In this document: positions 1 to 64,000 of the stretch, in pieces | How positions within the stretch are numbered: position 1 is the stretch's first letter | Layout: each line of letters opens with the position of its first letter | Assembly: GCF_002906155.1 (NCBI RefSeq) | Contig: NZ_MUJK01000010.1 | Span: 124,001 to 188,000 of the forward strand | Source of the DNA: Pseudomonas laurylsulfativorans | GTDB taxonomy: Bacteria; Pseudomonadota; Gammaproteobacteria; Pseudomonadales; Pseudomonadaceae | Direction of reading: 5' to 3' | Length of the DNA: 64,000 nucleotides | Made by a program: the position numbers and the translations under genes | The notes under the pieces: generated by a model | The model's input: the letters and a program-made list of their open reading frames with translations, nothing else | The model's database searches: none | What the model was told of the DNA's origin: nothing

Positions 1-27
1 CATTACATAGAGCAGGCGCGCAGACAT
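1..27 (-). CDS. Start of a gene cut by the left window edge, possibly a DsbA-family thioredoxin-like protein
   Basis: Only nine codons are visible, reading M-S-A-R-L-L-Y-V-M from an ATG whose complement is at 25-27. The start lies three bases after the trhO stop, and a GAGG is present inside the end of trhO, so the two are probably translated from one message. From memory, pseudomonads often carry a DsbA-family protein here whose N-terminus resembles RLLYVMDPMCSWC. That identity is inferred from nine residues and position only. Confidence 0.35.
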
Positions 28-30
28 GGT

Positions 31-972
31 TCAGGCCTCGGAGGATGCTTGCTTATAGTTGTAGCCGATCGGGTGAGGCTGGTTGCGAGCCTTGGCCAGT
101 TCGATCTGCTTCTGCCGGTCGATGGCACTGCGACGGGTCTTCTCGCTCAGCTTATCCCAGCAATGCGGGCAACTGATGCCGGCCACGTAATGCTCGGACG
201 CGCGGTCTTCCACACTGACCGGTGTGCGGCAGGCATGACATTGGTCGTAGTCGCCCTCGCTCAGGTCATGGCGAACCGTCACGCGGTTATCGAACACGAA
301 GCAGTCACCCTGCCATTTGGTTTCTTCCTGCGGCACCTCTTCGAGGTACTTCAGGATGCCGCCCTTGAGGTGGTAAACCTCACCAAAACCCTCGCTGAGC
401 ATGTAGCTCGAGGCCTTCTCGCAGCGGATACCGCCGGTGCAGAACATCGCGACCTTCTTGTGCACGGCCGGATCGAAGTTGGCTTTGATGTAGTCTGGAA
501 ATTCGCGAAAACTCGTGGTTTTCGGGTCAATGGCGCCTTCGAAGGTACCGATCGAGACCTCGTAATCGTTACGGGTGTCGATCAACAGTACTTCCGGGTC
601 GCTGATCAACGCGTTCCAGTCTTGCGGATCGACGTAGCTGCCGACCTTTTTGTTCGGGTCCACGCCTGCCACGCCGAGGGTGACGATTTCTTTCTTGAGT
701 TTGACTTTGGTGCGGTAGAACGGCTGCTCGTCACAGTACGACTCTTTATGGTCGATATCGTCCATGCGCGGGTCGTTCTTGAGCCAGGCCATCAACCCGT
801 CGATGCCTTCGCGGCTGCCGGACACGGTGCCATTGATGCCTTCTTCGGCAATCAGCAGGGTGCCTTTGATGCCGTTGTCGACCATCGCTTGCAGCAGTGG
901 CTCGCGCAGGGCGACGTAATCTTCCAGGGTGACGAACTTATACAGTGCCGCCACGACAATCTGTTGTGTCAT
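31..972 (-). CDS. trhO: tRNA uridine 5-hydroxylase, rhodanese domain (TrhO/YceA)
   Basis: This 313-residue protein matches the TrhO (YceA, UPF0176) family, which makes 5-hydroxyuridine at wobble position 34 of tRNAs in an oxygen-dependent, prephenate-independent route. An N-terminal acylphosphatase-like region (about 1-95) is followed by a rhodanese domain (about 115-215) carrying the active-site loop [10 protein letters not shown] near residue 178. A C-terminal zinc-type cluster follows, with CHACRTP and CPHC. The length is normal for the family. The ATG at 972 starts the conserved [17 protein letters not shown] pair and the bolA terminator lie upstream, so it probably has its own promoter. 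Confidence 0.93.
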
Positions 973-1020
973 GGGTAAATCTCCAGGTGGCTACCCTCGT
1001 AAGGGGTGAACCGGATGCGA

Positions 1021-1046
1021 AAAAAAAAGCGCCGGGTTAGCGGCGC
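1021..1046 (-). terminator. Rho-independent terminator after bolA
   Basis: Read on the minus strand, a six-base GC stem (GCGCCG / CGGCGC, loop of six) is followed by eight T. It ends the leftward DUF2059-bolA transcript, after the REP pair and before trhO. Confidence 0.75.
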
Positions 1047-1073
1047 GCTGCATTCTAACAAAAATAACCTTCT

Positions 1074-1141
1074 CTGTAGGAGCCGGCTTGCCGGCGATAG
1101 CGATTTCGAAGACGCCATCGCCGGCAAGCCGGCTCCTACAG
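1074..1141. repeat. REP pair (GTAGGAGCCGGCTTGCCGG type)
   Basis: Two REP units face each other as an inverted pair, each with the GGAGCCGGCTTGCCGGCGAT core. They lie just downstream of bolA. The same REP family recurs across the window. Confidence 0.9.
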
Positions 1142-1150
1142 GGGGTAGCG

Positions 1151-1450
1151 TCAGTGTTTGCTACCGCCCGCACAGGTCGGCGAGGCCGGAGCCGCGTCGA
1201 TCTGTGCCCATTCCTCTGGCGTGTAGGTATGCAGCGCCAACGCATGGAACTCGCCCATCAGCTCGCCAAGCGTGCCGTAGACCTTCTGGTGACGCTTGAC
1301 CCGATTCAGGCCATCGAACTGCGCGCTGACCACCACGGCCTTGAAGTGGGTCTGCAAACCCCGGCTGTGCATGTGGCTCTCATCCAGCACTTGCAGATGC
1401 TCGGGCTGAAGCAGGGCCAGCGTCGATTCGATGCGTTGTTGCATGGTCAT
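1151..1450 (-). CDS. BolA family protein
   Basis: This 99-residue protein has the BolA fold signature: an N-terminal helix rich in Q/R/E, the SRGLQTHFKAVVVS segment, and the HQKVYGTLGELM helix with an HALAL strand. BolA proteins work with monothiol glutaredoxins in iron-sulfur cluster handling or act as stress-linked DNA-binding proteins; nothing here separates those roles. The ATG at 1450 has GGAG six bases upstream; a second in-frame ATG lies two codons later. It follows the DUF2059 gene by 12 bases, suggesting one transcript. Confidence 0.9.
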   Translation of the reverse strand: MTMQQRIESTLALLQPEHLQVLDESHMHSRGLQTHFKAVVVSAQFDGLNRVKRHQKVYGTLGELMGEFHALALHTYTPEEWAQIDAAPASPTCAGGSKH

Positions 1451-1462
1451 ACCGAACTCCGC

Positions 1463-1987
1463 TTAAGGCTTTTTCTTGGCTGGCGCAGCTGCGTCTTTCG
1501 GCGTCAGCTCGGTGGTCATGTCAGCCAGCAGCTTGTTGACCACCGGCACTGCGCTTTCCAGCTTGGCCTGGGTCATCTGGGCCGATTGCTGGGTCAGCTG
1601 GGGCATTTTTTCCATGACTTTCTTGCCCAGTGGCGACTGGTAGAACGCTACCAGGTCCTTGAGCTCGGATTCGGTGAAGTTGGTGGTGTAGAGCTTGACC
1701 ATATCCGGTTTCAGCTTGTTCCAGCCGATGGCCTGGTCCAGCGCGGCGTTGGCCTTGGCCTGGTAGGTTTCCAGCACGGCTTTTTTCGACTCAGGGGCTT
1801 TGGTCTGTTCAAACCGTTGGGCAAACATCTGCTGTACTTGCATGTACACCGGGGTGCCCAGTTTGTCAGCGTGTGCCATGGTCAGGAAAGCCTCGGCACT
1901 GGCGTTATGGCTGGCGGTGTCGGCAAGAACCTGGCCGCTGGCGCAGACCAAAGCGACGGCGGTACAGATGGCACGAAGACGAGTCAT
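1463..1987 (-). CDS. DUF2059 domain-containing secreted protein
   Basis: This 174-residue protein has a signal peptide (about 1-22, ending in GQVLA). The DUF2059 region (about 100-155) contains FTESELKDLVAFYQSPLGKKV, the family's hallmark. The function is unknown; the protein should be periplasmic. The C-terminus is short and lysine-rich. It lies 12 bases upstream of bolA and is divergent from fumC, an arrangement I recall from P. aeruginosa. The 1988-2179 gap should hold both promoters. Confidence 0.88.
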   Translation of the reverse strand: MTRLRAICTAVALVCASGQVLADTASHNASAEAFLTMAHADKLGTPVYMQVQQMFAQRFEQTKAPESKKAVLETYQAKANAALDQAIGWNKLKPDMVKLYTTNFTESELKDLVAFYQSPLGKKVMEKMPQLTQQSAQMTQAKLESAVPVVNKLLADMTTELTPKDAAAPAKKKP

Positions 1988-2179
1988 CGAGTTTCCTTTT
2001 CTAGCTGGCGAGGTAAGACCCCAAGGGCGTCCATTCTGCGCCTAAAAAAGTGTGTCGCTCAACCCCAAGCCTTGTCGCGCCTGATTTAGAGGGCTTCAAT
2101 GGTTCAAATCGAGACAGATGGAACCCCGGCCGTCGACCACGGCCTAAACTGCGCAATCGGACCTACAGGAGTGAGCAAG

Positions 2180-3574
2180 ATGAGCCGTATCGAAACCGAC
2201 AGCCTCGGCCAGGTTGAAGTCCCGGATGAAGCCTATTGGGGCGCTCAGACACAACGCTCGCTGATCAACTTCGCCATCGGCAACGAACGCATGCCGCTGG
2301 CGGTGCTGCATGCCCTGGCGCTGATCAAGAAAGCCGCGGCGCGGGTCAATGATCGCAACGGCGACGTGCCCGCCGATATCGCCCGCCTGATCGAGCAGGC
2401 GGCCGACGAAGTGCTCGACGGTGACCACGACGACCAGTTTCCGCTGGTGGTCTGGCAAACCGGCAGCGGCACCCAGAGCAACATGAACGTCAACGAAGTG
2501 ATCGCCGGTCGCGCCAACGAACTGGCGGGCAACCCGCGGGGCGGCAAATCCCCGGTGCACCCCAACGATCACGTCAATCGTTCCCAGAGTTCCAACGACT
2601 GCTTCCCCACCGCCATGCACATCGCGGCCGTCCAGGCGGTGCAACAGCATTTGCTGCCGGCGATCAGCGAACTGTCCGGCGGACTGGCCGAGCTGGCCGC
2701 GCGCCATATGAAACTGGTCAAGACCGGTCGCACCCACATGATGGACGCGACACCGATCAGCTTCGGTCAGGAAATCTCGGCCTTCATCGCGCAACTCGAT
2801 TACGCCGAGCGGGCGATCCGCAGCGCACTGCCCGCGGTCTGCGAGCTGGCCCAGGGCGGAACGGCCGTCGGCACCGGGCTGAATTCACCCCACGGCTTCG
2901 GTGAGGCCATCGCCGCGGAATTGGCCGCTCTCTCCGGATTGCCGTTTATCACCGCGCCGAACAAATTCGCCGCACTGGCCGGCCATGAGCCGCTGACCAC
3001 GCTGTCCGGCGCGCTGAAAACCCTCGCCGTGGCGCTGATGAAGATCGCCAACGACCTGCGTCTGCTGGGCTCCGGTCCGCGCGCCGGTTTCGCCGAAGTC
3101 AGGCTGCCGGCCAATGAACCAGGCAGCTCGATCATGCCGGGCAAGGTCAACCCGACCCAGTGCGAAGCGCTGTCAATGCTGGCCTGCCAGGTGTTGGGCA
3201 ACGACGTCGCCATCGGCTTTGCGGCCAGTCAGGGCCACTTGCAGTTGAACGTGTTCAAACCGGTGATCATCCATAACCTGCTGCAATCGATCCGTTTGCT
3301 GGCTGATGGCTGCAGCAACTTCCAGCAGCACTGCGTGGCCGGTCTGGAACCGGATGCGGAAAAAATGGCTGAACACCTGGAACGAGGCCTGATGTTGGTG
3401 ACCGCGCTCAACCCGCACATCGGCTATGACAAATCAGCGGAGATCGCCAAGAAGGCCTACAGCGAAGGCCTGACCTTGCGCGAGGCGGCGTTGCAGCTCG
3501 GGTATCTGACTGACGAAGAGTTCGATGCATGGGTGAGGCCGGAGAATATGCTGGAGGCCGGGGCCAAGGGCTGA
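2180..3574 (+). CDS. fumC: Class II fumarate hydratase
   Basis: This 464-residue enzyme interconverts fumarate and L-malate in the TCA cycle without an iron-sulfur cluster. The superfamily signature [11 protein letters not shown] is near residue 317, with [12 protein letters not shown] near residue 98 and the [14 protein letters not shown] loop. I start at ATG 2180 ([10 protein letters not shown]), which has AGGAG eight bases upstream. An upstream in-frame extension to 2099 lacks conserved sequence. It is divergent from DUF2059-bolA. Class II enzymes are often induced by oxidative or iron stress, but I see no clear Fur box. Confidence 0.96.
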
Positions 3575-3599
3575 GTGCTGTAGCGCCTGATAGTCCGTC

Positions 3600-3674
3600 A
3601 TCGCGGGCAAGCCCGCTCCCACATTGGATCTTCGTCGCACATCAGATCCCTGTAGGAGCGGGCTTGCCCGCGAT
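3600..3674. repeat. REP pair (GGAGCGGGCTTGCCCGCGAT type)
   Basis: Inverted REP pair between the convergent fumC and EamA genes. The right-hand unit carries the GTAGGAGCGGGCTTGCCCGC form; the left unit is its near complement. Confidence 0.9.
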
Positions 3675-3689
3675 GAACGATGACGCGGT

Positions 3690-4649
3690 CTAACTGGCTG
3701 CCGTCCGCACCTTCCGCGCTTTCAGCCCCGCAATCAACGAAGGCCCCAATGCCACCAGCGCCGACCCCAACACCACCAGCACCGCGCCGCCATAACCCAG
3801 ACCATTGATCGTCTCGGCATGCACATAGTCGGGCCACAACCATGCCGCCATGGCTACCGCCGCAAAGGTCACCAGCGGCGTGATGGCCAGCGTCGCGCTG
3901 ACCCGGGAGGCTTCCCAATGGGCCAGGGCCTCGGCAAATGCGCCGTAGGCAATCAGGGTATTGAGGCAGCACGCCAGCAGCAACCATCCCTGCAACGGGT
4001 TCAACTGCAACGCTTCAAGCGGATGCACCCACGGCGTTAACAGCAACGCGCAAAACAGGTAGATCACCATCATCACCTGCAGCGAATTCCACACTGTCAG
4101 CAATTGCTTTTGCCCCAGGGCATAAAAGGTCCAGACCGTGGACGCCAGCAGCACCAGCAGCACGCCGGCGGTGTAGTCGGTCAGCGACGTGAGCAACTCA
4201 CTCAAGCGCTGGTTGAAAAACAGTGCGAAGCCGATCAGCAGCACGAGCAGGCCAATCCCCTGCCCCAGGCTGAAACGCTCCTTGAACACAAACAGGCTGG
4301 CGATCAGCAACATGATCGGGCCCATCTGCACCACCAGTTGCGCCGTGCCGGGGCTGAGCAGGTTCAGGCCCATCAAGTACAACACGTAGTTACCGACCAG
4401 GCCGAGCACTGCCATCAGCACCAGCCAGCCACCGCGAGGCCCGAGTACTTTGCGGCTGGGCAGACGCTTGGTCGCCGCCAGATAGATGAACAGACAGCTA
4501 CCAGAGACCATCAGGCGAAACCAGGTGACCGTCACCGGGTCCATTACCAGCAGCACTTGCTTGAGCTTGATCGGCAGGATTCCCCACAACAACGCGGTCA
4601 ACAAGGCCAGGAACAAGCCGTAAACCCAGCGACCCGATGAAATGTGCAT
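3690..4649 (-). CDS. EamA/DMT family inner-membrane transporter
   Basis: This 319-residue protein has about ten hydrophobic segments arranged as two EamA repeats (about 8-140 and 155-295), typical of the drug/metabolite transporter superfamily. Motifs include WGILPIKLKQ in helix 1 and the GNYVLYLMGLNLLSPGTAQLV segment of repeat one. Such proteins export amino acids or other metabolites; the substrate cannot be read from the sequence. It is a single gene convergent with fumC. The start at 4649 (MHISSGRWVYG) precedes the first helix directly. Confidence 0.85.
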   Translation of the reverse strand: MHISSGRWVYGLFLALLTALLWGILPIKLKQVLLVMDPVTVTWFRLMVSGSCLFIYLAATKRLPSRKVLGPRGGWLVLMAVLGLVGNYVLYLMGLNLLSPGTAQLVVQMGPIMLLIASLFVFKERFSLGQGIGLLVLLIGFALFFNQRLSELLTSLTDYTAGVLLVLLASTVWTFYALGQKQLLTVWNSLQVMMVIYLFCALLLTPWVHPLEALQLNPLQGWLLLACCLNTLIAYGAFAEALAHWEASRVSATLAITPLVTFAAVAMAAWLWPDYVHAETINGLGYGGAVLVVLGSALVALGPSLIAGLKARKVRTAAS

Positions 4650-4767
4650 GTGAACCCCAACGCCAACTGACAGGAGCCGTCATTCTAGGCCGGGAGCTGT
4701 GGTGTACACAGGCACAGTTTCGCGCTGGCCGCGAACGAAACTGTGCAGGTCGTAATGTGAAAGACCG

Positions 4768-4854
4768 CATCGCGAGCAAGCTCGCTCCCACAGGTTTTGT
4801 GGCGTACACAAAATTTATGATCGCCGCTAAACACTGTGGGAGAGAGCTTGCTCC
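4768..4854. repeat. REP pair, one unit degenerate
   Basis: The left unit reads ATCGCGAGCAAGCTCGCTCC. The right unit (from about 4834) is diverged after GTGGGAGAGAGCTTGCTC. Confidence 0.8.
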
Positions 4855-4905
4855 GGGAGGCGTTCCGACGATGGCTATCTAACTGACAACGGGAAATATC
4901 GAGGC

Positions 4906-6090
4906 TTAACGCACCGCCTCAAACAACCCCGTAGCCCCCATCCCGCCACCCACGCACATGGTGACGATGCCGTAACGCAGATTGCGTCGCTGCAACTCAC
5001 GAACGAGATGCCCGACCTGACGCGAGCCAGTCATGCCGAACGGGTGGCCGATGGAAATCGAGCCGCCGTTGACGTTGTACTTGTCGTTATCGATTTCAAG
5101 GCGATTTCGCGCGTACAAGCACTGCGAGGCGAACGCTTCGTTGAGTTCCCACAGGTCGATGTCATCAATTCGCAAGCCTTTGGCCTTGAGCAGTTTCGGT
5201 ACCGAAAACACCGGGCCGATACCCATCTCGTCCGGCGCGCAACCGGCCACGGTAAAACCGCGGAAGAACGCTTTCGGCTTGAGCCCCAGTTCCAGCGCTT
5301 TTTCCAGGCTCATCACCAGGGTCATGGACGCGCCGTCAGACAGCTGCGACGAGTTGCCGGCCGTGACCGAGCCATCTTCGGCAAACACCGGCTTCAACCC
5401 GGCCAGGCTTTCCAGGGTGGTGTCCGGGCGGTTGCAGTCATCGCGGTCGACAATGCCATCGAGAACCTGGGCCTGACCGGTCGCCTTGTCTTCAACGCGA
5501 TACTTCACCGCCATCGGCACGATTTCATCAGCGAACAGTCCGGCGGCCTGAGCCTCTGCGGTACGTTGCTGGCTTTGCAGGGCGTACACATCCTGCTCTT
5601 CACGGCTGACGCTGTAGCGACGCGCGACGATTTCGGCCGTCTGGCCCATCGGGAAGTAGATGCCCGGCACCTGCTCCTTGAGCAGCGGGTTGATCAGGTT
5701 GTCGGTGTTGACGCTTTTCATGGTCAGGCTGATGGACTCGACGCCGCCAGCGACGATGATGTCGCTGCACCCCGAAGCGATCTGGTTGGCAGCGATAGCG
5801 ATCGCCTGCAAGCCCGAGGAACAGAAGCGGTTGAGGGTCATGCCGGCCGTGCCGATGCCCAGGCGCGACAACACCGCGACGTTGCGACCGATGTTAAAAC
5901 CCTGGGCGCCTTCGTTTGAGCCGGCGCCAACGATGCAGTCCTCGACACTCGCCGGATCGATACCGGTGCGCGCCAACAGCGCATCGACACAGTGTGCCGC
6001 CATGTCGTCCGGGCGGGTCATGTTGAATTTACCGCGAAAGGACTTGGCCAGGCCGGTCCGCACGCTGTCGACGATCACCACTTCACGCAT
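4906..6090 (-). CDS. Acetyl-CoA acyltransferase (thiolase)
   Basis: This 394-residue thiolase catalyses thiolytic cleavage (or Claisen condensation) of 3-ketoacyl-CoA. The acylated cysteine is in NRFCSSGLQA (near residue 89). The conserved His is in NGGSISIGHPFG, and the C-terminal nucleophilic Cys is in MCVGGGMG. I use ATG 6090 (MREVVIVDS) because GAGG lies seven bases upstream; in-frame starts at 6102 and further upstream add unconserved residues. It stands alone, next to pap. It could serve fatty-acid or aromatic-acid beta-oxidation; no fad-type partner is adjacent. Confidence 0.92.
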   Translation of the reverse strand: MREVVIVDSVRTGLAKSFRGKFNMTRPDDMAAHCVDALLARTGIDPASVEDCIVGAGSNEGAQGFNIGRNVAVLSRLGIGTAGMTLNRFCSSGLQAIAIAANQIASGCSDIIVAGGVESISLTMKSVNTDNLINPLLKEQVPGIYFPMGQTAEIVARRYSVSREEQDVYALQSQQRTAEAQAAGLFADEIVPMAVKYRVEDKATGQAQVLDGIVDRDDCNRPDTTLESLAGLKPVFAEDGSVTAGNSSQLSDGASMTLVMSLEKALELGLKPKAFFRGFTVAGCAPDEMGIGPVFSVPKLLKAKGLRIDDIDLWELNEAFASQCLYARNRLEIDNDKYNVNGGSISIGHPFGMTGSRQVGHLVRELQRRNLRYGIVTMCVGGGMGATGLFEAVR

Positions 6091-6192
6091 GGCATACCTC
6101 ATTGTTGTTATCGGTTGAGAGTGGACCGAGCATAAGTCCAGCTCTTCACCGACCGCGACAATCATTCACCTCGCGTATGCGTAACCATCGTT

Positions 6193-7716
6193 TCAGTCCT
6201 TTTCCTTGTGCTTCTTGCTCTCATGCCGGTCAGACTTTTCGAACGCTTCTTCAAGGGCCCGGTTGATCGTGCGCAAGACTTTGACCCGCGCCCAGCGCTT
6301 GTCATTGGCCTCCACCAGGGTCCATGGCGCGATCTCGGTGCTGGTACGGTCGACCATGTCGCCGACCGCCGCGCGATAGTCATCCCATTTGTCACGGTTG
6401 CGCCAATCGTCATCGGTGATCTTGAAGCGTTTGAAGGGGATCTTTTCGCGCGCTTCAAAGCGCTCCAGTTGCGTCTGTTTGTCGATGGACAGCCAGAACT
6501 TGACCACGATCACCCCGGCATCGGTCAACTGTTCCTCGAAATCGTTGATCTCGCTGTACGCGCGCAACCAGTCTGCCGGGCTGCAAAAACCTTCGATGCG
6601 CTCCACCAACACCCGGCCATACCAGGAGCGGTCGAACACAGTGAACTTGCCCCGGGCCGGCAGATGCCGCCAGAAACGCCACAGGTACGGTTGCGCCCGT
6701 TCTTCCTCGGTGGGCGCGGCAATCGGCACAATGTTGTACTGGCGCGGATCAAGCGCCGCCGCTACCCGGCGGATCGCCCCGCCCTTGCCAGCCGCGTCAT
6801 TGCCCTCGAACACCGCCACCAGTGCGTGGCGGCGCATGCGTTTATCACGCATCAACCCGGAAAACCGCGCCTGCTCGGTGATCAGCTGTTCTTCGTAATC
6901 GTCTTTGTCCAACTGCAGGGTCAGGTCCAGGCTGTCGAGCAGGTTCACTTGATCGACACTGGGGAACACTGGCGCGGCGCTGACCTTTTCCGGATGGATC
7001 GTCGGCCGCGTCAATGCGCCCTGCAGGCCCGCCAGCAGAATCCGCCCCACGGCCAGACTGCGATAATGTGCATCCGCCCCGGCGATCACATGCCAGGGTG
7101 CATAGACACGGCTGGTTCGGCGCAGCACCCGTTCGCCATACTTCACGAACCTGTCGTAGGTTTGCGACTGCTGCCAGTCCAGCGGGCTGATGCGCCAGCT
7201 GTGCAGCGGGTCGTCAGCCAACGACTTGAGGCGTGCCTTCATCTGCTTCTTGGAGAGGTGAAACCAGAACTTGAAGATCAGCGCACCTTCATCGCACAGC
7301 ATCTTTTCCAGGCGTTCGGCGGCATTGATCGCCTGGTCGAGCCGCGGATCCTTGAACTCACCATGGACCCGCCCCTGCAGCATCTGGCTATACCAGTTGC
7401 CGAAAAAAATCCCCATGCGCCCCTTGGCCGGCAGCATCCGCCAGTAACGCCAGGCCGGTGGCCGCGCCAGCTCTTCGTCGGTTTGCTGATCGAACGTGCG
7501 AACCTCGATCAGGCGCGGGTCCATCCACTCGTTGAGCAACTTGATCGTCTCGCCCTTGCCCGCACCTTCAATGCCATTGATCAAAATGATCACCGGAAAG
7601 CGGCGTTGCTGCTGCAATTCGAATTGCGCTTCGAGCAACGCTTCGCGCAGGGCCGGGACTTCGGCGTCGTAGGTGTCTTTGTCGATGGCGTGATCGATTT
7701 CGGCAGATTCAAACAT
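6193..7716 (-). CDS. pap: Polyphosphate:AMP phosphotransferase, two PPK2 domains
   Basis: This 507-residue protein has two tandem PPK2 kinase domains (about 15-240 and 275-500). Each carries a Walker A motif, GIEGAGKGETI in the first and GNDAAGKGGAI in the second, and a lid/Walker B region (WFHLSKKQ and WLSIDKQTQ). Class II PPK2 enzymes phosphorylate AMP to ADP using polyphosphate. The domain duplication matches the known PAP architecture. ATG 7716 (MFESAEIDHA) has AGGGAG seven bases upstream; the longer reading to 7782 has no such support. It is adjacent to the thiolase, with 102 bases between them. Confidence 0.93.
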   Translation of the reverse strand: MFESAEIDHAIDKDTYDAEVPALREALLEAQFELQQQRRFPVIILINGIEGAGKGETIKLLNEWMDPRLIEVRTFDQQTDEELARPPAWRYWRMLPAKGRMGIFFGNWYSQMLQGRVHGEFKDPRLDQAINAAERLEKMLCDEGALIFKFWFHLSKKQMKARLKSLADDPLHSWRISPLDWQQSQTYDRFVKYGERVLRRTSRVYAPWHVIAGADAHYRSLAVGRILLAGLQGALTRPTIHPEKVSAAPVFPSVDQVNLLDSLDLTLQLDKDDYEEQLITEQARFSGLMRDKRMRRHALVAVFEGNDAAGKGGAIRRVAAALDPRQYNIVPIAAPTEEERAQPYLWRFWRHLPARGKFTVFDRSWYGRVLVERIEGFCSPADWLRAYSEINDFEEQLTDAGVIVVKFWLSIDKQTQLERFEAREKIPFKRFKITDDDWRNRDKWDDYRAAVGDMVDRTSTEIAPWTLVEANDKRWARVKVLRTINRALEEAFEKSDRHESKKHKEKD

Positions 7717-7802
7717 GAGCGGCTCCCTTCCAGATGTGAGCAAGACTAGCGGATGGACTTCTTCTGCGGGGAAGAAATACATTCATGGAGCAGACCCGAA
7801 TC

Positions 7803-7937
7803 CTGTGGCGAGGGGGCTTGCCCCCGTTCGGCTGCGAAGCAGTCGTCAAATCGATAGACTCGGGATTCCTGGCACAAAGTAGTCGCCTGGTTTGGGGCTG
7901 CTTCGCAACCCAACGGGGGCAAGCCCCCTCGCCACAA
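7803..7937. repeat. Long inverted repeat, GTGGCGAGGGGGCTTGCCCCC type, copy 1
   Basis: The arms GTGGCGAGGGGGCTTGCC and its complement enclose about 90 bases of variable sequence that itself contains TGCGAAGCAG / CTGCTTCGCA. It fills most of the 336-base gap between pap and mnmC, where no gene is seen. Copies 2 and 3 are at 38144 and 48334. Confidence 0.88.
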
Positions 7938-8052
7938 AAGCCTTTCGCGCATCCTCGAAGTTTCGCTGATCCAGGTTTGTATGCATTGCCACGAATCAAG
8001 CACCACACTTTCAATCGGCTAGAATGGCCGCCTTGCCGTTGCAGAGCCTGCC

Positions 8053-10032
8053 ATGAAACCTGTATTGCCCCACGCCCAACTCGACTGGGACGACCAAGGT
8101 CGCCCGTATTCGCGAGTGTTCGACGACGTGTACTTCTCCGACCAGTCAGGGCTGGATGAAACCCGCTATGTGTTCATCGAGCAGAATCGCCTGGCCGAAC
8201 GCTTTGCCGCCTTGCCCGAGGGCGGAAGGCTGGTTATCGGTGAAACGGGGTTTGGCACCGGGCTGAATTTTCTGTGTGCCTGGCAGGTGTTCGAGCAACA
8301 CGCGGCGGCCGGAGCGCGGCTGCATTTTGTCAGCGTCGAGAAGTACCCGCTGAGCCCGGCCGACTTGCAACGGGCTCTGGCGCTGTGGCCGGAACTCAAG
8401 GTGTTTGCCGATCAACTGCTTGAGCAATACGTGGCCATCCATCAGGGCTTTCAGCGCCTGACGCTGGATAACGGCCGCGTGACCCTGACGTTGCTGATCG
8501 GCGACGCGCTGGAACAACTGCCGCAACTCGATGCCCGGATCGACGCCTGGTTTCTCGACGGTTTCGCTCCGGCGAAAAACCCCGACATGTGGACCGCCGA
8601 GCTGTTTGCTGAACTGGCTCGGCTGGCCGCTCCCGGTGCGTCCATCAGCACCTTCACCAGCACCGGCTGGGTGCGGCGCCTGCTCAACGCCGCCGGCTTC
8701 AAGATGAAACGCACCCCCGGCATCGGCCACAAATGGGAGATCCTGCGCGGCGAGTTCCTCGGCTGGCCCCAAGACGTGCCCGCCCCGGCGCCCGATAAAC
8801 CCTGGTTTGCCCGCCCGGCCCCACTGGCTGGCGAACGCCGGGCGCTGGTGATCGGTGCCGGGCTGGCCGGCTGTGCGAGCGCTGCCAGCCTCGCCGCGCG
8901 GGGCTGGCAAGTGACTGTGCTGGAGCGTCACGACGACATCGCCCGGGAAGCTTCGGGCAATCCGCAGGGCGTGCTCTACCTGAAGTTATCGGCCCATGGC
9001 ACAGCGCTGTCGCAAATGATCGTCAGCGGATTCGGCTATACCCGGCGACGGCTCGAACACTTGCAAAGGGGCCGCGACTGGGACGACTGCGGCGTGTTGC
9101 AACTGGCCTTCAATGCCAAGGAGGCCGAGCGTCAGGCGCAGCTGGCGGCGGCGTTTCCGGCGGACTTGCTACACCTGCTGGATCAACCCGAGGCGCAGGC
9201 CGTGGCCGGTATCGGGCTGGCAAGCGGAGGCCTGTTCTATCCCGAAGGCGGCTGGGTTCATCCCCCGGCGCTGTGCCAGTGGCAGGCCGGGCACCCGCGA
9301 GTTCAATTGCTCACCCATCGCGATGCGCTGGAACTGCGCAAGGTTGGGGATCAGTGGCAAGCCTGGAACGGCGAACGTTTGCTCGCCAGCGCGCCGGTGG
9401 TGGTACTCGCCGGTGCCGCCGAAATCCGGCGCTTCCCCGAAAGTGCCGAGTTGCCGCTCAAACGCATTCGCGGGCAAATCACCCGCCTGACGCAAACCCC
9501 GCAAAGCCAGGCCCTGGGCACCGTGGTGTGCGCCGAAGGCTATGTCGCCCCAGCGCGCTTGGGCGAGCACACGCTGGGAGCCAGTTTTGATTTCAAGAGC
9601 GATGACCTGACGCCGACCACGGCCGAACACCTGGGCAATCTGGCCATGCTCGAAGAGATTTCCCACGATCTGGTCGAGCGACTGGAGATCGAACACCTGG
9701 ACCCCGAGAGCCTTCAGGGTCGCGCTGCGTTTCGTTGCACCAGCCCTGACTATTTGCCAATCGTCGGGCCTTTGGCCGACAGCCAGGCGTTCGCTCAGGC
9801 GTATGCAGCGCTGGGCAAGGATGCCCGACAGGTGCCAGACGTCGAATGCCCATGGCTTGGGGGTTTGTACATCAACAGCGGCCACGGCTCGCGCGGCCTG
9901 ATCACCGCGCCGCTGTCCGGTGAATTGCTGGCAGCCTGGCTGGACAACGAACCCCTGCCGCTGCCCAGAAGCGTGGCCGAAGCCTGTCATCCCAATCGGT
10001 TTGCCTTGCGGCGCCTGATCCGGGGCAAATAG
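8053..10032 (+). CDS. mnmC: Bifunctional tRNA mnm5s2U34 biosynthesis enzyme MnmC
   Basis: This 659-residue fusion performs the last two steps of mnm5s2U synthesis at tRNA position 34. The N-terminal methyltransferase (MnmD, about 1-240) has the SAM-binding loop GETGFGTGLNF (near residue 64) and DGFAPAKNPDMW (near 173). The C-terminal FAD oxidoreductase (about 262-659) has the dinucleotide fold VIGAGLAGCASAASL (near 263) and converts cmnm5 to nm5. Both halves are intact and the length is normal for gammaproteobacterial MnmC. It is transcribed alone, 170 bases before the NAGGN operon. Confidence 0.96.
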   Translation: MKPVLPHAQLDWDDQGRPYSRVFDDVYFSDQSGLDETRYVFIEQNRLAERFAALPEGGRLVIGETGFGTGLNFLCAWQVFEQHAAAGARLHFVSVEKYPLSPADLQRALALWPELKVFADQLLEQYVAIHQGFQRLTLDNGRVTLTLLIGDALEQLPQLDARIDAWFLDGFAPAKNPDMWTAELFAELARLAAPGASISTFTSTGWVRRLLNAAGFKMKRTPGIGHKWEILRGEFLGWPQDVPAPAPDKPWFARPAPLAGERRALVIGAGLAGCASAASLAARGWQVTVLERHDDIAREASGNPQGVLYLKLSAHGTALSQMIVSGFGYTRRRLEHLQRGRDWDDCGVLQLAFNAKEAERQAQLAAAFPADLLHLLDQPEAQAVAGIGLASGGLFYPEGGWVHPPALCQWQAGHPRVQLLTHRDALELRKVGDQWQAWNGERLLASAPVVVLAGAAEIRRFPESAELPLKRIRGQITRLTQTPQSQALGTVVCAEGYVAPARLGEHTLGASFDFKSDDLTPTTAEHLGNLAMLEEISHDLVERLEIEHLDPESLQGRAAFRCTSPDYLPIVGPLADSQAFAQAYAALGKDARQVPDVECPWLGGLYINSGHGSRGLITAPLSGELLAAWLDNEPLPLPRSVAEACHPNRFALRRLIRGK

Positions 10033-10202
10033 TCGATACCGCCGTCGAGAGCGCCCGCACAGCGCCTCTCGGCCCGGGCCTGGCCCGCTTATAACTCATC
10101 GATCTAAAACTCCCCTTACCGATACAGGTCACTTTCTGAGTACCCGCCGTTTCGGTGCGGTAACGATTGACCCTCCCCAACGGAAAAACCGGTAAGGAAC
10201 TT

Positions 10203-11975
10203 ATGTGCGGATTAGCTGGCGAGTTACGTTTTGATCATCAACCTGCAGACCTTGCAGCCATTGAACGAATCACCCATCACCTGGCCCCTCGCGGCCCCGA
10301 CGCCTGGGGCTTTCATAGCCAGGGGCCGGTTGCCCTGGGCCATCGGCGCCTGAAAATCATGGACCTCTCGGACGGCTCGGCGCAGCCGATGATCGACCCG
10401 CAGTTGGGCTTGTCCCTGGCCTTCAACGGGGCGATCTACAACTTCCCGGAACTGCGCGCGGAGCTTGAAAGCCTGGGCTACGCCTTTTACTCCGACGGCG
10501 ACACCGAAGTGTTGCTCAAGGGCTATCACGCCTGGGGCGAGGCCTTGCTACCGAAACTCAACGGCATGTTTGCCTTTGCCATTTGGGAGCGCGACGCCCA
10601 ACGCCTGTTCATCGCCCGCGACCGTCTGGGTGTGAAGCCGTTGTACTTGTCGCGCACCGGCCAGCGCCTGCGCTTTGCTTCCGCGCTACCGGCATTGCTC
10701 AAGGGTGGCGACATCAACCCGATCCTCGATCCGGTGGCGCTCAATCACTACCTGAACTTCCATTCAGTGGTCCCGGCACCACGCACCTTGCTGGCGGGCA
10801 TCGAAAAGCTGCCGCCGGCCACCTGGATGCGCATCGAAGCCGATGGCCGCACCGAGCAGAAAACCTGGTGGACCCTGCCCTATGGCCCACACGACGATGA
10901 GAAAAAGCTGACCCTCGAAGACTGGCGCGACCGTGTGCTCGACAGTACCCGCGAAGCAGTCGCCATCCGCCAGCGGGCGGCCGTGGATGTCGGAGTGCTG
11001 CTGTCGGGCGGGGTCGATTCAAGCCTGCTGGTGGGCTTGTTGCGCGAAGTCGGCGTGGACAATCTGTCGACCTTCTCCATCGGTTTCCAGGATGCCGGTG
11101 GCGAGCGCGGTGACGAATTCCAGTACTCCGACCTGATCGCCCAACACTACGGCACCCAGCATCACCAACTGCGCATCGACGAAAAGGAGATCATCGAACA
11201 ACTGCCCGCCGCATTCCGCGCCATGAGCGAACCGATGGTCAGCCACGACTGCATCGCCTTCTACCTGTTGTCCCGGGAGGTGGCCAAGCATTGCAAGGTG
11301 GTGCAAAGCGGCCAGGGCGCCGACGAACTGTTCGCCGGTTACCACTGGTATCCGCAGGTGGACGGTGCGAGCGATCCGTATGCCGCGTACCGCGAAGCGT
11401 TTTTCGACCGCAGTTACGACGACTACGCTGCCACGGTCCAACCGAAATGGCTGACCGCGACTGACGCCGCTGGCGACTTCGTCAAAGCCCATTTCGCCCA
11501 GCCCGGTGCCGATGCGGCGGTGGACAAGGCCTTGCGCCTGGACAGCACAGTGATGCTGGTGGATGACCCGGTCAAACGCGTCGACAACATGACCATGGCC
11601 TGGGGTCTGGAAGCGCGCACGCCGTTTCTCGACTACCGCCTGGTGGAGCTGTCGGCACGGATTCCGGGGCGTTTCAAACTTCCGGACGGCGGTAAACAAG
11701 TGTTGAAGGAAGCCGCGCGGCAAGTGATTCCCAGTGAAGTGATCGACCGTAAGAAAGGTTACTTCCCGGTGCCGGGCCTCAAGCATTTGCAGGGCGACAC
11801 GCTGGACTGGGTGCGCGAGTTGCTGCTTGACCCCAGTCAGGATCGCGGCCTGTTCAACCCGGCGATGCTCGACCGCCTGCTGACCGATCCGCAGGGACAA
11901 TTGACACCGTTGCGTGGTTCAAAGCTGTGGCAACTGGCGGCCCTCAACCTGTGGCTCAGCGAACAAGGAATCTGA
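10203..11975 (+). CDS. asnO: N-acetylglutaminylglutamine amidotransferase (asparagine-synthase-like)
   Basis: This 590-residue class II amidotransferase starts with Met-Cys (MCGLAGELRF), so the N-terminal Cys nucleophile is exposed after Met removal. An Ntn glutaminase domain (about 2-190) is followed by an asparagine-synthetase synthase domain with the PP-loop LLSGGVDSS (near residue 264) and SGQGADELFAGYHW. ATG 10203 is required for the Cys2 nucleophile; AAGGAAC lies just upstream. It is the first gene of a three-gene set and amidates the Ngg dipeptide product to make the osmolyte NAGGN. Synteny with P. aeruginosa supports this role over a general asparagine synthetase. Confidence 0.9.
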   Translation: MCGLAGELRFDHQPADLAAIERITHHLAPRGPDAWGFHSQGPVALGHRRLKIMDLSDGSAQPMIDPQLGLSLAFNGAIYNFPELRAELESLGYAFYSDGDTEVLLKGYHAWGEALLPKLNGMFAFAIWERDAQRLFIARDRLGVKPLYLSRTGQRLRFASALPALLKGGDINPILDPVALNHYLNFHSVVPAPRTLLAGIEKLPPATWMRIEADGRTEQKTWWTLPYGPHDDEKKLTLEDWRDRVLDSTREAVAIRQRAAVDVGVLLSGGVDSSLLVGLLREVGVDNLSTFSIGFQDAGGERGDEFQYSDLIAQHYGTQHHQLRIDEKEIIEQLPAAFRAMSEPMVSHDCIAFYLLSREVAKHCKVVQSGQGADELFAGYHWYPQVDGASDPYAAYREAFFDRSYDDYAATVQPKWLTATDAAGDFVKAHFAQPGADAAVDKALRLDSTVMLVDDPVKRVDNMTMAWGLEARTPFLDYRLVELSARIPGRFKLPDGGKQVLKEAARQVIPSEVIDRKKGYFPVPGLKHLQGDTLDWVRELLLDPSQDRGLFNPAMLDRLLTDPQGQLTPLRGSKLWQLAALNLWLSEQGI

Positions 11976-11978
11976 CCG

Positions 11979-13727
11979 ATGAAACCTCACGCCACGGCTT
12001 ACAGCCAACGCCTGTTGCGCGGCCAGTCGCCTTCCTACGAACGCTTGCAGGCACGCCTGGCCGAAGACGGCTGTGCGCTCGGCGCGGCACCGATTGCCGT
12101 GCATTGCGGTTGGGGCCGCTTGCTGATCGGCCACACCTTTGCCGATGCCGCGAGCCTCGCCGGGGAGTTGCTCAACGAACAGCCCGGCGAGCGGGACATC
12201 GCCCTGTACGTCGCCGCGCCCCAGCAAGTGCTGGGGCTGGAGCCGACGCAGCTGTTCCTCGACCCTTCCGATACCCTGCGCCTGTGGTTCAGCGATTACC
12301 GTCAGGCGACCCGGGTGTTTCGCGGTTTCCGTATTCGGCGCGCGCAAAGCGACGCCGACTGGCAGGCCATCAATCATCTGTATCAGGCGCGCGGCATGCT
12401 GCCGATCGATGCCACCCTGCTCACTGCGCGTCATCTGGGTGGCCCGGTGTACTGGCTGGCCGAAGACGAAGACAGCGGTGCGGTCATCGGCAGCGTCATG
12501 GGCCTCAATCATGAAAAAGCCTTCAACGATCCGGAGCACGGCAGCAGCCTGTGGTGCCTGGCGGTCGACCCGCAATGTGCGCGGCCAGGTGTGGGTGAAG
12601 TGCTGGTGCGGCATTTGATCGAACACTTCATGAGTCGCGGGCTCGCCTGCCTCGACCTGTCGGTGCTGCACGACAACCGCCAGGCGAAAAGCCTTTACGC
12701 CAAGCTCGGTTTTCGCAACCTGTCGACCTTTGCCATCAAGCGCAAGAACGGCATCAATCAACCGCTGTTTCTCGGGCCAGGCCCAGAAGCCGCGTTCAAC
12801 CCCTATGCGCGGATCATTGTCGAGGAAGCTCACCGTCGCGGTATCGATGTGCAAGTCGATGACGCCGACGCCGGGATGTTCACCCTCAGCCATGGCGGGC
12901 GCCGGGTACGCTGCCGCGAGTCCCTGAGCGACCTGACCAGCGCCATCAGCATGAGCCTATGCCAGGACAAAAGCCTGACCCACAAAGCGCTCAAGGCTGC
13001 CGGATTGAACCTGCCGGCACAGCAATTGGCGGGTAACGCCGATGACAATCTGGCGTTCCTCGATGAGCACCAGCGCGTGGTGGTCAAGCCACTGGACGGT
13101 GAACAGGGCCAAGGCGTGGCGGTCGACTTGCAGACCATCGAAGAGGTGCAGCAAGCCATCGACGCCGCCCGCCAATTTGACAGCCGCGTGCTGCTGGAAA
13201 GCTTTCACCAAGGCCTGGACCTGCGAATCCTGGTGATCGGTTTTGAAGTGGTCGCGGCCGCGATTCGCCGGCCGGCCGAGGTGATCGGCGACGGCCAACA
13301 CGCCATCGGCGCCTTGATCGAAGCCCAGAGCCGGCGGCGACAAGCGGCCACGGGCGGCGAAAGCAAGATCCCGCTGGACCCGGAAACCCAGCGCACCTTG
13401 CTTGCCGCCGGTTATGACTACAGCAGCATCTTGCCGGCGGGCGAGCACCTGTTCGTACGACGCACGGCGAATTTGCACACTGGCGGCATTCTCGAGGACG
13501 TCACGGCGATCCTGCACCCGACGCTGCTGGAAGCGGCGGTGCGGGCCGCGCGGGCGCTGGATATTCCGGTAGTCGGCCTCGACCTGATGGTGTCTGCCGC
13601 TGACCAGCCGAACTACGTGTTTATCGAAGCCAATGAACGGGCCGGGCTGGCCAATCATGAACCGCAGCCCACGGCGGAGCGGTTTGTGGATTTGTTGTTT
13701 CCGCACAGTCAGTCGGTGGTCTCCTAG
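11979..13727 (+). CDS. ngg: N-acetylglutaminylglutamine synthetase, GNAT plus ATP-grasp fusion
   Basis: This 582-residue protein combines an acetyltransferase domain (GNAT, about 110-265, with VDPQCARPGVGEVLV as acetyl-CoA loop) and an ATP-grasp ligase domain (about 285-575, with VVVKPLDGEQGQGVAVDL and the metal-binding VFIEANERAG). It N-acetylates glutamine and ligates a second glutamine to give N-acetylglutaminylglutamine. The start lies three bases after the asnO stop, indicating tight coupling. The family is known from osmotically stressed pseudomonads and rhizobia. Confidence 0.93.
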   Translation: MKPHATAYSQRLLRGQSPSYERLQARLAEDGCALGAAPIAVHCGWGRLLIGHTFADAASLAGELLNEQPGERDIALYVAAPQQVLGLEPTQLFLDPSDTLRLWFSDYRQATRVFRGFRIRRAQSDADWQAINHLYQARGMLPIDATLLTARHLGGPVYWLAEDEDSGAVIGSVMGLNHEKAFNDPEHGSSLWCLAVDPQCARPGVGEVLVRHLIEHFMSRGLACLDLSVLHDNRQAKSLYAKLGFRNLSTFAIKRKNGINQPLFLGPGPEAAFNPYARIIVEEAHRRGIDVQVDDADAGMFTLSHGGRRVRCRESLSDLTSAISMSLCQDKSLTHKALKAAGLNLPAQQLAGNADDNLAFLDEHQRVVVKPLDGEQGQGVAVDLQTIEEVQQAIDAARQFDSRVLLESFHQGLDLRILVIGFEVVAAAIRRPAEVIGDGQHAIGALIEAQSRRRQAATGGESKIPLDPETQRTLLAAGYDYSSILPAGEHLFVRRTANLHTGGILEDVTAILHPTLLEAAVRAARALDIPVVGLDLMVSAADQPNYVFIEANERAGLANHEPQPTAERFVDLLFPHSQSVVS

Positions 13728-13750
13728 TCATGCGGTGCCTGGACTGGCCC

Positions 13751-13814
13751 CATCGCTGGCAAGCCCACTCCCACATTGGAATGAGTCCCTGTAGGAGCTG
13801 GCTTGCCAGCGAAG
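13751..13814. repeat. REP pair between ngg and the M42 peptidase gene
   Basis: Two facing REP units, GCTGGCAAGCCCACTCCCACA and TGTAGGAGCTGGCTTGCCAGC, lie within the NAGGN operon. A REP here could give separate mRNA stability to the upstream pair. Confidence 0.88.
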
Positions 13815-13884
13815 GCGGCATGACAGGCAACAAATAAGCCCCCTCATCGAAACCATCGATGGCCTCAATACATCAGGAGTTTCC

Positions 13885-15075
13885 ATGACCAGCAAAATCC
13901 CCGAACCAGACCTCGCTTACCTGCAAAAAGTGCTGCTGGAAATGCTCGCCATTCCCAGCCCCACCGGGTTCACCGATACCATCGTGCGCTACGTCGCCGA
14001 GCGCCTGGAAGAACTCGGCATTCCCTTCGAAATGACCCGTCGCGGCACCATCCGTGCCACGCTCAAGGGCAGGAAAAACAGCCCCGATCGCGCCGTCTCC
14101 GCCCACCTGGACACCATCGGCGCGGCGGTGCGCGCGGTGAAGGACAACGGCCGCCTGACCCTCGCACCGGTCGGCTGCTGGTCCAGCCGTTTTGCCGAAG
14201 GCAGCCGGGTCAGCCTGTTTACCGACAACGGCGTGATCCGCGGCAGCGTATTGCCGCTGATGGCGTCCGGACACGCGTTCAACACCGCTGTGGATGAGAT
14301 GCCGATCAGTTGGGATCACATCGAATTGCGCCTGGACGCCTACTGCGCCACCCGTGCCGACTGCGAATCGCTGGGCATCAGCGTCGGCGATTTCGTCGCC
14401 TTCGACCCGCTGCCGGAGTTCACCGAAAGCGGCCACATCAGCGCCCGCCACCTCGACGACAAGGCCGGGGTGGCCGCGCTGCTGGCGGCGCTCAAAGCCA
14501 TCGTCGACAGCGGTGAAGAGCTGATGATCGACTGCCATCCGCTGTTCACTATCACCGAGGAAACCGGCAGCGGCGCGGCGGCGGCGTTGCCCTGGGACGT
14601 CAGTGAATTCGTCGGCATCGACATCGCACCGGTCGCGCCAGGCCAACACTCCAGCGAACATGCGGTGAGCATCGCGATGCAGGATTCCGGCGGGCCGTAT
14701 GACTATCACCTGTCGCGCCACCTCCTGCGCCTGGCCAGCGACAACGAGTTACCGGCACGCCGCGACCTGTTCCGCTATTACTTCAGCGACGCCCATTCGG
14801 CGGTGACCGCCGGCCACGACATTCGCACCGCCCTGCTCGCCTTCGGCTGCGATGCCACCCATGGTTACGAGCGCACCCACATCGACAGCCTCGCCGCCCT
14901 GAGCCGCCTGCTCGGTGCGTACATCCTCAGCCCGCCGGTGTTTGCCAGCGATGCACAACCGGCCACGGGCTCACTGGACCGCTTCAGCCATCAGCTCGAA
15001 CATGACACACAGATGGAAAGCGATACGCGGGTACCGTCGGTGGATAGCCTGGTGGGGCAGCGGTCGGAGAACTGA
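13885..15075 (+). CDS. Osmoprotectant NAGGN system M42 family peptidase
   Basis: This 396-residue zinc aminopeptidase of family M42 shows all expected metal-binding and catalytic motifs: AHLDTIG, HLDDKAGV, the catalytic EETGSG, GIDIAPV and the terminal H of ERTHID. The M42 member next to asnO and ngg is a recognised subfamily thought to handle or degrade NAGGN. That assignment comes from context, not from an assay known to me. AGGAG lies upstream of ATG 13885. The last 30 or so residues are hydrophilic and poorly conserved. Confidence 0.9.
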   Translation: MTSKIPEPDLAYLQKVLLEMLAIPSPTGFTDTIVRYVAERLEELGIPFEMTRRGTIRATLKGRKNSPDRAVSAHLDTIGAAVRAVKDNGRLTLAPVGCWSSRFAEGSRVSLFTDNGVIRGSVLPLMASGHAFNTAVDEMPISWDHIELRLDAYCATRADCESLGISVGDFVAFDPLPEFTESGHISARHLDDKAGVAALLAALKAIVDSGEELMIDCHPLFTITEETGSGAAAALPWDVSEFVGIDIAPVAPGQHSSEHAVSIAMQDSGGPYDYHLSRHLLRLASDNELPARRDLFRYYFSDAHSAVTAGHDIRTALLAFGCDATHGYERTHIDSLAALSRLLGAYILSPPVFASDAQPATGSLDRFSHQLEHDTQMESDTRVPSVDSLVGQRSEN

Positions 15076-15103
15076 TCCGATTTTTTTGTTGCTGGACAGA
15101 TCG

Positions 15104-15170
15104 CCATCGCGAGCAAGCTCGCACACAGGGGAATGCGATCACCTGTGGGAGCGAGCTTGCTCGCGATGGC
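15104..15170. repeat. REP pair (GAGCGAGCTTGCTCGCGAT type)
   Basis: Inverted REP pair just after the M42 peptidase gene, at the end of the NAGGN operon. Confidence 0.9.
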
Positions 15171-15256
15171 GGCGGATCAGACAACATAAAACGACCAAAC
15201 TAGCGGCAATCTCACATTCGCCGTAGCATCGCGCCATTGATCCAACCGAGGTGCCT

Positions 15257-15484
15257 ATGCTGATCCCCCACGACCAACTTCAAGTCGACACCCTCACCCG
15301 CCTGATCGAGGATTTCGTGACCCGCGACGGCACGGACAATGGTGACGACACGACACTGGAAACCCGTGTCCTGCGCGTGCGCCAGGCATTGATCAAGGGG
15401 CAGGCACTGATTGTCTTCGACCCGGAAAGCGAGCAATGCCAACTGATGCTCAAGCACGACGTGCCCAAGCATCTGTTTGACTGA
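15257..15484 (+). CDS. YheU family small protein
   Basis: This 75-residue protein matches the YheU (UPF0270) family: it starts MLIPHDQL, has the TLTRLIEDFVTRDGT segment and ends QLMLKHDVPKHLF. The function is unknown. ATG 15257 has GAGG five bases upstream; a GTG two codons earlier is in frame but overlaps that site. It is convergent with the csrA-like gene, with four bases between them. Confidence 0.88.
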   Translation: MLIPHDQLQVDTLTRLIEDFVTRDGTDNGDDTTLETRVLRVRQALIKGQALIVFDPESEQCQLMLKHDVPKHLFD

Positions 15485-15488
15485 GCCT

Positions 15489-15674
15489 TCAGCGACCCTT
15501 GGTTTTCGCCAGTTTTTTCTGGATCCGTTCGTAGATTTCCGAGCGGTGCACATTGACGTCCTGCGGCGCTTCGACGCCAAAACGAATGTTGCTTCCGTTG
15601 ATCGCGAGTACGCGCACGGAAATGTTGTCACCGATGGAAATGGTTTCGCCCACGATGCGAGTGAGTACGAGCAT
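15489..15674 (-). CDS. CsrA/RsmA family RNA-binding regulator, RsmI-like paralogue
   Basis: This 61-residue protein is a full-length CsrA homologue: [16 protein letters not shown] at the N-terminus, the [11 protein letters not shown] helix and a basic tail. CsrA proteins bind ANGGA motifs in mRNA leaders and block or stabilise translation; in pseudomonads they are titrated by the Gac-controlled Rsm RNAs. It departs from the RsmA and RsmE sequences I remember ([15 protein letters not shown]-type core) and is closer to the third paralogue, RsmI. The paralogue name is tentative. AAGGA lies upstream of ATG 15674. Confidence 0.9.
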
Positions 15675-15827
15675 GAGGAGTGTCCTTCAGGGGTTACGGG
15701 CCCTTGAAGATGCCCGGCCTCCGGTATGCCTACAATGCTCCGACAGCAAACCAGACCGGACTGACAGCCATGACACCCCACGCTTACGGAAAAGTCTGAC
15801 AGGCCGGTTGATTGTAGGGCTGATCTG

Positions 15828-16160
15828 TCAGGACGCGGAGAATCGCGGTCCGAACAGGATGATGCTCGCGCCCGCCACACACAACGCCACGCCGAGCCAG
15901 TCCGAACCCAGCGGACGAATCCGCTCGACCACGGCCAACCAGCCGATTGAGGCAATGATGTAGATGCCACCGTAAGCGGCGTAGGCGCGGCCGGCATAGG
16001 TGGCTTCGATACGGGTCAGCAACAGGGCAAACAGGGTCAGGCTGAGGAGCGCCGGCAGCACCCACCACATGCTTTTACCCTGGCGCAGCCACATCCAGAA
16101 CGCGAAGCAACCGGCAATTTCGAACAGCGCGGCGAGGAAAAACCACAGGTAATTGAGCAT
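15828..16160 (-). CDS. YnfA family small inner-membrane protein
   Basis: This 110-residue protein has four predicted membrane helices and matches YnfA (UPF0060): [17 protein letters not shown] in helix 1, [10 protein letters not shown] in helix 3 and a DxxG loop before the last helix. The fold resembles small multidrug resistance pumps, but transport function is unproven for most members. The family length is about 108, so it is intact. Confidence 0.92.
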
Positions 16161-16224
16161 GCAAGCGTCTCGCGAGGATGGCCGATGGCGGCCACCCTAA
16201 CCACAGCGTTGCCTGCGGGCAAGA

Positions 16225-17040
16225 TCAGCTTGCGGATTGCCTGGCCTTGGCGCGCATTTTGTCGGCCATGGCGGTCATTTCGTTGTAGAGCAATTGCGGG
16301 TTCTTCTGCTTGATCGCCCAGGCCATGCGGCCCTGTTCGTGGGGCAGGATCATGAACTCCCCGGCGGCGACCTGCCGGTAGATATAGTCGGCGATATCAG
16401 CGGCGCTGATCGGCGAGCTTTCCAGCAACTTGCCGACCTGGGCTTTCATGGCCGGGGTCGGGCCACGGAAGGAGTCCAGCAGGTTGGTCTGGAAGAATGA
16501 CGGACACACCACATGCACGCCAACTTCCTGATGCGCCAGCTCGATCAGCAGGCTTTCGGACAACGCCACCACGCCCGCCTTGGCCACGTTGTAGTTGCTC
16601 ATCGCCGGGCCTTGCATCAGCGCGGCCATGGACGCGATGTTGATGATCTTGCCTTTGCTTTTTTCCAGCAATGGCAGAAAAGCCTTGCAGCCCTTGACCA
16701 CACCCATCAGGTTGATTGCGATCTGCCAGTCCCAGTCCTCCAGCGACAACTCACTGAAGAACCCGCCAGACGCTACACCCGCGTTATTGACGATGACATC
16801 GATGCCGCCAAGTTTGACTTCGCAAGCCTGGGCGAACGCCGTCAGCTGACTGTAATCGCGTACGTCGCAGCGTTGGATAAAACCATCGCCACCGGCTTCA
16901 CGGACCAGCTTGAGAGTTTCCTGCAAGCCGGGCTCGCTGACATCCGACAAGGCCAGTTGCCAGCCTTCACGCGCCCAGCGCAGCGCGATTTCGCGACCCA
17001 GGCCAGAGCCTGCACCAGTGATCATCATGCGATTTTGCAT
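16225..17040 (-). CDS. SDR family oxidoreductase
   Basis: This 271-residue short-chain dehydrogenase has the cofactor loop TGAGSGLGREIA near the N-terminus, NNAGVASGG, the catalytic Ser in INIASMAALMQG and YNVAKAG (Tyr/Lys pair). A C-terminal extension (about 235-271) is rich in Lys, Met and Gln. ATG 17040 (MQNRMMITGAG) is the classical start for such proteins; an in-frame extension to 17157 is unsupported. The substrate is unknown. It is a single gene. Confidence 0.87.
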   Translation of the reverse strand: MQNRMMITGAGSGLGREIALRWAREGWQLALSDVSEPGLQETLKLVREAGGDGFIQRCDVRDYSQLTAFAQACEVKLGGIDVIVNNAGVASGGFFSELSLEDWDWQIAINLMGVVKGCKAFLPLLEKSKGKIINIASMAALMQGPAMSNYNVAKAGVVALSESLLIELAHQEVGVHVVCPSFFQTNLLDSFRGPTPAMKAQVGKLLESSPISAADIADYIYRQVAAGEFMILPHEQGRMAWAIKQKNPQLLYNEMTAMADKMRAKARQSAS

Positions 17041-17325
17041 AGCAAACAGCCTTGTTGTTCTCGGAAGATGCACCGAGTGTAGCGAAGGAAATTGCCCGAC
17101 CCACGCTCCATCAAATTGCTGAATGGCCCAAGCAAACCGCGGCCGCGCCCGAAGCAACTAAGGCCACCACAAAAGAAATAAGAACCCGTGCGAAATACTT
17201 CAAAAAAACTTGGAATTTTCCTGCACGCGCAAGAGTCCGATTTTTTAAGCAGCTCGAATTTACTTCATTCCCGCTGACCTAGATTGGCATGGTCAATCCA
17301 CTGCATTTTCGACAAGGAAATAGAC

Positions 17326-17478
17326 ATGGGCACAATACTGATCATCATTCTGATCCTGTTACTGATCGGTGGTTTACCGGTCTTCCCGCACTCCAGAAGT
17401 TGGGGTTACGGCCCGTCCGGAATCCTCGGCGTGGTGTTGGTGGTGATACTGATCCTGTTGTTGCTCGGCAAGATATGA
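17326..17478 (+). CDS. DUF3309 family 50-residue membrane peptide
   Basis: The 50-residue sequence has two hydrophobic helices (about 2-16 and 32-48, very rich in Ile and Leu) separated by a loop containing PVFPHSRSWGYGPSG, the DUF3309 signature. The function is unknown. ATG 17326 has AAGGAA nine bases upstream; an earlier in-frame start at 17284 is unneeded. The upstream DNA is AT-rich relative to the genome. Confidence 0.8.
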   Translation: MGTILIIILILLLIGGLPVFPHSRSWGYGPSGILGVVLVVILILLLLGKI

Positions 17479-17514
17479 AAGTCTGACAAGCCGATAGAAA
17501 CCAGCGAAAAAGAT

Positions 17515-17543
17515 GATGCCAGTCACTCAATCTGACTGGCATC
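17515..17543 (-). terminator. Hairpin with T-run on the minus strand
   Basis: Perfect ten-base arms GATGCCAGTC and GACTGGCATC have a nine-base loop. On the minus strand they are followed by ATCTTTTTCG, so they look like a terminator for something transcribed leftward from about 17.9 kb. Confidence 0.6.
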
Positions 17544-17554
17544 GTTGCCTTGAT

Positions 17555-17959
17555 TCATACGTTAGTGAATATTCCGCTGAGGGGATCGATATTGCCGCCA
17601 TAAGGCACGCTAGTTCCGGCGGCCTTGGCTACGGTTGCCCAGATACGCTGCATGTCGACGAAGTTCTTACCGATCACCGGGTTCCCCGTGTGGTGCTGAC
17701 GATCGGCCTGCGACGTAACGTTGAAGTGGCGAACCACCTGAACCGAAGTGGCAGGCCAAAAAGAGCCCTAGCCAACCCCGGCGTTTCTATTGGAATGTCT
17801 TCCAATGCGGTTCCACTGCATGACCAAGACATGGCACGAAAGCCATAGAGACAGGAACAGACAGACATTCATCCTTGCAACACTGCCCACTTTCAACGTC
17901 GCTGTTGCAAACGTTGGATCAGATACCTGAAGCACCTGTATGAAATCCCCAACCCCCAA
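17555..17959 (-). pseudogene. Possible broken gene with one in-frame amber codon
   Basis: The reading frame is open from 17959 to 17768, meets a single TAG at 17768-17770, then continues open to 17555. The second part reads WPATSVQVVRHFNVTSQADR and onward to GTSVPYGGNIDPLSGIF, which looks protein-like, and a hairpin terminator follows. I do not recognise the family. A different frame upstream (ALEDIPIETPGLARALF) also looks coding, so two frameshifts are an alternative. The gap 17479-18104 holds nothing else convincing. Confidence 0.25.
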
Positions 17960-18027
17960 GAGTGTCTACTGTCAAAGTTGACAGGTATGACCCACGGGGA
18001 CGGTAAATCGCCACCCGGCAGGCATAA

Positions 18028-18058
18028 AAAAATCCGATGCCAGTGCAGGCATCGGATT
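18028..18058 (-). terminator. Terminator of the LTA-synthase-like gene
   Basis: Eleven-base arms AATCCGATGCC / GGCATCGGATT with loop AGTGCA are followed on the minus strand by a run of T. This hairpin is nearly the same as one inside the IS4 element at 62631-62662. Confidence 0.85.
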
Positions 18059-18104
18059 CTGTTTTTTGTTGCCTGGGATCAGGCAGCAAGACCTGACGGG
18101 TTAC

Positions 18105-20198
18105 TTAGTCCGGCTTGCCGTCGATCACTCCGGCAGTGTTGTCCAGCAGGCTCTTGGTCGCTGTTTGCAGGAACGCTTCGAGCTTGAGTTTCAACTCGGC
18201 GGTACGCGGCGCATCAGCAATGATTTCGGCGCGAGGCTTGGCACCCAATTCATACTGATACAACTTCGGCGCCATGTCCTTGTCCTTCGGCAGGACCAGA
18301 ATCTGGTCGGCGGTGAGGATGGCCGTGGTCTGCTCGCTGCCCGACGGTTTGATAACACCAATACCGGCGTCGCCTTCCGGCAGGTTGAGCAGGTCGCGTC
18401 CCCAGCACTGATGACGCACTTCGCCACCGATGCGGCCCATGATGGTCGGCACGATGTCGATCTGAGTGCCCACCGTGTGGTCACGCTGGCCGAACTTTTC
18501 CTGGATGCCCGGCGCGATCATTAGCATCGGCACGTTGAAGCGGCCCAAGTCCATTTCGGTAATCTGCTGTTCGTTACCAAAGCCGTGGTCACCGACGATG
18601 ACAAACAGGGTTTCCTTGAAGTACGGCTCCTTGCGGGCCTTTTCAAAGAACTGGCCCAGTGCCCAGTCCGAGTAACGCATGGCGGTCAGGTGTTCGTTCA
18701 GGCTGCCACGATCGGTCACGCGCTCGACCGGCAATGGCGTCGGCAAGGCGTAAGGCGTGTGGTTGGACAGGGTTTGCAGCAAGGCATAGAACGGCTTGCC
18801 GTTTTCCCGTGCCTTGAGCTCGACCAGGCCACGGTCGAACATGTCCTGGTCGGACACGCCCCAGGTCGGATCGGAGAACACCGGATTCACGAAATCGTTA
18901 CGGCCGATGAAGTTGGTCATGCCCTGGTTGCTGAAGAAACCCGACTGGTTGTCCCAGGCGAAATCGCCGTTGTAGACATACACGTCGTCGAAGTCACGGG
19001 CACTGAGCAACTGCGGCAAACCGGACAGCTTGTGGCTGCCTTCCGGGGTCTGCATCAGGTATTCGAAACCCGGCAAGTTCGGGAAGCAGGCCATGGTGGC
19101 GAACATGCCCTGATGGGTATGGGTGCCGTTGGAGAAGAAGCGGTCGAACAGCAAGCCTTCCTTCGACAATTTGTCGAGGTACGGCGTGATGTTGCCCGGC
19201 CCGCCCAGCGCACCCACCGAGTGACCGGCCATGCTTTCCATGAGGATCACAACGACGTTCTTGATCGGCAGGGTCTTGTCGGCTGGCGGGGTGTAATCGC
19301 GGCGTACCGCTGCAGTGTCGGTATCCACCAGTTTGTCGGCCGGCACCACCAGCATGTCACGCACTACTTGCTGGGCTTGTGGCTGTGGCAGAGTCGCTTT
19401 CCAGATATTGTCGCGATCTTCGGACATCCGGCTCTTGGCTGCCGCTACCAGTGACAGGGTGCCGTTGAGGCCCAATTGGTTGGCGAAGTTCGAGTCAGTG
19501 GTATAGACGTCACCCCAACGCAGCGGCGGGCCCTGGCGCAGGGTGCCACGCGCGGCGACCACGCAGATCAGCAAGCACACCACGAATACCGCGATGCGCG
19601 CATACCACGGGGCAATCTGGCGCGTGCCGATACTGCCGCCACTGAAAGGGCCACGAGGGCGGGTCGCACGATCCGCGCCCTTGAAGGCGAGACTCAGGAC
19701 CCAGGTGCCCACGGCCCATGCCAGCAGGTAACGGACCACCGGGAAACCGTACCAGAGCATGCTCATCACGGTCTTCGGATCTTCCTTGACGTACTGGAAG
19801 ACCAGGCCGTTGAGGCGCTGGTGGAACTCACGATAGAAGTCCATTTCCATCAGGCCCAGGAACAGCGCAATGCTCGAGACGATCGTCAGCCAGAGGCGGA
19901 ACAGTCCGCGTGCCGCCATGGCCCGGGCGCTGAACAATGCCAGCAGCAACGGAATACTGAGATAGACCACCAGGCGCAGGTCGAAACGCAGGCCGTTGGC
20001 GAATGCCTCGAGGAAGGTCGAGGCCGGTGTGTCGAGGATCATCGAGCGGTTGTAAACCAGCAGCGCGACGCGCAGCAGGCTGAACATGACCATCATGACC
20101 AGGGCACACAACAGCGTGTAGGCCAGATGCGATTTGACGGTCGGTTGCAGCAAGCGACTAGAAGCTCGCTGCTGATTCAGGGCGTCCGGGATTGCCAT
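18105..20198 (-). CDS. LTA synthase family sulfatase-fold membrane protein
   Basis: This 697-residue protein has about five N-terminal membrane helices (to about 220) and a periplasmic alkaline-phosphatase-superfamily (sulfatase) domain (about 310-620). Visible motifs are VVILMESMAGHS, the nucleophile region SNGTHTHQGMFAT and IVGDHGFG, giving the metal-binding set expected of LtaS and OpgB-like phosphoglycerol transferases. Gram-negative members probably move phosphoglycerol or phosphoethanolamine to periplasmic glucans or lipids; the substrate is not known here. The start at 20198 precedes a cytoplasmic N-tail; its ribosome site is weak. Confidence 0.88.
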   Translation of the reverse strand: MAIPDALNQQRASSRLLQPTVKSHLAYTLLCALVMMVMFSLLRVALLVYNRSMILDTPASTFLEAFANGLRFDLRLVVYLSIPLLLALFSARAMAARGLFRLWLTIVSSIALFLGLMEMDFYREFHQRLNGLVFQYVKEDPKTVMSMLWYGFPVVRYLLAWAVGTWVLSLAFKGADRATRPRGPFSGGSIGTRQIAPWYARIAVFVVCLLICVVAARGTLRQGPPLRWGDVYTTDSNFANQLGLNGTLSLVAAAKSRMSEDRDNIWKATLPQPQAQQVVRDMLVVPADKLVDTDTAAVRRDYTPPADKTLPIKNVVVILMESMAGHSVGALGGPGNITPYLDKLSKEGLLFDRFFSNGTHTHQGMFATMACFPNLPGFEYLMQTPEGSHKLSGLPQLLSARDFDDVYVYNGDFAWDNQSGFFSNQGMTNFIGRNDFVNPVFSDPTWGVSDQDMFDRGLVELKARENGKPFYALLQTLSNHTPYALPTPLPVERVTDRGSLNEHLTAMRYSDWALGQFFEKARKEPYFKETLFVIVGDHGFGNEQQITEMDLGRFNVPMLMIAPGIQEKFGQRDHTVGTQIDIVPTIMGRIGGEVRHQCWGRDLLNLPEGDAGIGVIKPSGSEQTTAILTADQILVLPKDKDMAPKLYQYELGAKPRAEIIADAPRTAELKLKLEAFLQTATKSLLDNTAGVIDGKPD

Positions 20199-20535
20199 GT
20201 CGTTTTAGGACCCATTGGAAGTTGAAGTTTCAAAAATACAGCTGCGCCTTGCCCTCTTTTCGGCCCGTACAAGGCCTGGGGGTTTGCGCGGTGCGCAAAT
20301 GTTGCACGATCGACGGCAGCATTGCCATTGATTACTACCCTCATCCAGACTGTTTCATCCTGCATTCAGGAATACGCAGCGTGTTGCGGGAAAGCCGGCG
20401 AATTGTCTTGGAGATCGGGTGAAAATTTCGTGCAACGCATATTCGGAAACAAATTAAAGCGCGCTGCCCTGTCAAAAACGCAAACGCCCCGAACCGGTCG
20501 GGGCGCTGCGAAGTCACCTTAAAAGCACCACACCC
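20199..20535. other. Intergenic region with a seven-base palindrome, no gene seen
   Basis: The 337 bases between the LTA-synthase-like gene and the START-domain gene hold the former's promoter. They include TTTGCGC-GGT-GCGCAAA (20283-20299), a possible operator, and the terminator at 20485-20505. I see no convincing ORF. Confidence 0.5.
20485..20505 (-). terminator. Rho-independent terminator after the START-domain gene
   Basis: Arms CGCCCCGA / TCGGGGCG with a five-base loop are followed on the minus strand by TTTGCGTTTTTG. Confidence 0.8.
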
Positions 20536-21141
20536 TTACTTCTCGGCGCGTTCCTTGAGGGCTTTCAGGGTATTGAACGGGGCATCCACCACGAACTTGT
20601 TGGCCACCATCGACGGCACGCTGCCGCCCGGTTCGGTGTGCACCTGATAGGTCACTTCGATCTGGTCGCCCTTGGGTACGAACTTCCAGAAACCCTCGAC
20701 CTTGGCGACCCGGACGAAACCTTTTTCTTCAGGAAGGTATTTCGGTACGCCTTCGAGCTTGCGGGTCACGCTGCCATCGGCACCTTCGGTGGTAGTGATG
20801 TGCAGCACCGAATCACGCGGAGTGACCGGCCATGGGGTGTTGAACTGAGTGTAAGTCCAGCTCTGGTCACCTTCGTGCTTGAGCAGCTTCTGGGTCTTGC
20901 ATTCGTGAATCCAGGCGCAGGCCCCGGACACGTCATCCTGCAACGCACGCAGCTTGGCCATGGTGGTTTTCATCAGCGTGACGCCCTGATAGGCCTTGTA
21001 GTCGGACCCGGCCACTTCACTCAGGGAGATCTTGATGCCGTCTTCGTCTTTTTTGACTTTCCAGTCTTCGGCCTGGGCCGTCGAGGTAGCCAGCACAACC
21101 GTCAAACCACACAGCACAGCCATACGATGCAGCGAACCCAT
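20536..21141 (-). CDS. START domain-containing secreted protein
   Basis: This 201-residue protein has a signal peptide (about 1-22, ending STAQA). A START/Bet v1-like lipid-binding domain follows (about 25-195), with GVTLMKTTMAKLRAL, CAWIHECKTQKLL and PVTPRDSVLHITT. The ligand is unknown. ATG 21141 has AAGGA eight bases upstream; an in-frame reading to 21234 runs through the 21175-21233 hairpin and lacks support. It is followed by a strong terminator, so it is monocistronic. Confidence 0.87.
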   Translation of the reverse strand: MGSLHRMAVLCGLTVVLATSTAQAEDWKVKKDEDGIKISLSEVAGSDYKAYQGVTLMKTTMAKLRALQDDVSGACAWIHECKTQKLLKHEGDQSWTYTQFNTPWPVTPRDSVLHITTTEGADGSVTRKLEGVPKYLPEEKGFVRVAKVEGFWKFVPKGDQIEVTYQVHTEPGGSVPSMVANKFVVDAPFNTLKALKERAEK

Positions 21142-21174
21142 AGTCTTATTCCTTATTGTTGAAGTTACGTTCGT

Positions 21175-21233
21175 TGGGCTTGCACCTCCGATCACCTTCA
21201 GGTTTTTCGGAGGTGATCGGAGATGCAAGCCCA
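21175..21233. repeat. Long near-perfect hairpin, about 25-bp arms
   Basis: Arms running from TGGGCTTGCACCTCCGATCA to its complement pair over about 25 bases with one mismatch and one G-T pair, leaving a loop of about nine. It lies between ykgJ-like and START genes. No T-run follows on either strand. It is unlike the REP families elsewhere in this window. Confidence 0.75.
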
Positions 21234-21237
21234 CACA

Positions 21238-21492
21238 TCACGCCGCCGTCATTTGCTCCCACCAGCCAATCAACCGGATGGCTTCTTCGCTGCTGCTTCC
21301 GCATACCTCGGGGTCAGCCTCGAAGGCAGAACACACCGCCGGCCGTTCCGGCTGGCCGAAAATATTGCACAGGTTATCGGAGGAAAGTTGCAGGCAACGC
21401 TGCCCCGCGGCTTTGCCATTGGGCATTCCGGGAATCGGTGAACTGATGGACGGGGCAATGCAACAAGCGCCACAGCCCTCACGGCATTTCAT
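21238..21492 (-). CDS. YkgJ family cysteine cluster protein
   Basis: This 84-residue protein has the YkgJ (UPF0153) pattern MKCREGCGACC at the start, then a central Cys (GQRCLQL), a CNIFG and a PAVCSAF cysteine, so eight or so Cys likely bind zinc or an iron-sulfur cluster. The function is unknown. The length is typical. The gene is single; the long hairpin lies directly after its stop. Confidence 0.88.
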   Translation of the reverse strand: MKCREGCGACCIAPSISSPIPGMPNGKAAGQRCLQLSSDNLCNIFGQPERPAVCSAFEADPEVCGSSSEEAIRLIGWWEQMTAA

Positions 21493-21658
21493 GACGACAA
21501 GCTCCTCGCGACGAGCAATGTGTAAAAGGACGGGGCACAGAGTACCCGCTAAAACAGTTGTTTTAAATTACCTGCGAGCGGGTTTTTCAGTGCAAACGAG
21601 CATGACCGGCCAGTCTCCGACAAAGCGTCTGGTCTGCGGCTCGCGGATCGGGATCAGG

Positions 21659-22138
21659 TTACTGCTTGAACTCGAAATCCAGTGCCGCGCCTTCGACCTC
21701 TCGGCGTTCTTCATTTCGCAGTTGCAGCTGCATTTCATTGTTGAGCAGGCGCCCGTTGAGCTGGAACGGACTGCTGCCGCTTTTGTCCCCGAACATCTGG
21801 GGTAACAGCGGTTCGCGCCTGGACAACGGCACTGTTCCAACCGGCTTGAGCTCCTGAACCATGTCCCGAGGCAGGCTCAGATCCAGCTTGGCGGATGGCA
21901 ACTCTGTCTTTACCACCTCGCTGGCCGGTTTCGACTTGGAGGCAATGGGCGGACGCTTTTTCACAGGCGTCGCCGATTTTTCGGCCGCCGAGGTTTTTTT
22001 CACGGGTTCGGGTTTTATCGGTGCGACGTGGAAACTGCCGGTAGTCTGTTCCTGCTCGGTGGCGGCAACGACGGATGCTGGCTGAATACTCATAAACAGA
22101 CAGAGCAAAAGCCAGGCGGCAGAAAAAATCGGTTTCAT
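21659..22138 (-). CDS. Hypothetical secreted lysine/proline-rich protein
   Basis: This 159-residue protein has a signal peptide (about 1-25, ending SVVA). A low-complexity linker follows (about 35-85, rich in Lys, Pro, Ala, Ser), then a C-terminal segment with LLPQMFGDKS and LNNEMQLQLRNEERR. I do not recognise the family. ATG 22138 is chosen over a GTG three codons upstream. It lies downstream of the MocR regulator on the same strand, 80 bases away. Confidence 0.7.
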   Translation of the reverse strand: MKPIFSAAWLLLCLFMSIQPASVVAATEQEQTTGSFHVAPIKPEPVKKTSAAEKSATPVKKRPPIASKSKPASEVVKTELPSAKLDLSLPRDMVQELKPVGTVPLSRREPLLPQMFGDKSGSSPFQLNGRLLNNEMQLQLRNEERREVEGAALDFEFKQ

Positions 22139-22218
22139 GGATCCCACGGTGGGTGCAAGCGGCAGAGGTGCATATGCTCGCCTGTTGCAGCCTACAAGAC
22201 AAGCGAAGTAGCCGCCTG

Positions 22219-23658
22219 TTACAAACCGCCCGCCATCTCTTGGCAGAGTTGGGTGGCCAACATGCCCAAAGTCATCAACGCACGCTCGGCTTCACGATTC
22301 CAGGGTATGCCGCAATTGAGACGAATGCAGTGATTGAACTGCTCGGTGTTACTGAAGATAAGTCCCGGCGCAATACTGATGCCTTGCTGCAATGCCCGCA
22401 CATGCAATTCTTGCGTATTGACCCGTCCCGGCAGACTGACCCACAAAATGAAGCCACCGGTAGGCCGGGTCATCTGCGTACCTTCCGGGAAATACTGCTG
22501 CACGGCCAGTTGAAAGGCACTGAGGTTTTTCCGGTATTCCTGACGGATGAAACGCAAATGCCGGTCGTACCCGCCATTTTCCAGATAAGCGGCGATGCCC
22601 ATCTGGGTCACGCTGCACGCCGAATGCGTGCTGAAGGTCTGCAAGCGCTGGATTTCCTGCTGATACTTGCCGGCAATCATCCAGCCGATCCGCACGCCAG
22701 GCGACAGAGTCTTGGAGAAGCTTGAACAATAGATCACCCTGTCCAGCCGATCGTAGGCCTTGAGGGACTTGGTGCGCCCCTGCTCGAACATCAGTTCACC
22801 GTAGATATCGTCTTCGACAATCTGGATATCGAAGTCCGACGCCAGGCGCAGCAATTGTTTCTGTCGCTCTTCAGGCATGGTGCCGCCCAAAGGGTTACTC
22901 AGACGGGTGGTCAGCACCAACGCCTTGATCGACCATTGGTTGGCCGCCAGTTGCAGGGCCTCCAGGCTCATGCCCGTGGCGGGATCGCTGGGGATTTCGA
23001 TGACCTTGAGGCCCAACAGATCGGCCAGTTGCAGCAGCCCGTAATAGGTCGGCGATTCGGCGGCGATCAGATCACCGGGACGGGTCAATACGCGCAAGGA
23101 CATCTGCAGCGCATCGACGCAGCCGTGGGTAATCACCACTTCCGACGGATCGACCACCACGCCGGCATCGCGCATGCGGATCGCCACCTGTCGGCGCAAC
23201 GGCTCGAAACCGGGGCTGAACATGTAGCTGAAGGCCCGCGGGCTATGGAAACGGGTGACCTTGGCCAATTGCTGGTGCAGTGCCCGCACCGGCAAATAGT
23301 CGACACTCGGCACCGCAGCGCCCAGCGGGAAGACACCTTCACGACGGGATTCGACCAGCACTTGTTGAATGATGCTGCTGCGGGTGACCAGGCCCGGGCG
23401 CTCGACCCGGGCGATGTCCGGCGTCGGCGCCGTGAGTGCCGGCGTCTGGTGCACGTAGTAGCCCGACTGCGGCCGGGCGCGGATCAGCCCCTGATCTTCG
23501 AGATTGGCATACGCCTGCAACACCGTCGCGTGGCTGACATTGAGCTGCGAGCTCATCTTGCGCACCGAAGGCACGCGCTCTCCCGGCTGATAGACCCCAC
23601 GGCGGATGTCTTCGGCCAGTTGTTGAGCAATACGTTGATAGAGCAAAAGATTGGTCAT
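22219..23658 (-). CDS. MocR-type GntR/aminotransferase regulator
   Basis: This 479-residue regulator has a GntR winged helix (about 5-75: ERVPSVRKMSSQLNVSHATV) fused to an aminotransferase-fold domain (about 110-475). It has the PLP-lysine motif SSFSKTLSPGVRIGW and a PTYYGLLQLADLLG cofactor region. MocR proteins usually sense PLP or an amino compound and activate a divergent gene; none is divergent here, since the right-hand neighbour is on the same strand. The start ATG 23658 has only a weak ribosome site. Confidence 0.9.
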   Translation of the reverse strand: MTNLLLYQRIAQQLAEDIRRGVYQPGERVPSVRKMSSQLNVSHATVLQAYANLEDQGLIRARPQSGYYVHQTPALTAPTPDIARVERPGLVTRSSIIQQVLVESRREGVFPLGAAVPSVDYLPVRALHQQLAKVTRFHSPRAFSYMFSPGFEPLRRQVAIRMRDAGVVVDPSEVVITHGCVDALQMSLRVLTRPGDLIAAESPTYYGLLQLADLLGLKVIEIPSDPATGMSLEALQLAANQWSIKALVLTTRLSNPLGGTMPEERQKQLLRLASDFDIQIVEDDIYGELMFEQGRTKSLKAYDRLDRVIYCSSFSKTLSPGVRIGWMIAGKYQQEIQRLQTFSTHSACSVTQMGIAAYLENGGYDRHLRFIRQEYRKNLSAFQLAVQQYFPEGTQMTRPTGGFILWVSLPGRVNTQELHVRALQQGISIAPGLIFSNTEQFNHCIRLNCGIPWNREAERALMTLGMLATQLCQEMAGGL

Positions 23659-23810
23659 GACGCAGCACTCGATTTCACGGGCATTTTATTCTTGTGTAAA
23701 ACAATACCGGAACAGTTTAGAAGTGTACGGGGACAGTTGCCACAATAGTCGACCGTACAGTGCAGTGTCAGCAAAATCTGTACTGTTTTGTGCGGCAATC
23801 GCCAGACATA

Positions 23811-23844
23811 AAAAAACCCGGCACTGCATGGCAGACCGGGTTTT
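23811..23844 (-). terminator. Terminator after the ompA-like operon
   Basis: Stem AAAACCCGG / CCGGGTTTT is followed on the minus strand by more T. It closes the operon that ends at 23860. Confidence 0.8.
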
Positions 23845-23859
23845 CCAGCGACGCAACCC

Positions 23860-24672
23860 TTAGCGGGCGGCGCCGAGCTGGCCCTTTTCGTCGGAAAACA
23901 CAATTTCTACCCGACGGTTCTGCGCTCGGCCCCGTTCCGACGCATTCGCGTCCACCGGATACTCGTCGCCATAACCCTCGACCTGGATGCGCTTGTCATC
24001 GATACCCAGGTCCATCAGCACGTCAGCCACCGATTGCGCGCGGTCGCGAGACAGCTTGAGGTTTTCCTGCTTGCCCCCGGTGCTGTCCGTATAACCTTCG
24101 ATCCGCACCACACGCTTGGGATTGAGTTGCAGGAACTGCACGATCTTCAACACCACACGGTTGGCCGACGGTTTCAATTCCGCTTCGCCCGTGTCGAACA
24201 GCATGTCGCCCAAGGTCATCACCAGACCGCGGTCGGTCTGAGCAGTGGTCAAAGCCAGGATCTGTTCTTCGAGCCATTTGCCTTGCTGCTGCACACTGAA
24301 CAGTTTGGATTCGCGCAGTGCCAGTTGCAGGCGCTGCCGCTCCAGTTCAAGTTTTGCCACTTGCTCTTCGTTGAGCGCCTGATTGGTGTGTTCCCGGGCA
24401 ATGGCGCTGTAACGTTGGCTCAGGTAAGCGTAATGCACCACGTCCGAACCGCTGCCCCAATAGCTGGACAGGCGATCGGCACGGGCCAGGGACTCACCGG
24501 CGCGAATCACGTCCTTGGGGGCGATGCGCAGCACATTGGAATCTTCCTTGACCTTCTGAAAGTCGGCACCGGCCTGCTGCAACGCGGTCTCGCTGTGCTG
24601 GCTGACGCAGCCAGTCAGGCTTGCGCAACCTGCCAGGATCAAACCGCCAAGGACTTTGCTCTTGAGGCTCAT
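23860..24672 (-). CDS. OmpA family lipoprotein with N-terminal DUF4398-like region
   Basis: This 270-residue protein has a lipoprotein signal (LAGCASLTGC, lipobox near 16-26). A helical region follows (about 30-150), then an OmpA C-terminal peptidoglycan-binding domain (about 155-265) with IEGYTDSTGGKQENLKLSRDR and the Arg/Asp pair typical of diaminopimelate binding. It overlaps the upstream DUF4398 gene by four bases (ATGA). It likely tethers the outer membrane to peptidoglycan. Confidence 0.9.
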   Translation of the reverse strand: MSLKSKVLGGLILAGCASLTGCVSQHSETALQQAGADFQKVKEDSNVLRIAPKDVIRAGESLARADRLSSYWGSGSDVVHYAYLSQRYSAIAREHTNQALNEEQVAKLELERQRLQLALRESKLFSVQQQGKWLEEQILALTTAQTDRGLVMTLGDMLFDTGEAELKPSANRVVLKIVQFLQLNPKRVVRIEGYTDSTGGKQENLKLSRDRAQSVADVLMDLGIDDKRIQVEGYGDEYPVDANASERGRAQNRRVEIVFSDEKGQLGAAR

Positions 24673-25025
24673 TCGGCATCTCCCAGTTGCTTGCGCAGGC
24701 GGGCGATGCGGCTGTTCAGCACGTTCAACTGTTCTTCGCTCTTGGCCGTCAACACCTTGGCTTCAGCCAGGCGCGCATCGAGTTCGGCCTGTTCGGCCCG
24801 CATGCGTGCGTTTTTGAAGGATTGATCAGTCATGTTGCCCTTGGCGCGGTTGAACTTGTCTTCGGCCAGTTTCATTTCCGGCACATCGTCGGCGGTGGCG
24901 CCCACGGCCTTGGCTTGTTCGAGTGCCTGTTCGGTCAGGCGAAATTGTTCATTCGGCGCAGGATCGGTTGCACAACCGGCCAGGGTGGCAATGGCCACGG
25001 CAGCGAAAAGAGGTCGAATACTCAC
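24669..25025 (-). CDS. DUF4398 domain-containing lipoprotein
   Basis: This 118-residue protein has a lipoprotein signal with ATLAGC (Cys near 18). A single long amphipathic helical region is rich in Ala, Glu, Lys, with AEDKFNRAKGNM and RMRAEQAELDARLAEAK, the DUF4398 pattern. The function is unknown. It overlaps the ompA-like gene and starts nine bases after the substrate-binding gene, forming a three-gene operon. Confidence 0.87.
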   Translation of the reverse strand: MSIRPLFAAVAIATLAGCATDPAPNEQFRLTEQALEQAKAVGATADDVPEMKLAEDKFNRAKGNMTDQSFKNARMRAEQAELDARLAEAKVLTAKSEEQLNVLNSRIARLRKQLGDAE

Positions 25026-25034
25026 TAAATATCC

Positions 25035-25871
25035 CTACTGTTTTGGGGTACTGACGGGGTGTTGCGGGGGTTGCTGCGGTTGTGAGCGTTGTGCCTTCCA
25101 ACGCTCAATATTGCGCATCAGCACGGCCTCCGTCAGTCCGGACGCGGGCAATTCTGTCATCTTTTTGGCCAACTGTCCGCGCAACCATGGATCGTTGCAG
25201 GCCGAGTCATGGGAAATCGCCAGGTACAGGCCAGGCTTGTCGACCGGTTGCGAGCGCGGGCTCAGATCACCGGCCATGCCCAGTGTCTGTGCGATCGCCA
25301 TGCCCGAGTAACGTCCTGCCAGTACAAATTCGACCTCGCCCAACAGCAGTTTCTGAAAGGCCAGGGTCAGGTTGGACGTGCGTGCGAGGGTCAGTTGCTG
25401 TCCGGCAAACGTGCTGAACTCCTGAGTCATTCGAGCTTTTTCCGACACGGCTCCGGAATGACCGTGCAAGTCCTGCGCTTGGTTGTAGACCAAAGCCGAG
25501 TCCTTGCGGGTCCAGACCAGATAGTCGTTTTCCAGCAAGGGGGGGTGGATGTAATCCAGGGTTTCCAGCTCGCTGACCGTCAACGGTGCGTCCGCCAGCA
25601 TGTCCATGCGTCCGCTGCGCACTTCGTCCAGGGCCTGGGAACGCTTGCCGGCATAAAGCAGTTCGACCTTGAGCCCCAACTCCCCCGCCACTTGCTGCAG
25701 CAAATCGGCGCTGGCACCGATCAGGTGTTTGGGATTCTGCGGGTCTTGCCACAGGTACGGTGGCGCGTCCGGGCTGCCGGTGACCACCAGGCGTTCGCAT
25801 TTGCCTGCGGCGACCGTCAACGTCGGCAATAGCGCCAACCCCAGCAAGCCCCACACACAGCGCAGATCCAT
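25035..25871 (-). CDS. Periplasmic substrate-binding protein (SBP_bac_3 type)
   Basis: This 278-residue protein has a signal peptide (about 1-22). A solute-binding fold follows (about 27-250) with PYLWQDP, GASADLLQQVAGELGLKVEL and EVRSGRMDMLADAPLT. No permease or ATPase is adjacent, so it could be an orphan binding protein or a sensor-type domain. The C-terminal 20 residues are Gln/Pro-rich. It is first in the operon with the DUF4398 and OmpA lipoproteins. Confidence 0.82.
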   Translation of the reverse strand: MDLRCVWGLLGLALLPTLTVAAGKCERLVVTGSPDAPPYLWQDPQNPKHLIGASADLLQQVAGELGLKVELLYAGKRSQALDEVRSGRMDMLADAPLTVSELETLDYIHPPLLENDYLVWTRKDSALVYNQAQDLHGHSGAVSEKARMTQEFSTFAGQQLTLARTSNLTLAFQKLLLGEVEFVLAGRYSGMAIAQTLGMAGDLSPRSQPVDKPGLYLAISHDSACNDPWLRGQLAKKMTELPASGLTEAVLMRNIERWKAQRSQPQQPPQHPVSTPKQ

Positions 25872-25908
25872 AGCCGTTCACTCCACTCAAACCAGTTATG
25901 CCCCCCCC

Positions 25909-26011
25909 CTGTAGGAGCGAGCTTGCTCGCGAAGGGCGTTAACGATGACGCGCACATTCTGGATCACCGTGGTGCAATTGAGACCTTCGCGAGCAAGCTC
26001 GCTCCTACAGG
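25909..26011. repeat. REP pair (GTAGGAGCGAGCTTGCTCGCGAA type)
   Basis: Facing REP units with about 55 bases of spacer lie between the substrate-binding gene and the etfA terminator. Confidence 0.9.
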
Positions 26012-26040
26012 TGCCGGTATCGATCAGGTAAAACGGGGGC

Positions 26041-26069
26041 AAAAAAAAGCCCGACCATAAGGCCGGGCT
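26041..26069 (-). terminator. Terminator after etfA
   Basis: Arms AGCCCGACC / GGCCGGGCT with loop ATAA are followed by eight T on the minus strand. Confidence 0.85.
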
Positions 26070-26091
26070 CTTTATAAGTGAAGCAGCCGGA

Positions 26092-27021
26092 TTAGACCAG
26101 CTTCTCCAGCTCAGGGATGGCTTCGAACAGGTCTGCCACCAGGCCGTAATCGGCCACCTGGAAGATCGGCGCTTCTTCGTCCTTGTTGATCGCAACGATC
26201 ACTTTGGAGTCTTTCATGCCGGCCAGGTGCTGGATCGCGCCGGAGATACCGACGGCGATGTACAGCTGTGGAGCAACGATCTTGCCAGTCTGACCGACCT
26301 GCATGTCGTTCGGCACAAAACCTGCGTCGACCGCGGCGCGGGAAGCACCGACAGCAGCGCCCAGCTTGTCGGCCAGGGCGTACAGGTGTTTGAAGTTGTC
26401 GCCGTTCTGCATGCCACGGCCGCCGGAAACGACGATCTTGGCAGCGGTCAGTTCCGGACGATCGGACTTGGCCAGTTCTTCGCCAACGAAGCTGGAGATG
26501 CCAGCATCGTGGGCAGCAGCAACCGCTTCAACGGCAGCGGAGCCACCTTCAGCGGCAACCGGGTCGAAACCGGTGGCACGCACGGTGATCACTTTGACCG
26601 CAGCGCTCGATTGAACGGTAGCGATGGCGTTACCGGCATAGATCGGACGCTTGAAGGTGTCAGCGCTTTCTACCGAGATGATCTCGGAGATCTGGTCAAC
26701 GTCCAGGGCAGCGGCAACGCGCGGCAGGATGTTTTTGCCGTTGGAAGTAGCGGCAGCCAGGATGTGGCTGTAGCCCTTGCCCAATTCTGCAACCAGAGGC
26801 GCAACGTTTTCCGGCAGCTGGTGAGCGTAGGCAGCGTTGTCGGCCACCAGCACTTTAGCCACGCCAGCGACTTTCGCAGCGGCTTCAGCCACGGCGCCAG
26901 CGCCCTGGCCTGCAACCAGAACGTGGATGTCGCCACCGATTTTGGCAGCAGCAGCAACAGTGTTCAGCGTGGCCGGGGCCAGCACTTTGTTGTCGTGTTC
27001 AGCAATAACCAAGATAGTCAT
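26092..27021 (-). CDS. etfA: Electron transfer flavoprotein alpha subunit
   Basis: This 309-residue FAD-binding subunit of ETF accepts electrons from acyl-CoA and other dehydrogenases with EtfB. The C-terminal FAD domain (about 185-305) shows [36 protein letters not shown] and [16 protein letters not shown], the diagnostic signature. The start codon directly follows the etfB stop (TAAATG), giving translational coupling. It passes electrons to the ETF:ubiquinone oxidoreductase encoded divergently. Confidence 0.97.
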
Positions 27022-27771
27022 TTAGATTACCTTCGCTTCGTTTTTCAGTTTCTCGACCAGTTCAGCCACCGACTTGACCTTGATACCCGCGCTGCGTGCA
27101 GCAGGCGCTTCGACTTTCACGGTCTTGTTGGTGGAGGCGGTGGAAACGCCCAAAGCATCCGGAGTCAGCACTTCGAGAGGCTTCTTCTTGGCTTTCATGA
27201 TGTTTGGCAGGGACGCGTAGCGCGGCTCGTTCAAACGCAGGTCGGTGGTGACGATGGCCGGCAGTTTCAGGGAAACTGTCTGCGCGCCGCCGTCGATTTC
27301 ACGGGTTACAGCAACGCTGTCGCCACTGATTTCGACTTTCGAAGCGAAAGTGCCCTGACCGTAGCCGCTCAATGCAGCGAGCATCTGGCCAGTCTGGTTG
27401 TTGTCGCTGTCGATGGCCTGTTTGCCAAGGATCACCAGCTGAGGCTGTTCCTTGTCGACAACAGCTTTCAACAGTTTGGCAACAGCCAGGGAAGTCAGGT
27501 CTTCGGCGTTTTCTACGAGGATGGCGCGGTCGGCACCCAGAGCCAGCGCGGTGCGCAGTTGCTCTTGAGCAGTGGACGGGCCTACGGAGACGACGACGAT
27601 TTCAGTCGCAACACCTTTCTCTTTCAGGCGTACGGCTTCTTCCACGGCGATTTCGCAGAACGGGTTCATCGACATCTTGACGTTGGCAAGATCGACGCCG
27701 GAATTGTCCGCCTTGACGCGAACCTTGACGTTGTAATCCACAACGCGTTTGACAGCTACAAGAACCTTCAT
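27022..27771 (-). CDS. etfB: Electron transfer flavoprotein beta subunit
   Basis: This 249-residue AMP-binding ETF subunit shows [20 protein letters not shown] at the N-terminus, the [19 protein letters not shown] segment and the recognition loop region near 190-200 ([14 protein letters not shown]), where family members contact partner dehydrogenases. GAGG lies six bases before the start. It is the first gene of etfB-etfA, divergent from etfdh across a 548-base control region. Confidence 0.97.
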
Positions 27772-28148
27772 GGATTCCTCGTTACTCTCCGGTGAAAAGA
27801 AAGTCGCCTAGGCGAACCTGGCGGTTGATGCTCATCGGGCGCAAGGGCACCTCCAAAAACGCCGGCAAACGTGTCAAGTGACCATCACTCATGATCTGGA
27901 TGACCGTTCGTCAGTAGTGACTGACGAGTCATTCAACATCGCGGCGTGTAAACTGCGCATCAAACCCGCGCAGCGCATCACTCTCTACTGCCATCGCCCT
28001 GTCTTTAGAGGTGCTCTTGAAACCAACAGTCAGCCTACGGCGAGCGCAAAACCGACCGTATCTTGACCGGAACGCCTATTCCGGTCAATACGCCAAAACA
28101 GCCGTTCATAAGGCGCGTGACTTTGATTTCTCTGGCTTTGAGCCAATT

Positions 28149-28162
28149 CAAACAAACGTTTG
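28149..28162. promoter_or_regulatory. PsrA-type operator
   Basis: The sequence CAAAC-AAAC-GTTTG fits the published Pseudomonas PsrA motif (G/C)AAAC-N2to4-GTTT(G/C). It ends two bases before the -35 element of the etfdh promoter. PsrA is a fatty-acid-sensing TetR repressor/activator; control of etfdh by PsrA would couple beta-oxidation to electron transfer. Confidence 0.65.
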
Positions 28163-28164
28163 TA

Positions 28165-28193
28165 TTGGACGCTGAGAGTGGTGTAGATATAAT
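28165..28193 (+). promoter_or_regulatory. Sigma-70 promoter of etfdh
   Basis: TTGGAC (28165-28170) and a perfect TATAAT (28188-28193) are separated by 17 bases. Transcription would start near 28200, about 120 bases before the GTG start. Confidence 0.8.
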
Positions 28194-28319
28194 GCGCCAC
28201 CCAAAGAGAAAGGTGGTCAATCGATTGTCCGCTCCCGGCGTTGCGCTGGGATTCATGGATGCGACACCCAACCTCCAAATTAGAAAAAAAACTGTTGAGC
28301 CTTGAGTAGGAGATAACCT

Positions 28320-29984
28320 GTGGAACGCGAATACATGGAATTCGACGTTGTCATCGTCGGTGCCGGCCCCGCTGGTCTTTCCGCCGCCTGCCGCTTGAAG
28401 CAGAAGGCCGCCGAAGCCGGTAAGGAAATCAGCGTCTGCGTGGTCGAAAAAGGCTCCGAAGTCGGTGCTCACATTCTGTCCGGCGCCGTGTTCGAACCAC
28501 GCGCCCTGAACGAACTGTTCCCGGACTGGAAAGAACTCGGCGCGCCGCTGAACACCCCCGTCACCCGTGACGACATCTTTGTTCTGAAGAACGCTGAAAG
28601 CGCGCAGAAAATTCCTGATTTCTTTGTGCCCAAGACCATGCACAACGAAGGCAACTACATCATCTCCCTGGGCAACCTGTGCCGCTGGCTGGCCCAGCAG
28701 GCCGAGAACCTGGGCGTGGAAATCTACCCGGGCTTCGCTGCCCAGGAAGCGCTGATCGACGAAAACGGCGTAGTGCGCGGGATCATCACCGGTGACCTCG
28801 GTGTCGACCGCGAAGGCCATCCAAAGGAAGGCCTGTACACTCCGGGCATGGAACTGCGTGGCAAATACACGCTGTTCGCCGAAGGTTGCCGCGGCCACAT
28901 CGGCAAGCAGTTGATCAAGCGTTTCAACCTCGACAGCGATGCCGACGCGCAGCACTACGGCATCGGCCTGAAAGAAATCTGGGAAGTCGACCCGGCCAAG
29001 CACCAGCCTGGCCTGGTGGTACACACCGCCGGCTGGCCGATGGACATCATGGGCACCGAGAACACCGGTGGCTCGTTCCTCTATCACCTGGAAAACAACC
29101 AGGTCGTGGTAGGTCTGATCGTCGACCTGTCCTACAGCAACACCTACCTGTCGCCGTTCGATGAGTTCCAGCGCCTCAAGCATCACCCGGTGCTCAAGCA
29201 GTACCTGGAAGGCGGCAAGCGCATCAGCTACGGTGCCCGCGCCATCTGCAAGGGCGGCCTGAACTCGCTGCCGAAAATGGTCTTCAAGGGCGGCGCGCTG
29301 ATCGGTTGCGACCTCGGCACCCTGAACTTCGCCAAGATCAAGGGCAGCCACACTGCGATGAAGTCCGGCATGCTCGCCGCTGAATCCGTGGCTGACGCGC
29401 TGTTCGCAGAGAAGGACGGCAGCGAAGAACTGACCACCTACGTCGACGCGTTCAAGAAGAGCTGGCTCTACGAAGAACTGTTCGCCAGCCGCAACTTCGG
29501 CCCGGCGATCCACAAGTTCGGCGCTATCGTCGGTGGCGGTTTCAACTGGCTGGACCAGAACATCTTCGGCGGCAAACTGCCGTTCACCTTGCACGACACC
29601 AAGCCGGATTACGCCTGCCTGAAGCTGGCGGCCGACTGCAAGAAGATCGACTACCCGAAGCCGGACGGCAAGATCAGCTTCGACAAACTGAGCTCGGTGT
29701 TCATCTCCGGTACCAACCATGAAGAAGAGCAACCGTGCCACCTGAAGCTGACCGACCCAAGCATCCCGATCAGCAAGAACCTGCCACTGTACGATGAGCC
29801 TGCCCAGCGTTACTGCCCGGCCGGCGTGTACGAAGTGATCACCAAGGAAGACGGCGAGAAGCGCTTCCAGATCAACGCCCAGAACTGTGTTCACTGCAAG
29901 ACCTGCGACATCAAGGATCCTGCACAGAACATCACCTGGGTAACGCCGGAAGGCGCTGGCGGCCCGACTTACCCGAACATGTAA
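28320..29984 (+). CDS. Electron transfer flavoprotein-ubiquinone oxidoreductase
   Basis: This 554-residue enzyme moves electrons from reduced ETF to ubiquinone at the inner membrane. The FAD fold VVIVGAGPAGLSAACRL is near residue 9. A C-terminal ferredoxin-like 4Fe-4S domain (about 480-554) has CVHCKTCDIKDP and an upstream Cys in YCPAGVYE. I use the GTG at 28320 because AGGAG lies seven bases upstream and MEREYMEFDVV is the form I remember from P. aeruginosa; an internal ATG lies five codons later. Confidence 0.96.
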   Translation: MEREYMEFDVVIVGAGPAGLSAACRLKQKAAEAGKEISVCVVEKGSEVGAHILSGAVFEPRALNELFPDWKELGAPLNTPVTRDDIFVLKNAESAQKIPDFFVPKTMHNEGNYIISLGNLCRWLAQQAENLGVEIYPGFAAQEALIDENGVVRGIITGDLGVDREGHPKEGLYTPGMELRGKYTLFAEGCRGHIGKQLIKRFNLDSDADAQHYGIGLKEIWEVDPAKHQPGLVVHTAGWPMDIMGTENTGGSFLYHLENNQVVVGLIVDLSYSNTYLSPFDEFQRLKHHPVLKQYLEGGKRISYGARAICKGGLNSLPKMVFKGGALIGCDLGTLNFAKIKGSHTAMKSGMLAAESVADALFAEKDGSEELTTYVDAFKKSWLYEELFASRNFGPAIHKFGAIVGGGFNWLDQNIFGGKLPFTLHDTKPDYACLKLAADCKKIDYPKPDGKISFDKLSSVFISGTNHEEEQPCHLKLTDPSIPISKNLPLYDEPAQRYCPAGVYEVITKEDGEKRFQINAQNCVHCKTCDIKDPAQNITWVTPEGAGGPTYPNM

Positions 29985-30001
29985 GCCGAACCGCAAACAT
30001 C

Positions 30002-30027
30002 AAGGCTCCCGACATGGGGGCCTTTTT
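30002..30027 (+). terminator. Terminator after etfdh
   Basis: AAGGCTCCC and GGGGGCCTT pair around a five-base loop, then TTTTTG. Confidence 0.75.
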
Positions 30028-30055
30028 GTTGCGTGCAATTATGATCACAAACCAT

Positions 30056-30146
30056 TGTAGGAGCCGGCTTGCCGGCGATGGCGGTGTATCAGCCGAAACA
30101 GATGCCCTCTGTCACACCGCTATCGCCAGCAAGCCGGCTCCTACAA
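30056..30146. repeat. REP pair (GTAGGAGCCGGCTTGCCGGCGAT type)
   Basis: Facing REP units lie between the convergent etfdh and AraC-family genes. Confidence 0.9.
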
Positions 30147-30161
30147 GGGATTGGCGGTGAG

Positions 30162-31052
30162 TCAGGCGGCGCGTTCTTCTCCCGGGTTACGCTCGAAGTA
30201 CCGCTTGTACTCGCGACTGAACTGCGACGTACTCTGATACCCCACCCGATGCGCCACTTGTGCCACGCCCAGCCCCTCGCCCAGCAACAGCTGCTGCGCC
30301 CTGAGCAGACGTAATCGCTTCAGATACTGCACCGGCGACAACAAGGTGCTGCGCTTGAAATGCTCGTGAAAGGTCGACGCACTCATGTTCGCGCAACTGG
30401 CCAGGGTCTCGACGTTCAATGGTTCGGTGTAATGCGCATGCAGGTGACTGAGCGATGCCGCGATCCGGGCGAACTGCCCCTGCTGTTCAACCAGCGCCCG
30501 CAATACATCGGCTTGCGGACCACGCAATGCGACGAACAACAATTCGCGCAAACGCGCTTGCCCCATGATCTGGCATTCCAGCGGATCGTGCAGGCAACGC
30601 AACAGCCGCTCGACACAACCACGCATGGCGTCATCAAGCACTGCCGAGGTCATGGACTCCGGTGTTTGAGCCGGAATATGCCGCCCCGGTGCCAGGCCCA
30701 TCGCCAACACCAGCTCGCCCAGCATCACCCGGTCGATCGCGACGGAAACGCCCAACATCGGCCCGCTCGGCGCCGCAAAAGTTTCACACTCGAACGGCAC
30801 CGGCAGCGCCTGAATCAGATAGTGCCCTGCCCCGTATTCCAGGGTGCGCGGCCCCAGGTACGCCAGTTTGCTGCCCTGGGCGATGATCACCAGGCTCGGC
30901 TCGTAGATCTGCGGCCCACGGGCCACGTCACAACTTGCCCGCAGAACCTGCACGCCCGGCAAGGCAGTCGGGACAAAACCGTCGCGGGTGGACAGCGGTT
31001 CGATCAGCGAAACCAGCGCGGCATTGGCATCAAGATGACGGGTCAACAGCAT
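30162..31052 (-). CDS. AraC family transcriptional regulator
   Basis: This 296-residue regulator has an N-terminal AraC_N-type sensor domain (about 20-170) and two C-terminal helix-turn-helix motifs (about 205-290: NVETLASCANMSASTFHEHFK and VAQVAHRVGYQSTSQFSREYK). It is divergent from the zinc alcohol dehydrogenase gene and probably activates it. Two direct repeats in the shared promoter fit this. Inducer unknown. Confidence 0.92.
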   Translation of the reverse strand: MLLTRHLDANAALVSLIEPLSTRDGFVPTALPGVQVLRASCDVARGPQIYEPSLVIIAQGSKLAYLGPRTLEYGAGHYLIQALPVPFECETFAAPSGPMLGVSVAIDRVMLGELVLAMGLAPGRHIPAQTPESMTSAVLDDAMRGCVERLLRCLHDPLECQIMGQARLRELLFVALRGPQADVLRALVEQQGQFARIAASLSHLHAHYTEPLNVETLASCANMSASTFHEHFKRSTLLSPVQYLKRLRLLRAQQLLLGEGLGVAQVAHRVGYQSTSQFSREYKRYFERNPGEERAA

Positions 31053-31140
31053 CGGGGCTCTTCACAAAAAAAGTCACGGAAAAAGGGATGAAAGCATCAT
31101 CGCAGATCCGCTGGCCAATGCGACGGCTCACCCCCGCATG

Positions 31141-31171
31141 CCGGAGGAATAGGCATGACACCCGGAGGAAT
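31141..31171. promoter_or_regulatory. Direct repeats, likely AraC-family binding site
   Basis: CCGGAGGAAT occurs at 31141-31150 and again at 31162-31171, exactly 21 bases apart (two helical turns). AraC-family proteins commonly bind such direct repeats. It is located 73 bases before the alcohol dehydrogenase start. Confidence 0.6.
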
Positions 31172-31243
31172 CGCCATTTCCGGTACGGGGGACGGCGCCC
31201 AGAATGCGCCACCTCACCTGTCACTGCTTTTGCGAGGTTCACC

Positions 31244-32296
31244 ATGTACACCGCCATCGGATACGCCGCCCAGTCGGCCACCACTCCCCTCGCCCCCGTG
31301 AAATTCGAACGTCGTAGCCCAAGGCCTGACGACGTTGCCATCGAGATTCTCTACTGCGGCGTCTGCCATTCCGACATCCATCAGGCCCGCAACGAGTGGG
31401 GCATTGCCGTTTACCCGCTGATGCCTGGCCACGAAATCGTAGGCAAAGTTACCGCCGTCGGTGCAAACGTTACTAAACACAAAATCGGTGATCTGGTCGG
31501 TGTCGGCTGCATGGTCGACTCGTGCCGCAGCTGCGAGGCTTGCCGGGCCAACCTGGAGCAATACTGCCTCGAAGGCCCGACCATGACCTACGCCACCCCG
31601 GACCGGGTCGACGGCAGCAACACCATGGGCGGCTACTCCGACAGCATCGTGGTCAGCGAGCACTTCGTGGTGCGCATCCCGGAAAAACTGGCCCCGGCCA
31701 GTGCCGCGCCGATCCTCTGCGCCGGCATCACCACCTACTCACCGCTCAAGCACTACGGCGTGAAGGCCGGTGACAAAGTCGGGATTCTCGGCATGGGTGG
31801 CCTGGGCCACATGGGCATCAAATTCGCCAAGGCCATGGGCGCCGAAGTGACGCTGTTCACCCGCTCGGCAAGCAAGGCCGAAGAGGCTCGCCGCCAGGGC
31901 GTGGACCATGTGATCGTGTCCACCGACGATGCCCAGATGCAGGCCGCCGCCGGGCATTTCGACTTCCTGCTCGACACCATTCCGGTACAGCACGACCTCA
32001 ACCCATACCTCGATACGCTGCGTTTCGACGGCGTGCATATTCTGGTGGGTTTGATCGAACCGGTGGAGCCGCCGGTACATGCCGCCAAACTGGTGTTGGG
32101 GCGTCGCGTGCTCGCCGGCTCGCTGATCGGCGGCATTGCAGAAACCCAGGAGGTGCTGGATTTCTGCGCCGAGCACAACATCACCTGCGACATCGAAATG
32201 CTCGACATCCGCCAGATCAACGAGGCTTACGCTCGAATGATCGCCGGTGACGTGAAGTACCGCTTCGTCATCGACATGGCGACCCTCAAGGTTTAA
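31244..32296 (+). CDS. NAD(P)-dependent zinc alcohol dehydrogenase (YahK/CAD type)
   Basis: This 350-residue medium-chain dehydrogenase has the catalytic zinc motif GVCHSDIHQARNEWG, GHEIVGKV, and a structural zinc site CRSCEACRANLEQYC. The Rossmann fold GILGMGGLGHMGIKFAKAMG is near residue 180. Enzymes of this group reduce a range of aldehydes. ATG 31244 has GAGG eight bases upstream; a long in-frame upstream extension lacks conserved sequence. Its stop overlaps that of the convergent IclR gene. Confidence 0.92.
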   Translation: MYTAIGYAAQSATTPLAPVKFERRSPRPDDVAIEILYCGVCHSDIHQARNEWGIAVYPLMPGHEIVGKVTAVGANVTKHKIGDLVGVGCMVDSCRSCEACRANLEQYCLEGPTMTYATPDRVDGSNTMGGYSDSIVVSEHFVVRIPEKLAPASAAPILCAGITTYSPLKHYGVKAGDKVGILGMGGLGHMGIKFAKAMGAEVTLFTRSASKAEEARRQGVDHVIVSTDDAQMQAAAGHFDFLLDTIPVQHDLNPYLDTLRFDGVHILVGLIEPVEPPVHAAKLVLGRRVLAGSLIGGIAETQEVLDFCAEHNITCDIEMLDIRQINEAYARMIAGDVKYRFVIDMATLKV

Positions 32297-32305
32297 ACCT
32301 TGAGG
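32284..32305. other. 22-bp perfect palindrome at convergent stop codons
   Basis: CCTCAAGGTTT and its exact complement meet at 32294/32295. Both genes end with Leu-Lys-Val-stop and share the palindrome, with TAA codons overlapping by two bases. There is no T-run, so it is not a classical terminator. Confidence 0.8.
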
Positions 32306-33096
32306 CCAAGCTCCGCCGACAGCCGGGCCGTGACCCCTTTGATCAGGGGAATCAGCTCGGCCATTTTTTCCAGCGGCATGTACGGCACGGTGCTCGCGAT
32401 GCTGATGCCGGCGACGATGCGCTTGCTGGCATCGCGCACCGGCGCCGCCACGCAACGAATCGACGGCTCGTTATCTTCCAGATCGAAGGCATAACCGCCG
32501 GCCACGTACTCGACCATGCGCTGCTCGAACTGCTCCCAGGATTGCTCGGGGTGCTGCGGCCAGAACTGGTTTTTCCCACCCACCGGCAGGCTGACTTCGT
32601 ACAGGCGCTGCCACTCTTGCGGCGAATCATCGAGCATCAGCGCCTTGCCGATCCCGGTGCGCGCCAGCGGCATGCGATGGCCGACCCGCGAACGCATTTC
32701 CGGACCATTGCGCCCCGGGTTCTTGTGCAGGTACAGCACTTCGTCGCCTTCACGAATCGCCAGGTGAATGGTGTCGCCGGTCAACGCCGACAACTCATCC
32801 AGATACGGCCCGGCCAGGGTCACCAAGGGCAATTCTTCACGGGCCTGAAAGCCCAGCTCAATCAGCTTGGGCCCCAGCAGATAACCGATTTGCGGCACCA
32901 CCCGCAGATATCGCTCGTCCACCAGGCAACTGGCCAGGCGATGGGTGGTGCTGCGCGTGGTGCCAATCAGCCGGGCGATTTCCTTGAGATCGCGGGCACC
33001 GCTGGCCACGGCATGAACCACACCCAACCCGCGAAGCAGGGTCTGGGTACCGGTCGGTGCGGCGTCCTTGGCGATTTTTGGGGCGTCTTCCTGCAT
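32293..33096 (-). CDS. IclR family transcriptional regulator of the dgo operon
   Basis: This 267-residue protein has an N-terminal winged helix (about 20-80: DLKEIARLIGTTRSTTHRLAS) and an IclR effector-binding domain (about 90-265: LARTGIGKALM and a conserved GYAFDLEDNEPSIRCVAAPV). It is the last gene of the dgoK-dgoA-dgoD-transporter set, 60 bases after the transporter, and so probably regulates that pathway. Galactonate or KDGal would be a reasonable effector; this is inferred from position. Confidence 0.88.
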   Translation of the reverse strand: MQEDAPKIAKDAAPTGTQTLLRGLGVVHAVASGARDLKEIARLIGTTRSTTHRLASCLVDERYLRVVPQIGYLLGPKLIELGFQAREELPLVTLAGPYLDELSALTGDTIHLAIREGDEVLYLHKNPGRNGPEMRSRVGHRMPLARTGIGKALMLDDSPQEWQRLYEVSLPVGGKNQFWPQHPEQSWEQFEQRMVEYVAGGYAFDLEDNEPSIRCVAAPVRDASKRIVAGISIASTVPYMPLEKMAELIPLIKGVTARLSAELGLKV

Positions 33097-33156
33097 ATCC
33101 AGCCTTTACCGTTGAGCGAGTGAACGGGCGGCATTATGGTCGCCCGCGTGCCACGA

Positions 33157-34467
33157 CTACAACTTGATACGCTCGACCTTGCCCACCAGCAGGATGTAGG
33201 ACAGCGCGCCAATCAACGCCAACACCGAGATGTAGGTAATCGCCGGGGCAAAGGAATCACCCGTCGCGAGGAAACCGATCACGATAGGCGTGGCGATCGC
33301 CGACAGGTTGCCGATGAAGTTGAACACCCCGCCGGTCAGCCCGAGCAAGCGCGCCGGAGCCAGGGTCGACACCAGCGACCAGGTAATCGAAGCCAGGCCG
33401 TTGCCGAAAAACGCCAGCGCGAGGAAGGCAATCACCAGCGGCGTCGACTCGACAAAGTTGGCACCGATGATCGAGGTGGAAATCAGCAAGCCACTGATGA
33501 TCGGCAACTTGCGGGCAAAACCTACCGTGTAGCCGCGACGGATCAAAAAGTCCGAGAAGAAACCGGAGCACAGCACACCGACAAACGCGGCGAGAAACGG
33601 CAGCGACGCCAACAGGCCGGACTTGATGAAGTCCATGCCGCGGTACTTCACCAGGTAGGTCGGAAACCACGTCAGGAAAAACCACAGCGTCGAGTTGAGG
33701 CAGAACTGCCCGAGGTAGATACCCCAGAGCTTGCGCTTGGTCAGGACAATGCCCAGGTCGGTCCAGCTGAATTTGGCTTTGACCTTGGCCTGCTCGGCCT
33801 GGATATCCACCAACCCGCCGCCCTCGCGAATCAAGTCGATTTCCGCATCATTGGCGCCTTTGAAATCCCGCGGCTCGCGATACACCGCGTACCAGATCAC
33901 CGCCCACACAATGCCCACCGAACCCGTGGCAACGAACACCATGTGCCAGCCGAATTCGTGCTGCAACCAGGCCAGCACCGGTGTCAGGAAAGCCAGGCCG
34001 ACGAATTGCCCGGAGGTGTAGAAACCGATGGCCGTGGCGCGCTCGCGCTCAGGGAACCAGGTGGTGACCACGCGACTGTTGATCGGGTATGCCGGGGCCT
34101 CCAGCGCTCCGACCGCCATGCGCAGCACGAACAGCGCGATGAAGCTGGCCGCGAAGCCGAGCATCACCGTGGCCACCGACCACAGCAGCAAAGCGACGCT
34201 GTACAGAATCCGTGGCGGCACGCGGTCCACCAGCCAGCCGCCGGGGATCTGCATGGCGGCGTAGGTCCAGCCGAAGGCGGAGAAAATCAGGCCGACGTGG
34301 ATCGGATCGATACCCAGGTCACTGGTCAGCGCCGGGGCGGCAATCGACAGGTTGCTGCGGTCCAGGTAGTTGATCACCACGGTGATGAACAACAGCACCA
34401 TGATGAAAAATCGCTTGCGACTGGGCGTCACCAACGACGCCTGCCCGGTGAGGGTTTGCGGTTGCAT
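33157..34467 (-). CDS. MFS transporter of the ACS family, probably galactonate uptake (DgoT-like)
   Basis: This 436-residue protein has twelve predicted helices. The ACS-family signature VINYLDRSNLSIAAPAL is in helix 1 and GWTYAAMQIPGGWLVDRVPPR covers the helix 2-3 loop. A cytosolic central loop lies near 195-240. E. coli DgoT belongs here and imports D-galactonate with protons; placement between dgoD and the IclR gene supports that substrate. Related members carry glucarate, hexuronates or other acids. Confidence 0.88.
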   Translation of the reverse strand: MQPQTLTGQASLVTPSRKRFFIMVLLFITVVINYLDRSNLSIAAPALTSDLGIDPIHVGLIFSAFGWTYAAMQIPGGWLVDRVPPRILYSVALLLWSVATVMLGFAASFIALFVLRMAVGALEAPAYPINSRVVTTWFPERERATAIGFYTSGQFVGLAFLTPVLAWLQHEFGWHMVFVATGSVGIVWAVIWYAVYREPRDFKGANDAEIDLIREGGGLVDIQAEQAKVKAKFSWTDLGIVLTKRKLWGIYLGQFCLNSTLWFFLTWFPTYLVKYRGMDFIKSGLLASLPFLAAFVGVLCSGFFSDFLIRRGYTVGFARKLPIISGLLISTSIIGANFVESTPLVIAFLALAFFGNGLASITWSLVSTLAPARLLGLTGGVFNFIGNLSAIATPIVIGFLATGDSFAPAITYISVLALIGALSYILLVGKVERIKL

Positions 34468-34520
34468 GGGGGGTGCCTCTTCTTATGGTTATTGAGGTCG
34501 TTTTAAGACTGGCGCTAACC

Positions 34521-34612
34521 CTGTAGGAGCCGGCTTGCTGGCGATAGCGGTGTGTCAGACACCATCAATATTGAATGATGTGCCTCTATCGCCAGCAAGC
34601 CGGCTCCTACAG
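34521..34612. repeat. REP pair inside the dgo operon
   Basis: Facing GTAGGAGCCGGCTTGCTGGCGAT units lie between the transporter and dgoD, where they could alter stability of the upstream mRNA. Confidence 0.9.
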
Positions 34613-34638
34613 GGAATTTGTGGTGGGTTAGAGATCAC

Positions 34639-35787
34639 TCACCACTCGGCAAAACTGCCGTCGGCATGGCGCCAGATCGGGTTGCGCCAGCGGTGGCCGA
34701 TGGCGGCGCGTTCGATCACGTATTCCTCGTTGATCTCGATGCCCAGGCCCGGGCCGTTCGGGATCTTCACGAAGCCTTTGTCGTAGTCGAACACCCGCGG
34801 GTCTTTGACGTAGTCGAGCAGGTCGTTGCTCTCGTTGTAATGAATGCCCAGGCTCTGCTCCTGAATGAACGCGTTGTAGCAGGCGGCGTCCAGTTGCAGG
34901 CAGGCCGCCAGGGCAATCGGACCCAGCGGGCAATGCAGCGCCAGCGCCACGTCGTAGGCTTCGGCCATGTTGGCGATCTTGCGGGTTTCGGTGATGCCGC
35001 CGGCGTGGGAAGCATCCGGCTGGATGATGTCGACGTAGCCTTCGCTGAGCACGCGCTTGAAATCCCAACGCGAGAACAGCCGCTCACCCAAAGCAATCGG
35101 CGTGCTGGTCAGCGGTGCCAGCTCCTTCAGCGCTTCATAGTTTTCACTGAGCACCGGTTCCTCGATGAACATCAGCTTGTACGGATCAAGCTCCTTCATC
35201 AGCACCTTGGCCATGGGCTTGTGCACCCGGCCATGGAAGTCCACACCGATGCCGACGTTCGGGCCGACCGCATCACGCACGGCAGCGACGTTGGCCAGGG
35301 CTTGGTCGACCTTGTCGAAGGTGTCGAGGAATTGCAGCTCCTCGGTGCCGTTCATTTTCACCGCGGTGAAACCACGCTCGACCGCTTCTTTCGCCGCACG
35401 CGCCGTGTCCGCCGGACGGTCGCCGCCGATCCACGAATACACGCGAATCTTGTCCCGCACCTGACCACCCAGCAGATCGCTGACCGACACGCCCAACGCC
35501 TTGCCCTTGATGTCCCACAAGGCCTGGTCGATACCGGCCAGGGCGCTCATGTGGATCGCGCCGCCACGGTAGAAGCCGCCTCGGTACAGCACGGTCCAGA
35601 TGTCTTCGATGTTGCGTGGGTCCTTGCCGATCAGGTAGTCGGACAACTCTTCAACGGCAGCGGCAACGGTGTGGGCGCGACCTTCGACCACGGGCTCGCC
35701 CCAACCGGTCACGCCCTCGTCGGTTTCGACCTTGAGGAAGCACCAGCGCGGCGGAACGATGAAGGTGGTCAGTTTGGTGATTTTCAT
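34639..35787 (-). CDS. dgoD: D-galactonate dehydratase
   Basis: This 382-residue enolase-superfamily enzyme converts D-galactonate to 2-keto-3-deoxygalactonate. The metal and catalytic residues align with E. coli DgoD: D183 and H185 in [10 protein letters not shown]209 in MFIEEP, the Glu of ALGERLF near 234, and H284 in LALHCPLGP. Length matches the family. It is third in the operon, 48 bases downstream of dgoA. Confidence 0.95.
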
Positions 35788-35835
35788 CTTTTGGCTCTCT
35801 TATTAGATGCAGCGCGCTCGGCGCCCAAAGAAGTC

Positions 35836-36456
35836 TTAGCGAAGGGTTTTCCAGGCCGTGACGTAGGCCTTGGCATTGGCCGCCACTTGCGCAGGCGTCA
35901 TGCCCGGTTTGAACAGACCGGAGCCGAGGCCGAAACCTTTGACGCCTGCGTCGATAAACACCTGCATGTTGTCCGGCGTGATCCCGCCGACCGGCACGAG
36001 AAGGGTTCCGGCCGGCAACACCGCGAGCCAGGCTTTGACGACTGCGGGTCCCATCTGCTCGGCCGGGAACATTTTCAGCACATCCGCGCCTTCAGCCAGT
36101 GCCGCGAAGGCTTCGGTCGGTGTAGCGACACCCGGTGACAGGTACAGCCCGGCTGCCTTCGCTGCGCGCAAGACCTTCGGATCGCTGTGGGGCATGACGA
36201 TCACCTGGCCGCCCGCGGCTTTCACTTGCTCGACCTGTTCCGGTGTCAACACCGTGCCGGCACCGATCAGGCAATCGGCAGGCAAGCTACTGCGCAGGAT
36301 GCGGATACTTTCGTACGGCTCAGGGGAATTGAGCGGCACTTCAATGACGCGAAATCCGGCGGCGTACAGGACTTCGCCAATGGCGGCGGCTTCCTGTGGA
36401 CGCAGGCCGCGCAGGATCGCGATCAGGCCGTTTTGCGCCAGCGCTTGTTTGAGCAT
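35836..36456 (-). CDS. dgoA: 2-dehydro-3-deoxy-6-phosphogalactonate aldolase
   Basis: This 206-residue class I aldolase of the KDPG/KDPGal family cleaves KDPGal to pyruvate and glyceraldehyde 3-phosphate. The catalytic Glu is in RVIEVPLNSP (E39), and the Schiff-base lysine is in DVLKMFPAEQ (K128). GAGTVLTPEQV is the conserved loop. Neighbouring dgoK and dgoD argue for galactonate rather than gluconate. It starts 19 bases after dgoK. Confidence 0.95.
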   Translation of the reverse strand: MLKQALAQNGLIAILRGLRPQEAAAIGEVLYAAGFRVIEVPLNSPEPYESIRILRSSLPADCLIGAGTVLTPEQVEQVKAAGGQVIVMPHSDPKVLRAAKAAGLYLSPGVATPTEAFAALAEGADVLKMFPAEQMGPAVVKAWLAVLPAGTLLVPVGGITPDNMQVFIDAGVKGFGLGSGLFKPGMTPAQVAANAKAYVTAWKTLR

Positions 36457-36475
36457 GTCAGGTCTCCAGGCAGGT

Positions 36476-37468
36476 TTAACGGGGTGCGGTGGACGTGACC
36501 AGGCCGGCGGCGAGCGCCAGTTGCCACAGTCCGCGCTCGGTGGCCTGTTCGGCCAGGGTTACCCGGGCAAAACCGCAGGCATCAAGCGCGCGGCTGTAGC
36601 GGGCACAAAGTTGGGTATTACCGATGAGGATGATCGATGGCAGATGCACGCTGTTGCGCCGACGCCGCTGGACATTGGCCAGGGCCGCCAACTCGTGACC
36701 GATCAACAGGCCGGACAGGTAATCCGCCTGGGCGGTGTCGCTCAATTCGCCGGTCAGCCCCAGGCTGCGGGCGCTGAACATGGTCGACAGCGGACCGGTT
36801 TCACCGTCCGCCGACAGCGCCACCTGCACACCGCGATCAAAGGCGTTGCCATCGAAAGACCCACCACGCTGTTGGGTGCGTCCGAGAATGCTGTGCTCGC
36901 TGAGCACGGCAAACACTTCGCCGGTCATGAAGGTATCGAAATGCACGATGCAGCCGTCGGCCACTTCCACCCATTTCGAATGGCTGCCCGGCAGGCCGAT
37001 CAGCAGATCAGAGCCCGCCCCGCCCGCCAGGTTTTGCAGCACACCGAGCACCTGGGTTTCTTCACCGCGCATCACGTTCGGCAAACGCGAACGCTGGATG
37101 ACCCCCGGCACGATGTGTACATCGACCCCGCGCAGGCTGCGCACGGTTTGCAAGGAAGTTCCGAGGGTGGCGACGTTTGCCGGCGTGTCGCGGTAGGCCG
37201 CTTCGCGCCAGCCCTGGGCGCTGCCGACCATGCCACAGGCAATCACTGGCAAATGCGGCTGGGCATCGAGCCAGTCGCCGCAAGCCTCATCGAAGGCCAG
37301 TTCGAAACCATCGGCGCATTCCCGGCCGTCAATGATTCGCGGCGTTTTCGGCAGCTGCATGATCCCCGACGACAGCGAACGCTGTTCGAGCACTTGCCCG
37401 CCTTCAGCCAGTTTGTAAGCACGTAATGAGGTTGTCCCCCAGTCGAGCGCGATCAATTGCGCCTGCAT
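36476..37468 (-). CDS. dgoK: 2-dehydro-3-deoxygalactonokinase
   Basis: This 330-residue kinase phosphorylates KDGal to KDPGal. It has the phosphate-binding N-terminus LIALDWGTTSLRAYKL, LIGLPGSHSKWVEV near the middle and GELSDTAQADYLSGLLIGHEL. ATG 37468 has AGGTGAAG just upstream; the longer in-frame reading to 37537 runs through the promoter. It is the first gene of the operon, starting about 35 bases after the -10 element listed separately. Confidence 0.94.
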   Translation of the reverse strand: MQAQLIALDWGTTSLRAYKLAEGGQVLEQRSLSSGIMQLPKTPRIIDGRECADGFELAFDEACGDWLDAQPHLPVIACGMVGSAQGWREAAYRDTPANVATLGTSLQTVRSLRGVDVHIVPGVIQRSRLPNVMRGEETQVLGVLQNLAGGAGSDLLIGLPGSHSKWVEVADGCIVHFDTFMTGEVFAVLSEHSILGRTQQRGGSFDGNAFDRGVQVALSADGETGPLSTMFSARSLGLTGELSDTAQADYLSGLLIGHELAALANVQRRRRNSVHLPSIILIGNTQLCARYSRALDACGFARVTLAEQATERGLWQLALAAGLVTSTAPR

Positions 37469-37506
37469 CGCTTCACCTGTTTTGGTTTTTGGCAGTGAGT
37501 GAGCGG

Positions 37507-37560
37507 GACTATAAACCTGAGGCGGGTAAAATCTCAATATATAAATATCAATCCCATATT
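37507..37560 (-). promoter_or_regulatory. dgo operon promoter, copy of a shared 54-bp block
   Basis: On the minus strand the block contains TTGAGA (-35, 37532-37537) and TATAGT (-10, 37508-37513) with an 18-base spacer. Upstream of the -35 is an AT-rich stretch ending in AATATGGGAT. The same 54-base layout lies at 45070-45123. Confidence 0.75.
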
Positions 37561-37571
37561 GTGAGAGAAGG

Positions 37572-37603
37572 CAAAAAAAGCAGCCCGAAGGCTGCGATCT
37601 TTT
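37572..37603. terminator. Bidirectional terminator of the GNAT gene
   Basis: Stem GCAGCC-CGAA-GGCTGC is flanked by AAAAAAA on the left and TTTTT on the right. On the minus strand it ends the GNAT gene. Confidence 0.85.
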
Positions 37604-37611
37604 TAGAGCGA

Positions 37612-38094
37612 TCAGTTACCCGCTGCGAAATCCCGCAGCACGGCGCCATCCATCCGATAGCGAACCCACTCCTCCTGCGGTTGCGCCCCCAGGGATTTGT
37701 AGAAGTCGATGGCCGGGGTATTCCACTCCAGCACGCTCCACTCGAAACGGCCGCAGTCGTTGGCGCAGGCGATTTTCGCCAGATGCCGCAGCAGGGTCTT
37801 GCCCGCACCACCGCCGCGTTGTTCCGGGGTGATGTACAGGTCTTCGAGGTACAGGCAATTGCTGCCCAGCCAAGTGGAATAGCTGAAGAAGAACACCGCG
37901 AAACCGATGGGTGCACCGTCGCGCAGGCAGATCAGGCCATGGGCGGTGGCGCCTTCGCTGAAGAGGCTGCGCTCGATATCGGCAACGCTGGCGATGACTT
38001 CATGGCGGGCACGTTCGTAGTCGGCCAGTTCAGTGATGAACGCGAGGATTTGCGGTGCGTCACTGGGGGTCGCCGGGCGGATTTCGATCGTCAT
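37612..38094 (-). CDS. GNAT family N-acetyltransferase
   Basis: This 160-residue GNAT protein has the acetyl-CoA pyrophosphate loop EQRGGGAGKTLLRHL near residue 93 and LYLEDLYITPE before it. The DYERARHEVIAS and FEWSVLEWNTPAIDFYKSLGA segments resemble the spermidine/spermine-acetyltransferase-like (SAT) subgroup. The substrate is unknown. It is a single gene with its own terminator. Confidence 0.88.
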   Translation of the reverse strand: MTIEIRPATPSDAPQILAFITELADYERARHEVIASVADIERSLFSEGATAHGLICLRDGAPIGFAVFFFSYSTWLGSNCLYLEDLYITPEQRGGGAGKTLLRHLAKIACANDCGRFEWSVLEWNTPAIDFYKSLGAQPQEEWVRYRMDGAVLRDFAAGN

Positions 38095-38143
38095 GGACGT
38101 GCCTTGTCAAAAGTGGAAAACGCCATACTAAGTCGGCGCGGTA

Positions 38144-38278
38144 CTTGTGGCGAGGGGGCTTGCCCCCGTTGGGTTGCGCAGCAACCCCATTAAAAACACT
38201 GCAGTCTTTCAGGTGTAACGCAATCGCTGAGAAAGGGCCCGCTTCGCAGGCCAACGGGGGCAAGCCCCCTCGCCACAG
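38144..38278. repeat. Long inverted repeat, GTGGCGAGGGGGCTTGCCCCC type, copy 2
   Basis: It has the same arms as the elements at 7803 and 48334, with inner TTGCGCAGCAACC and TTCGCAGG remnants. The remaining part of the 323-base gap to 38417 shows no gene. Confidence 0.88.
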
Positions 38279-38417
38279 AAGCAGGATCGCTTCCCCCTGT
38301 TCAGCGGCTTTACTCCGGCTAACACTAACCCTGGAATCACTAACCTCGGACCTAACATTCGCGCACTGCGTGGTTAGATAGCGGCGCTGCTCATTTATCC
38401 GGTCAAGGAACCGCGTC

Positions 38418-39623
38418 ATGTCTACCGCAACACCTCCTGTTTCAAGCAAATTGTTCGGCCTGTTTTGCCTCGCCAGTTACCTGTTGTCGTTGTCCTATGG
38501 CTCGACTTTTTTGCTGTCACTGTTGATCAGCTCGCGCGGTGGCAACGAGCACGACGCCGGCAGCGTGATTTCGGCGGCGATGCTCAGCACCTTTGCGGCA
38601 GTGATTGTTTCAGGTCATTTGTCCGACTTGCTCGGTGCCGCCCGATCGGTGGCGCTGTTCGGTGTTTTGCTGGTAGCAGCCAGCCTGGGTTTCGCCCTGA
38701 CGCCGGGCTTCGGTCATCTGCTGTTGTTTTTCGGCCTGCTGCTGGGCCTGGGCTGGGGCGTGTTCTACACCCTGGGACCGATCATCGTGGCGAGCCTGGT
38801 GACGCCTGCACAACGCGCCAAATACTTCGCCCTGCTGTCGGGCAGCATGATGACCGGGATCGGCAGCGGTCCGTTGCTCGGTCGCGCGGCGAGCGCCCTC
38901 GGTTATCCGGTGACCGCTGCGTTTTATCTGGCGGCGCTGGCCAGCCTGATCGGTGTGCTGCTGTTCTGGCGCCTGGATCGGCAGTTGAAACAGGCAAACA
39001 CCCAATCAACCAGCGTATCGCGGATTTCCTGGCGTGCGGCAGGTCAGGTACTGTCCTCCCGGGCCGTTTTCCCGATCATCATGGTCGGTCTCGGCGGCTG
39101 TGTGTTCGGCGGTCTGTCGAGCTTTCAAACCAGCTACGCGGCGGCGCGCTCTCTGGACTATTCGTTGTTCTTCCTCGGTTTCATGAGCGCGGCGATCAGT
39201 GCGCGCATGTTGATCGCCGGTTACGTGGTCAAACGCGACCCGTTTCGCGCCTCCTGCCTGCTCTCGGGCTTGATGCTGGCATCGATCGTGATGTTCGGTT
39301 TTGTCGTCGATAGCGGTTTCACCTACGTACTCGCGGCGGTGATGCTCGGGATCGGTTACGGCCTGACCTACTCGGTGATCAACGGCCTGGCCGCCAATGA
39401 AGCGCCACAAGGCACCACCGCGCAATCCTTGCTGCTGTTCAGCCTGTCGTATTTCATCGGCGTGTTCGGCTTCCCGTTGCTGGCTGGGAAAATCATCGTC
39501 GAGCAAGGCATGGCCACGCTGTTGCTCACCGTGCTGGTAGTTGCCTCGCTCAACTGGCTGATCACCGTGAGCCGGTTGATCTGGCGTCGGGTGACCACGG
39601 CCAAGGCACTGCAGCAAGCCTGA
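38418..39623 (+). CDS. MFS transporter
   Basis: This 401-residue protein has about twelve hydrophobic segments. The helix 2-3 loop GHLSDLLGAARSVALFG is the MFS A-motif form, and YGLTYSVINGLAANEAP lies near the middle of the C-half. It could export a drug or metabolite; the substrate is unknown. It is probably monocistronic, with no partner gene. Confidence 0.86.
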   Translation: MSTATPPVSSKLFGLFCLASYLLSLSYGSTFLLSLLISSRGGNEHDAGSVISAAMLSTFAAVIVSGHLSDLLGAARSVALFGVLLVAASLGFALTPGFGHLLLFFGLLLGLGWGVFYTLGPIIVASLVTPAQRAKYFALLSGSMMTGIGSGPLLGRAASALGYPVTAAFYLAALASLIGVLLFWRLDRQLKQANTQSTSVSRISWRAAGQVLSSRAVFPIIMVGLGGCVFGGLSSFQTSYAAARSLDYSLFFLGFMSAAISARMLIAGYVVKRDPFRASCLLSGLMLASIVMFGFVVDSGFTYVLAAVMLGIGYGLTYSVINGLAANEAPQGTTAQSLLLFSLSYFIGVFGFPLLAGKIIVEQGMATLLLTVLVVASLNWLITVSRLIWRRVTTAKALQQA

Positions 39624-39704
39624 GCCGTTCGTCGCTGACAATGCACCCATCCGGTTCGAGGGCGTACTAATCAGGTAAGGACTCTACCCGTTGGAGACAA
39701 CACC

Positions 39705-40034
39705 ATGATCCTGTCCAGGTTGACCGCCCTCGCCCTCACTGCCCTGCTGTCCTCTGCCTCCTTCGCCGGGGCCATCGGCTCGAGCACCGGCCCGACCAAT
39801 CCAGTGGAAAAACCCCGGGCGCCGGCCATCCAGAGTGCCCCGGGCATGAACACCGATGGCACCACGATTGATCAAAACCTCCCTCCCTCCACCGGCACCG
39901 ATCCACGCACCCAGGGCAATGACATGGGGCGTCAGGGCGGGACGAACCTGCCGGACAAAAAAACGCCCAGCAGTGGTGGCCTCGGTTCGACCACCAGCGG
40001 TAGCCCGGGTGATGACGACGGTGGCAGCCAATAG
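39705..40034 (+). CDS. Small secreted Gly/Pro/Thr-rich protein, unknown function
   Basis: This 109-residue protein has a clear signal peptide (about 1-22, ending SFA). The mature part is of low complexity, rich in Gly, Pro, Thr, Ser, Asp, with no hydrophobic segment and a DDDGGSQ end. It is probably disordered in the periplasm. I do not recognise a family. GGAG lies ahead of the ATG. Confidence 0.7.
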   Translation: MILSRLTALALTALLSSASFAGAIGSSTGPTNPVEKPRAPAIQSAPGMNTDGTTIDQNLPPSTGTDPRTQGNDMGRQGGTNLPDKKTPSSGGLGSTTSGSPGDDDGGSQ

Positions 40035-40152
40035 TTGCCAGTTTGAGGACAGAAGCTCGGGCGAAGAATATTGTCGGGATGCACAGGCTGGAACTGACTG
40101 AGATCCTGCACAGAGTGGATTAAAGCCAGATCCTGTGCTGAATTTCAGGGCC

Positions 40153-40295
40153 CAATCGCGAGCAGGCTCGCTCCTACAGGGGACCGCGTTCGCCAGACCA
40201 ACCCGGTCAACTGTGGGAGCTTGCTCGCGATGAGGCCGGCACATCCAACATCAATGTTGGCTGACAGTCCGCCATCGCGAGCAGGCTCCCACAGG
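40153..40295. repeat. Three REP units
   Basis: Units near 40154-40179, 40211-40232 and 40271-40294 (ATCGCGAGCAGGCTCGCTCC and variants) lie between the convergent small secreted gene and araH. Confidence 0.85.
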
Positions 40296-40306
40296 TGTAA
40301 TGGGTG

Positions 40307-41278
40307 TCAGCGCTGTTTCAGACGGTCAATGACCACCGCCAACAACAGAATCGAACCGCGGATCACATACTGATAAAACGTATCGATGTTCTTCAGGTTC
40401 ATCGCGTTCTCGATGATCGCCAGAATCAGCACCCCGGCAATCACGTGCCGGATCATGCCGATCCCGCCACTCAACGACACCCCGCCCAGCACGCAGGCCG
40501 AGATCACGGTCAGCTCGAAACCCTGGCCGATCATTGGCTGGCCGGAGGTCATGCGCGAGGCCAGGATCACCCCGGCCAGTGCACCGATCACGCCATGCAC
40601 GGCGAAGATGATGATCTTGGTCCGATCGACATTCACACCCGCCAGCAACGCCGCTTCCTGGTTGCCGCCAATCGCCATGGTGTTGCGACCGTAGGTGGTG
40701 TAGTTCAGCAGCCAACCGAAGAACAGGAAGCAGACGATGGTGATCAGGATCGGTACCGGCACGCCAAACAGTTGGCCATTACCGAACACGAAGAACGATT
40801 CCTGGGACACCCCCACCGCTTTGCCGTTGGCGAAAATATAGGCCAGGCCACGCACGATCTGCATGGTCGCCAGCGTGGTGATCAAAGCGTTGACCCGCAA
40901 CTTGGCGATGACGATGCCGTTGATCAGGCCGACGATCAGCCCCATCACCAGCGCCGCACAGACGCCGAGAAACACGCTGTCGGTGTCGCGCATCACCACT
41001 GCCGCGACCACCCCGGCGCAGGCAATCACCGAGCCCACCGACAAGTCGAAATGCCCGGACGCCAGGCAATACAACATGGTGCACGCCGCGATCCCGGTGG
41101 TAGAAATCGCCAGGCCCAGCCCGCGCATGTTCAGGGGCGAAAGAAAGTTGTCGATCATCAGGGTACAGAGCACGAAGATTCCGACGGCCGCCAGCAGCAT
41201 GACCCAATCATCGAGAAAACGCCGCATATCCAGGGGCTTGCGTGTGGTCGGCAGGGTGTTGTTTTGCGTTGTCATCAT
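40307..41278 (-). CDS. araH: L-arabinose/galactose ABC transporter permease
   Basis: This 323-residue permease has eight to ten helices and the ribose/arabinose-type signature ALAGVILASRMTSGQPMIGQG followed by LGGVSLSGGIGMIRHVIAG. It completes an AraFGH-type importer. Start ATG 41278 follows AGAGG; a GTG at 41284 and an ATG at 41275 are alternatives. It begins nine bases after the araG stop. Confidence 0.92.
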   Translation of the reverse strand: MMTTQNNTLPTTRKPLDMRRFLDDWVMLLAAVGIFVLCTLMIDNFLSPLNMRGLGLAISTTGIAACTMLYCLASGHFDLSVGSVIACAGVVAAVVMRDTDSVFLGVCAALVMGLIVGLINGIVIAKLRVNALITTLATMQIVRGLAYIFANGKAVGVSQESFFVFGNGQLFGVPVPILITIVCFLFFGWLLNYTTYGRNTMAIGGNQEAALLAGVNVDRTKIIIFAVHGVIGALAGVILASRMTSGQPMIGQGFELTVISACVLGGVSLSGGIGMIRHVIAGVLILAIIENAMNLKNIDTFYQYVIRGSILLLAVVIDRLKQR

Positions 41279-41287
41279 AGTCACCTC

Positions 41288-42826
41288 TCAGTTCGCCACG
41301 CCGTCGGCGCGTTGGCGCGGCAAAGCCAGTTGCAGCAGGTTGGATTCGTTGGCCTGGTCGCGGCTCAATTCGCCGCGCATCGCGCCTTCACACAACACCA
41401 GGATGCGGTCGGAAATACCCATGACTTCCATCAAGTCGCTGGACACCACAATCACCGCGATCCCCTCGGCGGCCAGGTTATGGATGATCTGGTAGATCTC
41501 GGCCTTGGCACCGATGTCGATGCCGCGAGTGGGTTCGTCAAGCAGCAGCACCTTCATCGGCATCGACAGCCAGCGGCCGAGAATGGCCTTCTGCTGATTA
41601 CCGCCGGAAAGAAACTTGATCGGCTGCCCGGCGTGTGGCGTTTTCACCTTGAGCGCCTTGATCTGCTGGTCGGCGTTGTCCTTCTCCCACAGACCACGCA
41701 ACAGGCAGCCGAAGGTGGAATGGGCGCCGCGTGCGCTGATATTGATGTTCTCGGCGACGCTGGCCAGCGGCAGGATGCCTTCCTTCTTGCGGTCCTCGGG
41801 GCACAACAGGATGCCAGCGGCAATCGCGTCCCGGGGTGAACGCAGCTTCAGTTCATGGCCACGAAGTTTCAGCTGTCCGGCGCTGTTGCGCGCCAGGCCA
41901 CTGAGCAAGCGCAACAACTCGGTGCGACCGGCCCCAACCAGCCCGAACAGCCCGAGGATTTCGCCTTTGTGCACCTCGAAACTCACCGGCTCTCGCAACC
42001 CCGGCCCGAGCAGGCCATCGACCTTGAGCGCCACCGCACCGCGCTGGCGCGGGCGGTAATCGTAGATGTCCTGGATATCGCGCCCGACCATGCAGGTGAC
42101 CAGTTGATCGTGGGTCAGCTGGCTCATGTCGTCGAACGTGCGCACATAGCGCCCATCCTTGAACACCGTCACCGCGTCGCAGATGCGGAACACTTCTTCC
42201 ATGCGATGAGAGACATAGAGCACCACTTTGCCCTCGTCGCGCAGCCGGCCGATGATCGCCATCAAGCGCTCGATCTCTCGCGCCGAAAGGCTGCTGGTGG
42301 GTTCGTCGAAGGCAATCACATGGGCGCCACGGGACAACGCCTTGGCGATTTCCACCAGTTGCCGCTGACCGAGGGACAGGCGCCCGACTTTCTCTTGCGG
42401 ATCGATTTCATCGGCCAGGCCCTTGAGACAGGCCAGTGCCTGCTGACGCAAGGTGCCGCGATTGATCAGGCCGAAACTGGCCGGCAGATGCCCGAGAAAC
42501 AGGTTCTCCGCCACGGTCATTTCCGGAACCAGATGCAGCTCCTGGTGGATCACCGCGACGCCACTGCCGATGCTGTCGGCGGTGGACTTGAAGTCCATCG
42601 TCTGCTCACCGATCTGCAAGGCACCGCTGCTGGGTATGTAGGCCCCACCGAGGATCTTCAGCAGCGTCGACTTGCCCGCACCGTTCTCGCCCATCAAGGC
42701 ATGAACCTGCCCGGGATGGGCGACGAAGCTGATGTTGTCCAGCGCCTTAACCCCGGGAAAGGTCTTGCCAATCCCGTTGAAGCGCAAGCTGCCGCTGTGT
42801 TGTTGTGTATTTGTTTGTGCGTGCAT
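41288..42826 (-). CDS. araG: L-arabinose/galactose ABC transporter ATP-binding protein
   Basis: This 512-residue sugar-type ATPase has two nucleotide-binding domains. The first has Walker A GENGAGKSTLL (near 45) and LSLGQRQLVEIAKAL; the second has a degenerate Walker A region GLVGAGRTELLRLLSG and LSGGNQQKAILGRWL. The domain pair is normal for RbsA/AraG proteins. ATG 42826 has AGAGG eight bases upstream; the longer reading to 42841 is unsupported. Confidence 0.94.
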   Translation of the reverse strand: MHAQTNTQQHSGSLRFNGIGKTFPGVKALDNISFVAHPGQVHALMGENGAGKSTLLKILGGAYIPSSGALQIGEQTMDFKSTADSIGSGVAVIHQELHLVPEMTVAENLFLGHLPASFGLINRGTLRQQALACLKGLADEIDPQEKVGRLSLGQRQLVEIAKALSRGAHVIAFDEPTSSLSAREIERLMAIIGRLRDEGKVVLYVSHRMEEVFRICDAVTVFKDGRYVRTFDDMSQLTHDQLVTCMVGRDIQDIYDYRPRQRGAVALKVDGLLGPGLREPVSFEVHKGEILGLFGLVGAGRTELLRLLSGLARNSAGQLKLRGHELKLRSPRDAIAAGILLCPEDRKKEGILPLASVAENINISARGAHSTFGCLLRGLWEKDNADQQIKALKVKTPHAGQPIKFLSGGNQQKAILGRWLSMPMKVLLLDEPTRGIDIGAKAEIYQIIHNLAAEGIAVIVVSSDLMEVMGISDRILVLCEGAMRGELSRDQANESNLLQLALPRQRADGVAN

Positions 42827-42891
42827 AACCCACCTCTTCACACCGATCAGGCAGCCCCGTCGGTGGGGCCGCCGCTGAAATCAAACGGCCG

Positions 42892-43896
42892 TCAGTTCCA
42901 CAGGCCGATCTTTTCCAGCTCCTGCTTGAAGTTGTCGCGGGTGATCAGCGTCACGTCGTCCATAGCCGTGAATTTCGCAGGTTCTTTGCCGGTGGTGACC
43001 CACTCGTACATCATGCTGGCGGTGTTGTAGCCCTCGATGTGCGGGCTCGGCAGCATCGAGCCATAGAAACCGCTATCGGGTTTCTTCAGCTCGCCGATGG
43101 CGTCGGTACCGTTGATACCGATGCCGATCACATTGGCCGCAGCGAAACCCGCGCTCTCGGTGGCGCGCACTCCGCCGAGCACAGTGTTGTCGTTCATGCC
43201 GCCGATGATCAGGTTCTTCGCCGCCCCCGGCAGTTTCACCAGGGCCGAGTTGGTGGCATCCATGCTGCCGGGTACGTCGAGAGTCTTCAGAGCCGAGAAC
43301 AGGATGTGGTCCTTAGGCATGCCGGCGTCTTCCAGCGCTTTTACCGAACCGTCGGTGCGCTTCTTGCCGGTGTCGAGTTCGTTGTAGGTGTTGATTACCG
43401 CGTAGGTGTCTTTCCAGTCCCAGCCACGCTTCTTCGCTTCGGTGGCCATGGCGTTGCCCTGCTTCTGGCCGACTTCGAAAGCAGCCATGCCAAGGTACGG
43501 CACGTCTTCCATGAACTTGCCGCTGGCATCGACGAAACGGTCATCGACCGCAATCACTTTCAACCCGTTGAGTTTGGCCTTGGCCATGATCGCCGGGCCG
43601 AGGGACACGTCCGGCGGGCAGATCACGAAACCCTTGGCACCGTTGGCCGCGAGGCTGTCGATGGCCGAAAGGGTTTTCTCACCGTCCGGCACGGCGATCT
43701 TGATCAGGGTGAAGCCCTTCTCTTTCCCAGCCTTTTCGGCAAAGGCCCATTCGGTCTGGAACCAGGGTTCTTCCGCTTGCTTGACCAGGAAACCGATTTT
43801 CACTTCCTCGGCCGCCAGCAGCGTGCTGCTCAGGCTGACCGCCGAGACCGCCAACGCGGCACAGCACAGGGAACGGATAGCATGACGACGATTCAT
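42892..43896 (-). CDS. araF: L-arabinose/galactose periplasmic binding protein
   Basis: This 334-residue protein has a Sec signal peptide (about 1-28, ending LLA). The mature protein closely follows E. coli AraF: KIGFLVKQAEEPWFQTEW, KIAVPDGEKTLSAIDSLA and GIGINGTDAIGEL. E. coli AraF binds L-arabinose, D-fucose and D-galactose, so galactose uptake is plausible here. AAGGAG lies eight bases before the start. A 14-base motif shared with the gntR promoter lies in the gap upstream. Confidence 0.94.
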   Translation of the reverse strand: MNRRHAIRSLCCAALAVSAVSLSSTLLAAEEVKIGFLVKQAEEPWFQTEWAFAEKAGKEKGFTLIKIAVPDGEKTLSAIDSLAANGAKGFVICPPDVSLGPAIMAKAKLNGLKVIAVDDRFVDASGKFMEDVPYLGMAAFEVGQKQGNAMATEAKKRGWDWKDTYAVINTYNELDTGKKRTDGSVKALEDAGMPKDHILFSALKTLDVPGSMDATNSALVKLPGAAKNLIIGGMNDNTVLGGVRATESAGFAAANVIGIGINGTDAIGELKKPDSGFYGSMLPSPHIEGYNTASMMYEWVTTGKEPAKFTAMDDVTLITRDNFKQELEKIGLWN

Positions 43897-43985
43897 AAGC
43901 TGACTCCTTGTTATTGTTCTTGAGCGTTCTTTGAAAGCGTTCTTCGTAAACCAACGGGCGGTAAAGCCTTACTACCAATAGTCAT

Positions 43986-43999
43986 ATCGTATGATGATT
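43986..43999. promoter_or_regulatory. Probable GntR operator upstream of araF
   Basis: ATCGTATGATGATT is the exact reverse complement of 46888-46901, in front of the gntR gene. ATC-GTAT-GAT has short dyad symmetry of the kind FadR/FCD regulators bind. Confidence 0.6.
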
Positions 44000-44038
44000 G
44001 GATTTCAGACGTAGTAATTCGCTTGAAAGCCCGATCAC

Positions 44039-44857
44039 TCAGTCGTGGTACATCACCGAGCGCCCGCCATCGATAGTGATGCACGAGGCATTGATGAACG
44101 GCGCTTCATCGCTGGCCAGGAACACGGCGGTCATTGCCACTTCGATCGGCTGGCCGATGCGGCGCGGCGGGTGCAGGTCAAACGCGCGCTGGCGTTCGGC
44201 GTGAGGGTCGGCGAAACCGTTCCAATAATCGATGTTGATCTGGGTTTCGATGTAGCCCGGCGCGATGGCATTGACCCGAACACCCTTGGCCGCATATTCG
44301 ATGCCCAGCGCGCGGGTCAGGCCGAGCAGGCCATGCTTGGCCACCGGGTACGGGAAGCAACCCGGAATGATGTGGCTGGAATGGGTGGACGCGATATTGA
44401 TGATGCTGCCGATGCCCTGCTCGACCATCTGCGGCAGCACTGCCTTGCAGCCGTACCACGCACCGTCCAGGTCAATGGCAAAACAGCGACGCCAGTCTTC
44501 CTCGGTCATTTCCAAGGGATCACGGAACACGTTGACCCCGGCGCAGTTGACCAGCACATCGATCCGGCCATGCAGGTCGATTGCCAGCCTGGCCATGGCG
44601 TGCAGATCCTGCTGACGCGACACGTCGGCCTTGATCGCCACTACATCGGCACCTTTGTCTCGCCAGTGCGCTGCGACTTTCTCGACTTTCTCGACCTGAA
44701 TGTCGCTGATGATCAACTTGGCTTGCTGGGACGCGAAGGCCGCCACAATCGCTTCGCCAATGCCCTGGGCGGCACCGGTCAGCAACACGACCTTGTTTTT
44801 CAGACGCTCGCCCTTCGGGGGCTCAGGTACGGGTGGCAATGACAGTGGTTCAGCCAT
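44039..44857 (-). CDS. SDR sugar dehydrogenase, candidate galactose or arabinose 1-dehydrogenase
   Basis: This 272-residue short-chain dehydrogenase has TGAAQGIGEAIVAAF, NCAGVN, the catalytic Ser in INIASTHSSH and YPVAKHG (Tyr/Lys). It lies between a sugar importer and a lactonase gene, so oxidation of the incoming aldose to its lactone is the best role. That is inference; arabinose and galactose cannot be told apart by sequence. AGGAG lies nine bases before ATG 44857. Confidence 0.88.
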   Translation of the reverse strand: MAEPLSLPPVPEPPKGERLKNKVVLLTGAAQGIGEAIVAAFASQQAKLIISDIQVEKVEKVAAHWRDKGADVVAIKADVSRQQDLHAMARLAIDLHGRIDVLVNCAGVNVFRDPLEMTEEDWRRCFAIDLDGAWYGCKAVLPQMVEQGIGSIINIASTHSSHIIPGCFPYPVAKHGLLGLTRALGIEYAAKGVRVNAIAPGYIETQINIDYWNGFADPHAERQRAFDLHPPRRIGQPIEVAMTAVFLASDEAPFINASCITIDGGRSVMYHD

Positions 44858-45017
44858 GGATCAAGACTCCTGTTCGAAAACACGACGAAAACCGGGCATC
44901 TGTCGATGTCCGGTCAAAAGGCGTTGAGGAAGAAACAGATGAAGGCGCAAACGTTTCAGCTCGGAAACGGTCTGAGGCACTGTCTCCGCAAGGGAGCATG
45001 GGGGAACTTCGCTGCAT
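44850..45017 (-). CDS. Possible 55-codon leader ORF ahead of the SDR gene
   Basis: ATG 45017 follows AACAGGTGAAGTG, a near copy of the dgoK ribosome site, and the first two codons (ATG CAG) are the same as in dgoK. The frame ends at a TGA overlapping the SDR start region. The encoded peptide is Ser/Thr-rich with no recognisable motif, so this may be a relic of promoter duplication rather than a functional peptide. Confidence 0.3.
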   Translation of the reverse strand: MQRSSPMLPCGDSASDRFRAETFAPSSVSSSTPFDRTSTDARFSSCFRTGVLIHG

Positions 45018-45069
45018 CACTTCACCTGTTTTGTTTTTTTAAGTGTGAGTGCATGTACCTGGTGAGGCC

Positions 45070-45123
45070 GACTATAAACCCGGCCCGAGGCAAATCTCAA
45101 TATATATATTTACATCCCATATT
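45070..45123 (-). promoter_or_regulatory. SDR-araFGH promoter, second copy of the 54-bp block
   Basis: On the minus strand, TTGAGA (45095-45100) and TATAGT (45071-45076) are 18 bases apart, as in the dgo promoter, and AATATGGGAT is at the upstream end. By hand the two 54-base blocks align without gaps at about 43 identical positions. It sits just after the lactonase stop. Confidence 0.75.
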
Positions 45124-45130
45124 TAGGGAT

Positions 45131-46006
45131 TTATCCAACGAAGCGCGTGCAATGCTTTCCAGGTACATCCACCGGAATCGACAACACGGCCCCGTCCAAC
45201 GGATGCCCCAGTGGACTTGCCGCACTGGTGATGTACAGGGTTTTCAGGTCTGCACCGCCGAACACGCAACTGGTGGGACGACTGATCGGCAGTTCAATGA
45301 TCCGATCGACTTTGCCATCCGGGTTCAACCTGAGCAGGCAGCTGCCATCCCAACGGGCATTCCAAATAAAACCTTCGGCATCCATTGCCGAACCGTCCGG
45401 GCCGCCACGCCCGTGCGGCCCCAACCAGACTTGCGGCGCATCGAGGGCTCCGTCGGTACGGATGAAATGTCGATACAGGGTACCGTCGAGGCTGTCGCCG
45501 AAGTAAACGCTGGTGGCGTCATCGCTCCACAACAGCGTGTTGGGAATGCCCAGGTTGCGCAGCAATGGCACGACCCGTCCGCCGCGATCGATGCGAAACA
45601 GTCCACCCGAGCGTCGGACGATGGGCAGGTCTTCGCCGTGTTCTCCGATATTGTTTTGCATGGTGCCGAGCCAGAGCCGGCCCTGGGCATCGCAGCGGGC
45701 TTCGTTGGGGCGGTTGCCCGGTTGCGGATCGGCCACGCAGAGCAAAGTCAGGCGCGGTTCCAGGCCTGGAGAGTCGAGATCTAGGCGATACACGCCGCTG
45801 CTCAATGTCACCAGCGCGTCGCCGCTTTCACAAGGGATGAAGGCCGACACATGCTCCGGCATCTGCCAGATCTGTACGTTGGCGCCGATCAAGCGCAACG
45901 CCTGTTTACCCGCGATATCCACCCAATACAATGCCTGGGTCGGCGCATCCCAGAACGGACCTTCGCCCAGTTCCGCCCGATGCCCGGTAACCGCCGTCAA
46001 CGCCAT
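45131..46006 (-). CDS. SMP-30/gluconolactonase family sugar lactonase
   Basis: This 291-residue beta-propeller lactonase has the metal-binding Glu in AELGEGPFWDA near residue 14. The conserved RPNEARCDAQGRLWLGTM segment is in the middle, and SMDAEGFIWNARWDGSCLLR follows. It would hydrolyse the aldonolactone made by the adjacent SDR. AGGAGG lies five bases before the start. It is upstream of the SDR promoter and downstream of gntR. Confidence 0.92.
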   Translation of the reverse strand: MALTAVTGHRAELGEGPFWDAPTQALYWVDIAGKQALRLIGANVQIWQMPEHVSAFIPCESGDALVTLSSGVYRLDLDSPGLEPRLTLLCVADPQPGNRPNEARCDAQGRLWLGTMQNNIGEHGEDLPIVRRSGGLFRIDRGGRVVPLLRNLGIPNTLLWSDDATSVYFGDSLDGTLYRHFIRTDGALDAPQVWLGPHGRGGPDGSAMDAEGFIWNARWDGSCLLRLNPDGKVDRIIELPISRPTSCVFGGADLKTLYITSAASPLGHPLDGAVLSIPVDVPGKHCTRFVG

Positions 46007-46038
46007 GAAACCTCCTGCATTGTTCTTGTTTTTATTGT

Positions 46039-46121
46039 GTAGGAGCTAGCTTGCTAGCGATGGTGTGCCAGTGGACCTCGTGGCAGCTGATACGCCATCG
46101 CGAGCAGGCTCGCTCCTACAG
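46039..46121. repeat. REP pair between gntR and the lactonase gene
   Basis: Facing units, one of GAGCTAGCTTGCTAGCGAT form and one of ATCGCGAGCAGGCTCGCTCC form. Confidence 0.88.
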
Positions 46122-46133
46122 TGATTCGAGTTG

Positions 46134-46850
46134 TCAGCTGGCTTTTCTATCGGCCATGACTTGCGGGTAGTAACGTTTGATCGCCAGGTCGGCGTTATCG
46201 ATCAGGGTCATGCAGGCCCAGACACCCCGGGCGGTATCACGGGCCGCGATTGCCTGGGCCAGGTCCCGGTGAATCGGCAAGGTGCGACGCAGTTCATCCG
46301 GGTCGGCGGCGGACACTTCAAAGGCCACCGCCAGCAACGCGCCGAGGGCGGGAACCATTTGCTCGATGAATTGATTGTGGCTGGCAGCGAGAATGCACTC
46401 GTGGAAGAACTGGTCAGCACGGTTGTAATCGATGCCACTGTCCACCGCCCGCTCCAGCGCGTTGCAGGCCAGCAGGATCGCGTCCACCTGTTCGCCGGTT
46501 GCACGCTCGCAGGCCCAGCGCACGGCCATCGGTTCGATGGTGCGGCGCAGGTCGAGCAGATCGTCGACGAAGTTTTCCGGCAAGCCGCTGCGTGACAACC
46601 AGCCGACGACTTGTGGATCGAAGAGGTTCCAGCGTCGCACCGGCAACACCCGCGTGCCGACTTTCGGCCCGACCTCGAGCATGCCTTTGGCAACGAGGGT
46701 CTTGATCGCTTCACGAATGACCGTGCGGCTCACGCCGAGCTGTTCACCGAGCTCGGCTTCGACCTTGAGTGACTCACCCGGTTTGACCTGCCCCGTGGCG
46801 AGCCAGCATCCCAGCCAGTCGACGGTCGAAGCATGAAAGCTGCTGGACAT
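46134..46850 (-). CDS. GntR family regulator, FadR/FCD type
   Basis: This 238-residue regulator has an N-terminal winged helix (about 25-80: LGEQLGVSRTVIREAIKTLVAKG) and an FCD ligand-binding domain (about 95-225) with the His/Asp metal positions expected (DLRRTIEPMAVRWA, FHECILAASHN). It heads the lactonase-SDR-araFGH region and resembles DgoR-type sugar-acid regulators. ATG 46850 has GAGG five bases upstream; a GTG two codons earlier is less likely. Confidence 0.9.
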   Translation of the reverse strand: MSSSFHASTVDWLGCWLATGQVKPGESLKVEAELGEQLGVSRTVIREAIKTLVAKGMLEVGPKVGTRVLPVRRWNLFDPQVVGWLSRSGLPENFVDDLLDLRRTIEPMAVRWACERATGEQVDAILLACNALERAVDSGIDYNRADQFFHECILAASHNQFIEQMVPALGALLAVAFEVSAADPDELRRTLPIHRDLAQAIAARDTARGVWACMTLIDNADLAIKRYYPQVMADRKAS

Positions 46851-46887
46851 GGACACCTCAAAGCCGTTCGCGATGGAAGCTCACGCT

Positions 46888-46901
46888 AATCATCATACGA
46901 T
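46888..46901. promoter_or_regulatory. Probable GntR operator upstream of gntR
   Basis: AATCATCATACGAT occurs 38 bases before the gntR start and in inverted form upstream of araF (43986-43999). It suggests autoregulation and control of araFGH by the same protein. Confidence 0.6.
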
Positions 46902-46939
46902 TGAGTGTCAATTTGATTTTATTGAATACACAGAAACTA

Positions 46940-47031
46940 CTGTGGGAGCGAGCCTGCTCGCGAAGACGGGGTCATGTCCAATGCAGATGTCGACTGACCC
47001 AGCGCTTTCGCGAGCAGGCTCGCTCCCACAG
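46940..47031. repeat. REP pair (GTGGGAGCGAGCCTGCTCGCGAA type)
   Basis: Facing units lie between gntR and the DUF1285 gene. Confidence 0.9.
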
Positions 47032-47043
47032 TATTGTTATGCG

Positions 47044-47604
47044 TCAGGGCTCGAGGCCGATGGGGAAGAACTCGCCGCCACTCCATACACCCAGCCAGCG
47101 CTGGCCGTCGATCTCGCGACTCACCGCCAGCTCCACCAATTGATAGAACACATTGCGGTGAATCAACGCTTCGAGGTTGCTGCGCACATGCACGTAAGGG
47201 GCTGGCTCCTGCGTTACCGGGTCGATGACCACACGCAGCGGATGCTCGGCACCGGCCTCGGCGGTTTCATCGACGTTGGTGGTAAAGCGCAACACCTGCG
47301 CCTCGCCCTCGCCTTCCACGTCCACCGCAATTGCCACGAACGGCGCATCGTCGACCTTGATGCCGACTTTTTCGACCGGCGTGATCAGGAAATAATCATC
47401 GCCATCGCGGCGGATGATGGTGGAGAACAGCTTGACCATCGGCTTGCGCCCGATCGGCGTGCCCAGGTAATACCAGGTGCCGTCGCGGGCAATGCGCATA
47501 TCGATGTCGCCGCAGAAATCTGGATTCCACAGGTGCACCGGCGGCAAGCCTTTGGTCTTGGGGATTTGCCCCAGCAGGTCGTTGGCTTTTTGCGGGCCAC
47601 TCAT
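47044..47604 (-). CDS. DUF1285 domain-containing protein
   Basis: This 186-residue cytosolic protein matches DUF1285: [41 protein letters not shown] and a C-terminal VYQLVELA-like segment ([12 protein letters not shown]). The function is unknown. It starts 16 bases after the DUF4823 gene, so the two are likely cotranscribed. Confidence 0.88.
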
Positions 47605-47620
47605 GGCGTTCTCCTTGGTT

Positions 47621-48229
47621 TTACTGGTCGCTGAGTCCCAGCAGGCTGCGCGCGTATTGTTCCAGCGGCGGGCCCATCAGGTCTTCGGGTTTTTTATCGT
47701 GGAACGTCAGTAAACCGCCACGACTCTTGATGGTCGCAGTATCAATCAAATACTGGGTGCTGGTCTCGATCAACATGATCTGAATCATACCGCTATCGAT
47801 GCCGAGACGATCCAGGGCCTCCTGATCCAGCCACTCGTCCGAGTTGCCGATACGGTCGTCAGACTTGGCAAATCGGGTGTAGAGCAGATAGTGCGCACCG
47901 GCGGCACGGGCTTCGCCCATGGCCTGGTCGAGGCCTTCCGGCGTACGGGCACGGCGGACCATCGGGAAGTATTCGACGAAGCCATCGAACGCGACTTCGG
48001 CAATCACGTTGGGCCGCGGGTAAACGGCGCTACCCGGCGGCATGAAAGCGCCTTGGGCGATGTAGACGAACGAGTCCGGTTGAATGCGCAGGTTGTTTAC
48101 GCGACGGCTGTCGCTGTGGTCGAGTAGCCCCGCATCGCTCATATGGTAACGAGTCCCTTCGGCCATATCGCTGACGTTCATGCAGCCACCAAGTGCCAAA
48201 ACGGCCAGCAGCAAAACCAGGCTACGCAT
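47621..48229 (-). CDS. DUF4823 domain-containing lipoprotein
   Basis: This 202-residue protein has a lipoprotein signal [16 protein letters not shown] (Cys 16). The body matches DUF4823: [33 protein letters not shown] and [16 protein letters not shown]. The function is unknown. ATG 48229 has GGAGG six bases upstream; the long in-frame reading upstream runs through a repeat. It is upstream of the DUF1285 gene. Confidence 0.87.
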
Positions 48230-48333
48230 CCTATCCTCCAGAGGCCGGTGTCGGAAAACCGGCGAATGGCCGTAGGATGCAGCTTTTGCGCCAGTCCTGA
48301 ACCTCCTCGACACACCAAACTTGAGAACGAACA

Positions 48334-48466
48334 CGTGTGGCGAGGGGGCTTGCCCCCGTTCGGCTGCGCAGCAGTCGTAATACCGGCGCATGCGGTCTTC
48401 CAGGGAAAATGTTGGGGGCTTCTGGGACCGCTTCGCGGTCCAACGGGGGCAAGCCCCCTCACCACA
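48334..48466. repeat. Long inverted repeat, GTGGCGAGGGGGCTTGCCCCC type, copy 3
   Basis: It lies between moaA and the DUF4823 gene; the right arm ends nine bases from the moaA stop. Confidence 0.88.
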
Positions 48467-48474
48467 TGGCCGGA

Positions 48475-49443
48475 TCAACCACCGATAATCTTCATGACAG
48501 TCGCGCCGCCGGAGAACGCCACTTCCTGCTTGTCGCCCAAGGCTTTGACCAGCAGTCTCTGTAGCGCCGGCAAGGCCTGATGACGCGGCTTGTCCAGCAG
48601 GTCGCCGATGTAATGGCGATTGCTCGATGACAGGCAGCCATGCAGCCACCCGGTGGAAGATAAACGCAAGCGTGAACAGGTCCGGCAGAAAGGCACACTC
48701 TCGTTGGCAATCACGCCGAAATGTCCCTGACCTGGAATTTCATAGCGCACCGCTGTCGCATCGACGGGTGCATCGGCCTGCAAGTATTCGTAGCGCTCGC
48801 CGATCAGGCTCAGCAGCTGCTGGAGGCTGACGAACTGTTGCAGAAACGCATTGGAGTCCTTAGCCAGGTGGCCCATGCGCATCAGTTCGATGAAGCGCAG
48901 TTCATAACCTCGCTCAAGGCAGTAGTCGAGCAGCGGCATCACTTGATCGAGGTTCTGCCCGCGCAACGGCACCATGTTGACCTTGATCTTCATGCCGGCC
49001 GCACTGGCCTCGTTCATACCGTCGAGCACGGTGGCCAGGTCACCACCCCGGGCAATGCCGCGGAACGCACTGGCGTCGAGGGTATCGAGGGAAACGTTGA
49101 GACGCCGGATGCCAGCGTTCACCAGCAGCGGCAGTTTCTTCGCCAGCAACTGGCCATTGGTGGTCAGGCTGATGTCTTCCAGGCCCATCTGCCCGACCGC
49201 CGTCATGAACGCTTCGAGTTTCGGGCTGACCAGCGGCTCGCCGCCGGTAATGCGCAGGCGTTCGATGCCCGCCGCTTCAATCAGATAAGCCACGCCGCGC
49301 GCCATGGCTTCGGCCGACAATTCATCCTGCGCAGCCACCAGCCGCTTGCCGTTGGGCACGCAGTAGGTACAGGCGTAATTGCAGGCGGAGGTCAGACTGA
49401 TTCGCAAGTTGCGAAAACGCCTGCCTTGACGGTCAACGATCAT
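48475..49443 (-). CDS. moaA: GTP 3',8-cyclase
   Basis: This 322-residue radical-SAM enzyme carries out the first step of molybdenum cofactor synthesis. The SAM-cluster motif is CNYACTYC near residue 21. The second cluster lies in FCRTCSRLRLSSTGWLHGCL, and the conserved Gly-Gly C-terminus (IIGG) is present. All expected cysteines are seen. A perfect 12-base inverted repeat lies upstream. Confidence 0.95.
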   Translation of the reverse strand: MIVDRQGRRFRNLRISLTSACNYACTYCVPNGKRLVAAQDELSAEAMARGVAYLIEAAGIERLRITGGEPLVSPKLEAFMTAVGQMGLEDISLTTNGQLLAKKLPLLVNAGIRRLNVSLDTLDASAFRGIARGGDLATVLDGMNEASAAGMKIKVNMVPLRGQNLDQVMPLLDYCLERGYELRFIELMRMGHLAKDSNAFLQQFVSLQQLLSLIGERYEYLQADAPVDATAVRYEIPGQGHFGVIANESVPFCRTCSRLRLSSTGWLHGCLSSSNRHYIGDLLDKPRHQALPALQRLLVKALGDKQEVAFSGGATVMKIIGG

Positions 49444-49471
49444 GGTTACTCCGGCGGAAGAATATCGGGCC

Positions 49472-49503
49472 GCTAAAACTTGACTCAGAAATCAAGTTTT
49501 AGC
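49472..49503. promoter_or_regulatory. Perfect 12-base inverted repeat in the moaA leader
   Basis: GCTAAAACTTGA and TCAAGTTTTAGC have an eight-base loop and lie 29 bases before the moaA start. It could be an operator, a leader hairpin or the terminator of the upstream tetR gene. Confidence 0.6.
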
Positions 49504-49580
49504 AAGTCCTCTACCTGAGTATATTCCTGCGGCACTGCGCCAAGTAGCGAAATCATGGCGCAATAAGGCAACTGAATGGC

Positions 49581-50219
49581 TCAGCTGCTGGGCGTGTCGG
49601 TGTCGCGCTTGCGCTTGTTGCCCATGCGCACGCCGATGTCCATGAGGAACTGGAAGAAACCTTCCTGATCTTCCAGCACATTGCTCCAGAACGGCGAGTG
49701 ATACAGGGCGACAGCACCGTGCACCAGCGCCCAGGACGCGCAGTAATGGAAGTAAGGTGGCACGTCTTCAAGCTTCCCTTCGCTGATCCGACCCTTGATC
49801 AACAGGGTCAGGCGTTCGAAGTTCGAGGCACGGATCTTGTGCAGCTCCTCGATCATCTCCGGCACCTGGTTGCCCTTGACCACTTTCTCTTCGAGACGGT
49901 CGAACAGGCGATAGCGTTGAGGATCGCGCATGCGGAATTCGAAGTACGCCCGGGACAGGGCTTCCTTGTCCTTGTCGACATCGGCCGAATGCAGTAGTGC
50001 GTTCAAATCGCGCTCGTAGTCGAGCATCAGGCGCAGATAGATTTCCGCCTTGGATTTGAAGTGCTTGTAGATCGTGCCTTTGCCGATACCGACGGCATCA
50101 GCAATCATCTCGACGGTGACACTGTCTTCACCTTGTTCGAGGAACAGCTTGAGCGCGGTATCGAGAATTTCCTGCTCGCGGCGACGAAACTCACGGACCT
50201 TACGAGGTTCTTTATGCAT
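49581..50219 (-). CDS. TetR/AcrR family transcriptional regulator
   Basis: This 212-residue regulator has a TetR DNA-binding domain (about 14-60: VTVEMIADAVGIGKGTIYKHF) and a larger C-terminal domain with no recognised ligand. It lies between moaA and the RgsA-like RNA gene; I recall a TetR regulator in the same place in P. aeruginosa. The target and ligand are unknown. Confidence 0.92.
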   Translation of the reverse strand: MHKEPRKVREFRRREQEILDTALKLFLEQGEDSVTVEMIADAVGIGKGTIYKHFKSKAEIYLRLMLDYERDLNALLHSADVDKDKEALSRAYFEFRMRDPQRYRLFDRLEEKVVKGNQVPEMIEELHKIRASNFERLTLLIKGRISEGKLEDVPPYFHYCASWALVHGAVALYHSPFWSNVLEDQEGFFQFLMDIGVRMGNKRKRDTDTPSS

Positions 50220-50434
50220 AAGAAAAGGTCTGTCGGGGTCAAAATTCGAAGCCGCGTATTATGCCTAACTTACGCAAAAATGCACGGATCATCCGACCAT
50301 ATCTGCGCTTTCTGGTCATTCTGCGTACGTTTAGAGGTTGATGAGAACTCTTCCGAAGCGCACGTATTCCAAATTTGTTTAAAAACTCGGGCAACCAAAC
50401 TGGACTAGGCGCAATCCTGATCAATACTTGAACT

Positions 50435-50552
50435 GTCGGCGGGGCATCTCCCCCAAGTGTCACGACGATATTGGTACCAACGGACCGCGTGCCATTGTTT
50501 TACTCCTAATGGTCTTAACCCGGATTCACCCCCCAGAACCCGGGTTTTTTTT
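50435..50552 (+). ncRNA. rgsA: Probable RgsA (P16) small regulatory RNA
   Basis: About 118 bases follow a CAATACT -10-like element (50422-50428) and end in a strong terminator (stem AACCCGG / CCGGGTT, then T8). A GGCGGGGCATCTCCCCC hairpin is near the 5' end. In P. aeruginosa the stress-linked, RpoS-dependent RNA RgsA is encoded between the TetR/tatD neighbours. Size, position and form agree; I cannot check sequence identity here. The rest of 50220-50606 shows no gene. Confidence 0.65.
50517..50552 (+). terminator. Terminator of the rgsA-like RNA
   Basis: AACCCGG pairs with CCGGGTT around a 15-base loop, followed by T8. Confidence 0.85.
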
Positions 50553-50569
50553 GCCTGCGATTTAACCTT

Positions 50570-50594
50570 GTGAGAGCGAGCCTGCTCGCGAAAG
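50570..50594. repeat. Single REP unit
   Basis: One GAGCGAGCCTGCTCGCGAA unit lies just after tatD, without a facing partner. Confidence 0.75.
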
Positions 50595-50606
50595 CGGCTT
50601 CGAACC

Positions 50607-51395
50607 CTAAACTGATTTCACATGTGCCAGCGGGAACAGTCGCTTGAAATTCGACGTGGTCTGCTCGGCAAACCGCTCGTAGGGCTCACCACGCAACATT
50701 GCCAGAAATTCCGCAACTTCACGTACGTACTGCGGCAGGTTTGGTTTGCCGCGATAGGGAATCGGCGCCAAGTACGGCGAGTCGGTTTCCACCAACAATC
50801 GGTCGGCAGGCACCTTGCTGGCCACATCGCGCAACGCATCGGCATTGCGGAAAGTGACAATCCCGGACAGGGAAATGTAATAGCCCATGTCCAGCGCCGC
50901 CTTCGCCATTTCCCAGTCTTCGGTAAAGCAATGCAGTACGCCCGCCTGGGGTAGCGCCGCTTCACGCAGCAAGTCCAGGGTATCGGTGCGGGCGCCACGG
51001 GTGTGGATGATCACCGGTTTGCCGGTCTGCTGCGCCGCTTGCAGGTGCAGGCGGAAGGACTCCTGCTGCAACTCTGCAGCTTCCGGCTCGTAATGGTAGT
51101 CGAGGCCGGTTTCGCCGATGGCAACTACCCGCGGGTGATGGAGCTCCTGGAGCAGCCAGTCCAGCGCCGGTGCGGCACCCGGCTGCACATCCAGAGGGTG
51201 CACGCCCACCGAACAGTCGACGTCGTCATAACGCTCGGCCAGGGCTTTTACGTCGGCCGCGTTGTCCGCGCTGACGCCGATACACAGAAAGTGCCCTACC
51301 CCGCGCTGCCGGGCTGCATCAAGTGCGGCATCCAGGGAGCCGTCGTGGGCGGCCAGGTCGAGGCGATCAAGGTGACAATGGGAATCTACGAGCAT
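50607..51395 (-). CDS. tatD: TatD family metal-dependent deoxyribonuclease
   Basis: This 262-residue TatD-family nuclease has VDSHCHLDRLD at the N-terminus, the metal-binding GETGLDY, and HTRGA and HCFTEDWE motifs; TDSPYLAPIPYRGKPN is the C-terminal signature. It hydrolyses DNA from 3' ends and may act in repair. ATG 51395 fits MLVDSHCH; an upstream in-frame TTG at 51407 is unlikely. Only 72 bases separate it from holB. Confidence 0.92.
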   Translation of the reverse strand: MLVDSHCHLDRLDLAAHDGSLDAALDAARQRGVGHFLCIGVSADNAADVKALAERYDDVDCSVGVHPLDVQPGAAPALDWLLQELHHPRVVAIGETGLDYHYEPEAAELQQESFRLHLQAAQQTGKPVIIHTRGARTDTLDLLREAALPQAGVLHCFTEDWEMAKAALDMGYYISLSGIVTFRNADALRDVASKVPADRLLVETDSPYLAPIPYRGKPNLPQYVREVAEFLAMLRGEPYERFAEQTTSNFKRLFPLAHVKSV

Positions 51396-51467
51396 AAAGG
51401 GCTGCAACTTGTATCGAATGGGTGGGACGGTCGTGTGTACTGATACTCAGAGTCTAGGCGCTGACAG

Positions 51468-53088
<1,621 letters not shown>

Positions 53089-53098
53089 TTAGTCAGAG

Positions 53099-54331
53099 TC
53101 ATTGCGAGCTTTTCGGGGCATTGGCATCGGGTTCCGGCGTTTCAGGGGCTGGCGCAGGATCTTGCGCCGGCACCTGCGGCAACGCCTCGGGAGCCGCGCT
53201 CGGTGAAGCGGCCGGGATCGGTGCCAGCTCCTGAGAAGCCCTGGCCTCCTGCGTATCGCTTTGTTCAGTCTGGGTCGGCGATGTCTCTGGCATGGCAGTG
53301 GGTGCCGGGCTGGAGCGGTAATCGGCGCGACGCTTGAGCTGGAACTCCTTCACGGCATTGTTGTGGGCATCCAGGTCGTCGGAGAACACGTGAGTGCCAT
53401 CGCCACGCGCCACGAAGTAAAGGCTGCTGCCCTCCACCGGATTGAGTGCCGCATGGATGGCTTCGCGACCGACCATGGAAATCGGCGTCGGCGGCAGGCC
53501 CGCATTCATGTAGGTGTTATAGGGCGTCGATTCCTTAAGGTGAGCCCGGGTCAGCTTGCCGCTGTAGCGGTCGCCGAGGCCGTAGATCACCGTTGGGTCG
53601 GTCTGCAGCAGCATGCCCATCGCCATGCGTCGTACAAACACACCGGCAATCTGCCCGCGCTCCTGCGGTACACCGGTTTCCTTTTCCACCAGCGAAGCCA
53701 TGATCAGCGCCTGGTAGGGCTCGGTGTACGGCACCTCGGAAGAGCGCTGCTCCCACTCCTTGGCGAGGACTTCGTCGAGGCGGTCGTAAGCGGTTTTCAG
53801 CAGCTCGATATCGGACATGCCGCGTACGTAACGATAGGTGTCAGGGAAGAAGCGCCCTTCCGGAAAAATCCCCGCGTGGCCGAGCTTGTCCATGACCTGG
53901 CTGTCGCTCAAACCGTCGAGGCTATGGTCGAGCTTCTCTTCCCTGGCCAGCGCTGCGCGGACCTGACGGAAGTTCCAGCCTTCGACCAGGGTCAGGCTGT
54001 ACTGAACCATTTCCCCGCGTTTCCACAGGTTGATCAGGCCTTCGACAGTCATGCCCGGTTGCAGGCGATATTCGCCGCTATGCAGGGGTTGTTTGGCGAG
54101 ATTGAAGCGCCAATACACACGCAGCCAGAACGCGTCCTTGATGACGCCATTGGCTTCGAGTCGATAGAAGGTGCGGGTCGGCGTGGTGCCCTTGGGCACA
54201 TCCAGCAATTGTTCCTGGGCAATGTTCAGCGGCTGTACCAGCGCCGAATGAATTTTCCAGGCTGAAGCACCCAACAGCAGCCCCGCCAGAACCACTCCGG
54301 TTTCCAGCAGCAGCAAGAGTTTACGTCTCAC
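53099..54331 (-). CDS. mltG: Endolytic transglycosylase MltG with a Pro/Ala-rich tail
   Basis: This 410-residue protein has an N-terminal membrane anchor (about 5-25) and a YceG/MltG domain (about 45-335) with the catalytic Glu in ASLVEKETGVPQER. SLYFVARGDGTHVFSDD closes the domain. It cuts nascent glycan strands to terminate peptidoglycan growth. The last 70 or so residues are a low-complexity Pro/Ala/Glu/Gln/Ser tail not found in the E. coli protein I remember. Confidence 0.93.
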   Translation of the reverse strand: MRRKLLLLLETGVVLAGLLLGASAWKIHSALVQPLNIAQEQLLDVPKGTTPTRTFYRLEANGVIKDAFWLRVYWRFNLAKQPLHSGEYRLQPGMTVEGLINLWKRGEMVQYSLTLVEGWNFRQVRAALAREEKLDHSLDGLSDSQVMDKLGHAGIFPEGRFFPDTYRYVRGMSDIELLKTAYDRLDEVLAKEWEQRSSEVPYTEPYQALIMASLVEKETGVPQERGQIAGVFVRRMAMGMLLQTDPTVIYGLGDRYSGKLTRAHLKESTPYNTYMNAGLPPTPISMVGREAIHAALNPVEGSSLYFVARGDGTHVFSDDLDAHNNAVKEFQLKRRADYRSSPAPTAMPETSPTQTEQSDTQEARASQELAPIPAASPSAAPEALPQVPAQDPAPAPETPEPDANAPKSSQ

Positions 54332-54334
54332 GTA

Positions 54335-55150
54335 TCAAGCATCCAGTAGCACACGGGCAATGGTTTGGAGTTTACGGGTGAGCGGCCCAACCGGCCAGTG
54401 AAGAGCAGCATAGGCGCGCACCGGCCAGATACCATACACGCTGTTGCAGACAAAGACTTCGTCAGCCCATTGCAACTGTTCGAGGGGGATATCGGTGATT
54501 TGCGTGGGGATTCCCAGCGACCTGGCCTGAAACAATATTTCGGCGCGCATTACGCCTGCCACGCCGCAGCGTTTGAGGTCAGCGGTGATGAGTACACCCT
54601 CACGCACCAGAAACAAATTGCTGAACACGCCTTCAATCACGCGCCCGGCCTGATCGAGCATCAACCCTTCGGCATGCTCGGTGTCCTGCCATTCGGCACG
54701 GGCTAGGACTTGCTCAAGTCGATTCAGGTGCTTGAGGCCGGCAAGCAATGGCTGCCTGGACAATCGTGTGGTGCAAGAAAACAAACGAACACCCTGTTCG
54801 CCATGCGCCGCGGGGTAAGCCGCAGGTGGATTGCCTTGCAGAATGCGGCGGGCCTGGGCCGAAGGGTCGGGAGCATAACCGCGCAGACCGTCGCCGCGAG
54901 TGAGAATGAGCTTGAGCACCCCCTCACCCAGTGCCGCGGCATAGGCCAGCAGTTCACTGCGGATCAATTCCTGATCAGCGGCTAGCATCAGACGCGAACT
55001 GCCATCCGCCAGGCGCGACAAATGCCGATCCAGCAACACCGGCTGCCCGTTACGTACGGCGATGGTCTCGAACAGACCATCGCCATAAGCCAGGCCGCGA
55101 TCCTTCAGCGACAAAGCGTCAGCCGGTTGACCGTCGACCCAGCTGTCCAT
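54335..55150 (-). CDS. pabC: Aminodeoxychorismate lyase
   Basis: This 271-residue class IV PLP enzyme releases p-aminobenzoate and pyruvate from aminodeoxychorismate for folate synthesis. It has DRGLAYGDGLFETI near residue 17, the PLP lysine in the LLAGLKHLNRLEQVLAR segment (K141-region) and GVMRAEIL. Its start overlaps the fabF stop by one base (TGATG). Confidence 0.94.
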   Translation of the reverse strand: MDSWVDGQPADALSLKDRGLAYGDGLFETIAVRNGQPVLLDRHLSRLADGSSRLMLAADQELIRSELLAYAAALGEGVLKLILTRGDGLRGYAPDPSAQARRILQGNPPAAYPAAHGEQGVRLFSCTTRLSRQPLLAGLKHLNRLEQVLARAEWQDTEHAEGLMLDQAGRVIEGVFSNLFLVREGVLITADLKRCGVAGVMRAEILFQARSLGIPTQITDIPLEQLQWADEVFVCNSVYGIWPVRAYAALHWPVGPLTRKLQTIARVLLDA

Positions 55151-56394
55151 CAGCCTGCGAACCGGCGGAACACCAGCGAGCCGTTGGTGCCGCCAAAACC
55201 GAAGGAGTTGGAAACGACTACATCGATATCCATGTTGCGCGCGGTATGCGGCACGAAATCGAGATCGCAGCCTTCGTCCGGCTCATCGAGGTTGATGGTC
55301 GGCGGCGCCACCTGGCTGTTGATGGCCAGCACGCTGAAGATCGCCTCGACCGCGCCTGCCGCACCCAGCAGGTGGCCGGTCATGGACTTGGTGGAACTGA
55401 CGGCCAGCTTGTAGGCGTGATCGCCGAATACCGACTTGATCGCATTGACTTCAGCGAGATCGCCTGCGGGAGTCGAGGTACCGTGGGCATTGATGTACTG
55501 AACTTGATCGCCATTGATCTTGGCGTCACGCAGCGCATTGGTGATGCAGCGGGCAGCACCGGCACCATCGGCGGGCGGCGACGTCATGTGGTAAGCGTCA
55601 CCGCTGGTGCCGAAACCGATCAGCTCGGCATAAATGGTCGCACCACGGGCCTTGGCGTGCTCCAGTTCTTCGAGAACCAGCGCACCGGCACCGTTGGACA
55701 ATACGAAGCCATCACGGCCCTTGTCCCATGGACGGCTGGCGCGGGTTGGTTCGTCGTTGCGGGTCGACAGCGCGCGGGAGGCACCGAAGCCCCCCATGCC
55801 CAGGCCGCACGCGGCCATCTCGGCGCCACCGGCAATCATCACGTCGGCTTCGTCGTACATGATGTTGCGGGCCGCCATGCCAATGCAGTGAGTACCGGTG
55901 GTACAGGCCGTGGCGATGGCGTAGTTAGGTCCCTGTGCACCGAGGTGGATGGACAGGAAACCGGAAATCATATTGATGATCGAGCCTGGCACGAAGAACG
56001 GAGAGATCCGTCGTGGGCCGGTTTCGTGCAGCGTGCGGGCGGTTTCTTCGATATTGGTCAGACCACCAATACCCGAGCCCATGGCCACGCCGATGCGCTC
56101 ACGGTTGGCGTCAGTGACTTCCAGACCGGAATTGCGTACCGCCTGAAAACCTGCGGCCAGACCGTATTGAATGAACAGGTCGAGCTTGCGGGCTTCCTTG
56201 ACCGACAGGTATTCCTCGACATTGAAGTCCTTTACCGAGCCGCCAAAACGGGTGGAATAGGCAGAAAGGTCGGCGTGTTCGATCAGACCAATGCCACTGC
56301 GGCCAGCCAGAATGCCCTGCCAGCTGCTCGGCACATCCGTGCCCAGTGGCGACAACATACCCATACCGGTGACTACGACGCGTCTACGCGACAC
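55150..56394 (-). CDS. fabF: Beta-ketoacyl-ACP synthase II
   Basis: This 414-residue condensing enzyme elongates acyl-ACP with malonyl-ACP. The active-site Cys is in [13 protein letters not shown] (near residue 164), the two His residues are in [12 protein letters not shown] and [15 protein letters not shown]. Length is normal. It follows acpP after a terminator, which may reduce its transcription relative to acpP. Confidence 0.97.
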
Positions 56395-56440
56395 AGCACT
56401 CTCCTTTTTTCAAATGACGACTTTGCATCAGGCCTAAAGA

Positions 56441-56474
56441 AAAAACCGCACGCCATGATGGCAGTGCGGTTTTT
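56441..56474 (-). terminator. Terminator between acpP and fabF
   Basis: Eleven-base arms AAAAACCGCAC / GTGCGGTTTTT are followed on the minus strand by further T. High acpP expression with partial read-through to fabF would fit. Confidence 0.85.
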
Positions 56475-56503
56475 CCATGACAGCGAGCAACGATTACAAA
56501 CTA

Positions 56504-56740
56504 TTACGCCTGGTGGCTAGTAACGTAGTCGATTGCAGCTTGTACAGTAGTGATCTTCTCAGCTTCTTCGTCAGGGATTTCGGTCTCGAATTCCTCTTCC
56601 AGAGCCATCACCAGCTCAACGGTGTCAAGGGAGTCGGCACCCAGGTCTTCAACGAAGGAAGCAGTGTTGACCACTTCTTCTTCTTTAACGCCCAGTTGCT
56701 CAGCAACGATTTTCTTGACGCGCTCTTCGATGGTGCTCAT
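56504..56740 (-). CDS. acpP: Acyl carrier protein
   Basis: This 78-residue acidic protein carries fatty-acyl chains on a phosphopantetheine attached to the Ser of GADSLDTVE (Ser 38). The sequence from [12 protein letters not shown] to the end is typical. It has its own 196-base upstream region after fabG, suggesting a separate promoter. Confidence 0.98.
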
Positions 56741-56936
56741 ACCTTGTTTTCACTCCTAATGGACAAATTCAGGCAGCTGGCCAGTGGGTAAGTGTATAGA
56801 AAGGCTTTTCAGCTTTTCAACTGAAAGCTTCACTCCTCGAACCCGGTGACCCTCTGCCTATAAATAGATTGCAGCTTTATAACGGATTTTAGACAGCTCG
56901 TATGACATTTTTTTGAAGCAATCCGTCACATTTGAA

Positions 56937-57677
56937 TTACATGTACATCCCGCCGTTCACCGGGATTGTAGCTCCGGTAACGTAAGCCGCACCGTCCGAC
57001 GCAAGAAAAGCGACCACGGACGCGATCTCTTGAGCTTGCCCCAGACGACCCAGCGGAATCTGCGTCTGCAAGGCTTCACGCTGCGCCTCGGGCAGTTCAC
57101 GGGTCATATCGGTATCGATGAACCCAGGGGCCACCGAGTTTACCGTAATCGAACGCGAACCGACTTCACGCGCCAGAGCACGACTGAAACCTTCCAGACC
57201 GGCCTTGGCGGCAGCGTAGTTTACTTGGCCTGCGTTGCCCATGGCACCCACAACCGAACCAATACTGATAATTCGGCCCCAACGGGCTTTGGTCATGCCA
57301 CGCAAAACGCCCTTGGACAGGCGGAACAGACTGTTCAGATTGGTATCGACAACGTCGTGCCACTCGTCGTCTTTCATGCGCATCATCAGGTTATCGCGGG
57401 TGATACCGGCATTGTTGACCAGAATCGCCGGCGCGCCGAACTGCTCCTGGATGCTCGCCAGGACTGCCGCCACGGACTCGTCGCTGGTGACATTGAGTTC
57501 CAGGCCGGTGCCTTGAATACCGTTTTCCTTCAGGGTGGCGGCAATGCGCTCGGCACCCGACGCGGAGGTCGCAGTACCAACAACGATGGCACCCTGACGA
57601 CCCAGTTCCAGGGCAATAGCCTGGCCGATGCCACGGCTTGCACCGGTGACCAGTGCAACTTTACCTTGCAGACTCAT
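56937..57677 (-). CDS. fabG: 3-oxoacyl-ACP reductase
   Basis: This 246-residue SDR reduces 3-ketoacyl-ACP with NADPH. It has TGASRGIGQAIALELG, NNAGIT, ISIGSVVGAMG (catalytic Ser) and YAAAKAG. PGFIDTDMTRELPEAQRE is typical of FabG. It lies 16 bases downstream of fabD. Confidence 0.96.
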   Translation of the reverse strand: MSLQGKVALVTGASRGIGQAIALELGRQGAIVVGTATSASGAERIAATLKENGIQGTGLELNVTSDESVAAVLASIQEQFGAPAILVNNAGITRDNLMMRMKDDEWHDVVDTNLNSLFRLSKGVLRGMTKARWGRIISIGSVVGAMGNAGQVNYAAAKAGLEGFSRALAREVGSRSITVNSVAPGFIDTDMTRELPEAQREALQTQIPLGRLGQAQEIASVVAFLASDGAAYVTGATIPVNGGMYM

Positions 57678-57693
57678 GCAAGTTTCTCCTGAT

Positions 57694-58632
57694 TCAGGCC
57701 GACGCTGCGCGGGCGGCAGCGAAAGCGTCTGGGGTATTGAGGTTGGATGTCGATACGCCTTCGGCGCAACGCTTGTTCAGACCGGCCAGCACTTTGCCAG
57801 GACCGCACTCGACCAGATTGGTCGCGCCCTTGGCTGCCAGCGCCTGTACGGATTCGACCCAGCGTACGGGCTTGTACAGCTGTTCGAGCAGATCACGCTT
57901 GAGGGTTTCCAGATCGGCCGGCACTTCGGCGCTGACGTTCTGGACCACAGGAATCTGTGGCTCCTGCCAGTTGATCGCGGCGATCGATTCGGCGAAACGC
58001 TCGGCAGCCGGACGCATCAGCTCGCAGTGGGACGGCACGCTGACCGGCAGCGGCATGGCGCGCTTGGCACCACGCGCCTTGCAGCCTTCGATGGCGCGCT
58101 CGACCGCTGCCTTGGCACCGGCGATGACCACCTGGCCAGGGGAGTTGAAATTCACCGCACTGACCACTTCGCCTTGCGCCGCTTCGGCACAGGCGGCCAG
58201 TACGTCGGCATCGTCCAGGCCGAGGATGGCAGCCATGCCGCCCTGCCCGGCCGGAACGGCTTCCTGCATCAGCTGACCACGACGCTCGACCAGCTTCACC
58301 GCATCGCCCAGGCTCAGACTGCCCGCCGCGACCAGCGCACTGTATTCACCCAGACTGTGTCCGGCCACGTAAGCCGGGCGCGCGCCACCTTCCGCCAGCC
58401 ACAGACGCCACAGGGCGATCGAGGCGGTCAGAATGGCCGGCTGGGTTTTATCGGTTTGATTGAGTTGCTCTTCCGGCCCTTGCTGGGTCAGTGCCCACAG
58501 GTCGTAACCCAGTGCATCGGAAGCTTCTTTGAATGTTTCGAGGACAACCGGATGTTGCGCGCCCAGCTCGGCCAGCATGCCGAGGGACTGCGAACCCTGT
58601 CCTGGAAAGACGAATGCGAGGGAAGCAGACAT
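57694..58632 (-). CDS. fabD: Malonyl-CoA:ACP transacylase
   Basis: This 312-residue enzyme loads malonate onto ACP. The catalytic Ser is in the GHSLGEYSAL motif (near 92), with GQGSQ near the N-terminus and the conserved His in PSHCELM. It follows plsX with 125 bases between; fabH, present here in E. coli, is absent as usual in Pseudomonas. Confidence 0.96.
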   Translation of the reverse strand: MSASLAFVFPGQGSQSLGMLAELGAQHPVVLETFKEASDALGYDLWALTQQGPEEQLNQTDKTQPAILTASIALWRLWLAEGGARPAYVAGHSLGEYSALVAAGSLSLGDAVKLVERRGQLMQEAVPAGQGGMAAILGLDDADVLAACAEAAQGEVVSAVNFNSPGQVVIAGAKAAVERAIEGCKARGAKRAMPLPVSVPSHCELMRPAAERFAESIAAINWQEPQIPVVQNVSAEVPADLETLKRDLLEQLYKPVRWVESVQALAAKGATNLVECGPGKVLAGLNKRCAEGVSTSNLNTPDAFAAARAASA

Positions 58633-58757
58633 GTAACAAGCCCCTAATGATCTTGTCGTCGGAGAATTGGCGCCCTACTTAGAGGACGCAAGAAACTGAC
58701 AGTTGGATGGCCCATCGAACCAAGCGGTCACATTTAAGCATTGTCCGACGAAAACGC

Positions 58758-59768
58758 CTAAAGCAACAAATCCTCCAGACGACCGTGCAGGCGCTCGGGA
58801 AGATTCTCCTGAATCTCGATCAAGGCCCGCTGAATGGCACTTTGAAAACCCTGGACCCCGGCAGAACCATGGCTTTTCACCACAATCCCCTGCAAGCCGA
58901 GAAAGCTCGCACCGTTATGCCGTGCAGGCGCCAGATCAGCCTGCAGACGCTTCATCAAGGGCAGCGCCAGCGCGCCGACCACGCGAGAAGCCACGCTCTT
59001 CCTGAACAGCGCCTCGATACGCCCGGCAATCATGGTCGCCAGGCCTTCGCTGGATTTGAGCAGGATGTTGCCGACAAAACCGTCACACACCACTACATCC
59101 GCTTCGCCACGGTACAAACCGTCGCCCTCGATAAAGCCGATGTAATTGATGCCCCTGGCGCCTTGCAACAAGGTCGCCGCCAACTTGACCTGCTGATTAC
59201 CCTTGATGTCTTCGGTGCCGATGTTCAGCAACGCTACCCGTGGGCGCACTATGCCCAGGGTTTCCGCCGCCACCGACCCCATGACCGCAAACTGCAACAG
59301 ATGCTCGGCACTGCAATCGACGTTGGCGCCCAGGTCGAGCAGTTGGCAATAACCCTTTTGTGTCGGAATCGCCGCCACCATGGCCGGACGATCAATGCCC
59401 GGCAGAGTCTTGAGCACAAACCGCGACAACGCCATCAGCGCCCCGGTGTTGCCGGCACTGACACAGGCCTGGACCTTGCCATCACGCAATAACTCAAGCG
59501 CCACGCGCATCGACGAGTCAGGTTTGCCACGCAAGGCCTGGGCGGGCTTTTCGTCCATAGTGATGACTTCGCTCGCCGGGGCAATCGACAGGCGCGCGCG
59601 ATCAACAGCCGAATGGCTAGCGATCAATTCTTCAAGAAGGGAGGGTTGACCGACGAGGGTCAGGTGCAGCGAGGGCGTAGCAGACAGACAAGCGAGGCTG
59701 GCCTGGACAATGCTGCGGGGACCGAAGTCCCCGCCCATTGCGTCAATCGCGATGACTTGAGCGGACAA
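58758..59768 (-). CDS. plsX: Phosphate acyltransferase
   Basis: This 336-residue enzyme makes acyl-phosphate from acyl-ACP for phospholipid synthesis. It has the N-terminal [30 protein letters not shown] and [16 protein letters not shown] motifs. It starts four bases after the rpmF stop, so translational coupling is expected. Confidence 0.96.
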
Positions 59769-59772
59769 GTGA

Positions 59773-59955
59773 TTACTCGTCAGCGCCCTTGTCGATCACT
59801 TTACGGCCACGGTATACGCCTTCTGGCGATACGTGGTGACGCAGGTGAACTTCACCGGTGGTTTTTTCTACAGACAGGGTGCTAGCCTCGAGAGCGTCGT
59901 GCGAACGGCGCATGTCACGGGCAGAGCGGGATTTTTTGTTCTGCTGAACAGCCAT
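59773..59955 (-). CDS. rpmF: 50S ribosomal protein L32
   Basis: This 60-residue basic protein starts [20 protein letters not shown], the L32 signature, with [19 protein letters not shown]. The cysteine pair of zinc-binding L32 forms is absent, as is common in proteobacteria. It is encoded 13 bases after yceD. Confidence 0.97.
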
Positions 59956-59968
59956 AATTGATTAACTC

Positions 59969-60496
59969 CTAAACGTTTGGGTCACGCTTTAACTGCGCCA
60001 ATACACTGAACGGGTTGGACCGCGTTACCTCGTCCTCGCTCGGTTCGGGCTCATCGAGACCCGCCGGCTGCTGGCATTCTTCCGGATGATGAGCAGGCAC
60101 AATGGGCAAGGCGAGCAGAAGCTCCTCCTCGATCAGTGACTGCAGATCCAAAGGATCTTCGCCCAGTTCCAGCACGTCATAACCTTTCGGCAACGACTGG
60201 GTATTCGCACCCTCCTTCACCACAGCGTAACTGCATTCGCTATGGATCGGCAGGGTGACCAGCTCAAGACAACGCTGGCAAACCATTTTGACTTCAGTGT
60301 CGATAAAGCTGTGGATGACCACAGATTTACGTTCATCTCGTTCAAAAACGAATTTAGCCTGCACCGTACCGACATTGTCGGAAAGCGGGTCGCAGAGTCT
60401 CTCCAAATCGGCCAGCAGCATTTCACCTTGAAGGGTGGTGCCACGATCAGCCAATTTGCGCGGGTCAACGTGAGGTGGAATCGGGTCATTCAACAT
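59969..60496 (-). CDS. yceD: YceD family protein, 23S rRNA accumulation factor
   Basis: This 175-residue protein has DUF177: the CQRCLELVTLPI motif in the middle and DPLDLQSLIEEELLLALP near 110-130, then HHPEECQQPAG. In E. coli YceD/DUF177 is needed for 23S rRNA accumulation. ATG 60496 is used; it has no ribosome site and lies only nine bases after a perfect -10, so translation may be leaderless. It is first of the yceD-rpmF-plsX set. Confidence 0.92.
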   Translation of the reverse strand: MLNDPIPPHVDPRKLADRGTTLQGEMLLADLERLCDPLSDNVGTVQAKFVFERDERKSVVIHSFIDTEVKMVCQRCLELVTLPIHSECSYAVVKEGANTQSLPKGYDVLELGEDPLDLQSLIEEELLLALPIVPAHHPEECQQPAGLDEPEPSEDEVTRSNPFSVLAQLKRDPNV

Positions 60497-60505
60497 AGGC
60501 GCAGC

Positions 60506-60533
60506 ATTATAGGGATGCACCCGCCCATGTCAA
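60506..60533 (-). promoter_or_regulatory. Consensus sigma-70 promoter of yceD
   Basis: On the minus strand TTGACA (60528-60533), a 16-base spacer and TATAAT (60506-60511) are both perfect hexamers. A start about seven bases downstream would leave only two or three bases before the yceD ATG. Confidence 0.85.
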
Positions 60534-60601
60534 AGGAAATTCAGCCCTGTCCGTCACTTGGAAGCCTCGCTAGAATTCGCACCTGCCTTATGGAGATGCG
60601 C

Positions 60602-61180
60602 ATGCTGCCTTTATTACTCGCTTCCGGCTCGGTCTATCGCCGGGAATTGCTCGCCCGCTTGCAGCTGCCTTTTACATGCAGCTCGCCGGATATCGACGAA
60701 AGCCATCGCCCGGACGAATCCGCCATCGAGTTGGTCAAGCGCCTCGCCGAAGAGAAAGCCCGCGCCCTGGCCGACAGCCATACCGCTCATCTGATAATCG
60801 GCTCCGACCAGGTCGCCGTGCTGGGAGAGCGGATTATCGGCAAACCCCACACCTTCGAAAAAGCCCGCGAACAACTACTGGCCGCCAGCGGCGCCAGCGT
60901 GACGTTCCTGACCGGCCTGGCCCTGCTCAACACCCAGACCGGGCACTGTCAGGTCGACTGCGTGCCGTTCACCGTCCATATGCGCCCACTCGATGCACCC
61001 CGCATCGAACGCTACCTGCACGCAGAGCAACCCTACGACTGCGCAGGCAGCTTCAAGGCTGAAGGCCTGGGGGTCAGCCTGTTTCGCAGCACCGAAGGCC
61101 CTGACGCCACCAGCCTGATCGGCCTGCCACTGATTCGCCTGATCGACATGCTATTGGCCGAGGGCGCGCAAATCCCGTAG
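60602..61180 (+). CDS. Maf family nucleotide pyrophosphatase (YceF type)
   Basis: This 192-residue protein has the Maf signature LLASGSVYRRELLARL (near residue 4), with PDIDES, AEEKARALA, IGSDQV and GKPHTFEKA motifs. The YceF branch cleaves 7-methyl-GTP. The adjacent yceD-rpmF genes match the E. coli yceF setting. I start at 60602 because GGAG lies six bases upstream; ATGs at 60590 and 60596 are alternatives. The stop lies within a REP element. Confidence 0.9.
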   Translation: MLPLLLASGSVYRRELLARLQLPFTCSSPDIDESHRPDESAIELVKRLAEEKARALADSHTAHLIIGSDQVAVLGERIIGKPHTFEKAREQLLAASGASVTFLTGLALLNTQTGHCQVDCVPFTVHMRPLDAPRIERYLHAEQPYDCAGSFKAEGLGVSLFRSTEGPDATSLIGLPLIRLIDMLLAEGAQIP

Positions 61181-61255
61181 GAGCCGGCCTGCTGGCGATC
61201 CGGGCGACGCAGTGTGTCAGGTATTTCGCCATCGCTGGCAAGCCAGCTCCTACAG
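61177..61255. repeat. REP pair starting inside the maf stop codon
   Basis: Facing GTAGGAGCCGGCCTGCTGGCGAT and its partner. The TAG stop of maf (61178-61180) is part of the left unit's GTAGG. Confidence 0.88.
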
Positions 61256-61276
61256 TCGTACAAAGGCAAAAAAACC

Positions 61277-61286
61277 GGCAATTGCC
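61277..61286. repeat. Target-site duplication of the IS4 element, left copy
   Basis: GGCAATTGCC, a perfect ten-base palindrome, flanks both ends of the element (other copy 62713-62722). Confidence 0.85.
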
Positions 61287-61287
61287 T

Positions 61288-61320
61288 AATGCCAGTCAGT
61301 TAAGCTGACTGGCATTTTTA
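61288..61320 (+). terminator. Hairpin at the left IS end, plus-strand terminator
   Basis: Perfect twelve-base arms AATGCCAGTCAG / CTGACTGGCATT with a five-base loop are followed by TTTTTA. It lies within the transposase 3' end and can stop rightward read-through from maf. Confidence 0.8.
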
Positions 61321-62627
61321 TTTCTGATCGGATACTTCGGCGATTTGAGCCGGATGGCGCGAGGATAAATACGCTCCTCTCGCCGATGAGGCAGGACATA
61401 GTGCAGGGCTGAGGCATGAAGCTCGCCCAGGTACTTGGGGATGTTCCCGGAGCGGTCGGCCGAGACACTGTTGATAAACCCTAAAATCGCCCAGGTACAC
61501 GCGCTAAAACTCATTTCACACGGGTAAATACCTGGACAGTGACGGCTCATTTCCACCATCTGATAGCGCAACAAGTTGTAGCCCAGCAACACCCCCCACA
61601 GTTCCTGCTCGATCATCTCGGGTGTCTTGCTGCGCAGCGTATAGCTGCTGTTAAGCAGCGTCTGTTTCATCTCGCGAAACCCTAATTCGATCTCCCATCG
61701 CTGGCTGTACAGGTCGACGATTTCGTCGGACGGAAAGCGCAGCGGGTCGGCCATCGACGTCAGGATCTGACACACCTTGCCCTTGACGGTTTTGCTCAGG
61801 AGTCGCGCAGTCAGGCGCTCGGGCAGCCCCGGCCATTGTTTGCGGGCTTGCGGCGAAGTACTTAACAAGACAACCGCATCCTGGCGCCCCAAACGCTGAA
61901 CCACTTCGTACTGCGTGCCTTTTTTCAGTGGCATCAGCCAATGCCGCTCGGTGCCTGCTTGCTGCCATTGGTGCAGCAAACCCAAGGAGTAAAAGCCTCG
62001 ATCGAACAGGGTCAACGAGTGATCGGGCGTGGTGTCGATCAGTTGTTCGGCCAGCTTCATTTCGTTGCTGCGATAGCCATCAAACGCACTGCCGATCAGC
62101 ATGTGGCTGGTCAATTCCATTTGGCAGACCATGCGCACCTGAGGAAAGCCAGTGTCGCCATGCTGATTGCTGGCCGAGTCGTAGCGCGCCCGATTTTCCG
62201 GGGTATCCGGTGTTCGCCAGACCACACCGTCGACGCCCAGCAAACGCAAGCCGGCCCAAGTTGGGTGATCCACGGCCTCATGCCAACTTTTCTGAGTCAG
62301 ATGGAAGACCTGTCGAACAGCCTCGCAGCCCAACCGCTGACGGGCTTGAACCACAGCGCTGGGTGCCACCAGCGGACGTTGGCCCGGCAGCATGATGTTC
62401 ATGCGGCTGACCACATCCCATGCCGACATGCGTCGAAAGAAGGCCATGGAAATCACGCACCAGAGCATCATTTCCAGCGGCAAACGCCGCTTGCGCAGGG
62501 TCGCCACACCGGCCTGTTCAAGGGCCAGCTCGACCAAAGACGGATCGAGTAAAGAATCCAGTCCCTCGATTGAATTGGGAGTGGAGGCGATGTTGTGGGT
62601 CAGTTCCAGGGCCCGAGCGAGACGCAT
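61296..62627 (-). CDS. IS4 family transposase
   Basis: This 443-residue DDE transposase is intact. It has an N-terminal DUF4372-like region and the DDE core, with [14 protein letters not shown] for the first Asp region, [15 protein letters not shown] for the second and the YREK-like [18 protein letters not shown] for the Glu. Family length is about 440. ATG 62627 is used because a terminator hairpin ends at the start codon; the longer frame to 62678 reads through it. No frameshift or premature stop is seen. Confidence 0.92.
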
Positions 62628-62662
62628 AAAAAAATCCGATGCCAGTACAGGCATCGGATTTT
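62628..62662 (-). terminator. Hairpin and T-run directly before the transposase start
   Basis: Thirteen-base arms AAAATCCGATGCC / GGCATCGGATTTT with loop AGTACA are followed on the minus strand by a run of seven T and then the transposase ATG. It would block transcription coming from sppA. Confidence 0.8.
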
Positions 62663-62712
62663 GATTTCTTGCGGCCAAAGGTCAAGCGAGAAGGCTTAAC
62701 TGATCGGCATTA

Positions 62713-62722
62713 GGCAATTGCC
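62713..62722. repeat. Target-site duplication of the IS4 element, right copy
   Basis: GGCAATTGCC. Joining the outer flanks restores a perfect terminator palindrome with A and T runs. Confidence 0.85.
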
Positions 62723-62746
62723 GGTTTTTTTTGTGCAATCGAAAGA

Positions 62747-63736
62747 TCACCGCAACGACGGACCGTTAAAACCCATCCACATCGCCAAATGCTCAGCCAC
62801 GCTGGCACCGAGTTTCTTCGAGAAGCGATCGAATGGCGACTCCTGAACGGTGAAGTCCACCAGTTCTTTCTCGCCGATCACATCCCGCGCAACCGAACTG
62901 GCATTGCCCAACCCATCGATCAACCCCAGTGGCAGCGCCTGCTCGCCGTTCCAGACCAGGCCGGAGAACAGCTCCGGATGCTCCTTGTCCTTCAGGCGAT
63001 CACCACGCCCCTGCTTGACGCTATTGATGAACTGCTTGTGTGTCGTATCGAGCACACCCTGCCAGAAGGCGGTTTCTTCCGGCTTCTGTGGCTGGAACGG
63101 GTCGAGGAACGACTTGTGCTCGCCAGAAGTGTACGTACGACGCTCGACGCCCAGCTTCTCCATGGTGCCGACAAAACCATAACCGGCCGCCGTCACACCG
63201 ATGGAGCCGACCAGACTCGCCTTGTCGGCATAGATCTGATCCGCCGCACTGGCGATGTAGTAAGCGCCGGAAGCCCCGAGATCGGAAATGACCGCATACA
63301 GCTTGATGTCAGGGTGCAGGCCACGCAGGCGACGAATCTCGTCATAGACGTAACCCGACTGCACCGGACTGCCGCCTGGGCTGTTAATGCGCAGGATGAC
63401 ACCCTTGACCTTCTCGTCCTCGAAAGCCGCGCGCAGACTGCCAACGATATTGTCCGCGCTGGCAGGTTCCTTGTCGGCAATCATGCCTGTCACATCGATC
63501 AGCGCCGTGTAGTGGGCGCTGCGAGTGGCTGCTTTTTCCATATCCATTAGCGGCGAAAACAGGGCAATGGCGCCGAACAGATACACAAAAGTCAAAAGCT
63601 TGAAGAATATCCCCCAGCGACGGGACCGACGCTGTTCCTGCACGCTGGCCAGCAGCGTCTTTTCCAGCAGCTTCCAGCTTTTGTCGTCACCGCTCTCTGC
63701 GCTCGCCTTGGCGGGCGCCTTCCATTCGTCGGTCAT
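62747..63736 (-). CDS. sppA: S49 family signal peptide peptidase
   Basis: This 329-residue membrane-bound protease degrades cleaved signal peptides. A single N-terminal helix (about 45-65) precedes the S49 domain. The catalytic Ser is in SDLGASGAYYIAS, the Lys is in IYADKASLVGSIGV. ATG 63736 (MTDEWKAPAK) is preferred to a GTG three codons earlier. Leftward transcription from it would enter the IS element. Confidence 0.92.
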   Translation of the reverse strand: MTDEWKAPAKASAESGDDKSWKLLEKTLLASVQEQRRSRRWGIFFKLLTFVYLFGAIALFSPLMDMEKAATRSAHYTALIDVTGMIADKEPASADNIVGSLRAAFEDEKVKGVILRINSPGGSPVQSGYVYDEIRRLRGLHPDIKLYAVISDLGASGAYYIASAADQIYADKASLVGSIGVTAAGYGFVGTMEKLGVERRTYTSGEHKSFLDPFQPQKPEETAFWQGVLDTTHKQFINSVKQGRGDRLKDKEHPELFSGLVWNGEQALPLGLIDGLGNASSVARDVIGEKELVDFTVQESPFDRFSKKLGASVAEHLAMWMGFNGPSLR

Positions 63737-63760
63737 GCCATCCACCCCAAAAACAACCGG

Positions 63761-64000
63761 TTAAGCCTGCTGACTCAGCCAGGCATGCAATTCTGAAAAA
63801 CGGTCGATGGCCAGTCGCGGCTCATACAACTTCAACGCATCGATCGATTGAGCGCCATAGCTGACAGCCACCGAGCCCATGCCAGCGTTGCGCGCCATCT
63901 GCAAATCAAAGGACGAATCACCGACCATCAACGCCTGCTCCGGACGGACCTCGCAATGGGCGAGAATCTGCTCGAGCATCAACGGATGGGGCTTGCTGGC
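63761..64000 (-). CDS. HAD-IA family hydrolase, C-terminal part, cut by the window edge
   Basis: The visible 79 residues cover the end of a phosphatase: SKPHPLMLEQ (motif III region), MVGDSSFDLQMARNAGM (motif IV) and a C-terminal LHAWLSQQA. The protein is probably a phosphoglycolate-phosphatase-like member. It is 24 bases upstream of the sppA start and so probably cotranscribed. The remainder is past 64000. Confidence 0.85.
   Translation of the reverse strand, partial: ASKPHPLMLEQILAHCEVRPEQALMVGDSSFDLQMARNAGMGSVAVSYGAQSIDALKLYEPRLAIDRFSELHAWLSQQA

Follow-up and report, generated by a model that had tools for sequence, protein, structure and literature searches.

A shared promoter block and a candidate IclR-family regulator for two sugar operons of Pseudomonas

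Why should two separate sugar operons carry nearly the same promoter? The window analysed here, 64,000 nt of the Pseudomonas laurylsulfativorans genome, holds a dgo cluster and an SDR-araFGH operon, each preceded by a 54-bp block. An initial annotation had put the likeness of the blocks at about 43 of 54 positions and had read it as a sign that a split De Ley-Doudoroff pathway has one regulator, leaving open whether an IclR or a GntR protein was involved and allowing for a duplication of the promoter.

Results

A gap-free alignment of the two minus-strand blocks, 37507-37560 and 45070-45123, gives 43 matches in 54 positions, in agreement with the estimate by hand. The runner-up 54-mer for either block on both strands of the whole window reached 28/54, and none of 20000 mononucleotide shuffles scored 43 (maximum 31). 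TTGAGA, an 18-bp spacer, TATAGT and the upstream motif AATATGGGAT are common to both, exactly as annotated. The ribosome-site region with ATG CAG that had been described as shared is indeed present downstream of both blocks, in the form CAAAACAGGTGAAG[C/T]G-ATGCAG, although the leaders from block to ATG differ in length (38 vs 52 nt). On the SDR side, this ATGCAG is unlikely to be the start of the SDR gene: in this genome it opens a separate 55-codon frame, and the likely SDR start is at 44857. The genome-wide search that the annotation had proposed recovered these two sites alone in the 6.69-Mb genome. There, blastn at E<=10 returned both blocks and a 17-mer matching by chance (E 3.4); a search with a degenerate pattern, allowing 3 mismatches at most, found both blocks and no third site, and the reversed-pattern control gave zero matches.

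The first block precedes the dgo cluster, whose features are as follows.

37529..37560, minus strand: putative IclR operator, copy 1 (block positions 1-32); pattern match before dgoK and column conservation
37508..37537, minus strand: sigma-70-type dgo promoter, with -35 TTGAGA at 37532-37537, an 18-bp spacer and -10 TATAGT at 37508-37513; from sequence
36476..37468, minus strand: dgoK, 2-keto-3-deoxy-galactonokinase; Pfam DGOK, 2.3e-96
35836..36456, minus strand: gene between dgoK and dgoD; NCBIfam NF006600 above cut-off
34639..35787, minus strand: dgoD, galactonate dehydratase; NCBIfam NF010624 equivalog above cut-off
33157..34467, minus strand: dgoT-like galactonate transporter (MFS); TIGR00893 above cut-off
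32293..33096, minus strand: IclR-family regulator, final gene of the dgo cluster; Pfam HTH_IclR and IclR_C

By profile matches, the galactonate dehydratase, KDGal kinase and KDPGal aldolase that define a De Ley-Doudoroff pathway are all present, and both HTH_IclR and the IclR_C effector domain of the IclR protein exceed the gathering score. The second block lies before the SDR-araFGH operon.

45092..45123, minus strand: putative IclR operator, copy 2; pattern match directly before SDR, in 84/90 SDR-bearing genomes
45071..45100, minus strand: sigma-70-type SDR-araFGH promoter, with -35 at 45095-45100 and -10 at 45071-45076; from sequence
44850..45017, minus strand: leftover dgoK-type start (AGGTGAAGTG ATGCAG) with the 55-codon frame, ending 8 nt inside SDR
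44039..44857, minus strand: SDR sugar dehydrogenase; NCBIfam NF005469 above cut-off, a generic SDR name
42892..43896, minus strand: araF-like periplasmic sugar-binding protein; Pfam Peripla_BP_1
41288..42823, minus strand: araG-like sugar ABC ATPase, named by its place before araH; gene order and tblastn conservation
40307..41284, minus strand: araH, sugar ABC permease; NCBIfam NF008441 AraH equivalog above cut-off
45131..46006, minus strand: SMP-30 family sugar lactonase; Pfam SGL, 8.9e-71
46134..46856, minus strand: GntR/FCD regulator; Pfam GntR and FCD
46885..46904, minus strand: conserved palindrome ATCRTATGAT, a separate site ahead of the GntR gene

Because the lactonase gene is upstream of copy 2, it is not behind that copy in this genome. 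We infer that the SDR is a galactose/arabinose 1-dehydrogenase; in relatives it clusters with dgoKAD under one block. A conserved leader peptide upstream of SDR was considered and rejected, as the length, sequence and sometimes the frame of the reading frame vary between genomes. The motif AANAANAA, which we take to be of the Crc/Hfq type, occurs in 46/90 leaders of the named loci; in the window, it is present in the SDR leader and absent from the dgoK leader.

The distribution of the block was determined by blast in a panel of 199 genomes and by pattern search in 128 dgoK-bearing Pseudomonas genomes. The latter gave 209 matches from 123 of the 128 genomes: 123 sit 34-59 bp before dgoK, 84 sit 49-222 bp before the SDR gene, and 2 precede araFGH or an SDR remnant. 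None of the 209 lies elsewhere, and reversed-pattern controls in the same 128 genomes gave 0; occurrence before many unrelated genes, which the annotation had set against its own reading, was not seen. SDR is without a block directly before it in 6/90 genomes. In 5 of these it stands behind the dgoK block in one cluster, and in the sixth, G018, lactonase-SDR-araFGH form an unlinked cluster that has no block. Single-block clusters with both gene sets were read directly in G006, G141, G044 and G037 and by coordinates in G070; SDR and lactonase both follow dgoKAD in G006 and G141, and SDR alone does so in G044 and G037. When dgoK and SDR lie more than 100 kb apart on one contig, both blocks are present in 12 of 13 genomes (the exception being G018), and when they lie on different contigs, in 18/18. 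In wider sampling, the pattern occurred in 26/55 same-genus genomes and in 0/193 genomes of 18 other genera, where weaker forms would escape this pattern. The block is a conserved two-promoter regulon, and its restriction, together with the single-block clusters, suggests one regulator for the split pathway, in line with the original proposal.

Alignment of 148 unique sites defines an AT-rich putative operator whose core, WATRTGGGA-N10-YATATTGAGA, has inverted ends (ATAT...ATAT) and extends into the -35 box. Columns 2-3, 5-9, 18-19 and 21-29 are nearly invariant; the -35 and GGTTTATAGTC are conserved and the spacer is poorly so. Complementarity holds in 146/148 sites for the outer pairs 2-24, 3-23 and 5-21 but not for most inner pairs, making the operator only partly palindromic. 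TGRGA also occurs in it twice as a direct repeat, the copies 20 bp apart and the second in the -35 box. Both hexamers are one base off what we take to be the sigma-70 consensus. The 161 bp around either block contain no GT-N(2-3)-AC core.

Among the regulators encoded nearby, an IclR ortholog was present in 115/115 block-bearing genomes (blast, 199-genome panel). Ten further IclR-positive genomes gave no blast match to the block, yet on direct reading all have a diverged block before dgoK, degenerate in the case of G146. Three dgoK-positive genomes have no IclR ortholog that passes the cut-off. In G172, both IclR and the block are absent from 16 kb of sequence, and G080 has a partial IclR-like gene (49%) and a degenerate block. 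In G164, the gene just before dgoK encodes an IclR protein with 50% identity across 266 aa; 71 bp ahead of that gene's ATG lies an exact match to the operator core, which has 20/25 columns self-complementary and no -10 in the position usual for the block. The position of the regulator gene varies: it is found with the dgo genes, with SDR-araFGH or, where both gene sets form a single-block cluster, behind both. With a distance limit of 6.5 kb, 84 of 125 IclR genes are neighbours of dgoK and 25 of SDR (5 of the latter in single-block clusters), leaving 16 elsewhere; in G052, G143, G191 and G032 the gene is solitary, with no block nearby. In 77/80 named loci it lies downstream of dgoK on the same strand, and the other three (L009, L023, L048) have no IclR gene within the short contigs covered. 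Since IclR is usually linked to dgoK and is more rarely found away from it, much of the co-occurrence could reflect linkage. Judged from these sequence comparisons, the IclR protein 32293-33096 is most likely the best candidate regulator of both blocks.

The relationship between the two promoters extends beyond the block. All four leader alignments scored above every one of 2000 shuffles, and the window's dgoK leader matches the SDR leader of G175 in 41/45 columns with one gap. In G175, G171, G059 and G121, the SDR protein begins MQAQPLSLP; MQAQ corresponds to the first four codons of dgoK, here opening SDR in one clade, and 11 of the first 12 nt of the G175 SDR gene match those of dgoK. Inside single-block clusters and in G018, the SDR N-terminus is MA[EKI]-LSLP. 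Because the two sides remain alike across leader and start codon, and because one clade has the MQAQ start, the SDR promoter was probably copied from that of dgoK, a direction suggested by these sequences. The duplication that the annotation had thought possible is thus supported, but it is old: copies within a genome agree at a mean of 41.7/54 positions, whereas like copies between genomes agree at 45.4 and 47.4 (12 loci). Recent local duplication was rejected on this comparison.

Discussion

Several other readings of the paired blocks were weighed. The gene of the neighbouring GntR/FCD protein adjoins SDR-araFGH in the window, and 59/115 block-bearing genomes have an ortholog; however, an ortholog (E<=1e-60) is missing from the other 56, and G175, G171 and G059 have both blocks and no GntR ortholog. 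Moreover, the GT-N(2-3)-AC core described for most FadR-subfamily sites is missing from the block, and the region upstream of the GntR gene carries its own, different conserved palindrome, also found in G184, whose GntR cluster is blockless. On co-occurrence, the missing FadR-type core and the separate site, we rejected GntR as reader of the block, a role that is very improbable; of the two regulators originally left open, IclR (115/115) is favoured.

It is also unlikely, though less so, that the reader of the block is a regulator encoded elsewhere, such as an activator of the AraC or LysR type, with IclR a mere passenger of the operon. The two TGRGA repeats presumably resemble activator sites, and co-occurrence was tested for IclR and GntR. 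Yet IclR persists away from dgoK, with SDR-araFGH or alone, the operator core precedes the IclR gene itself in G164, and an activator-dependent promoter would not need hexamers so close to the presumed consensus. That the block is just a strong constitutive promoter, duplicated by chance and under no common regulator, we regard as scarcely credible: the near-consensus -35 and -10 and the signs of duplication in leader and start codon fit such a promoter, but the operator columns are nearly invariant while the spacer drifts, G164 keeps the core without the usual -10, and the block is confined to one pathway in the genomes searched.

We therefore prefer, with considerable confidence, a reading from sequence in which one regulated promoter exists as two paralogous copies, the blocks, with the SDR copy deriving from dgoK, and both are read by IclR 32293-33096, most likely a repressor. 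The match, the restriction to two operons, the IclR co-occurrence, the single-block clusters and the hybrid start are computed. In each block, an AT-rich operator would run into the -35 of a good sigma-70 promoter, and the IclR protein would bind both, probably repressing. A pathway intermediate, perhaps galactonate or 2-keto-3-deoxygalactonate (the DgoK substrate), would release it, switching on uptake and oxidation (SDR, araFGH) jointly with breakdown (dgoK, dgoA, dgoD, dgoT). The SDR promoter would be an old duplicate of the dgoK promoter, copied along with leader, ribosome site and initial codons. In PMC6927180, the same genes from a related Pseudomonas, dgoKAD of P. fluorescens SBW25 under their native promoter, gave P. 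putida KT2440 slow growth on galactose after a 52-h lag; the main text nowhere mentions IclR. We counted this growth toward the sign of control, which assumes that KT2440 is without the IclR protein and that the cloned promoter contains the block.

More tentatively, and at somewhat less than even odds, the SDR-araFGH genes may have captured the promoter with its source start codon, perhaps twice, leaving an older GntR-lactonase-araFGH cluster and coming under IclR control, while the regulator gene moved among the operons. In the G175-like clade, the junction would lie inside the SDR gene, joining codons 1-4 of dgoK to it. In the clade that includes the window, it would be placed about 160 nt upstream, leaving an orphan dgoK-type ribosome site and ATGCAG before SDR's own start.

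The E. coli dgo operon, which has the same dgo catabolic genes, is regulated by DgoR. According to the available text of PMC4494728, DgoR is of the GntR/FadR subfamily, whose sites have TKGT/ACMA boxes; the Pseudomonas system differs in regulator family and operator type, and its block has no such boxes. Closer in family and gene neighbourhood are the De Ley-Doudoroff loci of Rhodobacteraceae and 'GalR' of HL-109, for which IclR-family regulators beside dgoK or the pathway genes were predicted, GalR as a sensor of D-galactonate (available part of PMC5507952). Unlike those predictions, as far as that part describes them, the present case has two separate promoters with a defined 54-bp block, an araFGH-type importer and a variable regulator position. 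The ligand of KdgR, also of the IclR family, is KDG, a stereoisomer of KDGal. The IclR protein resembles KdgR in its best NCBIfam match (2.3e-30) and its solved relative 1ysp (3.4e-17); since its 105.7 bits are far below the equivalog cut-off of 275, we do not file it as KdgR. Among titles and abstract openings of a PubMed Central subset, we found no paper describing the Pseudomonas block or tying this IclR protein to it.

IclR-linked De Ley-Doudoroff loci had been predicted in other bacteria, and the Pseudomonas case adds a member. It names a probable regulator and operator of galactose use for a large part of the genus, with a motif that is directly testable. It also offers a readable trace of an operon joining a regulon, in which the copied promoter would have carried along the leader and first codons of its source gene.

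Matching promoters ahead of two sugar operons

The two sugar operons are preceded by 54-bp minus-strand blocks that are identical at 43/54 positions in a gap-free alignment and have in common a -35 TTGAGA, an 18-bp spacer and a -10 TATAGT, as the initial annotation had claimed. The next-best match in the window to either block reached at most 28/54, and 43 matches were never attained by a shuffled block (0/20,000 trials). In the genome-wide search which that annotation had proposed, a degenerate pattern (≤3 mismatches) matched exactly the two blocks, and the dgoK block as blast query against the 6.69-Mb genome returned, apart from its self-match, the SDR copy at E 5.4e-7 and a single 17-mer match attributable to chance.

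Features of the two promoter regions
37507-37560, minus strand: block copy 1, before dgoK
45070-45123, minus strand: block copy 2, before the SDR dehydrogenase gene
37573-37595, minus strand: hairpin then T run, a probable terminator, separating the acetyltransferase gene from the dgoK promoter
37469-37506 and 45018-45069: A-rich stretches immediately 5′ of the ribosome sites
46885-46904, minus strand: ATCRTATGAT palindrome with TTGAC just 5′, before the GntR gene

Copy 1 is followed by dgoK, dgoA, dgoD, a dgoT-like transporter gene and the IclR-family regulator gene, and copy 2 by SDR, araF, araG and araH; the lactonase and GntR/FCD regulator genes lie upstream of copy 2. DgoD, DgoA, DgoT and AraH passed curated cut-offs; SDR and the lactonase are family-level assignments, and araG is named by position, ahead of araH. 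The SDR leader contains AAAAACAA, which fits the Crc/Hfq motif (AANAANAA), and the dgoK leader has no match of this type.

Distribution of the block and the pathway link

In a panel of 199 Pseudomonas genomes, one per species and including our own, blast detected the block in 115. A 31-position pattern (≤3 mismatches) applied to the 128 dgoK-bearing genomes gave 209 matches in 123 of them, at most two per genome, and the reversed pattern gave none in the same genomes. By coordinates, 123 matches lie 34-59 bp 5′ of dgoK and 84 lie 49-222 bp 5′ of SDR; one precedes araF in G139, a genome in which no SDR gene was detected, and one an SDR remnant with araFGH in G107. The block might have stood before many unrelated genes, as the initial annotation had allowed, but every match is at dgoK, SDR, the remnant or araFGH.

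Five dgoK genes lack a pattern match (G068, G080, G146, G164, G172); direct reading revealed weaker blocks before the first three. The G172 locus (L160) is a decaying dgo locus: its dgoK has an in-frame stop, and the 16 kb of sequence around it yielded no dgoD, dgoT, IclR or block. Among six SDR genes without a match, five lie downstream of dgoK and its block in a single cluster (G006, G037, G044 and G141 by reading, G070 by coordinates only), and G018 has an unlinked SDR cluster without a block. Where dgoK and SDR are >100 kb apart on one contig, both blocks are present in 12/13 genomes, the exception being G018; on separate contigs, both are present in 18/18. A family-wide sample gave the pattern in 26/55 genomes of the genus and 0/193 of 18 other genera. 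In a separate collection of 80 named loci, which overlaps the panel, the block precedes dgoK in all 80, cut by a contig end in L063.

Coupling of the importer, dehydrogenase and lactonase steps to the dgo genes, proposed initially, is suggested by gene order behind one block: dgoK-dgoA-dgoD-lactonase-SDR-araF-araG-araH-IclR in G006 and G141 (the latter with ~1.2 kb between araH and IclR), and dgoK-dgoA-dgoD-dgoT-SDR-araF-araG-araH-IclR in G044 and G037. These clusters would tie SDR and the importer to galactose, whatever other substrates they accept.

An IclR-family protein as candidate reader

The initial annotation had left the reader as the local IclR or GntR protein, and co-occurrence favors the former: orthologs of IclR were found in 115/115 block-bearing panel genomes and of GntR in 59/115, in a comparison that covered these two regulators and in which IclR/dgoK co-occurrence is confounded by linkage. 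In each of the ten IclR-positive genomes that blast missed, a diverged block precedes dgoK; the one in G146 is degenerate. Classed by distance alone, 84 of 125 IclR genes are ≤6.5 kb from dgoK, 2 at 6.5-13 kb, 25 ≤6.5 kb from SDR (5 of which belong to single-block clusters); the remaining 14 are away from both, in many cases because of contig breaks. In G175, G171 and G059, IclR lies downstream of SDR-araFGH with dgoK elsewhere; both blocks are kept, and no GntR ortholog was found. In G052, G143, G191 and G032 it sits beside acetyltransferase and moaA genes, without dgo or ara genes; the block is absent near IclR and kept before the distant dgoK. The most telling case is G164, whose IclR protein (50% identity over 266 residues) is encoded ahead of dgoK, with an exact WATRTGGGA-N10-YATATTGAGA match starting 71 bp before its ATG.

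Twelve GntR upstream regions contain a conserved TTGAC...ATCRTATGAT, distinct from the block; this GntR-side sequence occurs once in our genome, plus one three-mismatch match on another contig. The palindrome also precedes a block-less GntR-lactonase-araFGH cluster (L179); the site at 46885-46904 is likely the GntR protein's own. Given co-occurrence, the IclR genes away from dgoK, the G164 operator core and this separate GntR site, IclR is the best candidate reader of both blocks among the local regulators compared.

Putative operator and proposed sign of control

Over 148 unique sites, conservation is strong in the ATRTGGGA part, the TAYATATTGAGAT part and the -10 region and poor in the spacer. 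The operator has inverted arms at its ends: 146/148 sites have complementary bases at block positions 2-24, 3-23 and 5-21, with inner pairs mostly non-complementary; the G164 site is self-complementary at 20/25 columns. The block also carries a TGRGA repeat, 20 bp apart, and its -35 and -10 hexamers are each one base from the consensus. A protein on the operator would reach the -35 box, and this overlap fits a repressor; that sign of control is inferred, as is the effector. In PMC6927180, a P. putida KT2440 strain given SBW25 dgoKAD under the native promoter is reported to have grown slowly on galactose after a 52-h lag. Since IclR, at the cut-off used, occurs in 0/71 panel genomes without dgoK, it is probably absent from KT2440, and the promoter would then be active without it.

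The divergent IclR-dgoK-dgoA locus of G164 (L161) has the operator core before IclR (6339-6367), with the block's -10 absent at its usual place, an arrangement suggesting that the operator predates the shared promoter.

Origin of the second copy

The promoter duplication floated initially is supported as an old event, not a recent one. Likeness runs through the leader and start codon: the window's dgoK leader and start match those of SDR in G175 at 41/45 columns with one gap. The SDR N-terminus is MQAQPLSLP, with the first residues of dgoK, in G175, G171, G059 and G121, and MA[EKI]-LSLP in single-block clusters and G018. In the window's clade, ATGCAG persists 160 nt 5′ of a separate SDR start with an AGGAG site to itself; in L099, one relative of this clade, a shorter leader brings the common ribosome site immediately 5′ of the ATG proper to SDR. 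Among the 12 loci holding both blocks, to which the comparison was limited, copies within a genome agree at a mean of 41.7/54, close to unlike copies between genomes (41.1), whereas like copies between genomes agree at 45.4 and 47.4. Copy 2 is thus judged an old copy, and dgoK to SDR appears the simpler direction of copying.

At L178, L179 and L180 (G068, G184, G022), a GntR-lactonase-araF-araG-araH cluster lacks both SDR and the block; this is possibly the older layout, under GntR control, that gave rise to the cluster in the window.

Comparison with known systems

The E. coli dgo regulator, DgoR, belongs to the GntR family. KdgR was rejected as an identity for the window IclR, which scores below the curated KdgR cut-off. 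Among the PubMed Central papers searched, we found none describing the Pseudomonas block motif, judging from titles and abstract openings. PMC5507952 predicts IclR-family regulators beside De Ley-Doudoroff genes in Rhodobacteraceae and HL-109, with galactonate the proposed effector in HL-109. That gene neighborhood is common to both systems; relative to those predictions, Pseudomonas differs in its defined two-promoter motif, a regulator gene of varying position and visible promoter capture.
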